Of a stretch of DNA of 38,529 nt, positions 1 through 38,529 are shown one piece after another. Origin of the DNA: Exiguobacterium sp. s124 (GTDB taxonomy: Bacteria > Bacillota > Bacilli > Exiguobacteriales > Exiguobacteriaceae); NCBI RefSeq assembly GCF_018617485.1, contig NZ_JACSKH010000007.1, positions 1-38,529 on the forward strand. The letters run 5' to 3'. The notes below the pieces were generated by a model. That model ran no database searches, was not told the DNA's origin, and saw only the letters and a program-made list of their open reading frames with translations. Positions within the stretch are counted from its first letter, which is position 1, and each line of letters opens with the position of its first letter. The translations under genes and the position numbers were made by a program.

Positions 1-89
1 TGGCCAAACAACAGGACCCGGAGACCGTCAAGATCGAGAAAGGCTACAATCCCGACGTCATCGCCAAAATCCAACCGCAGGGCGGTATT
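1..89. repeat. Terminal direct repeat (copy 1), circular junction
   Basis: These 89 bases are identical to positions 38441-38529. One open reading frame runs without interruption from 38416 through the end into position 1. The two copies are therefore the overlap of a circular assembly, not a biological duplication, and the unique circle is 38,440 bp. Confidence 0.95.
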
Positions 90-1928
90 AAGTTCGACGC
101 TAACTTCGTCCGGCTCGGGGACGGCTACCTCTCGTGCCTCCATGTCTATAAGTATCAGTCGCTCGTCTACGACTACTGGCTCGAACCGATCCTGAACATG
201 CCGGGCATTTTGACGACGCTCGACATCGGGACCGCCGACAAGCGCGAGATCATCCAAACCATCAACAAGTCGATGGCCGAACAGAACACGCGCTTCGAGA
301 ACGCGAAGGACAACATCGACCGAATCGACGCTCGAGAGACGTATAAGGAACTGAACGAGCTCTATGAACAGATCACCCAGGGCGAGACGATGAAATATCT
401 GCATCTACGCCTCTATGTGAAGGCGAAGACGCTCGACTCGCTCGAGGTAAAGGTACAGGAAGTGATGGAAGAACTCGAGGCTCGGAACTTCCGCTCGACG
501 ATCTTCCTGAACGAACAGGAATGGGAATGGCAGAGCCTGTTCACAAGCTATGACCAACAACAAAAGCTCCCGAACCGGCGACGTGGGAAAGAGATCCCTT
601 CCCTCTCCATCGCCGGCGGCTATCCGTTCCACTTCACGTCTCTCCAGGACGCGACCGGGACGTATTACGGGACGACCGACACGAACGGAAGCGTCATATT
701 CGACCTGTTCCATAAGGATAAACAGCGCAAATTCTATAACGCGCTCATGATTGGCAAAATGGGGTCCGGGAAGTCGACGCTCCTCAAGAAGACCGTACTC
801 GACCAAGCAATCAAAGGCAACAAGATCCGCATCCTCGACGTCACGGGCGAGTTCTCCGACCTCGTGCGTCAGCTCGGCGGGAAAGAGATCGCGCTCGACG
901 GGTCGGCCGGTCTCATCAATCCGCTCCATGTCTATAAGACCGTAACCAACAACGACGGCAGCGCCAACGAGGCACTCTCGTTCATGCAACATCTGTCGAA
1001 GATGGCCGTGTTCTATCACTACATCAACCCGGCGGCGACGCAGGAAGAGACGAATGAGTTCGAGATCCTGCTTCGGGATTTATACGTGCGGCACGGACTC
1101 TGGGACGAACAAGGCGAACTGCCGATCACGACGCATCCGGCGAACCGGTACCCGACGTTCTCGGACTTCTTGCATCTCGTGCAGCGTGAACTCTACACGG
1201 ATGACACACGCACCTCAATCAAGGAGGCAATCAGTCCGAACCGGGTGCGGCGTCTCGAGAACATCGAGCTCGCCGTCACGAACCTCGTCCATAACTATGG
1301 CAATATCTTCGACGGGCACTCCTCCATCGACCGGTTCGATGAGGAACTCATCGTTTCGTTCCCTCTTCGGAACCTGACGAGCCTGCGCGACGAGGTGTTC
1401 CAGGCGCAGGTCTTCTCGCTGATGAACATGCTGTGGGACGGGATGATCGCCAACGGCTCGAGTCAACTGAAGGCCTACAACCAGGGCGTGCTCCGGACCG
1501 AAGAGGCGTGCAAGTACCTCATCGTCATCGACGAGGCGCACCATTTGATCAACACGCGCGACATCGCGCAACCGGCCATCCTGTATCTGCAACGCTGTAT
1601 GCGCGAGGCGCGCAAATATTTCGGTGGCATCTTCTTCGTGTCGCATCTGATCACCGACTTCGTGCCGGCCGGATCGAAGTCTGAGAACGCAGAGAACGTC
1701 AAGTCGCTCTTCCAGCTCACCCAATATAAGATCATCGGTGAACAGGATGCGGAGAGCATCCCGATCATCCAGACGGTGTTCGATGGCCAACTCTCGAATT
1801 CTGAGATGCGCATCATCCCCTCGCTCGAGACAGGGCGTGTCGTCCTCAGCATCTCCGGGGTGCAGAACCTCATCTTTGACGTCGATGTCGCGCCCGAAGA
1901 GCTCGCCTTATTCGGTGGAGGTGCCTGA
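1..1928 (+). CDS. virB4: VirB4-family conjugation ATPase (TrsE/TraE type), 3' part
   Basis: This is the main part of the ATPase that powers the type IV secretion channel on the inner face of the membrane. On the circle the gene starts at ATG 38416, after AAAGGAG, and codes for 650 residues; the first ATG inside this segment (198) is not the start. Walker A (GKMGSGKST) lies near residues 260-268 and Walker B (YLIVIDEAHH) near 515. The C-terminal segment ending in LETGRVVLSISG is typical of VirB4. The N-terminal domain usual in 800-residue VirB4 proteins is encoded separately just upstream (37778-38398), as I recall for the TrsD/TrsE pair of pSK41-like plasmids. Its TGA overlaps the next ATG (1926-1930), so the two are translationally coupled. 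Confidence 0.93.
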   Translation, partial: AKQQDPETVKIEKGYNPDVIAKIQPQGGIKFDANFVRLGDGYLSCLHVYKYQSLVYDYWLEPILNMPGILTTLDIGTADKREIIQTINKSMAEQNTRFENAKDNIDRIDARETYKELNELYEQITQGETMKYLHLRLYVKAKTLDSLEVKVQEVMEELEARNFRSTIFLNEQEWEWQSLFTSYDQQQKLPNRRRGKEIPSLSIAGGYPFHFTSLQDATGTYYGTTDTNGSVIFDLFHKDKQRKFYNALMIGKMGSGKSTLLKKTVLDQAIKGNKIRILDVTGEFSDLVRQLGGKEIALDGSAGLINPLHVYKTVTNNDGSANEALSFMQHLSKMAVFYHYINPAATQEETNEFEILLRDLYVRHGLWDEQGELPITTHPANRYPTFSDFLHLVQRELYTDDTRTSIKEAISPNRVRRLENIELAVTNLVHNYGNIFDGHSSIDRFDEELIVSFPLRNLTSLRDEVFQAQVFSLMNMLWDGMIANGSSQLKAYNQGVLRTEEACKYLIVIDEAHHLINTRDIAQPAILYLQRCMREARKYFGGIFFVSHLITDFVPAGSKSENAENVKSLFQLTQYKIIGEQDAESIPIIQTVFDGQLSNSEMRIIPSLETGRVVLSISGVQNLIFDVDVAPEELALFGGGA

Positions 1929-3034
1929 TGTGGGCGGCCGCAAAACGGACGGCCCGCTTCGCCGTCACAGCGAAGTGGCAACTCGCGACGCTCAAATGGC
2001 GGCTCATCCTGCTCGGGATCGCAACACTCGTCTTGTTCCTGGTCATCCTCATCGTCGGGATCCTCGACACGCTCACGGGTGTCCAGAACGAACAACCGAC
2101 CGACGTCCCGTTCGACACGGCCGGTGGTCTGCAGGTGAGCGACCAGGTGCTCCAATATCGGGGATTGGTCGAATCGGAACTGTCGAAGCACGGACTGGCC
2201 GAACAGACGAACCTCGTACTCGCGCTCATGATGCAGGAGAGCGGCGGACGCGGGAACGACCCGATGCAGGCGAGCGAATCGAAGTGTGGACGCATCGGAT
2301 GCATCACCTCCCCCGATGAGAGTATCGTCTACGGCGTCGAACATTTCGCCTCCGTCTTCGAACGGGCGAACCGTGACGTGCAGCTCACGCTACAGAGTTA
2401 CAACTTCGGAGGCGGCTTCATCGATTATGTCCAGGAGAACGGCGGACGTTACTCGAAAGAGCTCGCTATCTCGTTCTCTCAGATGATGTACCAACGCGTG
2501 AAACACACCGGTGTCTACCGTTGCCATCGCCCGAGTGCTGTCCAGCACGGCGCCTGTTACGGGGACATCGAGTATGTCGATGCGGTGTTGAAATACCTCG
2601 CACCGGCCGCCGTCGCCGACGGGGTTATCACGAAAGAACTGTTGTCGGGGTTACGTTCCCCGCTCGCCATTCCGCTCAACGTGACATCGCGTTTCGGATG
2701 GCGTGTCGTCTTCGGACAACGGGACAACCACACCGGCATCGACTTCAGTTGCACCCCGTCCGATACAATCCACGCGGTCAAGAGTGGCACCGTCATCTAT
2801 AGCGGGAACCGCGGACCGTACGGAAATCTCGTCCAAGTTCGGCACGACAACTACATCACGGCGTACGCGCACCTGAGTCGTCTCGGCGTCCAGACCAGAC
2901 AACAGATCGAGGCTGGACAGGCGCTCGGATACTGCGGCACGACCGGACGCTCGAGCGGGAATCATCTGCATTTCGAGATCAAGACGAATGAATGGTCCGG
3001 TCATATCGACCCCGCCCCGGTCTTCGGATTTTGA
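1928..3034 (+). CDS. Bifunctional lysozyme-like / M23 peptidase wall hydrolase of the transfer apparatus
   Basis: This membrane-anchored enzyme opens peptidoglycan so the transfer channel can be assembled; it is the counterpart of TrsG, TraG and CwlT. One transmembrane segment spans residues 26-47. A lysozyme-like transglycosylase domain follows, with the likely catalytic Glu104 in MMQESGG and the SYNFGGGF segment near 157-164. The C-terminal domain is an M23 (LytM) metallopeptidase, with His268 and Asp272 (HTGID) and His346/His348 (NHLHFE) as zinc ligands or catalytic residues. The better-known plasmid homologues pair the lysozyme domain with CHAP or NlpC/P60, so the M23 partner is a variant. 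ATG 1928 overlaps the VirB4 stop codon. Confidence 0.92.
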   Translation: MWAAAKRTARFAVTAKWQLATLKWRLILLGIATLVLFLVILIVGILDTLTGVQNEQPTDVPFDTAGGLQVSDQVLQYRGLVESELSKHGLAEQTNLVLALMMQESGGRGNDPMQASESKCGRIGCITSPDESIVYGVEHFASVFERANRDVQLTLQSYNFGGGFIDYVQENGGRYSKELAISFSQMMYQRVKHTGVYRCHRPSAVQHGACYGDIEYVDAVLKYLAPAAVADGVITKELLSGLRSPLAIPLNVTSRFGWRVVFGQRDNHTGIDFSCTPSDTIHAVKSGTVIYSGNRGPYGNLVQVRHDNYITAYAHLSRLGVQTRQQIEAGQALGYCGTTGRSSGNHLHFEIKTNEWSGHIDPAPVFGF

Positions 3035-3064
3035 GTCATGGATGTATGGAAAGGAGGAGAAAGA

Positions 3065-3643
3065 ATGAACTTCACCGCACGTCACCTCGCGTATCTGTTT
3101 GGGATACTGCTTGTTATCTCACTCGCGGCGAACGTCTTTTTCTATCAACAAGTGACGGCTGTCACGAGTACTTCAGACACGAGTCAGACGGAAAACAAGA
3201 GTATCACTCCCTCTGAATCGGCAACCTCCGAAGCTACGTTGGCGGACACTGAACAAGTCGTCGCTTCGACGGGAACGGAACAAATGGAGGAGCTGACGAC
3301 ACGCGCGACGCGCTTCGTCGAGTATGCCTTCACCATCACCAAAGACAGTTACACGACCCAGAAAAGACAGGCGAAAGACGTCATGTCAGAGGAACTCACG
3401 GCCACGCTCTTCGCCGCTGACGGAAGCGATGTCGGCACGTTCGAGACGATAGTCCGCGACATCGAGGTGTTCCCTTCTGTCTCCGGAGAAGAATGTCTCG
3501 TACGGTTCGAACAGGACCTGTTGATCACCGAAACGGGTTATGAGGAGACGACGCAAGAACTGTTGACCCTGACGTTCGAGTCCATCGACGGACGTTTGGT
3601 CGTCACCGAGATGGAAGACCTGACACCGAAAGGAGGAATCTAG
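3065..3643 (+). CDS. VirB8-like single-pass transfer protein
   Basis: The protein has 192 residues. A short cytoplasmic start is followed by a transmembrane helix at about residues 8-27, a Ser/Thr-rich linker (about 33-70), then an alpha/beta domain beginning EELTTRATRFVEYAF. Membrane helix, linker and a helix-plus-sheet domain match the VirB8/TcpC layout with an NTF2-like fold, the scaffold that bridges ATPases and channel on the outer face of the membrane. That assignment rests on topology and position, not on a specific motif. The start was set at ATG 3065 because AAAGGAGGAG lies just before it; an upstream in-frame ATG at 3038 has no such site. The stop codon directly abuts the next ATG. 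Confidence 0.65.
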   Translation: MNFTARHLAYLFGILLVISLAANVFFYQQVTAVTSTSDTSQTENKSITPSESATSEATLADTEQVVASTGTEQMEELTTRATRFVEYAFTITKDSYTTQKRQAKDVMSEELTATLFAADGSDVGTFETIVRDIEVFPSVSGEECLVRFEQDLLITETGYEETTQELLTLTFESIDGRLVVTEMEDLTPKGGI

Positions 3644-4483
3644 ATGCGACGACAAACTCGAAAACGTCTCACCCAGAACGTCTCCCGGTTCTATCTCGGA
3701 ATCGGGATATTCTTTGTCATCGGCTTCCTCTTCTTCGGCACCTCGTCGTTCTTCTTCGCCGAGGAATCACCGGTCAATGAGACGCCAATCAACGAAACGA
3801 TCCGGCTCTCGAACGGGGAAATCGTGACGCTCCATGCCTGGAGTCATGACACGGAAAATCGGACGATGCGCGTCCGACTTTCGCTCGATGAAGTACCAGG
3901 TAACACGAACAATCATGTCTTCCGCTACGTCTACAAGGCACGTCCAGATTCCGAAAATGAGGTCTCCTTACTCTATGAACGGAACGACCAATACGTGCTC
4001 GAATTGGAGGATATACCGAACGACTTCGACCAACTCGCTGTCCGGATCTACGGATTGGATGAGTCACACTCATTCGATGAACTGACACCTGAGGAACAAG
4101 AGGACCGTCTTTTGACATCCCTCTATGCCGACCGTCGTACCATCGAACAAGCCAACCACATTTCATCTGACGAGACAACTTTCACGAGATTATTCGTCAA
4201 GGACGAGCTCACGGAGACAGAGCAACAATTAGAAAAAGCACAACAGTCGGTCGAGGCGCAGCGGCAACAGATCAAGCGACACGATCGTGACAAAGAAGAG
4301 CTTAAAGGTGAACTCCCCTACCTCTCGCTCGACGAACAGGTCGAACAGGAGAACGAAATCTTCGACCTTAGTCGGAAACGTGACGAGCTCACACTCGAAC
4401 TCGAGAAGCTCGAACAGTCGGTCGAAGCGCTCGAAGAAAAGCACGAAAAATTGCGCGTCCGGCTCCGGGAACTGTCGATTTAA
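3644..4483 (+). CDS. Membrane-anchored coiled-coil protein of the transfer operon, function unknown
   Basis: I do not recognise this 279-residue protein. A basic N-terminus leads into one transmembrane helix (about residues 17-38). An extracytoplasmic beta-rich region (about 50-140) follows, then a long highly charged coiled coil (about 180-279) rich in Glu, Lys, Gln and Leu heptads. It starts directly after the stop of the VirB8-like gene, behind AAAGGAGGAATCTAG, and it is the last gene before oriT. A structural or stabilising part of the channel or cell-wall passage is plausible, but nothing in the sequence proves it. Confidence 0.7.
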   Translation: MRRQTRKRLTQNVSRFYLGIGIFFVIGFLFFGTSSFFFAEESPVNETPINETIRLSNGEIVTLHAWSHDTENRTMRVRLSLDEVPGNTNNHVFRYVYKARPDSENEVSLLYERNDQYVLELEDIPNDFDQLAVRIYGLDESHSFDELTPEEQEDRLLTSLYADRRTIEQANHISSDETTFTRLFVKDELTETEQQLEKAQQSVEAQRQQIKRHDRDKEELKGELPYLSLDEQVEQENEIFDLSRKRDELTLELEKLEQSVEALEEKHEKLRVRLRELSI

Positions 4484-4675
4484 GTGGCACATTTTGTGCC
4501 AAATTGCTGGTTTTACTGGCACATTTCGTGCCGTTTTCGGACTTTTGGTGATATCACGGAAACCCCAGGCTCTGCCTGGGCTATCACGACAAGTGATAGC
4601 AGTTTCCCCTTATGCTCTTTGAACGAACTTTTAGGACGTCGGCAACATGTAACCTCTAGAAAGGTGGTCAGGCAG
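4484..4675. other. Probable origin of transfer (oriT) with hairpin cluster
   Basis: No gene fits here, and the segment sits directly before the MobC-like and relaxase genes. It holds five ordered palindromes: two related GGCACA/TGTGCC hairpins (4486-4500 and 4518-4532), GTGATATCAC (4548-4557), CCCAGGC-TCT-GCCTGGG (4564-4580) and GCTATCAC-N5-GTGATAGC (4580-4600). A unique 70-base stretch leads from there to the next gene. Clustered inverted repeats upstream of a relaxase are the usual build of oriT. The nic site cannot be placed from sequence alone. Confidence 0.75.
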
Positions 4676-4927
4676 ATGGATCTGTTGCTCCGCGACATCG
4701 ATCCCGTCATCGTGAAGCAAATCGATGAATGGGCAAAGCGAAACAATCGCTCCCGGCAACAATATTTGAAAGAATTGCTCGCCTCCTGGTGCGCGAACGG
4801 CATCCACTCGACGCAGGTCGAGCGACTGGAACGACAACTCGAGGCGAACACGCTCCACCTGAAGCGGAGCGCGGACGAGCTCGCCGCGGTCACCCGGTTG
4901 TTGAACGAGGTGATGCAAAATGCGTGA
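4676..4927 (+). CDS. MobC-like relaxosome accessory protein (ribbon-helix-helix)
   Basis: This 83-residue protein has a ribbon-helix-helix start: a strand around LLLRDIDPVIVKQIDEWA followed by the NRSRQQYLKELL helix. A C-terminal helix rich in Leu and Glu (about 45-80) suggests a dimer or tetramer. Such proteins bind oriT and load the relaxase. ATG 4676 was chosen because AAAGGTGG lies eight bases upstream; the longer open frame from 4484 would run through the oriT palindromes. The gene overlaps the relaxase start by eight bases, so the two are co-translated. Confidence 0.82.
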   Translation: MDLLLRDIDPVIVKQIDEWAKRNNRSRQQYLKELLASWCANGIHSTQVERLERQLEANTLHLKRSADELAAVTRLLNEVMQNA

Positions 4928-6074
4928 GACGCCCGGCGTCGTCATCAAATCGAAATTTAAAGTACCGGGTACGAAAAAGAAGTCGCGTCGCTACACGACG
5001 TACCTCGACTACATCAATCGTCCCGACGCAAAAGATAGCCGAGAACAGTTCGAGACGTACCACGATTACATGGAAGACGAGACGAAGTCGAGCGGCCTGT
5101 TCACGCGTGAGGACAATCGATTGAACGACGAGAAACGTCGCGCCGTCCGCGACATTTTCAAGCACGCGCAAGAGAACGGGAGCATCCTCTGGCAGGACGT
5201 CATCTCGTTCGACAACGCATGGCTACGCGAGACCGGTGTGCTCCTCGACGACATCGTCGATGAGAAGCGGTTGATCCAGGCGACGCGGAACGCGGTCGAT
5301 TCAATGCTCCAAAAAGAGAAGATGGTCCACGCCTATTGGACCGGCGCCGTGCATTATAACACCGACAATATCCACGTGCATGTCGCCATCGTCGAGACGA
5401 GCCACATGCGTGAGCGCGGTAAACGAAAACCGAAATCGATCGAGCTGATGAAGTCGAAGGTCATCCATTCCCTCGCCGACCGGACGAAAGAACAGGAGAA
5501 ACTGAACGCGTTCATAAGAGACGAACTGGTCGCCCATAAACGGAACCGGAAAATTCCAACGCTCCCGAACCGTATCCTGCATCCCGAACTCGTCCGTCAA
5601 TTCAAGGTCATCTATGAACGTTTGCCGGAAGACAAACGTCAATGGCGCTACAACATGAACGGGATGCAGCCGCTCCGGGAATCACTCGACCGTCTGACCG
5701 ATCACTATATCGACATCCATTTCAAATCAGAGTTTCTAGCCTTCAACGAGAAGCTCGAGCAGGAGGTGTCCTTCCATCGTCGTAGCTACGGCGACACGGA
5801 GAAGGCCGAGCGTTATAGGACGACGAAACGACAGGACCTCTACACCCGGATGGGGAATTCCATCCTCTCCGAGATGCGCGACTTGTCAAAAGAACAAACG
5901 ATAGTTGAGAAAAATGGAGCCCCAAAACATCCGGTCAGACGCGCATTCAAACAACAAAAAATATTCAACGAATCACTCTACCGGATTGAGCGGCACATGA
6001 ACGACGAATTCGAACATTTGAAGAATCAACGTGCTTTCGAACAGCTGGAACGGGACATCGAATATGGAAAGTGA
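4920..6074 (+). CDS. MobP2-family relaxase
   Basis: The relaxase nicks oriT and pilots the transferred strand into the recipient. The protein has 384 residues. Motif III of the HUH fold is intact: His145, His152 and His154 in AVHYNTDNIHVHVAIVE. The N-terminus (PGVVIKSKFKVPG, then RRYTTYLDYINRP) is typical of the MobP2 group, with candidate catalytic tyrosines at about 25, 28 and 31. The C-terminal half is basic and helical and carries no recognised helicase or primase domain. It directly follows oriT and the MobC-like gene. Confidence 0.9.
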   Translation: MRETPGVVIKSKFKVPGTKKKSRRYTTYLDYINRPDAKDSREQFETYHDYMEDETKSSGLFTREDNRLNDEKRRAVRDIFKHAQENGSILWQDVISFDNAWLRETGVLLDDIVDEKRLIQATRNAVDSMLQKEKMVHAYWTGAVHYNTDNIHVHVAIVETSHMRERGKRKPKSIELMKSKVIHSLADRTKEQEKLNAFIRDELVAHKRNRKIPTLPNRILHPELVRQFKVIYERLPEDKRQWRYNMNGMQPLRESLDRLTDHYIDIHFKSEFLAFNEKLEQEVSFHRRSYGDTEKAERYRTTKRQDLYTRMGNSILSEMRDLSKEQTIVEKNGAPKHPVRRAFKQQKIFNESLYRIERHMNDEFEHLKNQRAFEQLERDIEYGK

Positions 6075-6083
6075 GGGGGGACG

Positions 6084-6533
6084 ATGGAAGAGTTGAGACA
6101 GATCCGCCTCCGGTTGAAGCCGGAGACGGTCGCGTATTTGGAAGAGTTCGCCGACGACAAACGTTTCGGCCATCTCGGTCAGGTCATCGACCATATCGCA
6201 GAAGAGCATAGACAACTGGCCGACGAGAAGTGGGACATGCAGTTCCTCACCCACTCGATCAGCACGCAGGTCTCACGTCATATCGAGAAGTTGGTGAACG
6301 AGCAAATATCGACAGAACTCGAGCGTATCCGGCTCGCCGCAAACCGATCCGACCGCCACGGGCAGATCCTGACAGAGCTCCTGCAGGCGCTCATGCAGAC
6401 CGAAGGCATCGAAGATATCATGACGACGGACCAGTTCAAACCGACGTTCCTCGCGACGGCGGAACGTGTCGTCCAGGAACGCATCGAGCACCAAAAACAG
6501 AAGAAGGACACACTAACTTTTGAGAGAGGATGA
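6084..6533 (+). CDS. RHH-like accessory protein downstream of the relaxase
   Basis: This 149-residue protein begins with a strand and helix (RQIRLRLKPETVAYLEEFAD) that reads as a ribbon-helix-helix or MobC-like DNA-binding start. Long amphipathic helices follow, with HIEKLVNEQISTELERIRL in the middle. A GGGGG ribosome binding site lies just before the ATG. Its ATGA overlap with the next gene (6530-6533) marks an operon. A second relaxosome accessory or regulatory protein is likely, but no precise family was recognised. Confidence 0.65.
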   Translation: MEELRQIRLRLKPETVAYLEEFADDKRFGHLGQVIDHIAEEHRQLADEKWDMQFLTHSISTQVSRHIEKLVNEQISTELERIRLAANRSDRHGQILTELLQALMQTEGIEDIMTTDQFKPTFLATAERVVQERIEHQKQKKDTLTFERG

Positions 6534-6826
6534 ACCTTATGCGACCACTTGACCGTCCCTTTACGATGGGACAACTGTTGACACTTCAACAGAAAACTGT
6601 CTCGGTCCTTATTTATGGAAAACGGTACGACATCCCGGTGTCTGTTTCCGAGCACCAACTTTTGACCGCCATCGCGCAAGACGAGATTGTCTTGCTTCCC
6701 GTCAATTTCGAGCGGACACGGCTGTTACTCGACATCCCGGAAACGTCGCCACACCTCGAGCGTGAACTGAAAGATTTTGCGGATAGTGATGAATCTGTCA
6801 AAGACTTGTTGAAGGAAGGAGTCTGA
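6530..6826 (+). CDS. Small protein of the mobilisation operon, unknown
   Basis: This 98-residue protein is not recognised. It starts at ATG 6530, overlapping the previous stop codon by four bases. The middle (TVSVLIYGKRYDIPVSVSEHQLL) looks like a short beta-rich domain, and the C-terminus is acidic (DFADSDESVKDLLKEG). It ends four bases before the ArdC-like gene, so it is transcribed with that gene. Confidence 0.6.
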   Translation: MNLMRPLDRPFTMGQLLTLQQKTVSVLIYGKRYDIPVSVSEHQLLTAIAQDEIVLLPVNFERTRLLLDIPETSPHLERELKDFADSDESVKDLLKEGV

Positions 6827-6830
6827 CACG

Positions 6831-8267
6831 ATGGCCAAGATGAAGACGAACGAAGAACGGAAGGCCGAGCTCGATGCCTTGACGGAACAAATGGGAAAAC
6901 AGATCGACAGCTACTTCGAGAGTCCAGAGAAGATCCGTGAACACCTACAGTTCCTCGGCAAGTTCCATCAATACTCGATGCGGAACGCAATTTTAATCGA
7001 GTCCCAGTTCCCCGGAGCGGTCGCTGTCGGTTCTTACCCGTTCTGGGAGAAGCAAGGCGCACAGGTACAAAAAGGTGAGCGTGGCATCAAAGTATTCGTC
7101 CCGAACCCAGTGACGTACGCCCTTCACAAAGATGAATGGGTGCCGCTCAGCAAGGCACCGAAGCCGATCAAGGACGGCGTGAAACAAGGACGCATCCCGT
7201 CTCGCAAGATGATGTACTTCAAAATCGGTCACGTGTTCGAGTACACACAGACCGACGCACGGGAGAAAGGAATCGAGGTCTCGGACATCTTTAAACGGTA
7301 TCACCGGGATGGCGGGCTCGAGAACGAACAAGACATCCGTAACGCCTTGATGACGCTCGCGGATGCTCGGAATGTGACGCTATTGGAGGAACCGCTCGAC
7401 GAGATCGGGACGGCGAAGGGCTGTTACTATCCGGAGTTGCATGCAATCGCCTTGAACCCGCGGAACTCATCGATCGAGGACATCACCGTCCTGATCCACG
7501 AGCTTGCTCACGCGGAGCTGCACAATCAGGAACGGAACTTTGAGCGGGACAATCCACTCACAGCACCCGAGAAGGAGTTCCAGGCCGAGATGGTCGCTTA
7601 TGTCGTCTCGCATCAACTCGGGTTCCCGACGAATGACTTCTCGCTTTCCTATCTAGCCGGTTGGACGAAAGACAAGGAACTCCTCGACAAGGAAAAATTG
7701 TTGCAGGAGGTTCATCAGACATCCGCGACTTTCCTCGACCATATTGAATCTCATCTCGAGAAGTTGCATACCTTGGAGCAAGATAAGGAACAGACACCGC
7801 TCGAATATATCGCACAGTTGAACCGCCGCATGGGATGGAAGGACGCTGACCTCAGTCTTTATGAACGGGTGCATGCCGTACAAAGCGTGTTCCCCGAGGA
7901 GGTGGAGCCCTACCTGAACGCAAAAGCGGCCCTTGAGACGAACCTAAAGGTAGATCGCGTCGATGAGCCGCTCATGTATATTCATGGTAAGGGTTTCGGG
8001 TTTCAACCGTTCGGCATCGCCAACAATCACGACTTCAGTGAAGAGGCAATTGTCGCCTACACAGTGGTACTACCCAATCAGCCATTGATCAGCGGTCACT
8101 TTGATCCCGAACGAACCGTGCATCCATTGCACGATTTAGAAAAGAGCAATAAGGTTGAAAAGCCAGTTCTGAAATCGCTTGAAAACTATTGGCATGACGT
8201 GTTGCTCGAAAAAGAAAAAAAGTCTTTATCAAGAACAGATTTGTTGAATATTGAACGGTTGATTTAA
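6831..8267 (+). CDS. ArdC-like antirestriction protein: ssDNA-binding N-domain plus metallopeptidase
   Basis: The 478-residue protein matches the ArdC design. The N-terminal domain (about 1-150, with QFLGKFHQYSMRNAILIESQ and SYPFWEKQGAQVQKGERGIKV split around residue 65) binds single-stranded DNA in that family. A zincin domain follows, with HELAHAELHN at about residue 223 and a downstream Glu in QAEMVAYVV as third ligand. The last 150 residues resemble accessory domains found on plasmid antirestriction proteins. ArdC proteins protect incoming single-stranded plasmid DNA from restriction. The position 2 kb from oriT, ending the mobilisation operon, fits early expression in the recipient. The coding sequence becomes more AT-rich over its last 200 bases. 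Confidence 0.85.
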   Translation: MAKMKTNEERKAELDALTEQMGKQIDSYFESPEKIREHLQFLGKFHQYSMRNAILIESQFPGAVAVGSYPFWEKQGAQVQKGERGIKVFVPNPVTYALHKDEWVPLSKAPKPIKDGVKQGRIPSRKMMYFKIGHVFEYTQTDAREKGIEVSDIFKRYHRDGGLENEQDIRNALMTLADARNVTLLEEPLDEIGTAKGCYYPELHAIALNPRNSSIEDITVLIHELAHAELHNQERNFERDNPLTAPEKEFQAEMVAYVVSHQLGFPTNDFSLSYLAGWTKDKELLDKEKLLQEVHQTSATFLDHIESHLEKLHTLEQDKEQTPLEYIAQLNRRMGWKDADLSLYERVHAVQSVFPEEVEPYLNAKAALETNLKVDRVDEPLMYIHGKGFGFQPFGIANNHDFSEEAIVAYTVVLPNQPLISGHFDPERTVHPLHDLEKSNKVEKPVLKSLENYWHDVLLEKEKKSLSRTDLLNIERLI

Positions 8268-8272
8268 GTGTA

Positions 8273-8324
8273 AGGAGCTATAACAATAAACCATATTATG
8301 AATTTATCATATGTTATGGCTCCT
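8273..8324 (+). terminator. Inverted repeat ending the mobilisation operon
   Basis: AGGAGCTATAACA (8273-8285) pairs with TGTTATGGCTCCT (8312-8324) apart from one mismatch. The repeat lies just behind the ArdC-like stop codon. There is no strong T-run, so it may be a weak terminator or a processing and stability element. Confidence 0.5.
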
Positions 8325-8363
8325 CATACTTTAAATTACTTTTTAAGAATGCGCATCAATAGA

Positions 8364-8699
8364 TTAGTTGCGAGTAAACTTCATTTTAGTGTCTCCCTTA
8401 CTCACTTCCACGTCGTAATTTTTATAGAGGGCGACAAGGACTAACAAAGATACAGCAATAATTAATACAATCCAGACAGCCGTTGAAACAGCAGTTACGC
8501 TTGCCATAGCCATCGCAGCCACTGGTGTGGACATCTCAGAATTAATATCAGGTTGATTTTTCGATTTCTTCAATTTTTCTAGCGGTTCTAATTTCTTGGC
8601 TAACTCTCCTTCAACAATAATTACCTTTTCTTTATTTTGAACTGCCTGTTTTAATTCTTTAGCAGTCCTTACCGTAACTTCCTTTTCATTTTGTTTCAT
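8364..8699 (-). CDS. Small single-pass membrane protein, unknown
   Basis: This 111-residue protein has a charged N-terminal half (about 1-50, with VIIVEGELAKKLEPLEKLKKS). One hydrophobic helix spans about 68-92 (VSTAVWIVLIIAVSLLVLVAL), followed by a short basic tail. AAGGAAGAAGG precedes the ATG. It lies 65 bases downstream of the DUF3006 gene on the same strand and may be the last gene of that operon. No family was recognised. Confidence 0.65.
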   Translation of the reverse strand: MKQNEKEVTVRTAKELKQAVQNKEKVIIVEGELAKKLEPLEKLKKSKNQPDINSEMSTPVAAMAMASVTAVSTAVWIVLIIAVSLLVLVALYKNYDVEVSKGDTKMKFTRN

Positions 8700-8764
8700 G
8701 ATTATCCTTCTTCCTTTTTATATTGTTATTCAAAATCATATAAATAATTCAAGTCATTCATAAT

Positions 8765-8989
8765 TTAATCTTCCCAAAGTTCATTCATCAATTCATCGAT
8801 TTCTTTTGACAACCGTTGCTTTTCCTCTACATCTACCTCAACTCGCCCATCTTCGTAAAACCAAAGCACATCACCTGGTTGCACTGCATCAGGGATTTGT
8901 GACTTTGGAATGTTTTCCATCAATTCTCCGAATTCGATGACCGCCAAATCCCCTTCAAATCGATCGATTATTCCTCGCCGCCGCTTCAT
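8765..8989 (-). CDS. DUF3006 protein
   Basis: This 74-residue acidic protein (RRGIIDRFEGDLAVIEFGE, then DVLWFYEDGRVEVD) fits DUF3006, a small beta-barrel family regularly found next to ComEC-like metallo-beta-lactamase proteins. Its ATG overlaps the end of the upstream hydrolase gene (8986-8989), so both are translated together. Function unknown; a structural or regulatory partner of the hydrolase is the usual inference. Confidence 0.8.
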   Translation of the reverse strand: MKRRRGIIDRFEGDLAVIEFGELMENIPKSQIPDAVQPGDVLWFYEDGRVEVDVEEKQRLSKEIDELMNELWED

Positions 8990-9828
8990 TTTGATTTTTT
9001 CACGGTATAGCTCGAACCGTTCCCCGTGATGATGATCGTGCCGTTCTTATCAGTACGTAATGTCGTCGCCTTTACTCGCTTCAAGTTCGTCACGACTTCC
9101 GATGTCGGGTGCCCATAACTATTCTTGCCGACGCTTAGAATGGCATACTTCGGTTTCACTACGTTTAAGAACGCACTGCTCGTTGATGTCTTGGCCCCGT
9201 GATGCCCCACCTTAAGGACGTCAGCACGGAGTGTCTGTTTCTTCGCCGTCATGTCTTTTTCAGCCACATGTTCTGCGTCACCGGTGAACAGGAATGTATT
9301 CTTTTTATATGTGACATGAAGCACCGCGCTCCAGTTGTTCAAGTCACTGTTCGAATAGGATTTGACTGGGCCGACAAACTTCGCACTCACACCTTTGATT
9401 GGGAGTGAGACCCCCATTTGAGCGGTTTTGATCGTCTTACCCTCTCGTTTGACGGCTTGAAGGAAGTCTTTATAGGCCTGGGTCGTATGCTTCACTTTTG
9501 GTGCATAGACGTTCTCGACACGATAGGCATCTAGAATCTCATCCAATCCACCGATATGGTCCGCATCCGGATGCGTCGAGATTAACACCTCAATGTCATC
9601 TACTTTTTGTTTTTTGAGATAAGCGACAATGGTATCGCCCTTTCCTTTGTTTCCACCGTCGATGATAACGTCCTCACCGCTCGGCATCTTGATATAGATG
9701 GCGTCACCCTGACCGATATCGATGTAATGGACTTTGATACTCGAAGCTGCAGATACTTCACTATGTGGCATCACTAAAAATGCCCCGCTAAATAGAATGG
9801 CACTCCCGACCTTGATCCATTTATTCAT
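8986..9828 (-). CDS. Secreted ComEC/Rec2-related metallo-beta-lactamase-fold hydrolase
   Basis: This 280-residue protein has a signal peptide (Lys, then a hydrophobic run, with probable cleavage after SEVSA near residue 28). The metallo-beta-lactamase core follows: VHYIDIGQGDAIYI, the metal motif THPDADHIGG, LFTGDAE, and LKVGHHGAKTS, all with the histidines and aspartates needed. These motifs match the soluble domain of ComEC, a nuclease in DNA uptake, and its stand-alone relatives. Acting on extracellular DNA or another phosphodiester is inferred. The ATG follows GAGGTGATAGAGG. It is the first gene of the 9828-8364 operon. Confidence 0.88.
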   Translation of the reverse strand: MNKWIKVGSAILFSGAFLVMPHSEVSAASSIKVHYIDIGQGDAIYIKMPSGEDVIIDGGNKGKGDTIVAYLKKQKVDDIEVLISTHPDADHIGGLDEILDAYRVENVYAPKVKHTTQAYKDFLQAVKREGKTIKTAQMGVSLPIKGVSAKFVGPVKSYSNSDLNNWSAVLHVTYKKNTFLFTGDAEHVAEKDMTAKKQTLRADVLKVGHHGAKTSTSSAFLNVVKPKYAILSVGKNSYGHPTSEVVTNLKRVKATTLRTDKNGTIIITGNGSSYTVKKSK

Positions 9829-10179
9829 CCTCTATCACCTCGTATGAATTTATTGTAAAATTATTCAACATAGTCTCATTATAATCAGTCTTTAACCATA
9901 TTGCTTTAATATTTCACATGAAACCCAATATGAAAATAACCCAGGTTCCTTTTGCGTACGATTAATTACTTTAAAAAACTGATAATAGTTCAAAATACTC
10001 CAAAGATATCTAAAAATTAAGCCGACTATCGTTTCACAGCAAATCACCCAATGTAGCGCGCACATGACAAAAAAATGAATTACATACATAGCTAAACAGT
10101 TATCATCACATGATTAGATCAGCTAAAAATAATACTAAATAAAGTGCTTGCTAGCACGTTTGAATAGGAGATATTGTTT
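9829..10179. other. Intergenic region between divergent genes
   Basis: This AT-rich stretch of about 350 bases separates the hydrolase operon (leftward) from the 10180 gene (rightward). A TATAAT-like hexamer near 9882-9888, read leftward, may be the -10 box of the hydrolase promoter; no convincing -35 was found. A 65-codon frame on the minus strand (9892-10089) has no ribosome binding site. I see no other feature. Confidence 0.4.
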
Positions 10180-10920
10180 ATGTCTTATACACGTGAAGAA
10201 AAAATGAGAGCATTGTCCCGTTGCAAGAATTGCCTTACCCAAGCTCGTGCGCCTAAAATCGGCGAACGTGTGGTCGCGCGAACATACACCTCTCAATCCA
10301 TTTCGCACCTTAATACCTATACAGTTAAAGATGTACGATGGGGACAAATCCAAGTTGAAAATGATGAGAATGAGCTTAAATGGGTAGCCGCAGACGTTTT
10401 TTTCTTTGAAGACGATATACCTGAAGCCTTCGCTTCTATCGCACGCGGTGAAATCCGTCGGCGTAGCCGAGGTAGTCGAGAGTACACACGCGTCAATGTA
10501 ACAAGCAAAATGCAGACTGTCGAAGTAATGTTATACGTAGATGAGTTCGAATTCAAAATTTCACATGAACGCAGTAGTTTAGAGATTAGACACAATTTAG
10601 ACGATGGTACCAATTTTTTTGCTGAGCTCCCATCCTTCTCATATACAACCAAAATGTTGGATGCACTCGCTAGTTACGTAATATTTGACGATGACCTCAA
10701 TGCTTCTAGCGATATCAAACTCACAATTCAGTTGCCTCTGGAGCGGTACGCTACATCCGATGCACTTGCCAATGCTATCCTGCAGGGAAAGAAAACAATA
10801 TTGGATAGTCTACCTGATGCGCTTCATGAGCTCGAATCGGTTATTGATCCTGACGATATATACAATATCGAACGATTTACTAATCTGAAGCAAAATATCC
10901 CGACCTTCATCCGCTTTTAA
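10180..10920 (+). CDS. Unrecognised soluble protein, cargo
   Basis: The predicted protein has 246 residues and no membrane segment. The N-terminus is basic and contains CKNCLTQA, a lone CxxC that could bind a metal. A segment rich in aromatic and charged residues (WGQIQVENDENELKWVAADV) resembles a small beta-barrel. The centre has beta-rich text, and the C-terminus is acidic and helical. ATG 10180 follows AGGAGATA at good spacing, whereas TTG 10174 lies inside that spacing. The gene stands alone between two minus-strand units. I cannot assign a function. Confidence 0.65.
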   Translation: MSYTREEKMRALSRCKNCLTQARAPKIGERVVARTYTSQSISHLNTYTVKDVRWGQIQVENDENELKWVAADVFFFEDDIPEAFASIARGEIRRRSRGSREYTRVNVTSKMQTVEVMLYVDEFEFKISHERSSLEIRHNLDDGTNFFAELPSFSYTTKMLDALASYVIFDDDLNASSDIKLTIQLPLERYATSDALANAILQGKKTILDSLPDALHELESVIDPDDIYNIERFTNLKQNIPTFIRF

Positions 10921-11037
10921 TAGCATCAAATAAGCCATTTTAAGATGTCGGGTACTTAGGAAAACATTGAAAAAAGAAATTTACAGTGAGGCTTAGATCA
11001 TTAAATGATTTCAAATTTATTAGAGTCAAGACCATTT

Positions 11038-11271
11038 ATAAAAAACACCATTCGGCTGAATGGTGTTCCTCGCGTGACGTTAGACGCGCCCACATTTTTG
11101 GTTTTGACCTTGCTCTTACGCTCCGTGCCTCCCGTCAGAAAGGTCCAGGAACATAGAGATGCGGCGGTGAGCCAGCAGCTCTTGTTATCGGACCGTCAGG
11201 GGGGCAGCGGTGCGATGAGCGACTTCGCCAAGAGGCGCTAGACGCTCACGCATGAGCCCGGATCACCATTC
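11038..11271 (-). ncRNA. Candidate structured RNA with 3' intrinsic terminator
   Basis: This GC-rich island lies in AT-rich surroundings and has no credible gene. Read leftward, it starts with GAATGGTG (11271-11264). A long stem follows (TGCGTGAGCG pairing with CGCTCATCGCA around a CGCC-TCTT-GGCG hairpin), then GAGC-TGCTG-GCTC, GGTCC/GGACC and CGCGT-N8-ACGCG. It ends in a perfect ten-base-pair terminator (AACACCATTC-AGCC-GAATGGTGTT, 11067-11044) with a run of T. The 5' GAATGGTG can also pair with the CACCATTC arm of that terminator, which would either close the RNA or block termination. No known RNA family was recognised. Confidence 0.6.
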
Positions 11272-11279
11272 CTTCTCCC

Positions 11280-11540
11280 ATGCCCCGTCTTCTGAGACTC
11301 CTCAATCTTCAAACCGATACTTGATAAGCCAATGGAAATGTATCATTTCATATTCGAATACACCTTTGGATAGCTCTGAGACCACAAAATCGACGTCCCC
11401 ATTCGCCACCTTCTATGTCATACATTCTTGATTAGACGCTCTTCTTCGTCCAAATAGATTAACACACGGAAATAGGACGAGTTCTGTCCTTCATCGAACC
11501 AGACCAAATTCTTAATGAAATGTTTCTTATCATCAGTATG
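11280..11540 (-). pseudogene. Decayed paralogue of the 12733-13008 gene
   Basis: Reading leftward, the frame from about 11535 gives a segment beginning KHFIKNLVWFDEGQNSSYFR and continuing VLIYLDEEERLIKNV. It aligns with a segment of the intact gene at 12733-13008 that contains VVRFDEGRNSPYFRVLIYLD. A stop codon follows directly and the rest has drifted. No start codon or full reading frame remains, so this is a relic of a duplication or of a second insertion. Confidence 0.7.
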
Positions 11541-11658
11541 TATCGAATCTAAATATACGTTTTTGATTAGGATTTTTTTATGGGTGATATATTTATAAAA
11601 TTTTATGCTAACATAAAAAAGTATCTAAAATTTCTGAAAGATTGGAAGGTAATAATTT

Positions 11659-12474
11659 ATGGCATGGCATATTCATATAATAAATCCTGGACCAGCAGGA
11701 GGATTAACAAGTGCATTTTCAGACCATATTTATGTTTACGACGAAGACGCTTTTTCTGGGCACACTACTCTATTTCTTGGGTCTCCCCATTTGGATGTTT
11801 TAGAAGATCCAACACGGGCCTTGATTAGAGCAAAAATTCTCATTTCAGTATTTACTTCAATTCAAAGATTATCCTATGACCGTATCTTGCGATATGATGA
11901 CGGATTCATATATTATACTGATTATTCAAATCCAAATAAAAATAGAAGGGAAAATCTCGGAGCATTTAGCGAAGAAGTTGCTTTTGAAGAAGCGATGTAT
12001 CCATTTAGTAATCCGCCTATTTCAAAATTCACGTATTATAATCAATACAATCATTATTTTACCTTAGCTCAAAATGAGCATTTGGTATTCTCAGTGCTAA
12101 CCCTATTAGACGAAGCATATAAACATGCTAATTATTTCTACATTAATTTATATAAAATTGTAGAAACCATTCGAAATGAATGGGGAATAAATTCAATGAC
12201 TGAATATTCCTCAGAAGTAGTTGACGCTTTCAACTTTCTCAGTGGCAGCAACATAAAAGGGTATATGAATAACTTTGAGGCATCTAGTCTTTTTTCAAGA
12301 CATGGGTACAAAAAATCAAAAGGCTCCTCTGAAGATTTGCCCTTGAGTATTAAAAATCCTCCGTCAATTTCAGAAATAAAAATTAATCTGCTTATATTAA
12401 TCAATGGGTGGTTGAATTATAAAATTAATTCTAAACGTATCACTTATACTCTGAAACAAAATGATCAGGCTTGA
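11659..12474 (+). CDS. Unrecognised AT-rich cargo protein
   Basis: This 271-residue soluble protein starts at ATG 11659 behind GGAAGG. The N-terminus (HIHIINPGPAGGLTSAFSDH) has a Gly-rich turn. The middle is rich in Tyr, Asn and Phe, with a helical segment (NEHLVFSVLTLLDEAYKHAN). The C-terminus is basic. No motif of a known enzyme was found. Its very AT-rich composition sets it apart from the transfer genes, and its solitary position between short regulatory units is typical of acquired cargo. Function unknown. Confidence 0.65.
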   Translation: MAWHIHIINPGPAGGLTSAFSDHIYVYDEDAFSGHTTLFLGSPHLDVLEDPTRALIRAKILISVFTSIQRLSYDRILRYDDGFIYYTDYSNPNKNRRENLGAFSEEVAFEEAMYPFSNPPISKFTYYNQYNHYFTLAQNEHLVFSVLTLLDEAYKHANYFYINLYKIVETIRNEWGINSMTEYSSEVVDAFNFLSGSNIKGYMNNFEASSLFSRHGYKKSKGSSEDLPLSIKNPPSISEIKINLLILINGWLNYKINSKRITYTLKQNDQA

Positions 12475-12580
12475 TTACTTGATATTTCTATAAATTAAAA
12501 AAGGGAATTTCACCTTACTTTGCCTCCCACCTTACAAACCACCGGTATAGAAATGTGGTATAAAACTTTTTTCCCCTGTT

Positions 12581-12630
12581 GATTATGGTAATAGGGATGA
12601 TTACAAATCACCGTCCCTATTACCATAATC
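12581..12630. repeat. Long perfect inverted repeat, possible bidirectional terminator
   Basis: GATTATGGTAATAGGGA (12581-12597) and its exact complement (12614-12630) flank a 16-base loop that holds a small TGATT/AATCA hairpin. It lies between convergent genes (11659-12474 and 12733-13008). The arms have no T-run on either side, so a role other than termination is possible. Confidence 0.55.
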
Positions 12631-12732
12631 CATTCTTAGGCACTCCCGAATCTCCAAAACAATATTTGAAAAACCAATGCACGCACATCACTTCATAATT
12701 TGCATATACCCTTCGAAAACTCTGAAAACAAT

Positions 12733-13008
12733 TCAGCTGCCGTCTTTATCCGCCAACACCCATGTCCCATATAGATATACGATCTTGATCGGACGCTCTT
12801 CTGCATCCAGATAGATCAACACACGGAAATAGGGAGAGTTTCGTCCTTCATCAAACCGGACGACCTTGTCGACGCAATATCCCTTGTCGACGACGCGCAT
12901 CCAATCGGGACGATCCATCAATTCAGAGAACACGGTCCGGACGAACGGATCCAATCCATCGAACGCATAGTCATCAAGTATCCGCTCGTACATCATCGCC
13001 TCGTCCAA
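12733..13008 (-). CDS. Small acidic protein, unknown; intact member of a local paralogue pair
   Basis: This protein of up to 91 residues contains RFDEGRNSPYFRVLIYLD, a beta-hairpin-like segment. The start is unresolved: TTG 13008 opens the frame, but GAGG lies closer to the ATGs at 12996 and 12993. Weak similarity to the decayed copy at 11280-11540 continues past its stop codon, so the present C-terminus may be shortened by a nonsense mutation. Two GTATACATGTATAC palindromes lie just upstream (13028-13065), probably in its promoter. Family unknown. Confidence 0.6.
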   Translation of the reverse strand: MDEAMMYERILDDYAFDGLDPFVRTVFSELMDRPDWMRVVDKGYCVDKVVRFDEGRNSPYFRVLIYLDAEERPIKIVYLYGTWVLADKDGS

Positions 13009-13025
13009 GGACTAACCAGATAAAA

Positions 13026-13067
13026 ACGTATACATGTATACAAATATATAAGTATACATGTATACGT
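13026..13067. promoter_or_regulatory. Paired GTATACATGTATAC operator, same site as the parA operator
   Basis: Two perfect 14-base palindromes (13028-13041 and 13052-13065) are centred 24 bases apart. They are flanked by AAC and GTT, which makes the whole block one larger inverted repeat. The same palindrome occurs at the parA promoter (26142-26155) and within the repeat arrays at 24419-24700, more than 11 kb away. It sits upstream of the 12733-13008 gene and downstream of the 13078-13275 gene. Confidence 0.75.
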
Positions 13068-13077
13068 TTCGGAATAA

Positions 13078-13275
13078 TCATTTATGTACTTGAAGCATGT
13101 TCGTATTGAAGAAGACCGTCATCTGTTTCAATCGTTCCCCTTCTTTCACCTCACAAAGGATATCCATGCTCACCAACTCGAAGGCCTCCGGGTCGATGTC
13201 CATCCGTTCAGGAAGTCTTTTGAGCAATACTTCTTTCATCTCTTTGATCGTTTGTTGGTCCAATGTGTGATTCAT
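13078..13275 (-). CDS. Small protein, unknown
   Basis: This 65-residue protein (MNHTLDQQTIKEMKEVLLKR at the start) has an N-terminal helix and a beta-rich C-terminal half (VSMDILCEVKEGERLKQMTV). The start was placed at ATG 13275, nine bases behind GGAGAGG; ATG 13284 overlaps the site too closely. It is followed on the same strand by the palindromic operator and the 12733-13008 gene. Function unknown. Confidence 0.6.
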   Translation of the reverse strand: MNHTLDQQTIKEMKEVLLKRLPERMDIDPEAFELVSMDILCEVKEGERLKQMTVFFNTNMLQVHK

Positions 13276-13336
13276 TTGAATCATCCTCTCCTGTTGATAG
13301 CTCAACGATACCTCGAATCGGACCATTCGACATCTT

Positions 13337-13385
13337 GGCTTATTTCATATAAGCCCTGGGCTTGTTTGAAACAAGCCCAGGGCTT
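13337..13385. repeat. Overlapping competing palindromes
   Basis: A nearly loop-free perfect palindrome of two 17-base arms around one G (13351-13367 and 13369-13385, built on AAGCCCTGGGCTTGTTT) shares its first five bases with a second hairpin, GGCTTAT-N5-ATAAGCC (13337-13355). The two cannot form together. It lies upstream of the 13078-13275 gene. With almost no loop, it is more likely a protein-binding or cruciform site than a terminator. Confidence 0.6.
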
Positions 13386-13524
13386 ACGTAGGAAAAACGA
13401 CCATTTTCACCAAACAAGGCCTTAGTTTTTAACATTTGACTAATGTGATGAAATATAAATCAGGTTTAATGCAATCAACTCAGTTTCATTTCGTATTTTA
13501 GATGCTAAATACGTATTTTAAGCC

Positions 13525-13703
13525 TTGAAGTATAAGTTAAATAACGTGTAAGATGATGTTAAAGGTAATAGGTACTACCTCTTTTAAACATTTCTTCACT
13601 TGAAGAAATGTTTAAATAAATTAGCTATCTTTTTAGCGTACCTACTCTCAAAATTCTCTCAGCTTTACTTACGACCTTGCTGTACTCAAGGTCGTATTTT
13701 TTT
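13525..13703 (+). promoter_or_regulatory. Promoter, structured leader and attenuator upstream of the 13782 membrane gene
   Basis: A promoter candidate is TTGAAG (13525-13530), 18 bases, TAAGAT (13549-13554). The leader then holds a closing stem TAGGTAC/GTACCTA (13569-13575 and 13638-13644) and a perfect 15-pair hairpin (13583-13597 with 13602-13616). A GCTA/TAGC hairpin precedes the closing strand. It ends in a classic intrinsic terminator, ACGACCTTG-N7-CAAGGTCGT plus T-run (13671-13703). The gene starts 80 bases further on. GGTA (13564-13567) could pair with TACC (13576-13579) instead. This is the layout of a riboswitch or attenuator; no known class was recognised. Confidence 0.6.
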
Positions 13704-13781
13704 ATGAATATCTATTTCCCCATTCTAGGTTTGAAAATCATCGTTAAATTATGTCATTTCATGTTAGGGGTCATCGTTACT

Positions 13782-14474
13782 ATGAAAAAAATTAAAGATC
13801 ATGAAGCTTTATTCATTTTTTCACTTACAGGTTTAGGATATTTATGTACTTATATATTTCAATGGGGTAAATTTCATTACTACTCTATTCCAAAATCATT
13901 CATAGAAATCAACTCAAATACTCTCTTAAGTTCTCTCGTATTCATGCTAATTCTATTAATGTTATCTTCACTTCATGTCGGTTTTATTAAAAAAAACACC
14001 TATCTAAAAAGCGCTAAAAATATTTTGTTTATCAAAGCTAGCCCCTATAATCACTTTATTCAATTTTTACTTGTGTGTATGATGGTTATTCTAGGTTTTA
14101 TGGGAACACTCTCAGACCATTACCCCTATTATTTGATAGGAATGATTCTATTGCTGGTACTTTATTTCTTACTTAAAAATTATCAGTCTCTTTTTTTTAT
14201 AAGTTATATAGGGTTCATTCTTTGTGGCGTGTTTACCACTGGATATTCAATTGCAGAAAACGAAACTACCTATTTGGTGATTGATGATCCATCTAAAGAG
14301 AAATCATACGTTGTTTTGAATATTCAAAACGGAAAGGCAATTATAGCTGAAATGAGTGAAGAAGAGAATCTAATTTACCCAAACTACCAGCTCCTTAAAA
14401 TCGAAGCAGATAAGTTGAATGAACACGTACTTAATCAAAAAGAGCTTAAAGATTTGCAAATAAAAAAAGAATAG
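13782..14474 (+). CDS. Polytopic membrane protein with extracytoplasmic tail, under a terminator leader
   Basis: The protein has 230 residues from ATG 13782, which follows AGGGG. The open frame extends further upstream to 13677, but that part overlaps the terminator. Five or so hydrophobic helices cover residues 10-170 (for example SSLVFMLILLMLSSLHVGF and FLLVCMMVILGFMGTL). They are followed by a soluble, acidic tail with ETTYLVIDDPSKEKSYVVLN. No transporter motif is visible. Its expression is probably set by the upstream leader. It lacks neighbours on the same strand and ends at a strong terminator. Confidence 0.65.
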   Translation: MKKIKDHEALFIFSLTGLGYLCTYIFQWGKFHYYSIPKSFIEINSNTLLSSLVFMLILLMLSSLHVGFIKKNTYLKSAKNILFIKASPYNHFIQFLLVCMMVILGFMGTLSDHYPYYLIGMILLLVLYFLLKNYQSLFFISYIGFILCGVFTTGYSIAENETTYLVIDDPSKEKSYVVLNIQNGKAIIAEMSEEENLIYPNYQLLKIEADKLNEHVLNQKELKDLQIKKE

Positions 14475-14496
14475 ATTCTCAAATCAAAACGTTAAT

Positions 14497-14548
14497 AAAA
14501 TAGCCCATAAGGTCCCAACTAGAAAGTTAGGTCTTTATAGGCTATTTT
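14497..14548 (+). terminator. Intrinsic terminator after the membrane protein gene
   Basis: AAAATAGCC (14497-14505) pairs with GGCTATTTT (14540-14548), with an inner AACT-AGAA-AGTT stem, and T residues follow. It lies 23 bases behind the stop codon. Confidence 0.75.
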
Positions 14549-14594
14549 TGGTGATTTAAAATTGTTTTTAGTCCGTAATATTTTTAGTTCATTC

Positions 14595-14831
14595 TTAGTC
14601 TCGGTGGACTATCCGAACTGTCTCTTCGTCTAAAATGTTTTGAATTTCTTTTTGCATGTCACCTTCAGAAAAAAGAGGTTGGAAAACAAATGTTCCAGTT
14701 CTCAATTCTTTTGCAACCAGTTGCACCTCATCTTGTCCATGATAAAAATATTTGTACTCCCACACGTATTGGTGGTCCGTTACATAGACACCATTATTAG
14801 TATTGTAAAAACCGTTTGTAATTTCAGCCAT
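14595..14831 (-). CDS. Small protein, unknown
   Basis: This 78-residue protein is rich in aromatic residues (GFYNTNNGVYVTDHQYVWEY), with an acidic C-terminus (DMQKEIQNILDEETVRIVHR). ATG 14831 was chosen because a strong AAGGAGGTG lies seven bases before it; the open frame extends further upstream without a site. It is a stand-alone gene with no recognised family. Confidence 0.65.
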   Translation of the reverse strand: MAEITNGFYNTNNGVYVTDHQYVWEYKYFYHGQDEVQLVAKELRTGTFVFQPLFSEGDMQKEIQNILDEETVRIVHRD

Positions 14832-15128
14832 GATTAACACCTCCTTCATATGACAATAATAGTACAAAATAGGATTATTAATAACCAATAATTAGTTTAA
14901 TAGTATATTTTCAGAAACGTACTTAAGTAAATCATCTTCAATACCAACATCTTATTTTATAGCTTCCAAAAATTCATTATGCTTATGATTTTGGCTTTGG
15001 TTTTATATTTTCAAGCTTCTAAAGCGGTTAAAGTTTTCAATTCCATAAAAGAAAAACGTATGTTTTTCCTCCTTGCCCTTACTGGATGGAGCAGGACCGG
15101 TCCCCGACCCGGTCCTGCTCCTTTTCAT
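14832..15128. other. AT-rich intergenic region ending in a GC-rich hairpin
   Basis: This stretch holds no supported gene. A short rightward frame from 14979 begins with a hydrophobic segment (LMILALVLYF) but has no ribosome binding site and then runs through the hairpin at 15088-15121, so it may be only a relic. Confidence 0.35.
15088..15121. terminator. Strong GC-rich hairpin behind the RadC-like gene
   Basis: GGAGCAGGACCGG (15088-15100) and its exact complement (15109-15121) form a 13-pair stem with an eight-base loop. TTTT follows on the + strand. It lies directly behind the leftward RadC-like stop codon and could stop transcription from both sides. Confidence 0.7.
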
Positions 15129-15584
15129 TCACCCCATGTATCCTCGCTGTTTCATGCTGACATATGACTCATCCGCACCGAGGATGAGATGGTCAAGCAC
15201 CGGGATGCCGATGAGGTCGCCCGCCTCATGTAAGCGTTCGGAGACGATGATGTCCTCTCGACTCGGACTTGGGTCCCCGCTCGGATGTTGATGACAGGCG
15301 ATGATGCACGAGGCATTGTTCAAGATGGCGCATTTGAAAATTTCTCTCGGATGGACGACGCTCGAATTGACGCTCCCGACATGCGCCCGATGGACACCGA
15401 TGACCCGATTCTTCGTGTTGAGCATGATGACGAGGAACACCTCTCGGTCATCGTCCCCGATAAAGGATGCCCCGATTTGTCGGGCGTTGTCGGGTGATTG
15501 GATGACGGCGTGCTCAAGGGCGACCATTTCCTCTCGAACCTCTTGCTTGATACGGATGACCTCGATAATTGACGATAGTTCCAT
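15129..15584 (-). CDS. RadC-like JAMM/MPN+ domain protein
   Basis: This 151-residue protein is the JAB/JAMM core of the RadC family (UPF0758). It has a conserved Glu in REIFKCAIL and the zinc motif CHQHPSGDPSPSRED, followed by RLHEAGDLIGIPVLDHLIL. The helix-hairpin-helix half of chromosomal RadC is missing, as is common in plasmid and phage copies. The biochemical activity of the family is not settled. ATG 15584 was chosen because AAAGGGG lies ten bases upstream; the longer open frame (to 16001) runs through a structured, non-coding stretch. Confidence 0.85.
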   Translation of the reverse strand: MELSSIIEVIRIKQEVREEMVALEHAVIQSPDNARQIGASFIGDDDREVFLVIMLNTKNRVIGVHRAHVGSVNSSVVHPREIFKCAILNNASCIIACHQHPSGDPSPSREDIIVSERLHEAGDLIGIPVLDHLILGADESYVSMKQRGYMG

Positions 15585-15632
15585 GATAGTTTGTCCCCTT
15601 TCGGATAAGCTGTCCTCAGAACGAACACCGTT

Positions 15633-15864
15633 GTGCGTCCTGTTGACGGGAACGAAGCGAGCGTCGGGAGACGGTGCAAGGGTGACCGAAGGGAGAGCCT
15701 CAAAAAAATGCGTAGAGCAAACGCAGGACCAGGCTTCCGTAGCCAATGAGCGAAAAGTCTTGCTTTGAGCCAAAAGCGAAGGAAGACGGTCCGGAGGGCG
15801 CGTCATTTTTTTGACGGCCCTTGCACCGACGACCAGCGAGTTAGAGTACGGAAACAGGACGCAC
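15633..15864. ncRNA. Candidate structured RNA closed by a 12-pair stem
   Basis: GTGCGTCCTGTT (15633-15644) is exactly complementary to 15853-15864, about 210 bases away. Inside, GGTGCAAGGG (15673-15682) is exactly complementary to 15818-15827. Smaller hairpins fill the interior: TGCGT-N7-ACGCA, GGCT-TCCGT-AGCC and CGTCA-T-run-TGACG. No frame in it looks coding. It is GC-rich amid AT-rich sequence. It lies between the RadC-like gene and the SOS-controlled YolD gene. The strand is not settled; purine-rich loops favour +. No known RNA family was recognised. Confidence 0.6.
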
Positions 15865-15890
15865 GGATGAAGGTTTACAAAAAAAGACTG

Positions 15891-15933
15891 TTCAAACTTG
15901 ATAAACCGGGTATAAAATAAGAACAAATGTTCG
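15891..15933 (+). promoter_or_regulatory. Promoter with LexA (SOS) box for the YolD-like gene
   Basis: GAACAAATGTTC (15921-15932) matches the Gram-positive LexA/DinR box (GAAC-N4-GTTC). It directly follows a promoter candidate, TTCAAA (15891-15896), 16 bases, TAAAAT (15913-15918). LexA bound here would block transcription from that promoter until DNA damage. Confidence 0.75.
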
Positions 15934-15958
15934 ATTTTTTCATGGAAGGGGGATTTTG

Positions 15959-16300
15959 ATGACGATATATCGCGATCGAGGTGAACTGAAATGGATCCCA
16001 TTTTTGATGCCGGAGCATCGTGCGCTGCTCACGAAATACTATAAAGAAATTCAAAAGATTGAGATGCCAGAAATCGATGAACAAGTACTCTCGATATATG
16101 AAAACGTGTTGAACGATGCAATCTTTAGTGGGGATATGGTTGAGGTGAAGTATGTAGAGAAGCAGGAAATGAAACGGTTTAAGGGATTCGTACACCGGAC
16201 GAACTATATGGAGCAGACCGTTGAGCTAGCCAACGAGCGAAACGGGATTATCCATGTTCCATTCGAGGCGATCGTTCATGTAGAGCGGTCGATTGACTAA
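15959..16300 (+). CDS. yolD: YolD-like protein, SOS-regulated
   Basis: The 113-residue protein begins [20 protein letters not shown], the hallmark start of the YolD-like family. [19 protein letters not shown] and [13 protein letters not shown] follow, as in that family. YolD proteins commonly accompany Y-family DNA polymerases (UvrX/YqjW) on Bacillus plasmids and prophages, but no polymerase gene is present here. ATG 15959 lies behind GGAAGGGGG. The LexA box upstream indicates induction by DNA damage. Molecular function in the family is not settled. Confidence 0.85.
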
Positions 16301-16317
16301 CGCCCTAACGGTTGTTC

Positions 16318-16754
16318 GAAGAGGCTGGGACATAACCCAGTAGATTCATAAGAAAGAGGCTCCGTGAGCGACTTATGAACTGAACCCTGAATGATGGACA
16401 CTTGAAAAAAGTGCCTCATTCGGGGTTTTTCGTGTGCGCACGAATCGCTATAATGAACCTATTCATTCAGACGGGAGAAACAGTCATGAGTAAAATTATC
16501 TTCAACATTCAACAAATCAATCAGCTCGAAGAAAATCCAAACGTCACCTCCGTATCAGAACGTTCGATTCAATACAGCGTCGAGTTTAAGGTCAAGGCCG
16601 TGCATGAGAACATGGAAGGTAAAGGACCTCGACAGATCTTCACAGAGGCGGGGTTCGACCTGAAAGAAAGAGTCCGGCTACCGAAAATTGGTGACCAGCC
16701 CCCTCTTTTTATCAAAATTCTTCAAAACCGGCTAGTTATATCCCAGCCTCTTCC
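16318..16754. mobile_element. Internally deleted insertion sequence (MITE-like)
   Basis: The left end GAAGAGGCTGGGACATAAC (16318-16336) is inverted at 16735-16753 with one difference. The element is only about 437 bp, far too short for a working IS, and keeps just the start of a transposase gene. No clear target duplication was seen at the ends. It could still be moved by a full-length relative elsewhere in the cell. Confidence 0.75.
16390..16431 (+). terminator. Hairpin inside the IS left end
   Basis: CCTGAATGA and CACTT (left) pair with AAGTG and TCATTCGGG (right), followed by GTTTTT. It lies in the IS left end before the transposase fragment, and probably blocks read-through transcription into the element. 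Confidence 0.55.
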
Positions 16755-16758
16755 CTAA
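16486..16758 (+). pseudogene. Truncated IS transposase (helix-turn-helix OrfA start)
   Basis: From ATG 16486 the frame codes for SKIIFNIQQINQLEENPNVT and, further on, FKVKAVHENMEGKGPRQIF, then EAGFDL. This is the N-terminal DNA-binding part of an IS3-like transposase OrfA. After about 55 residues the similarity stops and the frame runs into the right inverted repeat of the element (KIGDQPPLFIK onwards). The catalytic DDE part is gone, so the product cannot transpose the element. Confidence 0.75.
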
Positions 16759-16850
16759 AAATGAAATGTAATCATGATTAGCTCTCATTAACTTTATAAT
16801 CAAAGAATAGCTCTCTAAAACATGAAGACATTATTTATTTTTGTATTTCT

Positions 16851-17732
16851 TTAATTTTTTTCATCTTTTGTGAGAAAGTACATACTGACTCCTAAATAAA
16901 TAAACAAAAAGAGTAACTGACTCAAGAATAGAAAGAGGATGACTGTTTTACTCGGGGAATTTCCGTACACTCCCCATGTCACAGGAATAACTATTCCTAC
17001 AATACTGGCATAGACAAGAACCAATAATCCCCACCACATGTTTCGATTTCCACCAAATTCTCTCAAGATTTTTTGTTGTTCTGTTTTTTGTCGCTTTAAA
17101 AATATGAGTTCGTTCAGATGAGTATCATATTCCTTTAACTTCTCGTTATAAGCATTTGCTCTATTTTTTATTGTGTCTAAATTAAATAATGAGGGAATTC
17201 TATGAACCGAACCCCGGAGGCGGTTTTTGTAGATATCATAAAATATTTCGTACCACGATTTTCGTCCTCTTAGTTCACTTTTAGTTTCAACGCGAAAGTC
17301 CTCAAAATCAATCGGCAAATCTTTTAGTGAATCTATTTGCTCTTGGGTTATCATTTCATTCAAATGATTTTTAATATCTATCAATTCCACATACATATCT
17401 TTGAATTCATCGATTTCCCATCCCCTGTATAGATCGTCTTCCATTTCTTCAAAAATCTCTTCAAGCGTCAAATCTTCGTACGTTAATCTTTCAGCATACT
17501 CATTAACAAAATCATTATGATCAGAGTCAAGCAATTCTATTTTTGCCGCTTCCAGTAAATCTGTTCTGTTAAGAATGTCTAGATTGATATCACGGAGCTT
17601 ATGTTTCAATCCTTCCTGTTCACTAGCAAGAGTAATGACTCGAGAGACTAAAAATCCTCCAATGATGGCAATCAAGGCAGCTGTAGCCGTGACAACTGTT
17701 GAAATTAATAAATTTGAGTCCATTAGCAACAC
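16851..17732 (-). CDS. Unrecognised membrane protein beside the CBASS pair
   Basis: The protein has 293 residues. One transmembrane helix lies near the N-terminus (about 7-33, LISTVVTATAALIAIIGGFL). A long charged helical middle (about 35-230) contains an acidic stretch, LEEIFEEMEDD. Two closely spaced helices lie at the C-terminus (about 232-285, WWGLLVLVYASIVGIVIPV and FLFLSQLLFLFIYLGVSMYF). The design recalls membrane effectors, but no named family was recognised. It shares strand with the CD-NTase/SLATT pair, yet a terminator lies between, so it may be independent. Confidence 0.65.
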   Translation of the reverse strand: MLLMDSNLLISTVVTATAALIAIIGGFLVSRVITLASEQEGLKHKLRDINLDILNRTDLLEAAKIELLDSDHNDFVNEYAERLTYEDLTLEEIFEEMEDDLYRGWEIDEFKDMYVELIDIKNHLNEMITQEQIDSLKDLPIDFEDFRVETKSELRGRKSWYEIFYDIYKNRLRGSVHRIPSLFNLDTIKNRANAYNEKLKEYDTHLNELIFLKRQKTEQQKILREFGGNRNMWWGLLVLVYASIVGIVIPVTWGVYGNSPSKTVILFLFLSQLLFLFIYLGVSMYFLTKDEKN

Positions 17733-17755
17733 TTCCTTCTTTTTAAAGTATGTAA

Positions 17756-17797
17756 AAAGAGGCAGGAATATAAACCCAAAAGGGGTCCTGCCTCTTT
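17756..17797 (-). terminator. Intrinsic terminator of the CD-NTase/SLATT operon
   Basis: AAAGAGGCAGGA (17756-17767) and its exact complement (17786-17797) form a 12-pair stem. Read leftward it is followed by TTTTT. It lies behind the SLATT gene and before the next leftward gene. Confidence 0.8.
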
Positions 17798-17839
17798 CAC
17801 ACTATTAATAAAAAATACAAGTAAAAGAATATAGTTTGG

Positions 17840-18418
17840 TTACTCACTTGTTCTGTTAGATCTTCTAAGAGCACTTGGAATTAATAAATCTAATTCATTG
17901 TCAGAAAAAGTTTGTTCTTCATTCGTTTTTAGTGCTTTTTGAGCTTGTTTAAAACTTTTAGCATCAGTACTTGGCGATTGTTCGTACACCTTTCCTGTCC
18001 TTTCTTGTAAGTCATCTCTTCTATTACGTATTTCCTCACTATCGAGGTCATCAAAATCCGTTAGTAGAGAAATGTACTCTTCTCTTATTTTCCAAAGTGC
18101 CTCTGCAGCGCTACGGTGACTTTGAGCAGTTTCTACGAGATCAAAATTCTTAGTGTAAGAATTTAGAACCAAGAGTGCCAAAGACAATAAAGCGCCAATG
18201 AGCGTCGCAATAGGCTTACCTGTGATAAAAATCGCTCCAAAACTGCTAGTCGTTAAAGCGGATAAGACAATTTGAGCTACTTTAATGTACTCATTTTTTG
18301 TAAGAAGTCGATTTACGATTTTATTATGACAAGTTTGGGTGTATAGAATTCGTCCATACGCCTCTCTAATTTGTGATTCCAATGCATAACCGGTGCTAGA
18401 AGGGGAATTTCGATCCAT
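17840..18418 (-). CDS. SLATT-type two-transmembrane effector of a CBASS system
   Basis: The protein has 192 residues. An N-terminal amphipathic helix (YALESQIREAYGRILYTQTC) leads to two adjacent membrane helices (about 45-66, AQIVLSALTTSSFGAIFITG; about 70-87, LIGALLSLALLVLNSY). A helical domain containing QSHRSAAEALWKIREEYISL follows. This is the SLATT layout, the membrane effectors paired with SMODS nucleotidyltransferases. In CBASS, a cyclic nucleotide made on infection triggers the effector to break the membrane. The gene overlaps the end of the CD-NTase gene by 23 bases, so the pair is co-expressed. How this effector senses the nucleotide is not visible. Confidence 0.82.
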   Translation of the reverse strand: MDRNSPSSTGYALESQIREAYGRILYTQTCHNKIVNRLLTKNEYIKVAQIVLSALTTSSFGAIFITGKPIATLIGALLSLALLVLNSYTKNFDLVETAQSHRSAAEALWKIREEYISLLTDFDDLDSEEIRNRRDDLQERTGKVYEQSPSTDAKSFKQAQKALKTNEEQTFSDNELDLLIPSALRRSNRTSE

Positions 18419-19277
18419 AAATTTCTCTCCATTTCAATCTGCATAAGTTAGGTTTTTTATCTTGATCGTACGTTATTGCTTCAAGCGATTTATTGTAAGC
18501 TTGTTTTGCTTTATACTGGAAACTATCCTTCTTGATTACACTACGTCGGCTACCAGGAGCCAGCCATGACGTCTGATCAGGATCAAGATCTTTTAGAAAT
18601 TCGAAAAAGTCTCTACTCATATAATCATAATATAAATAAGATCTATCATCGTACTCAGCTGTATTTTTTAAAAAATTATAAGCTAGTGTATCTAATAAAA
18701 TCCCGCTTATCGAGACATTACATTTCTCTTTCCATGCTCTTGCCATTCTACAAAGTCGTTTAAGATTTTTATTCTTTTGACGATTCATTTCGTTTATAGC
18801 AAAGAGTTCAGCTTTAGGATTTGTTATTCTCCATGAGCCGCCATTGTTCGAGTCTGGATAAGTATAAGATCCGTCCTTATTTAAAAAAACGGGTACAATT
18901 TCAAAATTTATTTTATCTGTGAAGTTGATTCCGATAACTTGACCATCTCCTTTAACATGGGAAGTTGAATATGTTTTACATAACTCTTCTTTGACATGTT
19001 GAATAAGAGCTGATTGTCCATTAGTACTATAATCATTAAATCTCTTATATGTTTTATAAGGCAATTGAACAATCATATCAATATCACTTGTCCAAATTTC
19101 TGTTCCTCTGCCATAAGATCCCACATAAAGGCCATTTGCTGTTTCTGAATCGCTTCCCCAGTAAGATTGATTAAGGCGTTTCACGATTTTTTTATATCTA
19201 TAACTAATGTTATTCACTGTAGTATCTTTCATTTTAAGATTTTCACAGAAACCTTCAAAATCTTGACTAATAGACAT
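18396..19277 (-). CDS. CD-NTase (SMODS) cyclic-oligonucleotide synthase of CBASS
   Basis: The 293-residue protein has the nucleotidyltransferase signature GSYGRGT (residues 53-59) with the metal-binding pair DID at 65-67. The third acidic position, in KINFEIVPVF, is Glu rather than the commoner Asp. The C-terminal helical half (KRLCRMARAWKEKCNVSISG and on) is the usual OAS/SMODS lid. On phage sensing such enzymes make cyclic di- or trinucleotides; the product here cannot be read from sequence. No E1/E2 or HORMA/Trip13 regulator is present, so this is a minimal (type I-like) CBASS. GGGAG lies ten bases before the ATG. Confidence 0.9.
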   Translation of the reverse strand: MSISQDFEGFCENLKMKDTTVNNISYRYKKIVKRLNQSYWGSDSETANGLYVGSYGRGTEIWTSDIDMIVQLPYKTYKRFNDYSTNGQSALIQHVKEELCKTYSTSHVKGDGQVIGINFTDKINFEIVPVFLNKDGSYTYPDSNNGGSWRITNPKAELFAINEMNRQKNKNLKRLCRMARAWKEKCNVSISGILLDTLAYNFLKNTAEYDDRSYLYYDYMSRDFFEFLKDLDPDQTSWLAPGSRRSVIKKDSFQYKAKQAYNKSLEAITYDQDKKPNLCRLKWREIYGSKFPF

Positions 19278-19470
19278 AAGCTATCTGCTCCCTACGTAAA
19301 ATATCAGTATTTTATATTTTAAAACATCTTTGAGTGTATTAACCTATAATATCATTATTAGAACAGCACAATGATTGTATCATTCAATAAAGTTACAAGT
19401 ACTCTTTTCACATTCACAACGCGTGTTAAATTGAATAATTAATTGTTTTTAGCACGTTTTTTAAACGAAC

Positions 19471-19559
19471 GTTAAAAAGACAAAATTGTTTATAGCTTCA
19501 CGTGAAATGAAAAGGGCAATTTAGAGCCCTTTTCATTTCACTCCAATTGTCTTTTAACT
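19471..19559. repeat. Nested inverted repeats upstream of the resolvase, candidate res site
   Basis: An outer imperfect pair (GTTAAAAAGACAAAATTG at 19471-19488, CAATTGTCTTTTAAC at 19545-19559) encloses a perfect 16-pair hairpin (19502-19517 with 19526-19541, GTGAAATGAAAAGGGC). It lies 66 bases before the resolvase gene, between divergent genes, where a terminator is not expected. The position fits the recombination site of the resolvase. Confidence 0.5.
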
Positions 19560-19624
19560 CATCTTTTTATCAATGTTTGTTTTCTTTTGTATTTAATGAG
19601 TAAAAAAACAAATGGAGGTGCATT

Positions 19625-20182
19625 ATGACGAAAATTGGTTATGCACGAGTATCGACCATCGATCAGAATTTAGACTCACAACTAGATGAACTCAAAAAAA
19701 CTGGTTGCAATAAAATTTTTCAAGAGAAGGCATCCAGTGTTAAAAAAAGACCCGAATTTGAGAAGTGCTTAGATTATTTACGGGAAGGAGATACTCTAGT
19801 TGTTTGGAAACTAGATCGTTTAGGAAGAACAACGAAGAAGCTTTTAGAATTGATTGATGAATTGAAAAATCGCGGAGTCAATCTTCAAATCATCACATTA
19901 GGTGTCGATACTTCCACTGCTGCAGGCCGACTATTTTTCACTATGATGGCTGGATTGGCAGAGATGGAGCGTGAATTGATTCGCGAACGTACGAACGCTG
20001 GACTTCAAGCTGCACGATCACGTGGAAGAATGGGCGGAAGAAAACCAATCGATGAACAAGTCATGACCAGAGCAATGATGATGTATGAGGCTAAGATGAC
20101 TGTAGATGATATTACAAAGACTTTAGATATTTCAAGATCTACTTTTTATAAATATTTAAAAAAGACTAATAAGAAATCATAA
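19625..20182 (+). CDS. Serine recombinase (resolvase/invertase family)
   Basis: This 185-residue protein is a small serine recombinase. IGYARVSTIDQNLDSQ holds the catalytic Ser10. VWKLDRLGR and AEMERELIRERTNAGLQAAR carry the conserved Arg residues and the long E-helix. The C-terminal helix-turn-helix is TVDDITKTLDISRSTFYKYL. It probably resolves plasmid dimers, which supports stable inheritance. The ATG follows GGAGGTG. It converges on the restriction-modification gene across a shared terminator. Confidence 0.92.
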   Translation: MTKIGYARVSTIDQNLDSQLDELKKTGCNKIFQEKASSVKKRPEFEKCLDYLREGDTLVVWKLDRLGRTTKKLLELIDELKNRGVNLQIITLGVDTSTAAGRLFFTMMAGLAEMERELIRERTNAGLQAARSRGRMGGRKPIDEQVMTRAMMMYEAKMTVDDITKTLDISRSTFYKYLKKTNKKS

Positions 20183-20204
20183 CAATGATTTCTTATTAGT
20201 CTTT
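20161..20204. terminator. Bidirectional terminator between resolvase and restriction-modification gene
   Basis: Two perfect 20-base arms (20161-20180 and 20185-20204) surround the loop AACA, with A-rich and T-rich ends on either side. It starts inside the last codons of the resolvase and ends just before the leftward gene's stop codon, serving both convergent genes. Confidence 0.9.
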
Positions 20205-20207
20205 TGA

Positions 20208-22643
20208 TCATATAGTATGATACTTAGGAACAATTTCTCCTAACATTCTTGCAACAAAGTTATAAAAACTTAGTTGTTGTGCAGGCTCTCTATAACCTTC
20301 GTCGGTACCAGGATCTTCTAATAACAACGAAGTTGAAGAATAAAGGCCACTTTCTAGAAGACGATAACTAAGAATTTCAAAGCGCTTTTTGTAATTTATT
20401 GGATTATCCTCAGTTGCAATAAAAGCTTCATCTAGGCTAAACAAAGGACTGGAAATTTGACTTCCTCCATCGTTACTTTCATGATATCCCATCAAAAATA
20501 AATACCCTACAAATGGAGGTTCAAAAAAATCTACATTGACAGCACTTAATCCTAGTTTGGTGTTGGTCTTTTGGAAGTCATAACCGCTTCCAACAGCTTC
20601 TTCTGCACGGTTATTTGAGTTATTACCAACACTTCCTCTTAAAGATTTCAGTTCAATCAACCCAACTAAAACATTCCCGTTCTCTGTTTCTTTTCTTACT
20701 AGTACGTCCCAACGCTTCGCGGCTCTAAAGTATCCCGGTACAATAGCCTGCGCTCCAGTAAAAATATCAGAACGATTAATACCATTTTCAACTAGCAGAT
20801 CTATTAATACATGTTCAAACGCTTCCATTGTTGCTCCATGCTGAGTTCCTGCTTCTCGAACATCTGCATAGTGTTGGAAACATTCACTTACTCTTGATTT
20901 AAGATCTTCTGCACTAGGGATTCTGATCTCCAACGTTTTCACCTCATTAGTTTTTTGTCCTACGTAGTTTAAAAGTAGGTTTTTTTCTTTATCAGTCAGG
21001 CAAAATATTTTTGCGATAATCGAGTTGAAAACCTGAGGTTGATTTAGCTCAATAGCTTTATCAAGCTGTCCAATAATGAAATCCTCTACTTCTAAAGGAA
21101 CGCAGATCTGTAAAATGTTTTGCTTCTGAAAACGGAAATAATCCCCACGCATTGAAGTTGAATAAGCCTTCACAAAAGCCAATGCAACAAAACTATTTAA
21201 AATATGTTTGATTAATGAAGGATTAAAACCGTCTACTAATAAGTAGTATAAACTATGCTCAGGATAATAATAGCCTTTTTCTTCAAAAAATCTAGTTGAA
21301 TTACCTATATCTTTCCATAATATCTTTGTTTTGTTAACTTCATTGAGTCTAACTCGTTCTTTAGTCCAAAACCATTTATGAGGATTATTTTTTACAAAAG
21401 CTCGCTCAGATAATCTTTGTTTAAATTGTGAAAGATAATTCTGTAGCTTAGGATAACTGTCTAAATCAATAGGATCGCCATTACTTTGAAAAGTTTGAAT
21501 AGTATAAGTCCCATTCCATTCAATACCTTCAGGAGTTAAATGTTTTTTTGTAATCACGGGAACTAAAAGCTCTTTTTCTAACTGATAGTCATTCACTATT
21601 CCTTCATCAATAACGAATATATCTGTGGCCCCAGTAGCAATACCTATTTTACAATCAATGGTCTCAACATTATTAATCGTTGGGAATCTCATTTTTATAC
21701 CATCTAAAATTTCTTTGACTTCAAAATCAATAACCCACGGGTCTTCATTTTCAAACCATTCATCAATCATTCTAGTTTCAATTGACTGCGTTGGTTTATC
21801 AAACAAAATAAAGTTTTTAACTTCACTTATTTCATCTTCCCCTAAATAATTAGACTTAACAAAATAGGTAGAAGCATTTGAAACCTCGTTTGAAAATCCA
21901 AAAATACAAGGGTATGCTGAAACATTCTCTTCAAAAGGACTTGAATTATGAATATCTAAAAAGTACTTAACCTTATAAGAATCTGTAATAAACTTCCTTA
22001 ACTTACGTCCGTAATTATTTTTAATAAAGCGATCAGTACAGATAAAAGAACATATTCCTTTTGGTTTCAACATAAGCAAAGAATGCTCAATAAACGGTAC
22101 ATAGATATCTGCTCTATCATAGTAAGTAATATACAACTCTCTATAAAGCTTTTTAATGGAATCATCCATGTTTTCATTTCTAATGTAGGGTGGGTTCCCC
22201 ACAACGTAATCAAAAGACAACTCGTAGTCTCGATTCCACAACAAAAAATCAGAGTTAACCAGCCAAGATTCACTTAACTCAATTGATTGATGAATATCCA
22301 TGCCTTTTTCCACCAAATAATTTTGAACTTCACGCGTTAGTCTTAAATAAGTACCTGAATCTAATTCAACTGCGACAATAGCAGTTTTTGCTGATATAAA
22401 AACAGATTTCTTCAACTTCCCACTAGTAGTAAAACACCCATTTTTAACAAAACTATCAAATAAACGATCTACAATTGAAAACAAAAATACACCATCACCT
22501 GCAGCTGGCTCCAGAATAGACTGTGTAAATAATTTTTTTTCAGGAAAGTAACCAAACAAATCAAGCATTAACTCGACCACTTCAGGTTTAGTAAAATATT
22601 GGCCTAAAGATTTTGAACTACCTCCAGACGAAACTAAATCCAT
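20208..22643 (-). CDS. Single-chain restriction-modification enzyme: N6-adenine methyltransferase fused to an XhoI/PaeR7I-family nuclease
   Basis: The protein has 811 residues. The N-terminal half is a gamma-type DNA methyltransferase: SAM motif LEPAAGDG (44-51) and catalytic NPPY (150-153). The centre (about 330-560) looks like a target-recognition domain of Eco57I-type enzymes. The last 220 residues match the PaeR7I/XhoI family: AKRWDVLV, then LIELKSLRG, NNSNNRAEEAVG, FVGYLFLMG and YKKRFEILSYRLLESGLY. Asp in RWD and the ELK triplet form the PD-(D/E)XK site. PaeR7I and XhoI cut CTCGAG with a separate methylase; here both activities seem joined in one chain. The ATG lies two bases behind the rep stop codon. 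Confidence 0.85.
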   Translation of the reverse strand: MDLVSSGGSSKSLGQYFTKPEVVELMLDLFGYFPEKKLFTQSILEPAAGDGVFLFSIVDRLFDSFVKNGCFTTSGKLKKSVFISAKTAIVAVELDSGTYLRLTREVQNYLVEKGMDIHQSIELSESWLVNSDFLLWNRDYELSFDYVVGNPPYIRNENMDDSIKKLYRELYITYYDRADIYVPFIEHSLLMLKPKGICSFICTDRFIKNNYGRKLRKFITDSYKVKYFLDIHNSSPFEENVSAYPCIFGFSNEVSNASTYFVKSNYLGEDEISEVKNFILFDKPTQSIETRMIDEWFENEDPWVIDFEVKEILDGIKMRFPTINNVETIDCKIGIATGATDIFVIDEGIVNDYQLEKELLVPVITKKHLTPEGIEWNGTYTIQTFQSNGDPIDLDSYPKLQNYLSQFKQRLSERAFVKNNPHKWFWTKERVRLNEVNKTKILWKDIGNSTRFFEEKGYYYPEHSLYYLLVDGFNPSLIKHILNSFVALAFVKAYSTSMRGDYFRFQKQNILQICVPLEVEDFIIGQLDKAIELNQPQVFNSIIAKIFCLTDKEKNLLLNYVGQKTNEVKTLEIRIPSAEDLKSRVSECFQHYADVREAGTQHGATMEAFEHVLIDLLVENGINRSDIFTGAQAIVPGYFRAAKRWDVLVRKETENGNVLVGLIELKSLRGSVGNNSNNRAEEAVGSGYDFQKTNTKLGLSAVNVDFFEPPFVGYLFLMGYHESNDGGSQISSPLFSLDEAFIATEDNPINYKKRFEILSYRLLESGLYSSTSLLLEDPGTDEGYREPAQQLSFYNFVARMLGEIVPKYHTI

Positions 22644-22645
22644 AG

Positions 22646-23998
22646 CTAAGAACCCCTTCTAAAAATATCAAAATAAATAAGTGGGGATATTTCACATACT
22701 GTAGGTACAGTAAAAGACCCACCCACCACCTTATCTATAAATGTATTGGAGTTGGGCCCATTTTTTTTAAAGCGTAAATTGCCCAACATGACTAAATTAT
22801 CCTTACTAACCAACTGAATGGTCGTGACTGCTCCTCTTCCTTTTCCACTAACTGATTTACATACAATTCCCTGATCAACTAATTCTTCAATTAATCGTTT
22901 AAATGATGTATATGATAACCGTTTAGTTGAATCGACTGATGACGTAACCATTTTTGCAAGTTCGCGTTGAGAACCACGTATGCACCCTTTATTCTGACGC
23001 AAAAGTATTAAAATGTCTTCTATCCATTCGGTTAAATGACTATATTTCCGTTCTTCACGCAATTTTGCAGTCTCCCAGACTTGATACTTGAACTCGATTC
23101 CAGACAACATCTCAATCCAATATGATGAAGGGCCGAGCGGAGAACCTGGCTTGAAGGCACTTTTCACTTTCCTTTTAATCTCAATTTGACGAAGTGAGGG
23201 GCTATTCTTTTCATTCCAGTAATAAAGTGACGATAAAGCTTGATCTTCTTCATATCCCGCAGCCTTGTATGCAAGAGCAAGGGTGTAACATGTATTATCA
23301 CGTTGGCCCTCTTCCACTCCTTCTAATAGCTTTAGGATTGCTGGGTGAGATAATAAATCCGTCGAGCCTAAAGCTACTTTACCTTTCTTCGACTGATTCC
23401 CTTGTTGCTCGGTCAACCAGTCGCAAAGGTCGTCAAAAGAGACACGTTCTCCCGAACGAAAAACTGTGTTCTCTTCTGTCGGTAATCGGAACCAACGTTC
23501 AGCGCCTATCGCTTGAAGATCCGCGTTCATCTCCTCAGCTATCATTCGTTGGACGCGCTTATAGTGATCCACGACTTTTGGAAAGGCGCGTCTTGGTTCT
23601 TTCAAGTACCAATACACATGGAATCCGCCTGAAGGCGTCTGGACAACGAGTGATGGTGTCGGAAGGCCAGCACTTGTCACCCGGTCCATGACGTCCGGGA
23701 AAATCATTCCTGCATTCTGTGACGTCTTGACATCGATATCAATAACCATGGCGTTTAACCAACGCAAAGAGCCCGCATGACGTTGGTCGTTGCGGTAAAA
23801 AGTGTTCGGTGTGAAATATGTATACTTTTCTTTTGCCCCAAAGAGTGAGCGGTATGTACGGATGGCACGTGGTTGTGTGAACTCATGGCAGACAAAGATC
23901 CACCCTAGTTCTTTACTGTATCCGGTTCTCTCGACCTGAGAGGCCCGTTTCGGAGCTTCCGTTAATTGGTCTCGATACAGATTTCTCAATACCTCCAT
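22646..23998 (-). CDS. Plasmid replication protein with archaeo-eukaryotic primase domain
   Basis: The 450-residue protein has the primase-polymerase motifs: MVIDIDV (Asp87 and Asp89), SGGFHVYW (His127) and ADLQAIGAERWFRLP (third acidic site plus Arg). A PriCT-type helical region follows (GQRDNTCYTLALAYKAAGY). The C-terminal 150 residues contain a winged-helix-like segment (SQRELAKMVTSSVDSTKRLS) that probably binds the origin. No helicase domain is present, so host helicase must be recruited. GAGGAGG lies seven bases before the ATG. It is transcribed with the restriction-modification gene. It is the only replication initiator candidate on the circle. Confidence 0.85.
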   Translation of the reverse strand: MEVLRNLYRDQLTEAPKRASQVERTGYSKELGWIFVCHEFTQPRAIRTYRSLFGAKEKYTYFTPNTFYRNDQRHAGSLRWLNAMVIDIDVKTSQNAGMIFPDVMDRVTSAGLPTPSLVVQTPSGGFHVYWYLKEPRRAFPKVVDHYKRVQRMIAEEMNADLQAIGAERWFRLPTEENTVFRSGERVSFDDLCDWLTEQQGNQSKKGKVALGSTDLLSHPAILKLLEGVEEGQRDNTCYTLALAYKAAGYEEDQALSSLYYWNEKNSPSLRQIEIKRKVKSAFKPGSPLGPSSYWIEMLSGIEFKYQVWETAKLREERKYSHLTEWIEDILILLRQNKGCIRGSQRELAKMVTSSVDSTKRLSYTSFKRLIEELVDQGIVCKSVSGKGRGAVTTIQLVSKDNLVMLGNLRFKKNGPNSNTFIDKVVGGSFTVPTVCEISPLIYFDIFRRGS

Positions 23999-24026
23999 GT
24001 TACATCCTCCTCTCTTCTTTTCTATG

Positions 24027-24179
24027 GTTCATCGTAGATTGTTGCGTATACATTTCTCTGAAATACGATGAACATTGTCGAGAAGAAAGAACAATGCTAA
24101 AATGATTGCATAAGAAAGACGCCTTTTTTCGTCACGTTTTTCTTTTGAACAACGCATGAAAAAGGATCAGTTCATCGTA
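24027..24179. promoter_or_regulatory. Three GTTCATCGTA boxes upstream of rep
   Basis: GTTCATCGTA occurs at 24027-24036 and 24170-24179, and inverted at 24064-24073. The first two form an inverted pair in the rep leader, 30-75 bases before its ATG. They are probably operator or origin sites for the Rep protein. No rep promoter could be fixed with confidence. Confidence 0.6.
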
Positions 24180-24257
24180 TTATGTTTTTGGGAATCTAGG
24201 TTTCTACAAATCTATTCATGATGGCTGGTTTAGGATGAAGCGTTGTTAAATACACAG

Positions 24258-24315
24258 TCTGACTACTTAGTCAGATGATTTGGATCTGATAACGGCCAGG
24301 TTATCAGATTTTTTT
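24258..24315 (+). terminator. Tandem hairpins and T-run pointing away from rep
   Basis: TCTGACTA-CT-TAGTCAGA (24258-24275) is followed by ATCTGATAAC-GGCCAG-GTTATCAGAT (24284-24309) and seven T. This is a strong rightward terminator, although the only gene here, rep, runs leftward. It implies a short rightward RNA starting within 24000-24250, antisense to the rep leader. Confidence 0.7.
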
Positions 24316-24418
24316 ATGCCGTTTTTCCCTACTGGAAAGAACTTCATAATCCTATGTTTTCATAAAAGAAATCGCTTAACAATAGCTTTTTTTTGAGTTT
24401 GTGATCATAAAAATCAAT

Positions 24419-24520
24419 GTATACATGTAGATTTGTATACGCGTATACATGTAGATTTGTATACATGTAGATTTGTATACATGTAGATTTGTATACATGT
24501 ATATTCGTATACATGTATAC
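24419..24520. repeat. Centromere-like repeat array 1
   Basis: About six head-to-tail copies of a 16-base unit, GTATACATGTAGATTT with variants (GATTC, TATTC), end in the palindrome GTATACATGTATAC. Array 2 follows 70 bases later. Both lie behind the par operon, as expected for parS. Confidence 0.85.
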
Positions 24521-24590
24521 AATAAACAAGCTATATGCTTTGTTAAAAACGTTGATTTAAAGCCATATTTCAGATGATTCTATTTTCGAT

Positions 24591-24700
24591 GTATACATGT
24601 ATACATGTAGATTCGTATACATGTATACATGTATACATGTAGATTCGTATACATGTATATTCGTATACATGTAGATTTGTATACATGCATACATGTATAC
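24591..24700. repeat. Centromere-like repeat array 2
   Basis: About seven further copies of the same unit follow, several merged into longer GTATACATGTATACATGTA runs. The array ends with GTATACATGCATACATGTATAC-like sequence. The unit contains the half-site of the palindrome at the parA promoter. Iterated short sites near a ParA operon with a small partner are typical of Gram-positive partition systems such as that of the omega protein, which binds 7-base repeats. Confidence 0.85.
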
Positions 24701-24797
24701 CGTTTTAAAAATTTCATCTATGCGAGATCAATGTGGCTGGACATCCAGAAAAATAATCTATTTCAATGATTTCTAGACGAATTGTAGTCACAAAAAA

Positions 24798-24826
24798 ACG
24801 AGCGTGCCTCAGTAGAGAACGCTCGT
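24798..24826 (-). terminator. Intrinsic terminator of the par operon
   Basis: ACGAGCG (24798-24804) pairs with CGCTCGT (24820-24826); read leftward a run of seven T follows. It lies 42 bases behind the ParB-analogue stop codon. Confidence 0.8.
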
Positions 24827-24867
24827 TCATTGATATATAAGGTTCAATCCATCATGGACTGCCTTTT

Positions 24868-25233
24868 TTATTTACTGTGCTTCATCATCAAAACGTCTCG
24901 AATCAGCTCATATTCTTTTCTCTCATTGGAAGAGAATAGCTCCAGATACTCGTCAATCATCGTAGAAATAATCGCATCTGCCGAATCCGCTTTGCCCATC
25001 GTCACTAACGCTGACAATTTGTTTTTTGTGAGGTTCGATACACGAACAGTGCTTGAACCCATATTGACTGGGTTCTTAGCTGATCGTTTATTTAAGGTTT
25101 CTTTCTGAGCAGTAGATTTTGATTCCACTGTTTTGTCTTCAGATACTTCAGCTTTATATGTTTGTTGCGGCGCCGCTGCACCCTTACGGTCCAGCAACCG
25201 CTTTTTCGTTGGTTTTTGAATCAAATCTGACAT
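24868..25233 (-). CDS. Small centromere-binding ParB analogue (DUF5388/RepC-like)
   Basis: The protein has 121 residues. The first 60 are polar and likely unstructured. A conserved-looking C-terminal part follows (STVRVSNLTKNKLSALVTMG, then ADSADAIISTMIDEYLELF), which reads as a ribbon-helix-helix DNA-binding dimer. It resembles the DUF5388 proteins, often called RepC, that follow ParA on Lactobacillales plasmids. It probably binds the GTATACATGTA repeats and the parA operator. ATG 25233 follows AGGGG at good spacing; an overlapping GTG at 25242 is possible too. It is coupled to parA. Confidence 0.78.
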   Translation of the reverse strand: MSDLIQKPTKKRLLDRKGAAAPQQTYKAEVSEDKTVESKSTAQKETLNKRSAKNPVNMGSSTVRVSNLTKNKLSALVTMGKADSADAIISTMIDEYLELFSSNERKEYELIRDVLMMKHSK

Positions 25234-25238
25234 ATTAT

Positions 25239-26087
25239 TCACCCCTGTTCCACGTAATTCATTTCTGCTTCGAGACGGTGTAAGAACTCTTCTGCGACTT
25301 TCGCGTATGTCTCCATGACACGTTTGTCGTGCATATCTTCCTCGACAATCCCAGTGATGTCATATCGCTTCAAACGCTCCATGTTCTTGATCACACCTTC
25401 AAAAAGGTTATGCGATCCGAATACATTCTTGGCATTTTCAAGCGTTGCCATATCTACGGCTGCACCATTTTTGAGAAGAACCGGTAGGATTCCAAGAATA
25501 TCAAAATCAGCATCATAGTCATCCAGCAATGTCTGCAGGTACTGTGTGAATACCTCGGCACCCTGTAAGCTTCGTTCCTGTGTCTGAAGTACGACGACTA
25601 CGAAATCAGAGGCATAGAGGGCTGAGTCCGTATAGATGGAGATAGTGGGAGGGACGTCCACAAAAATGAAATCGAACTCACTCTTTAAAGGTTCGAGAAG
25701 AGTAGAAAGGTACGTCACACGGTCCACTTCTTTCTCAAACTTTTTCTCAAGAAACTTCGGGTACTGCGCGAAATCACTGAATGAGGGTAGTAGGAACAGA
25801 TTGTCCGTAACTTCTGTGACGATGCTACTTAAATCGCCTTCTTGCATTGCCGCCATCAATGTTTTCTCGAAGGTTATGTAGTCATCTTCTCGCGCAGCCT
25901 TCGTCTTCAAGAACAAGGTAGTCGCATTCGCCTGCGGATCTTGGTCACAGAGCAATACACGATAGCCTTTCTTGGCCAATGCGTAAGCGAGCATCGTGCT
26001 ATTCGTCGTCTTTCCCGTGCCGCCTTTAAAGTTTCCGAACGTCACAACAATCGCTTCTTGCTGTGAGAGATCAAGCTGATTGGTCAT
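25239..26087 (-). CDS. parA: ParA-family partition ATPase
   Basis: The protein has 282 residues. A deviant Walker A motif, KGGTGKTT (21-28), carries the signature Lys21. The switch segments are LLCDQDPQANAT and FIFVDVPPTIS. It moves plasmid copies apart by cycling on the nucleoid, together with the small centromere-binding protein encoded behind it. There is no N-terminal helix-turn-helix domain, so promoter repression likely comes from the partner. The ATG follows AAGGAGG. Its promoter lies at 26149-26177, overlapped by a palindromic operator. Confidence 0.93.
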   Translation of the reverse strand: MTNQLDLSQQEAIVVTFGNFKGGTGKTTNSTMLAYALAKKGYRVLLCDQDPQANATTLFLKTKAAREDDYITFEKTLMAAMQEGDLSSIVTEVTDNLFLLPSFSDFAQYPKFLEKKFEKEVDRVTYLSTLLEPLKSEFDFIFVDVPPTISIYTDSALYASDFVVVVLQTQERSLQGAEVFTQYLQTLLDDYDADFDILGILPVLLKNGAAVDMATLENAKNVFGSHNLFEGVIKNMERLKRYDITGIVEEDMHDKRVMETYAKVAEEFLHRLEAEMNYVEQG

Positions 26088-26135
26088 TTTAGTGCCTCCT
26101 TTTTTATTTGTAACTTCAACGTATCAAACTTTTCT

Positions 26136-26177
26136 CCATTTGTATACATGTATACAAATGGATTGATATTATTTCAA
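26136..26177 (-). promoter_or_regulatory. parA promoter with palindromic operator on the -10 box
   Basis: A perfect 26-base palindrome (26136-26161) has GTATACATGTATAC as its core. The leftward promoter is TTGAAA (26177-26172), 17 bases, TATACA (26154-26149), so the -10 lies within the palindrome. A protein bound to the core would repress the par operon. The same core is found at the centromere arrays and at 13028-13065. Confidence 0.8.
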
Positions 26178-26360
26178 GTTAAAGATTGAATTAATTCAGA
26201 TAGTGATATATAGTTAGTGTAAGTAAAAAGTAAGAATTCTTACCGTATGTAAATTAAAAAACAAAACAATCAGCGAACAAAAAAACAAACAAATGAAAAA
26301 GCCGAGCGAAAATAAATTACACAAATTAAAATGGTAAAGTGAAAAAAGGAGAGATAAACC

Positions 26361-26699
26361 ATGTTAGCAACGAAAACGAAAAAGGTTGCCGTCTCCAGCA
26401 AAAGACAAATCGCCATTCCCAAAGAATTCTTTGATGCGATCGGTATTGAAAAAGAGATCATTATGGAACTGAATGATGGAGTTATTCATATCAAACCAGT
26501 AAGAACACATACGGATGATTTTTCGGAAGAAATATTAGCAGATGTTATTCAAGAAGGCTTCACAGGGAACGACATTTTGAAAGAGTTTCAACGACGTAAA
26601 AATATGATTCGTCCGGCTATTTCACAGATGATCAAGGAAGCAACAAGCACTAAACCAACATCAATAGATGATTTATTCGGAGATGACGACGAGGACTGA
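26361..26699 (+). CDS. AbrB/SpoVT-type antitoxin
   Basis: The 112-residue protein starts with a swapped-hairpin AbrB domain (KVAVSSKRQIAIPKEFFDAI, then EIIMELNDGVIHIKPV). A helical, acidic C-terminal part (about 55-112) probably wraps and blocks the toxin. AbrB-type antitoxins also repress their own promoter. AAAGGAGAG precedes the ATG. It stands six bases before the toxin gene, in the expected antitoxin-first order. Confidence 0.85.
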   Translation: MLATKTKKVAVSSKRQIAIPKEFFDAIGIEKEIIMELNDGVIHIKPVRTHTDDFSEEILADVIQEGFTGNDILKEFQRRKNMIRPAISQMIKEATSTKPTSIDDLFGDDDED

Positions 26700-26705
26700 T
26701 TTGAA

Positions 26706-27020
26706 TTGAATGATAATGTACCAATTGTATTTCATCCAGCAGCCAAAAAATATTTTATGAAGTTAAAAAAGAAAGATAAACAACTTAGTGAGCTGTATAA
26801 AGTAAATCTTCAAAAGATTGTAAGCAACCCTGAAATTGGTGAATTTAAAACTGGTGATTTGGCCGGTATCCGAGGATATGATTTTAGGCATAAGGGAACC
26901 GTCTATGAGATTGCATACAGCATTGAAATGGGAGATGACGGGGAAATGATTGTCGTTATCTTAGCTGGAACCCGAGAAAACTTTTATCATGAATTGAAAA
27001 GATATTTAAAGTCTAAATAA
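26706..27020 (+). CDS. RelE/ParE-superfamily toxin
   Basis: This 104-residue basic protein has the RelE fold: FHPAAKKYFMKLKKKDKQLS at the start, KTGDLAGIRGYDFRHKGTVY in the centre, then EIAYSIEM. It ends in VVILAGTRENFYHELKRYLK. RelE members cut mRNA on the ribosome, and ParE members poison gyrase. The FYHELKRYL end is seen in RelE-like proteins, so mRNA cleavage is the more likely activity. The frame opens with TTG 26706; only a weak GAGGA lies upstream, which may keep toxin output below antitoxin output. Confidence 0.83.
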   Translation: MNDNVPIVFHPAAKKYFMKLKKKDKQLSELYKVNLQKIVSNPEIGEFKTGDLAGIRGYDFRHKGTVYEIAYSIEMGDDGEMIVVILAGTRENFYHELKRYLKSK

Positions 27021-27026
27021 ATAATT

Positions 27027-27077
27027 AATGAAAGGCGCTTAAGTCTAACTTTTACGTTGACTTAAGCGCCTTTCATT
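27027..27077 (+). terminator. Terminator behind the toxin gene
   Basis: Two perfect 19-base arms (27027-27045 and 27059-27077, AATGAAAGGCGCTTAAGTC) flank a 13-base loop. It lies seven bases behind the toxin stop codon. Confidence 0.8.
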
Positions 27078-27237
27078 TGAAAAATTGATAACACATAAAT
27101 TTAAATTTCTGATTCATTACATATTGACAAAAGACACTAATATTTAGAGTTACAAGGGTGAACTTTGCACTGCCTATACTCTTTATTATGCTCGGCCATC
27201 AGGAACAATCTATATGTATCTTATAGTTAGTTGTTTT

Positions 27238-27273
27238 AAATAGCTCTCCAAAACTATTTGTGGAGAGCTATTT
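27238..27273. repeat. Inverted repeat at the end of the 27272-29452 gene
   Basis: AAATAGCTCTCCA (27238-27250) and its exact complement (27261-27273) form a 13-pair stem overlapping the leftward stop codon. It probably ends or stabilises that transcript, although no clear T-run follows. Confidence 0.6.
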
Positions 27274-29452
27274 AAAACTCTCTAGTATTTCTCGCTTCAC
27301 TTATTTTCATTCGAATAGTTTTCAATCTTTCGTATGTTTCAAAAGGTAGAGCCTTAAATTGCTCCGGCCCTATATTGTAGACCACAGCTTTATTTAAAAT
27401 TGCTTTGTCATTAATTCCAACTACAAGACAAATCGTCTGTTCATCCTCGTCGAATACCCTTTCCATTAAAAATCTTTTCCTTTCAGTTTCATTCTTAAAA
27501 ACTCTATTTGATGAATGAAGAAGAAAGATTGAAATGACAGGTAATTCTTCGATTTTATTTTCTTTTTTATAATTCATAGGCATGTAAGGTGTAAGAATCA
27601 CTCCACGCCGCTTAGATTCTAATAATTTTCGACTTCTAGAGGTTAAGAAAGTTTCAATGTTTTCTCGAGTATCCCAGTCTAACATGAGTAGATATCTTGC
27701 TACACGTATCAATTCTTCGTTCATTTTCGTATCCAACAAATCGATTAGTTGTTGAAATGTCTTTGGCATTTTTTGATTTGGTTTCTTATGAAATTTACAA
27801 TCACTTAAAGAACATGATGAATTATCTGGGTCAGCATTCTCTAAAATTGAATTAAATTTCATAGTCATGTATACATCTATTTCTTCTCTATGGTTATCTA
27901 TGAACACTTCTGAAATATCTTGATGCTCTTCAACTACTTCATTAATTCTTTTAGAGTAGTCATTATATTCAAAGTACAACCCAATATGATCTAGTTCGTC
28001 ATTTAGCTTAATATACGGATTTTTAGAAGCTTTACTGCGTTGGTATAAGTAGTTTAAAAAGATACTTGGGGAATCAAACAACTCAGGATATACTCTTAAA
28101 TCATTAATAGAAATACACCAAATGGGAAGATCACTTTTCTGAATGATGTCTGTTTTTTCAATACGAGATGCAATCTCATTAAAATCATCTAATGTCACGC
28201 TACAAGCTTGAACAAATTTAATATCACTTACGATTGCGACTTTTTGATACTTTCTTTTACTTTCTTTTGAGAAAAGTTCAATAAAATCTTGTTTTTTATA
28301 TGTGTTATAAAACCTCAAGGATTGATTATAAGGATTTTTAGCTAAGTCATCTAATGATTTTAAATAAGCAACTTCATCTGAAAATGGAGAGACTGGAGAT
28401 AGTGCCCCTCCTTTTACTTCTACAATAATCATTACATTATCAAATATAAAAATGCCATCGCATTCACACCATTCATCTTTACCGTTTCCACCAACAGGAG
28501 CTTTATAAAAGACATTTTTATAGAGTTTTGATTTTGGCAACATTTTTTTTAATAATTTTAGCGATATTTCTTCTGATAGATTGTTCTGAATCAGATTAAT
28601 CTGGTTTGATGAACCAGGATTATTTGCTCTAATCACTCTTAAAGTCGATCTATATATGTTATCTATAAAATTATCTATCGAGAAACAATAGAAACGACCA
28701 TCTAATTCGAGGAATGGTTTGTATTTAATCGGACTTTCTTTGGTTACTATACTTAAATTATCTTCGTAAAAATCTTTATATTCGCCTCTTGATAACGATA
28801 ACTCTTTAATAAATGTTTTCGGCCATTTGGTGATTTTTTCTACATCAAAGTAATCAGCTATTACATGTAAATCTATAAAAGACCCCTCATCAGAAATACC
28901 ATCCGTGTCCCCTAAAAATTTTATATATAAAGTGCTTCGCAAGTGCTTGCTAATGGCAAGAATCCCATTCACCAAGTTTGAACTAGTTAATCCAAATGTA
29001 TTTTGTAGTAACTGATCGTAAGGAGACAACATATCAGTAAAGTGATCTTGTTCAAACAAAGGATATAGAGTACCAGTTACATTAAATTGCATTCCTTGTG
29101 AATATCTAATAATCTCTTCTTTTGGAGAGAAACTTATAAGAATACTCGCAGCAGAATAAAAGCTCTCAATTTCTTCTAGATATTCTTCGACTAAAAAATC
29201 GTCCTCTATATCGTGATCAATTATTAGTTGATTACTAACCAAAATACTCTGGGTAATATCAAGAAGTTTGTTCTCAAAAGGTGTTGTATTCCCTTGAATA
29301 GTTTCTTCTATGTTCATCAAGCCTCTAAAAAATTTATAATTATACAGTTGAATCATTGTTAAAAGTGGGTCTGATTCCGACAGCATTTCTTTTATCCTTG
29401 TTATGCTCTTCTCTACTTTGCATTCAAAATCTGCTACATTGAACTGTTCCAA
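27272..29452 (-). CDS. Large protein with nuclease-like (PD-(D/E)XK/NERD-like) core, candidate defence gene
   Basis: The protein has 726 residues. At about 325-350 it reads EWCECDGIFIFDNVMIIVEV followed by KGG. This is the Asp ... Glu-Val-Lys pattern of PD-(D/E)XK nucleases, close to the NERD type. A second landmark is SCSLSDCKFHKK near 555-566, whose Cys and His could bind zinc. The N-terminal 300 residues are helical and unrecognised; the C-terminal 150 are mixed. No Walker motif is visible. The frame opens with TTG 29452 behind AAGGAG. It stands between a toxin-antitoxin pair and a small XRE gene. A role in DNA defence is inferred from core and setting only. Confidence 0.7.
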   Translation of the reverse strand: MEQFNVADFECKVEKSITRIKEMLSESDPLLTMIQLYNYKFFRGLMNIEETIQGNTTPFENKLLDITQSILVSNQLIIDHDIEDDFLVEEYLEEIESFYSAASILISFSPKEEIIRYSQGMQFNVTGTLYPLFEQDHFTDMLSPYDQLLQNTFGLTSSNLVNGILAISKHLRSTLYIKFLGDTDGISDEGSFIDLHVIADYFDVEKITKWPKTFIKELSLSRGEYKDFYEDNLSIVTKESPIKYKPFLELDGRFYCFSIDNFIDNIYRSTLRVIRANNPGSSNQINLIQNNLSEEISLKLLKKMLPKSKLYKNVFYKAPVGGNGKDEWCECDGIFIFDNVMIIVEVKGGALSPVSPFSDEVAYLKSLDDLAKNPYNQSLRFYNTYKKQDFIELFSKESKRKYQKVAIVSDIKFVQACSVTLDDFNEIASRIEKTDIIQKSDLPIWCISINDLRVYPELFDSPSIFLNYLYQRSKASKNPYIKLNDELDHIGLYFEYNDYSKRINEVVEEHQDISEVFIDNHREEIDVYMTMKFNSILENADPDNSSCSLSDCKFHKKPNQKMPKTFQQLIDLLDTKMNEELIRVARYLLMLDWDTRENIETFLTSRSRKLLESKRRGVILTPYMPMNYKKENKIEELPVISIFLLHSSNRVFKNETERKRFLMERVFDEDEQTICLVVGINDKAILNKAVVYNIGPEQFKALPFETYERLKTIRMKISEARNTREF

Positions 29453-29502
29453 GATACACGCTCCTTATACAGAATATAGATTCAATCCAAAGTGAATGAT
29501 TA

Positions 29503-29724
29503 TTATAGAAAGCGTGAACTATTAAAAAAGTCATTAAGGGAAATGTTCAACCCATTGCAAAATTTTTGAATCGTACTTACCTTCGGATGTTTTGTACGTC
29601 CACTCATTAGCTCCGAAATTGTGGCCTGGTTCAAACCTCCCTTTTGAATGACTTGATGGATGGTCATATTATGTTCCGCTGCGAGCTCCTTCATTCGCTC
29701 AATGATTGCTTCGTTCAATTCCAC
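29503..29724 (-). CDS. Small XRE-family (Cro-like) regulator
   Basis: This 73-residue protein is one helix-turn-helix domain: IIERMKELAAEHNMTIHQVI, then NQATISELMSGRTKHPKVST and IQKFCNGLNISLNDFF. The start is GTG 29724 behind GGGGTGA. It lies 50 bases upstream of the 726-residue gene on the same strand and may control it, a common arrangement for defence genes. Confidence 0.85.
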   Translation of the reverse strand: MELNEAIIERMKELAAEHNMTIHQVIQKGGLNQATISELMSGRTKHPKVSTIQKFCNGLNISLNDFFNSSRFL

Positions 29725-30059
29725 TTGCTCACCCCACGATCATAGTACTCTCATCATTCTTATTCTTTATGTATCCTTCTATTCCTCTACCCTACCATAA
29801 TCTCTTGAAATCAAAATAATTGTCATTATTTTCTATAATCAAAGCGTTATTTTTTACAGTTGTGCTACAAAACCAATAATATTGAGTTTCTGTTGCCTAT
29901 AAACCCTCATATAGAGCGGATTCGACAAGAATCGTCAATTGTAAAATTTCTGACATATCAGAAAACTGATGATTTTTATTCCTAACCCTGTTATATTGGA
30001 ACCAACAAAAGGAAACATCTGTTTGGTCGCCGCTCTGATTTACAGAAAGGGGAAGACTT
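29725..30059. promoter_or_regulatory. Divergent control region before the transfer operon
   Basis: A palindrome TTTCTGA-CATA-TCAGAAA (29947-29964) lies just upstream of a rightward promoter candidate: TGATTT (29970-29975), 16 bases, TATATT (29992-29997). It probably binds the XRE protein encoded at 30060 and so controls the transfer genes. The leftward promoter of the small XRE gene must lie in 29725-29850, but no clear boxes were seen. Confidence 0.5.
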
Positions 30060-30548
30060 ATGTATCGATTCGGGGAGTGGTTGAAGGAGAACCGCCGGCT
30101 CTCGGGCTGGTCACAGGTCGAACTATCCGAGAAAACATTTGGAGAGATTTCACAGCCCGCCATCAGCCAGTATGAACAGAACCGTTCGGTGCCGTCGATA
30201 GCGGACATCGATCACCTGGCCCGAGCGTTCGGGCACACGCTCGCAACGGTGCCTTGGGAGGCCATCGACTTTGGATACGGGGCAAAACGTTCCGTCACCA
30301 AGCTCGAGCGACGTCGGTTCGACCTGAAGGAGCTACCGCAGGCCGACTCGGTCCGCACGTTCGATGGGAAGACGTATGAACTGCACGGCTTCATCGGGAT
30401 CGAGAAGGCGAGCGGCGAGGCGGTCCAACTGACGCAGCTCTACTATCGAATCCGTACGGTCGTCTGCGACGCCCACGTGCTCGCCAAGCGCAAAAACCCG
30501 GATGACGAACTCATCCACGTCAAAAAGCAGAAGAGAGTCCGCCAGTAG
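30060..30548 (+). CDS. XRE-family regulator heading the transfer region
   Basis: The 162-residue protein starts with a helix-turn-helix domain (FGEWLKENRRLSGWSQVELS, then EISQPAISQYEQNRSVPSIA). A basic C-terminal half follows that I do not recognise; it contains TFDGKTYELHGFIGIEKASG. GAAAGGGGA lies behind the promoter candidate and before the ATG. Composition switches here from AT-rich to the GC-rich style of the transfer genes. It is well placed to repress or activate transfer. Confidence 0.82.
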   Translation: MYRFGEWLKENRRLSGWSQVELSEKTFGEISQPAISQYEQNRSVPSIADIDHLARAFGHTLATVPWEAIDFGYGAKRSVTKLERRRFDLKELPQADSVRTFDGKTYELHGFIGIEKASGEAVQLTQLYYRIRTVVCDAHVLAKRKNPDDELIHVKKQKRVRQ

Positions 30549-30559
30549 CCGACATCGAC

Positions 30560-30813
30560 GCAGCAGCACATCCTTAAGGATGGTCTACTCCAATCACATA
30601 CCGGCGTGTCCCTCACCAGTGACCGGGTGGGCGGGATCTACGCACAGATGGTTCGGCGAGAGTCGCCTAAAACTCGCCATAAGGTCACCGAATCGTTCCG
30701 GGTCATCGAGAAACCCTGTACAGCTCCTCATCTCAGCGAGGAGCGGAGTTCGTGGGGGAACGGCTAGAAACCCACCGCACCGAATCCGACTGTCCTTAAT
30801 GATGTGCTGCTGC
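30560..30813 (+). ncRNA. Candidate structured RNA between regulator and transfer genes
   Basis: GCAGCAGCACATCCTTAAGGA (30560-30580) pairs with 30793-30813 over 21 bases with one mismatch, closing a segment of about 250 nt. Inside are GCGT/ACGC with CACC/GGTG (30604-30642), GGTTCGG/CCGAATC enclosing GGCGA-GAG-TCGCC (30650-30694), GCTCCTC-N8-GAGGAGC (30723-30744) and GTGGG/CCCAC (30752-30775). CACCGAATC occurs twice. Loops are purine-rich. No frame across it is supported by a ribosome binding site until GTG 30847. No known family was recognised. It could act as an independent RNA or as the leader of the transfer mRNA. Confidence 0.65.
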
Positions 30814-30846
30814 ACATCACGAGATCAAGGGAAGGAAGTGTGTACT

Positions 30847-31029
30847 GTGGCATCAAAAGAACAGAAACAGAACCGCAGCTTCGCCGAGAAACTCTTACGC
30901 ATCCGTGGGAAGGACTACGAGGAGTGGCTCGACGAACAGCATCAACAAGTCATCCAGGACAACCAGGAACTCATTTTGGAGGCGCTCGAGGCGAAGCTCA
31001 GCTTCAAGTCGCCGGCGCACCGGGACTAA
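30847..31029 (+). CDS. Small charged protein at the start of the transfer operon
   Basis: This 60-residue protein (ASKEQKQNRSFAEKLLRIRG at the start) is all helical and highly charged, with no membrane segment. GTG 30847 was chosen because AAGGAAG lies eight bases upstream; the frame itself stays open to 30502 but would cross the structured RNA. It precedes the pilin gene by 12 bases. Family unknown. Confidence 0.6.
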   Translation: MASKEQKQNRSFAEKLLRIRGKDYEEWLDEQHQQVIQDNQELILEALEAKLSFKSPAHRD

Positions 31030-31041
31030 GGAGGGAACGAC

Positions 31042-31266
31042 ATGGGACTCAATGAGACAGGGCTCAGCTTGCTTCAGTTCTTCCAGGGGCTCGCCGTCAT
31101 CGCCGCTGCCATCGCTTTCGCGATTGGGGGCTTCTACTTCATCTTCGGCGGAGATCGCGGTCGCTCGAAGGCCGTCGGTTGGCTCGTCGGGGGAGCCGTC
31201 GGACTGATCATCGTCATGGGCGCGTTCACGCTCGCCGAGATGGTCGACCAGAACATCAAATTCTAA
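31042..31266 (+). CDS. VirB2/TrbC-like pilin subunit
   Basis: The 74-residue protein has two hydrophobic helices (about 13-36, FFQGLAVIAAAIAFAIGGFY; about 46-66, AVGWLVGGAVGLIIVMGAFT) joined by a short charged loop (GGDRGRSKA). This is the TrbC/VirB2 layout. No signal peptide for cleavage is evident, as in many Gram-positive members. GGAGGG precedes the ATG. A terminator directly behind the gene suggests a high pilin to downstream transcript ratio. Confidence 0.82.
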   Translation: MGLNETGLSLLQFFQGLAVIAAAIAFAIGGFYFIFGGDRGRSKAVGWLVGGAVGLIIVMGAFTLAEMVDQNIKF

Positions 31267-31279
31267 TGCACACCCACGT

Positions 31280-31305
31280 AGCGTTCCAATCGGAGGGCTT
31301 TTTTT
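31280..31305 (+). terminator. Partial intrinsic terminator behind the pilin gene
   Basis: AGCGTTCC-AATC-GGAGGGCT with one mismatch and one wobble is followed by seven T. It lies within the transfer operon between two same-strand genes, so read-through must occur. Confidence 0.65.
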
Positions 31306-31332
31306 GTTGCTTGAAACGAGAGGAGGAACGAG

Positions 31333-32433
31333 ATGCTGTTTGTACGATTCACCGACGTTCCGGACACACGGATCCAGAACTATGAACGGCTCACCTTCGC
31401 CGAGGCAGTCATCGCGACCCATGAGCTGCACCAGGCACGCAGCGAGGAAGGGACGAGCTGCTCCGGTGATTTCCGGCTCTTCGACCAGAAGGATGAACTG
31501 CTCTATCGAGGAACTTTCACGTTCGGAACTGAGGGAACGTATCCGAACCTATATCATCAAGTGCAAGACCGGGTACAACGGATCCGGACGAAGAAGGAGG
31601 ACAACGCGAAGAAAATGTGGCTGCTCGACGAGATCGAGTCCGAGACACCAGTCAATTATAAGCGCCTGTCCGCCAATTCGAACCCGGTCGTGTCGTCGAC
31701 GTATCAGTCACACCTGACCCGACTACAGCGCCGCCTCATCTACGGGGCGGCCACGGCCGGGATTCTATTCACCTCACTCTTTACTGCCGCGCAATGGCTT
31801 ATCGATAAAGAGGCACACGCCGAACAGGGAACCGATGGCGAACAGACGTGGCTGAATGCTTACGAGCAGGCGCTCCAAGGTGAGGAATCCTCACTAATCA
31901 ATTTACTGGAACGAAAAGACCGGTCCGAGGAAGAGGATGCCCTATTGATCGACCTCTATCTAGCGGAAGGAAAAGATCAGAAAGCGCTCGAGCTCACGGA
32001 TGATCCCATCCTGATTGAAACGAAACTGGCCGGGCTCGAGTTATCCGATAAGGAAAAATTGGAACGGCTCCAGGACTTCCAAGCGTCACATCCGACCGAT
32101 GAGGGCGCGTTCGATATCGCCACACTTGAACGGGATCATGAGACCGTGGCCAAGACGGATGACGTGGAGTGGACCGCTCCCCGCGTCTCCTCGAAAGTGA
32201 CCGCCTATCTCTACCTCGGGGACATCGAGTCCGCGAATGAGTGGGCGTCCAAAACAAACGACCCTGCCGTACAAGTAAAGATCGATAAATACCAAGACAT
32301 TACGGCCACTATCGACGAACTGAACGAAAAATTGAAGAAGACCTCTAGCAAGGACACTTCGGCCCGTGAGAAGATTCAAGCCTTTATCGCTGCTGAAGAA
32401 ATTGACCGAGAAACAATTCTTTATTCAGATTAA
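31333..32433 (+). CDS. Single-pass membrane protein of the transfer operon, EssB-like layout
   Basis: The protein has 366 residues. A soluble N-terminal domain (about 1-130, with RFTDVPDTRIQNYERLTFAE) is followed by one transmembrane helix (about 134-154, LIYGAATAGILFTSLFTAAQ). A helical extracytoplasmic domain (about 160-366) reads like tetratricopeptide-type repeats (LIDLYLAEGKDQKALELTDD). This layout recalls EssB/YukC of type VII secretion, but no specific motif proves homology. GAGGAGGAACG precedes the ATG. Probably a structural part of the transfer machine. Confidence 0.65.
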   Translation: MLFVRFTDVPDTRIQNYERLTFAEAVIATHELHQARSEEGTSCSGDFRLFDQKDELLYRGTFTFGTEGTYPNLYHQVQDRVQRIRTKKEDNAKKMWLLDEIESETPVNYKRLSANSNPVVSSTYQSHLTRLQRRLIYGAATAGILFTSLFTAAQWLIDKEAHAEQGTDGEQTWLNAYEQALQGEESSLINLLERKDRSEEEDALLIDLYLAEGKDQKALELTDDPILIETKLAGLELSDKEKLERLQDFQASHPTDEGAFDIATLERDHETVAKTDDVEWTAPRVSSKVTAYLYLGDIESANEWASKTNDPAVQVKIDKYQDITATIDELNEKLKKTSSKDTSAREKIQAFIAAEEIDRETILYSD

Positions 32434-32447
32434 GGTAGGTGAAATAA

Positions 32448-34811
32448 TTGAGAACTGAATCTCTATCACCACGATTCCCGATACGTCTGATTTTCCCTGC
32501 CCTGTTCTGCCTGTTGGTGTTTCCGGTCGGGATTTTTTATCTACTGAATGGGGTCTACAACATCATACGACAGATCATGACCCCGATAGTACAAGACGGG
32601 CTGTTGGCCGGGGCGACGATTCCAACGCTCTCACCCGCCTTGTTCTTGAAGGTGAGTCTTCCCTCTTCGACCGTCTTACTCGGACTGATCGCGTTCAGTC
32701 TGTTCAGCGGATTGGTCGTGTTCGGCAAGGTATGGCTGAACTTCCGGGATTTGCGGCAGAATCAGAAAGGGAGCGCCCGCTTCACCTCATTCGATGAATT
32801 GAAGCAACAGTACCGTCGCGTTCCGGACCGGAAGAAGCGCTATGACGGATTAGGCGGTGTCCCCGTCGGACGGGTCAAGAACGAGCTGTTCATCGATGAT
32901 TCGCCCGTCAACAACCTCGTCATCGGCACAACCCGATCCGGGAAGGGTGAGACGTTCGTCTTTTCTACGATCGACCTGTACAGTCGATCCAGTGATCAAG
33001 CGAGCCTGATCATCAACGACCCGAAAGGTGAGCTCTTCGCCGCCTCGAAGGAGACGCTCGAGCAACGCGGCTATCAGGTCGAGGTGTTGAACCTGATGAA
33101 TCCGCTCCAATCGATGTCGTACAACCTGCTGCAACTGACGATTGACGCATTTTTAGAAGAGAACTACTCGCTCGCCCAACAGTATGCGCGCTCGGTCGCG
33201 TTCATGTTGTACCATGACCCGAAGGCACGGGACCCGTTCTGGGCCAACTCGTCGATTGACCTATGTACGGCGCTCATCCTCGGCCTCTGTGAGGAGGCGA
33301 AGGACACGCCGGAGAAGATCAACATGTACAACGTCGCGCTCATGCTCTCAGACTTAGGGTCACGGACGGTGGTCACACGACAAGGGCAGGAGATTTCGGC
33401 ACTCGACGAGTTCTTTCAGCGGTTCCCGGAGAACCATCCGGCCCGGCTCCAGTTCGCGACGCTCCACTTCTCGGGTGGCCAGACACGGGCGAGTATCCTG
33501 GCTAATACGAATGCGAAGCTAGGGATCTTCACGTTGAACGGGACCGGGAAGTTGACGTCGATGAACTCGCTCGACATGCGACGCATCGGATTCAACCGCT
33601 GGATCAGTGGACGGACTGAACCTTTGACACGGCTCACGTTCACGTTCCCCGACGGGACGACCCATGCGCTCACGACGGACGACGATGGCAGCTTCATCGT
33701 GTATCATATGTCGCCCCTTCAAATCGGGGACATCGTCCAGATTTCGACCGACTCAAGCACTGCAACGATCCAGCTGGGAGCGCATGACGAGGAAAGTGGA
33801 CGGTTCCACTACTTCATCGACGGGACGATCCAGATTCGCGAAGTGATGCACCAGATGCGACCCGTGGCGGTGTTCCTGATCGTCCCGGACTATGACCCGA
33901 CCTTCAACGTCATCGCGTCGCTCTACATCAAACAGGTGTACACGGCGCTCGCCCGGGTCGCCTCGCAGACGAAACAAGGTAAATGTGAGCGCCAAGTCGT
34001 CTTCTTACTCGATGAGTTCGGCAACATGCCGCCGATCGAAGGCATGGCCAACATCATAACAGTCTGTCTCGGTCGGAACATGCGCTTCAATCTCGTCATC
34101 CAGGCCTACTCCCAACTCGAGAACCTATACGGAGAGGATTGGAAGACGATTGACGGCAACTGTGGGAACACTCACTATCTGTTGACCGCGGACGAATCGA
34201 CCGCCGAACTAATCTCGAAGAAACTCGGTGAGGCGACCATCGTCACCAAATCGCGTTCCGGACAGACGTTCTCGCTCAAGAAATCGAAGACGGAGAACGT
34301 GGACGGCCGTCGGCTCATGACGGCGACCGAGGTCATGGGACTCAAAGAGGGCGAGATGCTCATCATCCGTGTCATCAAGCGTCAGGACACGAAGAAACGA
34401 CGTATCCAGTCGTATCCGATCTTCCTGAACGGCAGGACGGCGATGAAGTACCGCTACGAGTACTTGGCGGACGATTTTGACACAGATCGCTCCTTGCATG
34501 ACATCGACATCCCCTGCCGTCACGCCGGTCTCGATTTCGAACAGATTCGAATCCGCTTTACGCAGAAAGAAGACGCGACGGAAGCGAATACGCCATCAAA
34601 TCAGGAAGAAAAGTCCTTGACGGTATGTGACGTGCTTCAGGACAGCATCCTCCGCTCGATGTTCGAAGGACATGACATCGGCGGGATGTCCCTCCCCGAG
34701 TTCGAAACGAACCTGAACCTAGGAGTTTACGACGTCACCGACAGCCAGAAGAGCTTTTTGAGCACGATGATCGCGAAACGACTCAAGAAACTGAAGCAAG
34801 GCACACCGTAG
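32448..34811 (+). CDS. virD4: VirD4/TraG-type coupling protein (TrsK-like) with an inserted beta-rich domain
   Basis: The coupling protein links the relaxosome to the secretion channel. The 787-residue protein has two N-terminal membrane helices (about 13-38 and 70-98), Walker A GTTRSGKGET (160-169), IINDPKGELF, and Walker B FLLDEFGNMPP (about 518-528), followed by FNLVIQAYSQLENLYGE. Between the ATPase motifs lies an unusual segment, about 378-468 (LTFTFPDGTTHALTTDDDGS and on), which reads as an Ig-like beta sandwich. The protein is longer than the roughly 550-610 residues I recall for TrsK and TraJ. The start is TTG 32448 behind AAGGTAGGTG. It ends in an acidic, helical tail. Confidence 0.92.
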   Translation: MRTESLSPRFPIRLIFPALFCLLVFPVGIFYLLNGVYNIIRQIMTPIVQDGLLAGATIPTLSPALFLKVSLPSSTVLLGLIAFSLFSGLVVFGKVWLNFRDLRQNQKGSARFTSFDELKQQYRRVPDRKKRYDGLGGVPVGRVKNELFIDDSPVNNLVIGTTRSGKGETFVFSTIDLYSRSSDQASLIINDPKGELFAASKETLEQRGYQVEVLNLMNPLQSMSYNLLQLTIDAFLEENYSLAQQYARSVAFMLYHDPKARDPFWANSSIDLCTALILGLCEEAKDTPEKINMYNVALMLSDLGSRTVVTRQGQEISALDEFFQRFPENHPARLQFATLHFSGGQTRASILANTNAKLGIFTLNGTGKLTSMNSLDMRRIGFNRWISGRTEPLTRLTFTFPDGTTHALTTDDDGSFIVYHMSPLQIGDIVQISTDSSTATIQLGAHDEESGRFHYFIDGTIQIREVMHQMRPVAVFLIVPDYDPTFNVIASLYIKQVYTALARVASQTKQGKCERQVVFLLDEFGNMPPIEGMANIITVCLGRNMRFNLVIQAYSQLENLYGEDWKTIDGNCGNTHYLLTADESTAELISKKLGEATIVTKSRSGQTFSLKKSKTENVDGRRLMTATEVMGLKEGEMLIIRVIKRQDTKKRRIQSYPIFLNGRTAMKYRYEYLADDFDTDRSLHDIDIPCRHAGLDFEQIRIRFTQKEDATEANTPSNQEEKSLTVCDVLQDSILRSMFEGHDIGGMSLPEFETNLNLGVYDVTDSQKSFLSTMIAKRLKKLKQGTP

Positions 34812-34827
34812 AGAGGAGGCCGAACCC

Positions 34828-35070
34828 ATGGCCGAGAGTGCGAGAGAGAAGCGAATCCAGAACGAATTGCGTGTCGTCGCGAGGATCATCGAGACGCAGC
34901 GCGTCCGCCTCGAACGGGGCGACGTGCTCAATATCCAAACGACCGATGGCTTTCTGACCGTCTATCAGGACGACACCTCAGACACCCCAAAAACTGTTAC
35001 ACTAATAGATAAGTTCGACTTCCGCGTCAACCTGAAGATCGCGGATCTACTGAAGGGGAAAATCGTCTGA
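34828..35070 (+). CDS. Small transfer-operon protein, unknown
   Basis: This 80-residue protein has a basic N-terminal helix (AREKRIQNELRVVARIIETQ) and a beta-rich remainder (LNIQTTDGFLTVYQD). GAGAGGAGG precedes the ATG. It follows the coupling protein by 16 bases, and its GC-rich style matches the backbone, unlike the next gene. Function unknown. Confidence 0.65.
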   Translation: MAESAREKRIQNELRVVARIIETQRVRLERGDVLNIQTTDGFLTVYQDDTSDTPKTVTLIDKFDFRVNLKIADLLKGKIV

Positions 35071-35086
35071 CGGAGGGGTAAACGTT

Positions 35087-35494
35087 ATGAGGAAAATCTT
35101 GATTGGTGTCCTACTCGGAAGTTCGTTACTTTTAGCATCGTGTGGTGCCGAAAGTTCGAATTATCTTTCTACGACTTCTGTTGAAGAAATTGCAGATATT
35201 AAAACTGAGCAAGAAAGTGCATACGTTCTTGTAGACAGCGATAGTCAAGGTAATGAAGGGGCTTACGTTGATACTGTGCGAGAAGTCGCCACGAAAAAAA
35301 AGAAAGACGTTCTCTTATTCAATCCGTTTCAGCCTAATGGGGAAGATCTTGAAGAACGTTCTACCCAAGAACATCCTGAACTTAAAGGTGGCAGATTGTA
35401 CGAGATGACTGACGGTGAAATCAGTCGTGAATTAAATGTATCTGCCCTTACAGAAGATGAATTAAAGGAGCAAGTCACTACTTTCATTAAATAG
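35087..35494 (+). CDS. Lipoprotein, candidate entry-exclusion protein
   Basis: The 135-residue protein has a lipoprotein signal peptide with lipobox LLASC (Cys19), so it is anchored on the outer face of the membrane. The mature part (SAYVLVDSDSQGNEGAYVDT, then DVLLFNPFQPN and GGRLYEMTDGEISRELNVSA) looks like a thioredoxin-type alpha/beta fold without active-site cysteines. It lies directly before the VirB6-like gene. In ICEBs1 the exclusion lipoprotein YddJ acts on the VirB6-like ConG, so the same role is inferred here. The gene is clearly more AT-rich than the flanking transfer genes. Confidence 0.75.
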   Translation: MRKILIGVLLGSSLLLASCGAESSNYLSTTSVEEIADIKTEQESAYVLVDSDSQGNEGAYVDTVREVATKKKKDVLLFNPFQPNGEDLEERSTQEHPELKGGRLYEMTDGEISRELNVSALTEDELKEQVTTFIK

Positions 35495-35514
35495 CCTCTG
35501 AATGGAGGGATTCT

Positions 35515-37470
35515 ATGGGTGATAACGAAGTTGTAAATAAGCTACAAGAGTTCACTGATATCCTTAGTCTCAGTACACTGGTACTGGATGCTCTCCGCTC
35601 AATGGGTTGGATTTTAATACGTGGCTTAGCAGTATTGATTGATGGACTTGAAAAAGTGACTGACAGCATACTACTAACTAAAACATTTTTTAATAACTCT
35701 CAAGTGGTTGAATTCGTTTCTACGATTCAACCTTTTTTGTACGTTCTTTTAGCTGCTAGCTTCCTATTCACGGGTTACCTCATCATCTTTCAAAAGAAAT
35801 TTGATCGAGAAGGATTTTTAATCAATCTGTTTATCACGTTGCTCATTCTCGGACTATTATCTCCAACGATGACGCAAGTAAGTGAATTCAGTGATACCGC
35901 GATTGATTTCACAACTCAAAACTCTGGCGAAAACTCTTCAAGTGAATCGATATCAAATCAGATTTTACGAGAAAACATTCATGATTTGATTGAATATGAC
36001 CGAAACGATTTTTCCGGGTTGGAAGGTGAGGCTTTGAACTCTCTGCCTCAAAGTCATTTACGAAATATCGATATCAACGAGGTATTCGATAGTAATGAAT
36101 TTCGCTTGGGAAGTACTGGCGAACAAATCTCTCAGTCTAAACTAACCTGGAATGGTGAAACGATGGGAACCTCGAAACTCGACCAAGGCGGCGTCGAGTG
36201 GAACAACCAGTATTACTACCGCTATCAGCCGAACTGGTTGACCATCTTCGTGACGCTCGGGATCATGGGCTTCACGCTGTTCTCGATCGCTTATAAACTG
36301 GCGCGTCTCTCGTTCGAGCTCGCCTTTAACTATGTCTTGGCAATTCTCATCGCACCCGCCGACCTGCACAGTGGTCAAAAGACGAAGAAGGTCATCCAGA
36401 GCATTTTGAACACGTTCCTCGTGATCATCCTAATATTCGTCTCGATCAAACTGTACACGATTGGGACCGCCTATCTCGCGGAGACGTTGGACGGATTCGC
36501 CTACCTGATTGCCCTCATCGCCTTCTCGGTAGCATTGATTGACGGGCCCAACATGGTCGAGCGGCTGTTCGGGATTGATGCCGGACTCAAGCGGGGCTGG
36601 GGTGTCGCCCTCAGCGCCTATGCCGCTGGGAAAGGTGTAACCTCGGCAGGTTCCCATGCGGTCTCGAAGGTCGCGCGTGCCGCACAGGGCGCACCAAAGA
36701 TGCCCTCGCTCCATGAGGCCGCGACTACGCGGATGGATTCGAATGCCATGCCACAAAGTGATTCACCGCTTAATGTGGCGACCCAAGCTTCAAAGCAGAT
36801 GGACGCCGAAAGACAAACCGATCCAGATGGTGTTGCTCAGACGAATCAAACCGCAAGTCGTACCCAACCTGACCAAGACGAACCGACAAGTCCGAAGGAC
36901 GTTGCGCAACCAAACAACGGTCAAGAATCCGAGCTTGAAGTGCACGGGTCTCAACACGTGAACGAAGCGTCAGGCCGCACGTCTCCCGAATCGATCCATG
37001 CGACGCACTCGGAATCGAATACCGAACGTGGACCCGACCATCAAACTACGTCTTCTGAGACGCAAAGACCCGAGTCGATTCACGACCATTTAAGTTCTGG
37101 TCAATCTCCAATCCCTACTCCGTCGACTATCGAACCGGTCACCGGGTCCATCGATGCCGCATCCGGACCAGATCACCGTCACAATGAATCGGTAGCCCGA
37201 AACGACGCGACGTCACCGACAGCTCATGAGGCAACATATTCAAACGGCTCATCCTCATCTGCGCCTGATTCGAGTGACACGTCATCAGAGAAACGCCAAG
37301 GACGCGCCCGGCGGACCATCCATCAGGACACCGTGCTCGACGTCGAGACCGAGGTCATCGAACAGGTGCGTGAGAAACAGACGCATCGTCATAGCCAGCA
37401 CCAGGAAGAGTCACGACGGATTTATCCGACCTCGCCACCGCGATCTGACAACATGAAGAAAAAGGAGTGA
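35515..37470 (+). CDS. VirB6/TrbL-like polytopic channel protein (CD3337/EF1877-type)
   Basis: The protein has 651 residues. Membrane helices lie at about 65-90, 98-120, 240-262, 265-285, 300-320 and 325-345. IDGPNMVERLFGIDAGLKRG is a signature I associate with the CD3337/EF1877 mobilome membrane family. A large loop (about 125-235) lies between the second and third helices. The last 270 residues are a polar, low-complexity tail rich in Ser, Gln, Asp and Thr. GGAGGG precedes the ATG. The first 200 codons are AT-rich and the rest GC-rich, with a sharp change near 36140, inside the loop. Confidence 0.83.
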   Translation: MGDNEVVNKLQEFTDILSLSTLVLDALRSMGWILIRGLAVLIDGLEKVTDSILLTKTFFNNSQVVEFVSTIQPFLYVLLAASFLFTGYLIIFQKKFDREGFLINLFITLLILGLLSPTMTQVSEFSDTAIDFTTQNSGENSSSESISNQILRENIHDLIEYDRNDFSGLEGEALNSLPQSHLRNIDINEVFDSNEFRLGSTGEQISQSKLTWNGETMGTSKLDQGGVEWNNQYYYRYQPNWLTIFVTLGIMGFTLFSIAYKLARLSFELAFNYVLAILIAPADLHSGQKTKKVIQSILNTFLVIILIFVSIKLYTIGTAYLAETLDGFAYLIALIAFSVALIDGPNMVERLFGIDAGLKRGWGVALSAYAAGKGVTSAGSHAVSKVARAAQGAPKMPSLHEAATTRMDSNAMPQSDSPLNVATQASKQMDAERQTDPDGVAQTNQTASRTQPDQDEPTSPKDVAQPNNGQESELEVHGSQHVNEASGRTSPESIHATHSESNTERGPDHQTTSSETQRPESIHDHLSSGQSPIPTPSTIEPVTGSIDAASGPDHRHNESVARNDATSPTAHEATYSNGSSSSAPDSSDTSSEKRQGRARRTIHQDTVLDVETEVIEQVREKQTHRHSQHQEESRRIYPTSPPRSDNMKKKE

Positions 37471-37476
37471 TGACCC

Positions 37477-37776
37477 ATGCGTAAATACCGAATCCCGAAC
37501 GAGGTCACGACCGAACTGAAAATCAATAAAATGCTCTATCTGCACGACTTCCTGTTCCTCGTCGGGCTCATCGTACTTCGACTCGTGACGCTCCCATTCA
37601 TCCCGTCGGTGCTGCACATCCCGTTCACGGTCTTTCTCGTCGTCTTCGGGCTGTTCATGGTACTGCGCCCAGCGACCAATCCACAAAAGCGGATGGTCCA
37701 CGCGATTTACTACGCGCTCTTCAAACGGAAAGACACCTATATCGCGCTCGATGCGCAGACGAAAGGACGTGACTGA
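37477..37776 (+). CDS. DUF5592/VirB3-like small membrane protein (TrsC position)
   Basis: The 99-residue protein begins RKYRIPNEVTTELKINKMLY, typical of DUF5592 transfer proteins. Two hydrophobic helices follow (about 24-44, FLFLVGLIVLRLVTLPF; about 48-66, LHIPFTVFLVVFGLFMVL) and a basic tail. Such proteins precede the VirB4 genes in pSK41- and pIP501-like systems and are taken as VirB3 counterparts. AAAGGAG precedes the ATG. Its stop codon lies one base before the next start. Confidence 0.78.
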   Translation: MRKYRIPNEVTTELKINKMLYLHDFLFLVGLIVLRLVTLPFIPSVLHIPFTVFLVVFGLFMVLRPATNPQKRMVHAIYYALFKRKDTYIALDAQTKGRD

Positions 37777-37777
37777 G

Positions 37778-38398
37778 ATGGCTTTCATTGAAGATACGCT
37801 ACAGGGACCGAGACGCACAGGCACCTGGCTCGACGAACAGGACGTGGTCGAGAAACGGAAGGTCAAAGACAAGGTCGTCGTCAAACCGACGATCGCCGAA
37901 CTGATGCCGGTCGTCGACATCACCGGGACCGAGGCGTTCGAAATGCGCGACGGGACCTATCTCGACATGGTCCAGCTCACCTCAAAGGACATCTACTCCT
38001 TGAATGAGGAGGAAAAAGACCATGACGTGTTCTCACTTGCCTATCTTCTGCAAGCGTACACGCACCCGCTCAAGGTCGTGCCACTGAACACACCGCTCAG
38101 TCTCGAGCGGCAGAAGATCAGCATCGAACGACAGATTCGACAAAATCAGACACCTGCCTACCTGCCCTTTCTATTGAAGAAAAAGCAGGAGCTTGAATAC
38201 CTCGAGGAGCATCGCACCAATCGCGATTATCTCCTCTTTTTTTATGCCGACGACGAGCGGACACTACGCGAACGGAAGACGCACCTCTATAAACTGCTCC
38301 GTCGCTCGAACCCGATGCGCGAGTTGAGGCTCGACCAGAAAGTTCATGTGCTCTATCAACTGAACAACCCGAACACGAAACCGCAACTCGACGCCTGA
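37778..38398 (+). CDS. VirB4 N-domain-like transfer protein (TrsD/TraD type)
   Basis: This 206-residue protein has no membrane segment. It reads like the N-terminal domain of VirB4: EMRDGTYLDMVQLTSKDIYS, then FSLAYLLQAYTHPLKVVPLN and RDYLLFFYADDERTLRERKT. Together with the 650-residue ATPase just downstream it makes up the length of a full VirB4. TrsD/TrsE and TraD/TraE pairs are split in the same way, so this is not a fresh frameshift; both parts have their own ribosome binding site. ATG 37778 follows AAAGGACG; an upstream in-frame ATG (37751) lies inside the preceding gene. Confidence 0.82.
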   Translation: MAFIEDTLQGPRRTGTWLDEQDVVEKRKVKDKVVVKPTIAELMPVVDITGTEAFEMRDGTYLDMVQLTSKDIYSLNEEEKDHDVFSLAYLLQAYTHPLKVVPLNTPLSLERQKISIERQIRQNQTPAYLPFLLKKKQELEYLEEHRTNRDYLLFFYADDERTLRERKTHLYKLLRRSNPMRELRLDQKVHVLYQLNNPNTKPQLDA

Positions 38399-38415
38399 AG
38401 AAAGGAGTGACGCAC

Positions 38416-38529
38416 ATGTGGCAACGTCTGCGTGAGCGAATGGCCAAACAACAGGACCCGGAGACCGTCAAGATCGAGAAAGGCTACAATCCCGACGTCA
38501 TCGCCAAAATCCAACCGCAGGGCGGTATT
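38416..38529 (+). CDS. virB4: VirB4-family ATPase, 5' part (continues at position 1 of the circle)
   Basis: ATG 38416 follows AAAGGAG at seven bases. The frame codes for WQRLRERMAKQQDPETVKIE and runs past the window end in the same frame as the segment at 1-1928. It is the true start of that 650-residue protein. Positions 38441-38529 repeat 1-89, so this is the same gene and not a second copy. Confidence 0.92.
   Translation, partial: MWQRLRERMAKQQDPETVKIEKGYNPDVIAKIQPQGGI
38441..38529. repeat. Terminal direct repeat (copy 2), circular junction
   Basis: This is the exact copy of positions 1-89 that marks the circular overlap. Confidence 0.95.

Follow-up and report, generated by a model that had tools for sequence, protein, structure and literature searches.

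A structured element of 254 nt on an Exiguobacterium plasmid, at positions 30560-30813 of the + strand, is very probably a conAn2-type RNA belonging to a bipartite processive antitermination system. The assignment follows from the position of the element, the homology of its partner protein and a hairpin common to pLS20-family elements; the earlier note on this DNA, which recognised no known class, was thus wrong at the level of mechanism. Antitermination itself, action in cis and the role of ConAn1 we infer from work on pLS20. The mechanism class is a known one, and the system is a well-supported member of it in which the processivity protein is fused to a DNA-binding domain, the RNA is a combined one and the operon has about half the reported size.

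The window, the whole stretch of 38,529 nt analysed here, begins and ends with the same 89 nt (1-89 and 38441-38529), so that the contig probably represents a circular plasmid of ~38.4 kb (~38,440 bp).

A conserved RNA structure within a long inverted repeat

The outer boundaries of the element are 21-nt inverted-repeat arms (30560-30580 and 30793-30813) that match at 20 of 21 positions; the repeat reaches 26 nt at 88% (30560-30585 and 30788-30813), with 202 nt between the arms. The 21-base repeat with one mismatch and widely separated arms from which the earlier note set out is therefore real. Among window repeats of this stringency (21 nt, at most one mismatch, arms at most 400 nt apart), it alone has arms separated by more than 100 nt, and no repeat of this stringency arose in any of 20 whole-window mononucleotide shuffles. 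The + strand of the element folds 3.9 s.d. below 200 dinucleotide shuffles, none of which is as low; the − strand is nearly as exceptional (z −3.2, 1 of 200 shuffles as low), meaning that folding alone leaves the strand undecided.

We compared 28 distinct elements in an alignment (A4) comprising 24 from the window's family, the window included, two from Planococcus plasmids and two from other genomes of the class. The alignment omits L009 (identical to L007), L011 and L091 (5′ arm partly duplicated and 3′ arm damaged, respectively), L024 and L029 (truncated at contig ends), the short partial matches L030-L032, copies from plasmid records including pEspB, and repeat fetches of the same genomes except L046; L005, L014, L026 and L028 were placed by hand. 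RNAalifold predicted 64 pairs, 36 of them with compensatory changes, and addition of a pseudoknot by hand gave a model of 70 pairs. Across the 28 copies 97.5% of 1953 pair cells are paired, compared with 90.8% after shuffling, and sliding the partners by 1-3 columns lowers pairing to 35-47%. Both sides have changed at 39 of the 70 pairs, against 13.0 in shuffles; the segment is thus structured and covarying among homologues, an outcome in favour of the earlier note. G-U cells (186) far outnumber A-C cells (11), and the conserved molecule is therefore an RNA of the + strand, read in the operon direction.

A 175-aa open reading frame (30502-31029) spans the element, contrary to the earlier view that no supported frame crosses it; a frame through the element is open in just 5 of the 28 distinct copies and is therefore not a conserved gene, so that the segment's noncoding character stands, again in favour of the earlier note, and a coding reading was rejected.

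The model comprises a closing stem, P1, whose arms coincide with the extended inverted repeat (30560-30585 and 30788-30813; helices 1 and 2, 99% paired, double changes at 11 of 23 pairs), and five hairpins, P2-P6, plus the pseudoknot, where at least four hairpins had been noticed before. P2 lies at 30604-30643, and its outer helix (30592-30596/30649-30653) is less certain. P3, at 30648-30679, is a signature hairpin of the form GGUUC - stem - ..CCUAAAA - stem that is common to Priestia and Lysinibacillus elements; P4 (30695-30721) has the form GUUC - stem - ..AGAAA - stem. P5 (30723-30744) shows the strongest covariation, with double changes at seven of seven pairs. P6 (30745-30778) is the signature hairpin common to pLS20-family elements, of the form GAGUUC - stem - ..GCUAGAAA - stem. 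All lie on the + strand. The loops are in part purine-rich, as first described, but what recurs among them is the sequence on the 3′ side, for example CUAAAA or CUAGAAA.

In the pseudoknot, the P2 loop (GUGACC, 30619-30624) pairs with GGUCAC in the stretch after P3 (30683-30688), with 94.6% of cells paired and double changes at three of six pairs. Exiguobacterium copies pair GUGACC with GGUCAC, and three others pair UUGGUC with GACCAA, UGGCAAC with GUUGCCA and GUAGUC with GGCUAC; the pairing is weaker in L063. Within single sequences the pseudoknot was matched by 2 to 242 of 500 shuffles, a weak result, and its support is therefore this recurrence with changed letters.

The G-U and A-C counts also bear on whether the segment acts as DNA, be it a second oriT, a regulator binding site or a miniature inverted-repeat transposon. 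Such a reading would account for the long inverted repeat and has a DNA-binding domain encoded by the neighbouring gene in its favour, but a DNA site would not require G-U pairs to be kept and A-C pairs not, the internal hairpins covary, and the closing arms are very different in sequence at the same place in other lineages. An oriT adjoins the relaxase gene, and the MobL relaxase gene here (4920-6074) lies ~12.5 kb further along the circle from the element; miniature inverted-repeat transposons occur in several copies at varying sites, and the window's own genome holds one copy of the element. We rejected both, and consider a DNA-level element, the second recognition site of the earlier note, highly improbable.

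That note had also entertained a trans-acting RNA. A compact domain of ~254 nt with a closing stem would suit a separate RNA that controls transfer in trans or as an antisense, but a consensus scan found no terminator-like site on either strand of 30549-30840, the structure is conserved for the operon strand, and the element directly follows the ConAn1-like gene in annotated Exiguobacterium and Planococcus loci; we regard such an RNA as very unlikely.

Slightly better placed, though still unlikely, is a cis regulatory leader of another kind, either a riboswitch that senses a ligand or signal or an attenuator, with control over the downstream genes. The fold, its pseudoknot and conserved loops, and its place close to the operon's head fit this description; the sequence has no T-run after the 3′ arm of P1, the element is linked to a ConAn1-like gene, and no Rfam class matches it. 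The Rfam scan that the earlier note proposed gave no match to any family at gathering score in the window, and at E at most 10 over 30000-31400 none fell on the element and one unrelated match lay outside it. The results thus lend no support to signal sensing, to action in trans or to a second DNA site, and favour a conAn2-type RNA.

The preceding gene encodes a probable ConAn1-like fusion protein

The element had been placed exactly where the transfer operon begins; it is indeed near the start, but the first gene of the probable operon, at 30060-30548 (+ strand), precedes it. In relatives the gene before the element is annotated as a helix-turn-helix regulator. Its product here matches the XRE-type family Pfam HTH_3 over residues 8-58 (E 6.7e-8), and beyond this domain, residues 87-154 match, by tblastn, small stand-alone proteins on many Priestia plasmids. 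Residues 82-152 align by BLASTP with ORF28 of pLS20 (28% over 72 aa, E 1e-5), and a profile-profile comparison by hhalign, with seven such domains on one side and four pLS20-type proteins on the other, gave 97.4% with E 1.3e-11 over 71 columns. By sequence comparison, then, the C-terminal domain is homologous to ConAn1 (ORF28) of pLS20, and the whole is a fusion of an XRE helix-turn-helix with a ConAn1-like domain, which we propose to be the processivity factor. In a structure model of the fused protein the helix-turn-helix is confident, and residues 74-101 and 125-162 have pLDDT <50.

ORF28 of pLS20 is described as conAn1, an antitermination factor (PMC11730352). We take the pLS20 protein at L033 2564-3082 as ORF28 by position, because a 595-bp gap separates it from the divergent repressor, in agreement with the ~600 bp described (PMC4207663), and because genes of 390 and 99 codons follow, like genes 29 and 30 (PMC6635565).

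The ConAn1-like domain has weak matches to Pfam pXO2-34 and, in some relatives, to NCBIfam TraE_Enteroc, the latter with weak partial matches in three pLS20/Bacillus proteins; the processivity domain may therefore be wider than annotated. When TraE_Enteroc was tried as a wider family name for ConAn1 in 299 genomes it gave no match, and a control was equally silent, which makes the search uninformative. Viral contigs held no relative of three ConAn1 queries.

Upstream of the fused gene, at 29947-29997 on the + strand, an 18-nt palindrome is accompanied by a −10-like TATATT (at 29992), which together could represent an operator and the main transfer promoter. By eye, the palindrome at 29947 is nearly kept in pEspB and absent from E. 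acetylicum; since it is not kept in the latter, our suggestion that the fused XRE domain may bind it is a guess.

Position, closing stem and hairpins recur across lineages

DNA similar to the element was found in 12 plasmid records, all from Exiguobacterium, and in 22 of 61 genomes, counting that of the window, which belong to 2 of 26 genera only. A profile of the ConAn1-like domain reached further, to 28 of 398 genomes of the class and 7 of 145 genera. A ConAn1-like gene followed by a gap before the next genes was seen in the plasmids that we examined from Planococcus, Lysinibacillus, Priestia, Bacillus, Terribacillus, Virgibacillus and Listeria grayi, and in these relatives the gap is noncoding.

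For 20 such gaps, two of them from Exiguobacterium and several of the Priestia and Bacillus ones closely related, we compared the best long-range inverted repeat with 20 shuffles; it exceeded all of them in 16, and in 15 of these 16 the closing repeat begins at most 20 nt from the ConAn1 stop. A closing stem did not exceed shuffles in the remaining four gaps: Lysinibacillus (~105 nt), B. velezensis Mr12 (gap end set arbitrarily) and two from B. pumilus.

We wondered where in pLS20 a counterpart of the RNA would lie. According to the available text, conAn2 causes antitermination and ConAn1 confers processivity, and upstream of the operon's third gene is a weak promoter that drives two genes, including one for surface exclusion (PMC8955417); surface exclusion is assigned to gene 29, and a promoter was studied in the 358 bp before that gene (PMC6635565). 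Counting conAn2 as the second unit of the operon would thus locate it between ORF28 and gene 29. Structure has also been predicted for the long 5′ untranslated region before gene 28, with Pc 461 bp upstream (PMC4207663).

Two hairpin models were searched against 18 loci (150,647 bases). The first, R1, is a covariance model of P6 from 20 sequences of Exiguobacterium, Planococcus and two other Bacilli, with no member of the pLS20 family. Its five best matches were the gaps after the ConAn1 gene of all five pLS20-family loci (E 1.5e-5, 3.6e-5, 6.7e-4, 0.024 and 0.055; next 3.3), the match in pLS20 itself being marginal (E 0.055) and one hairpin alone being common by sequence. Within the 50,000 bases of pLS20 that were scanned, the best match falls at 3301-3337, after ORF28 and not in the 5′ untranslated region before gene 28. 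The second, R2, models P3 from eight sequences, with L063 excluded for a one-base shift; its seven best matches in the same loci fell in gaps from Priestia (five loci) and Lysinibacillus (two), with E from 4.2e-5 to 0.047 and the next match at 1.4. With R1 finding five loci and R2 seven, six of the 18 were matched by neither. These E-values are rough, from a short calibration, and the searches were not blind, the likeness of the hairpins having been noticed by eye beforehand; the placing of the best matches was not built in. Across 200 whole genomes R2 matched 13: nine strongly, all of the window's family, and four weakly (E 0.018-0.026). Together, the R1 and R2 results indicate that, at the level of sequence models, the Exiguobacterium/Planococcus RNA carries both hairpin types, the pLS20-like P6 and the Priestia-like P3.

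A descriptor of the hairpin module was found three times in 23 of the 28 elements, twice in four (the window, whose own P4 it missed, among them) and once in one. At least one module was present in 15 of 16 other gaps, with two or three in six of the 16 and one in the ~105-nt Lysinibacillus gap. Shuffled sequences averaged 0.00-0.41 modules each, a contrast that is inflated and suggestive only because the descriptor was written after the sequences had been seen; for several gaps with a single match, 4-22 of 100 shuffles also reach one module. A joint reading, which we hold as possible but tentative, is that conAn2-type RNAs are repeats of GUU, a short stem, a loop ending in (C)U..AAA and the returning stem (P3, P4 and P6 here), a unit that ConAn1 or RNA polymerase would recognise; the Exiguobacterium/Planococcus RNA would then bridge two sequence types, and the ConAn1-XRE fusion would couple promoter recognition to loading of the antiterminator.

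The downstream operon and its candidate terminators

The + strand stretch of the operon (30060-38440 plus 1-8267) amounts to ~16.6 kb on a plasmid of ~38.4 kb, about half the length of the known conAn operons, which are described as >30 kb (PMC8955417). Downstream of the element comes a small gene of 60 aa (30847-31029, + strand), with matches in 11 Exiguobacterium plasmid records; by eye, a similar small open reading frame follows the Lysinibacillus gap. Next is a TrbC/VirB2-like pilin gene (31042-31266, + strand; Pfam TrbC E 1.1e-5, 26.0 bits against a cut-off of 27.9).

We scanned for terminators as a hairpin followed by at least five T, counting those of −10 kcal/mol or lower as strong. 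Within the window operon (16,159 bases) six candidates lie on the sense and two on the antisense strand (strong 3:1), and the mean of five shuffles is 2.4. The corresponding sense:antisense counts (strong in brackets) are 4:6 (3:1) in pEspB, 3:2 (2:2) in E. acetylicum, 2:2 (1:0) in P. maritimus, 2:1 (2:1) in Lysinibacillus and 3:2 (3:1) in P. megaterium; pLS20, used as a control, has 21:13 (17:2). A looser scan of the window gave seven sense and nine antisense candidates, and a simple consensus scan showed no clear sense excess. The excess of candidate terminators inside the window operon is modest.

Individual candidates recur. Between the pilin-like gene and the next gene lies a candidate intrinsic terminator (31280-31305, + strand) that is weak and has one mismatch; of the six loci scanned in addition to pLS20, five have a terminator site between the pilin-position gene and the next gene of ~1.1 kb, E. 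acetylicum being the exception, and a hairpin with a T-run can be drawn by eye at this junction in all seven sequences compared. Two intragenic candidates on the + strand, at 35706-35738 (35733 in the scan) and 38204-38243 (38237), belong to the three strong sense sites and are also present in pEspB and E. acetylicum.

Comparison with known systems and a proposed mechanism

By analogy with pLS20, transcription from a promoter upstream of 30060 would pass first through the gene for the fused XRE-ConAn1 protein and then through the 254-nt element. The element's RNA would fold while being made, the long P1 stem closing with the signature hairpins P3, P4 and P6 inside, and may act in cis on its own transcribing polymerase; the ConAn1 domain would join as processivity factor, and the altered polymerase would read through the terminators inside the transfer operon. 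Stray transcription that had bypassed the element would stop at these internal terminators.

The system resembles conAn of pLS20 in its homologous partner-protein domain, in its order (a ConAn1-like gene, a noncoding gap with a long closing stem and then the transfer operon), in VirD4 CD1115-family and pLS20_p028-family genes within that operon, and in the candidate terminators there. It has the P6 hairpin in common with the pLS20 family, where the comparison is with the gap after ORF28, the presumed place of conAn2. It differs from pLS20 in that ConAn1 is fused to an XRE helix-turn-helix and has no C-terminal extension such as that of ORF28, and in that the RNA also has a P3 hairpin of the Priestia/Lysinibacillus type.

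Few RNA-based processive antiterminators are described: put, EAR, conAn and canT, as far as the available texts go. Like canT of Tn916, the RNA here would lie in the main-promoter transcript of a conjugative element, and canT lets polymerase pass several terminators in cis; canT differs as a 452-nt region for which the available text mentions no ConAn1 partner, and is set apart here by this description (PMC11658703). EAR of the Bacillus subtilis eps operon and put of phage HK022 are likewise RNA-based, but are described there as working without protein factors, with host factors not excluded for EAR (PMC8955417, PMC11658703), and Rfam scans of the window gave no match. In the literature that we searched, which did not include the primary conAn papers, we found no paper that combines Exiguobacterium, conjugative elements and antitermination.

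The authors of the canT study considered its activity hard to explain from predicted structures, according to the available text (PMC11658703). The class of the present system is already known; its covarying structure and the hairpins that recur across lineages make the mechanism testable and can be targeted directly by mutagenesis and structural studies. The fusion suggests that the onset of transfer is linked to read-through of the operon, and the models may recognise conAn-type systems where annotation offers a helix-turn-helix regulator and an empty gap only.

Other features of the window and of related loci

Elsewhere in the window, a gene for a CBASS-type oligonucleotide cyclase (NCBIfam E 6.5e-29, below the curated cut-off) lies beside one for a SLATT-domain protein at 17840-19277, which is probably a small anti-phage defence cassette. 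At 20208-23998 a large protein weakly similar to BREX and Alw26-type adenine methyltransferases is encoded, adjoining a PriCT_1-domain protein. Other strong inverted repeats, these with close spacing, occur near 20159, at 24588-24700 and near 27027 and 27233, and are possibly terminators or replication or partition sites.

Among the element copies, L026 (G017:C1) and L028 (G025:C1) lie on chromosome-sized contigs (2.1 and 3.0 Mb), which suggests that they sit in integrated conjugative elements; among the full-length copies listed, L028 has the lowest similarity (73%). The P1 5′ arm of L011 (G014:C2) is partly duplicated in tandem near 1485-1515. The record of L091 (CP077644.1), titled Stutzerimonas stutzeri plasmid plas3, holds an Exiguobacterium-like copy in which the damaged arm is the 3′ arm of P1; a mixed culture or mislabelling is possible. 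Some relatives carry two copies of the element, and in G015, G017, G025 and G035 each adjoins its own ConAn1-like gene. At G382:C2:23103-23336 a second ConAn1-like match with two internal stops lies on the same contig as an intact one, and is probably a decayed copy.

In two Lysinibacillus loci (L035 6463-6570 and L096 2744-2850) the gap of ~105 nt after the fused gene holds a single P3-type hairpin, perhaps a minimal version of the element. A Listeria grayi plasmid (L078 2547-3178) has two P6-type hairpins within one closing stem, as if the inner domain had been duplicated.
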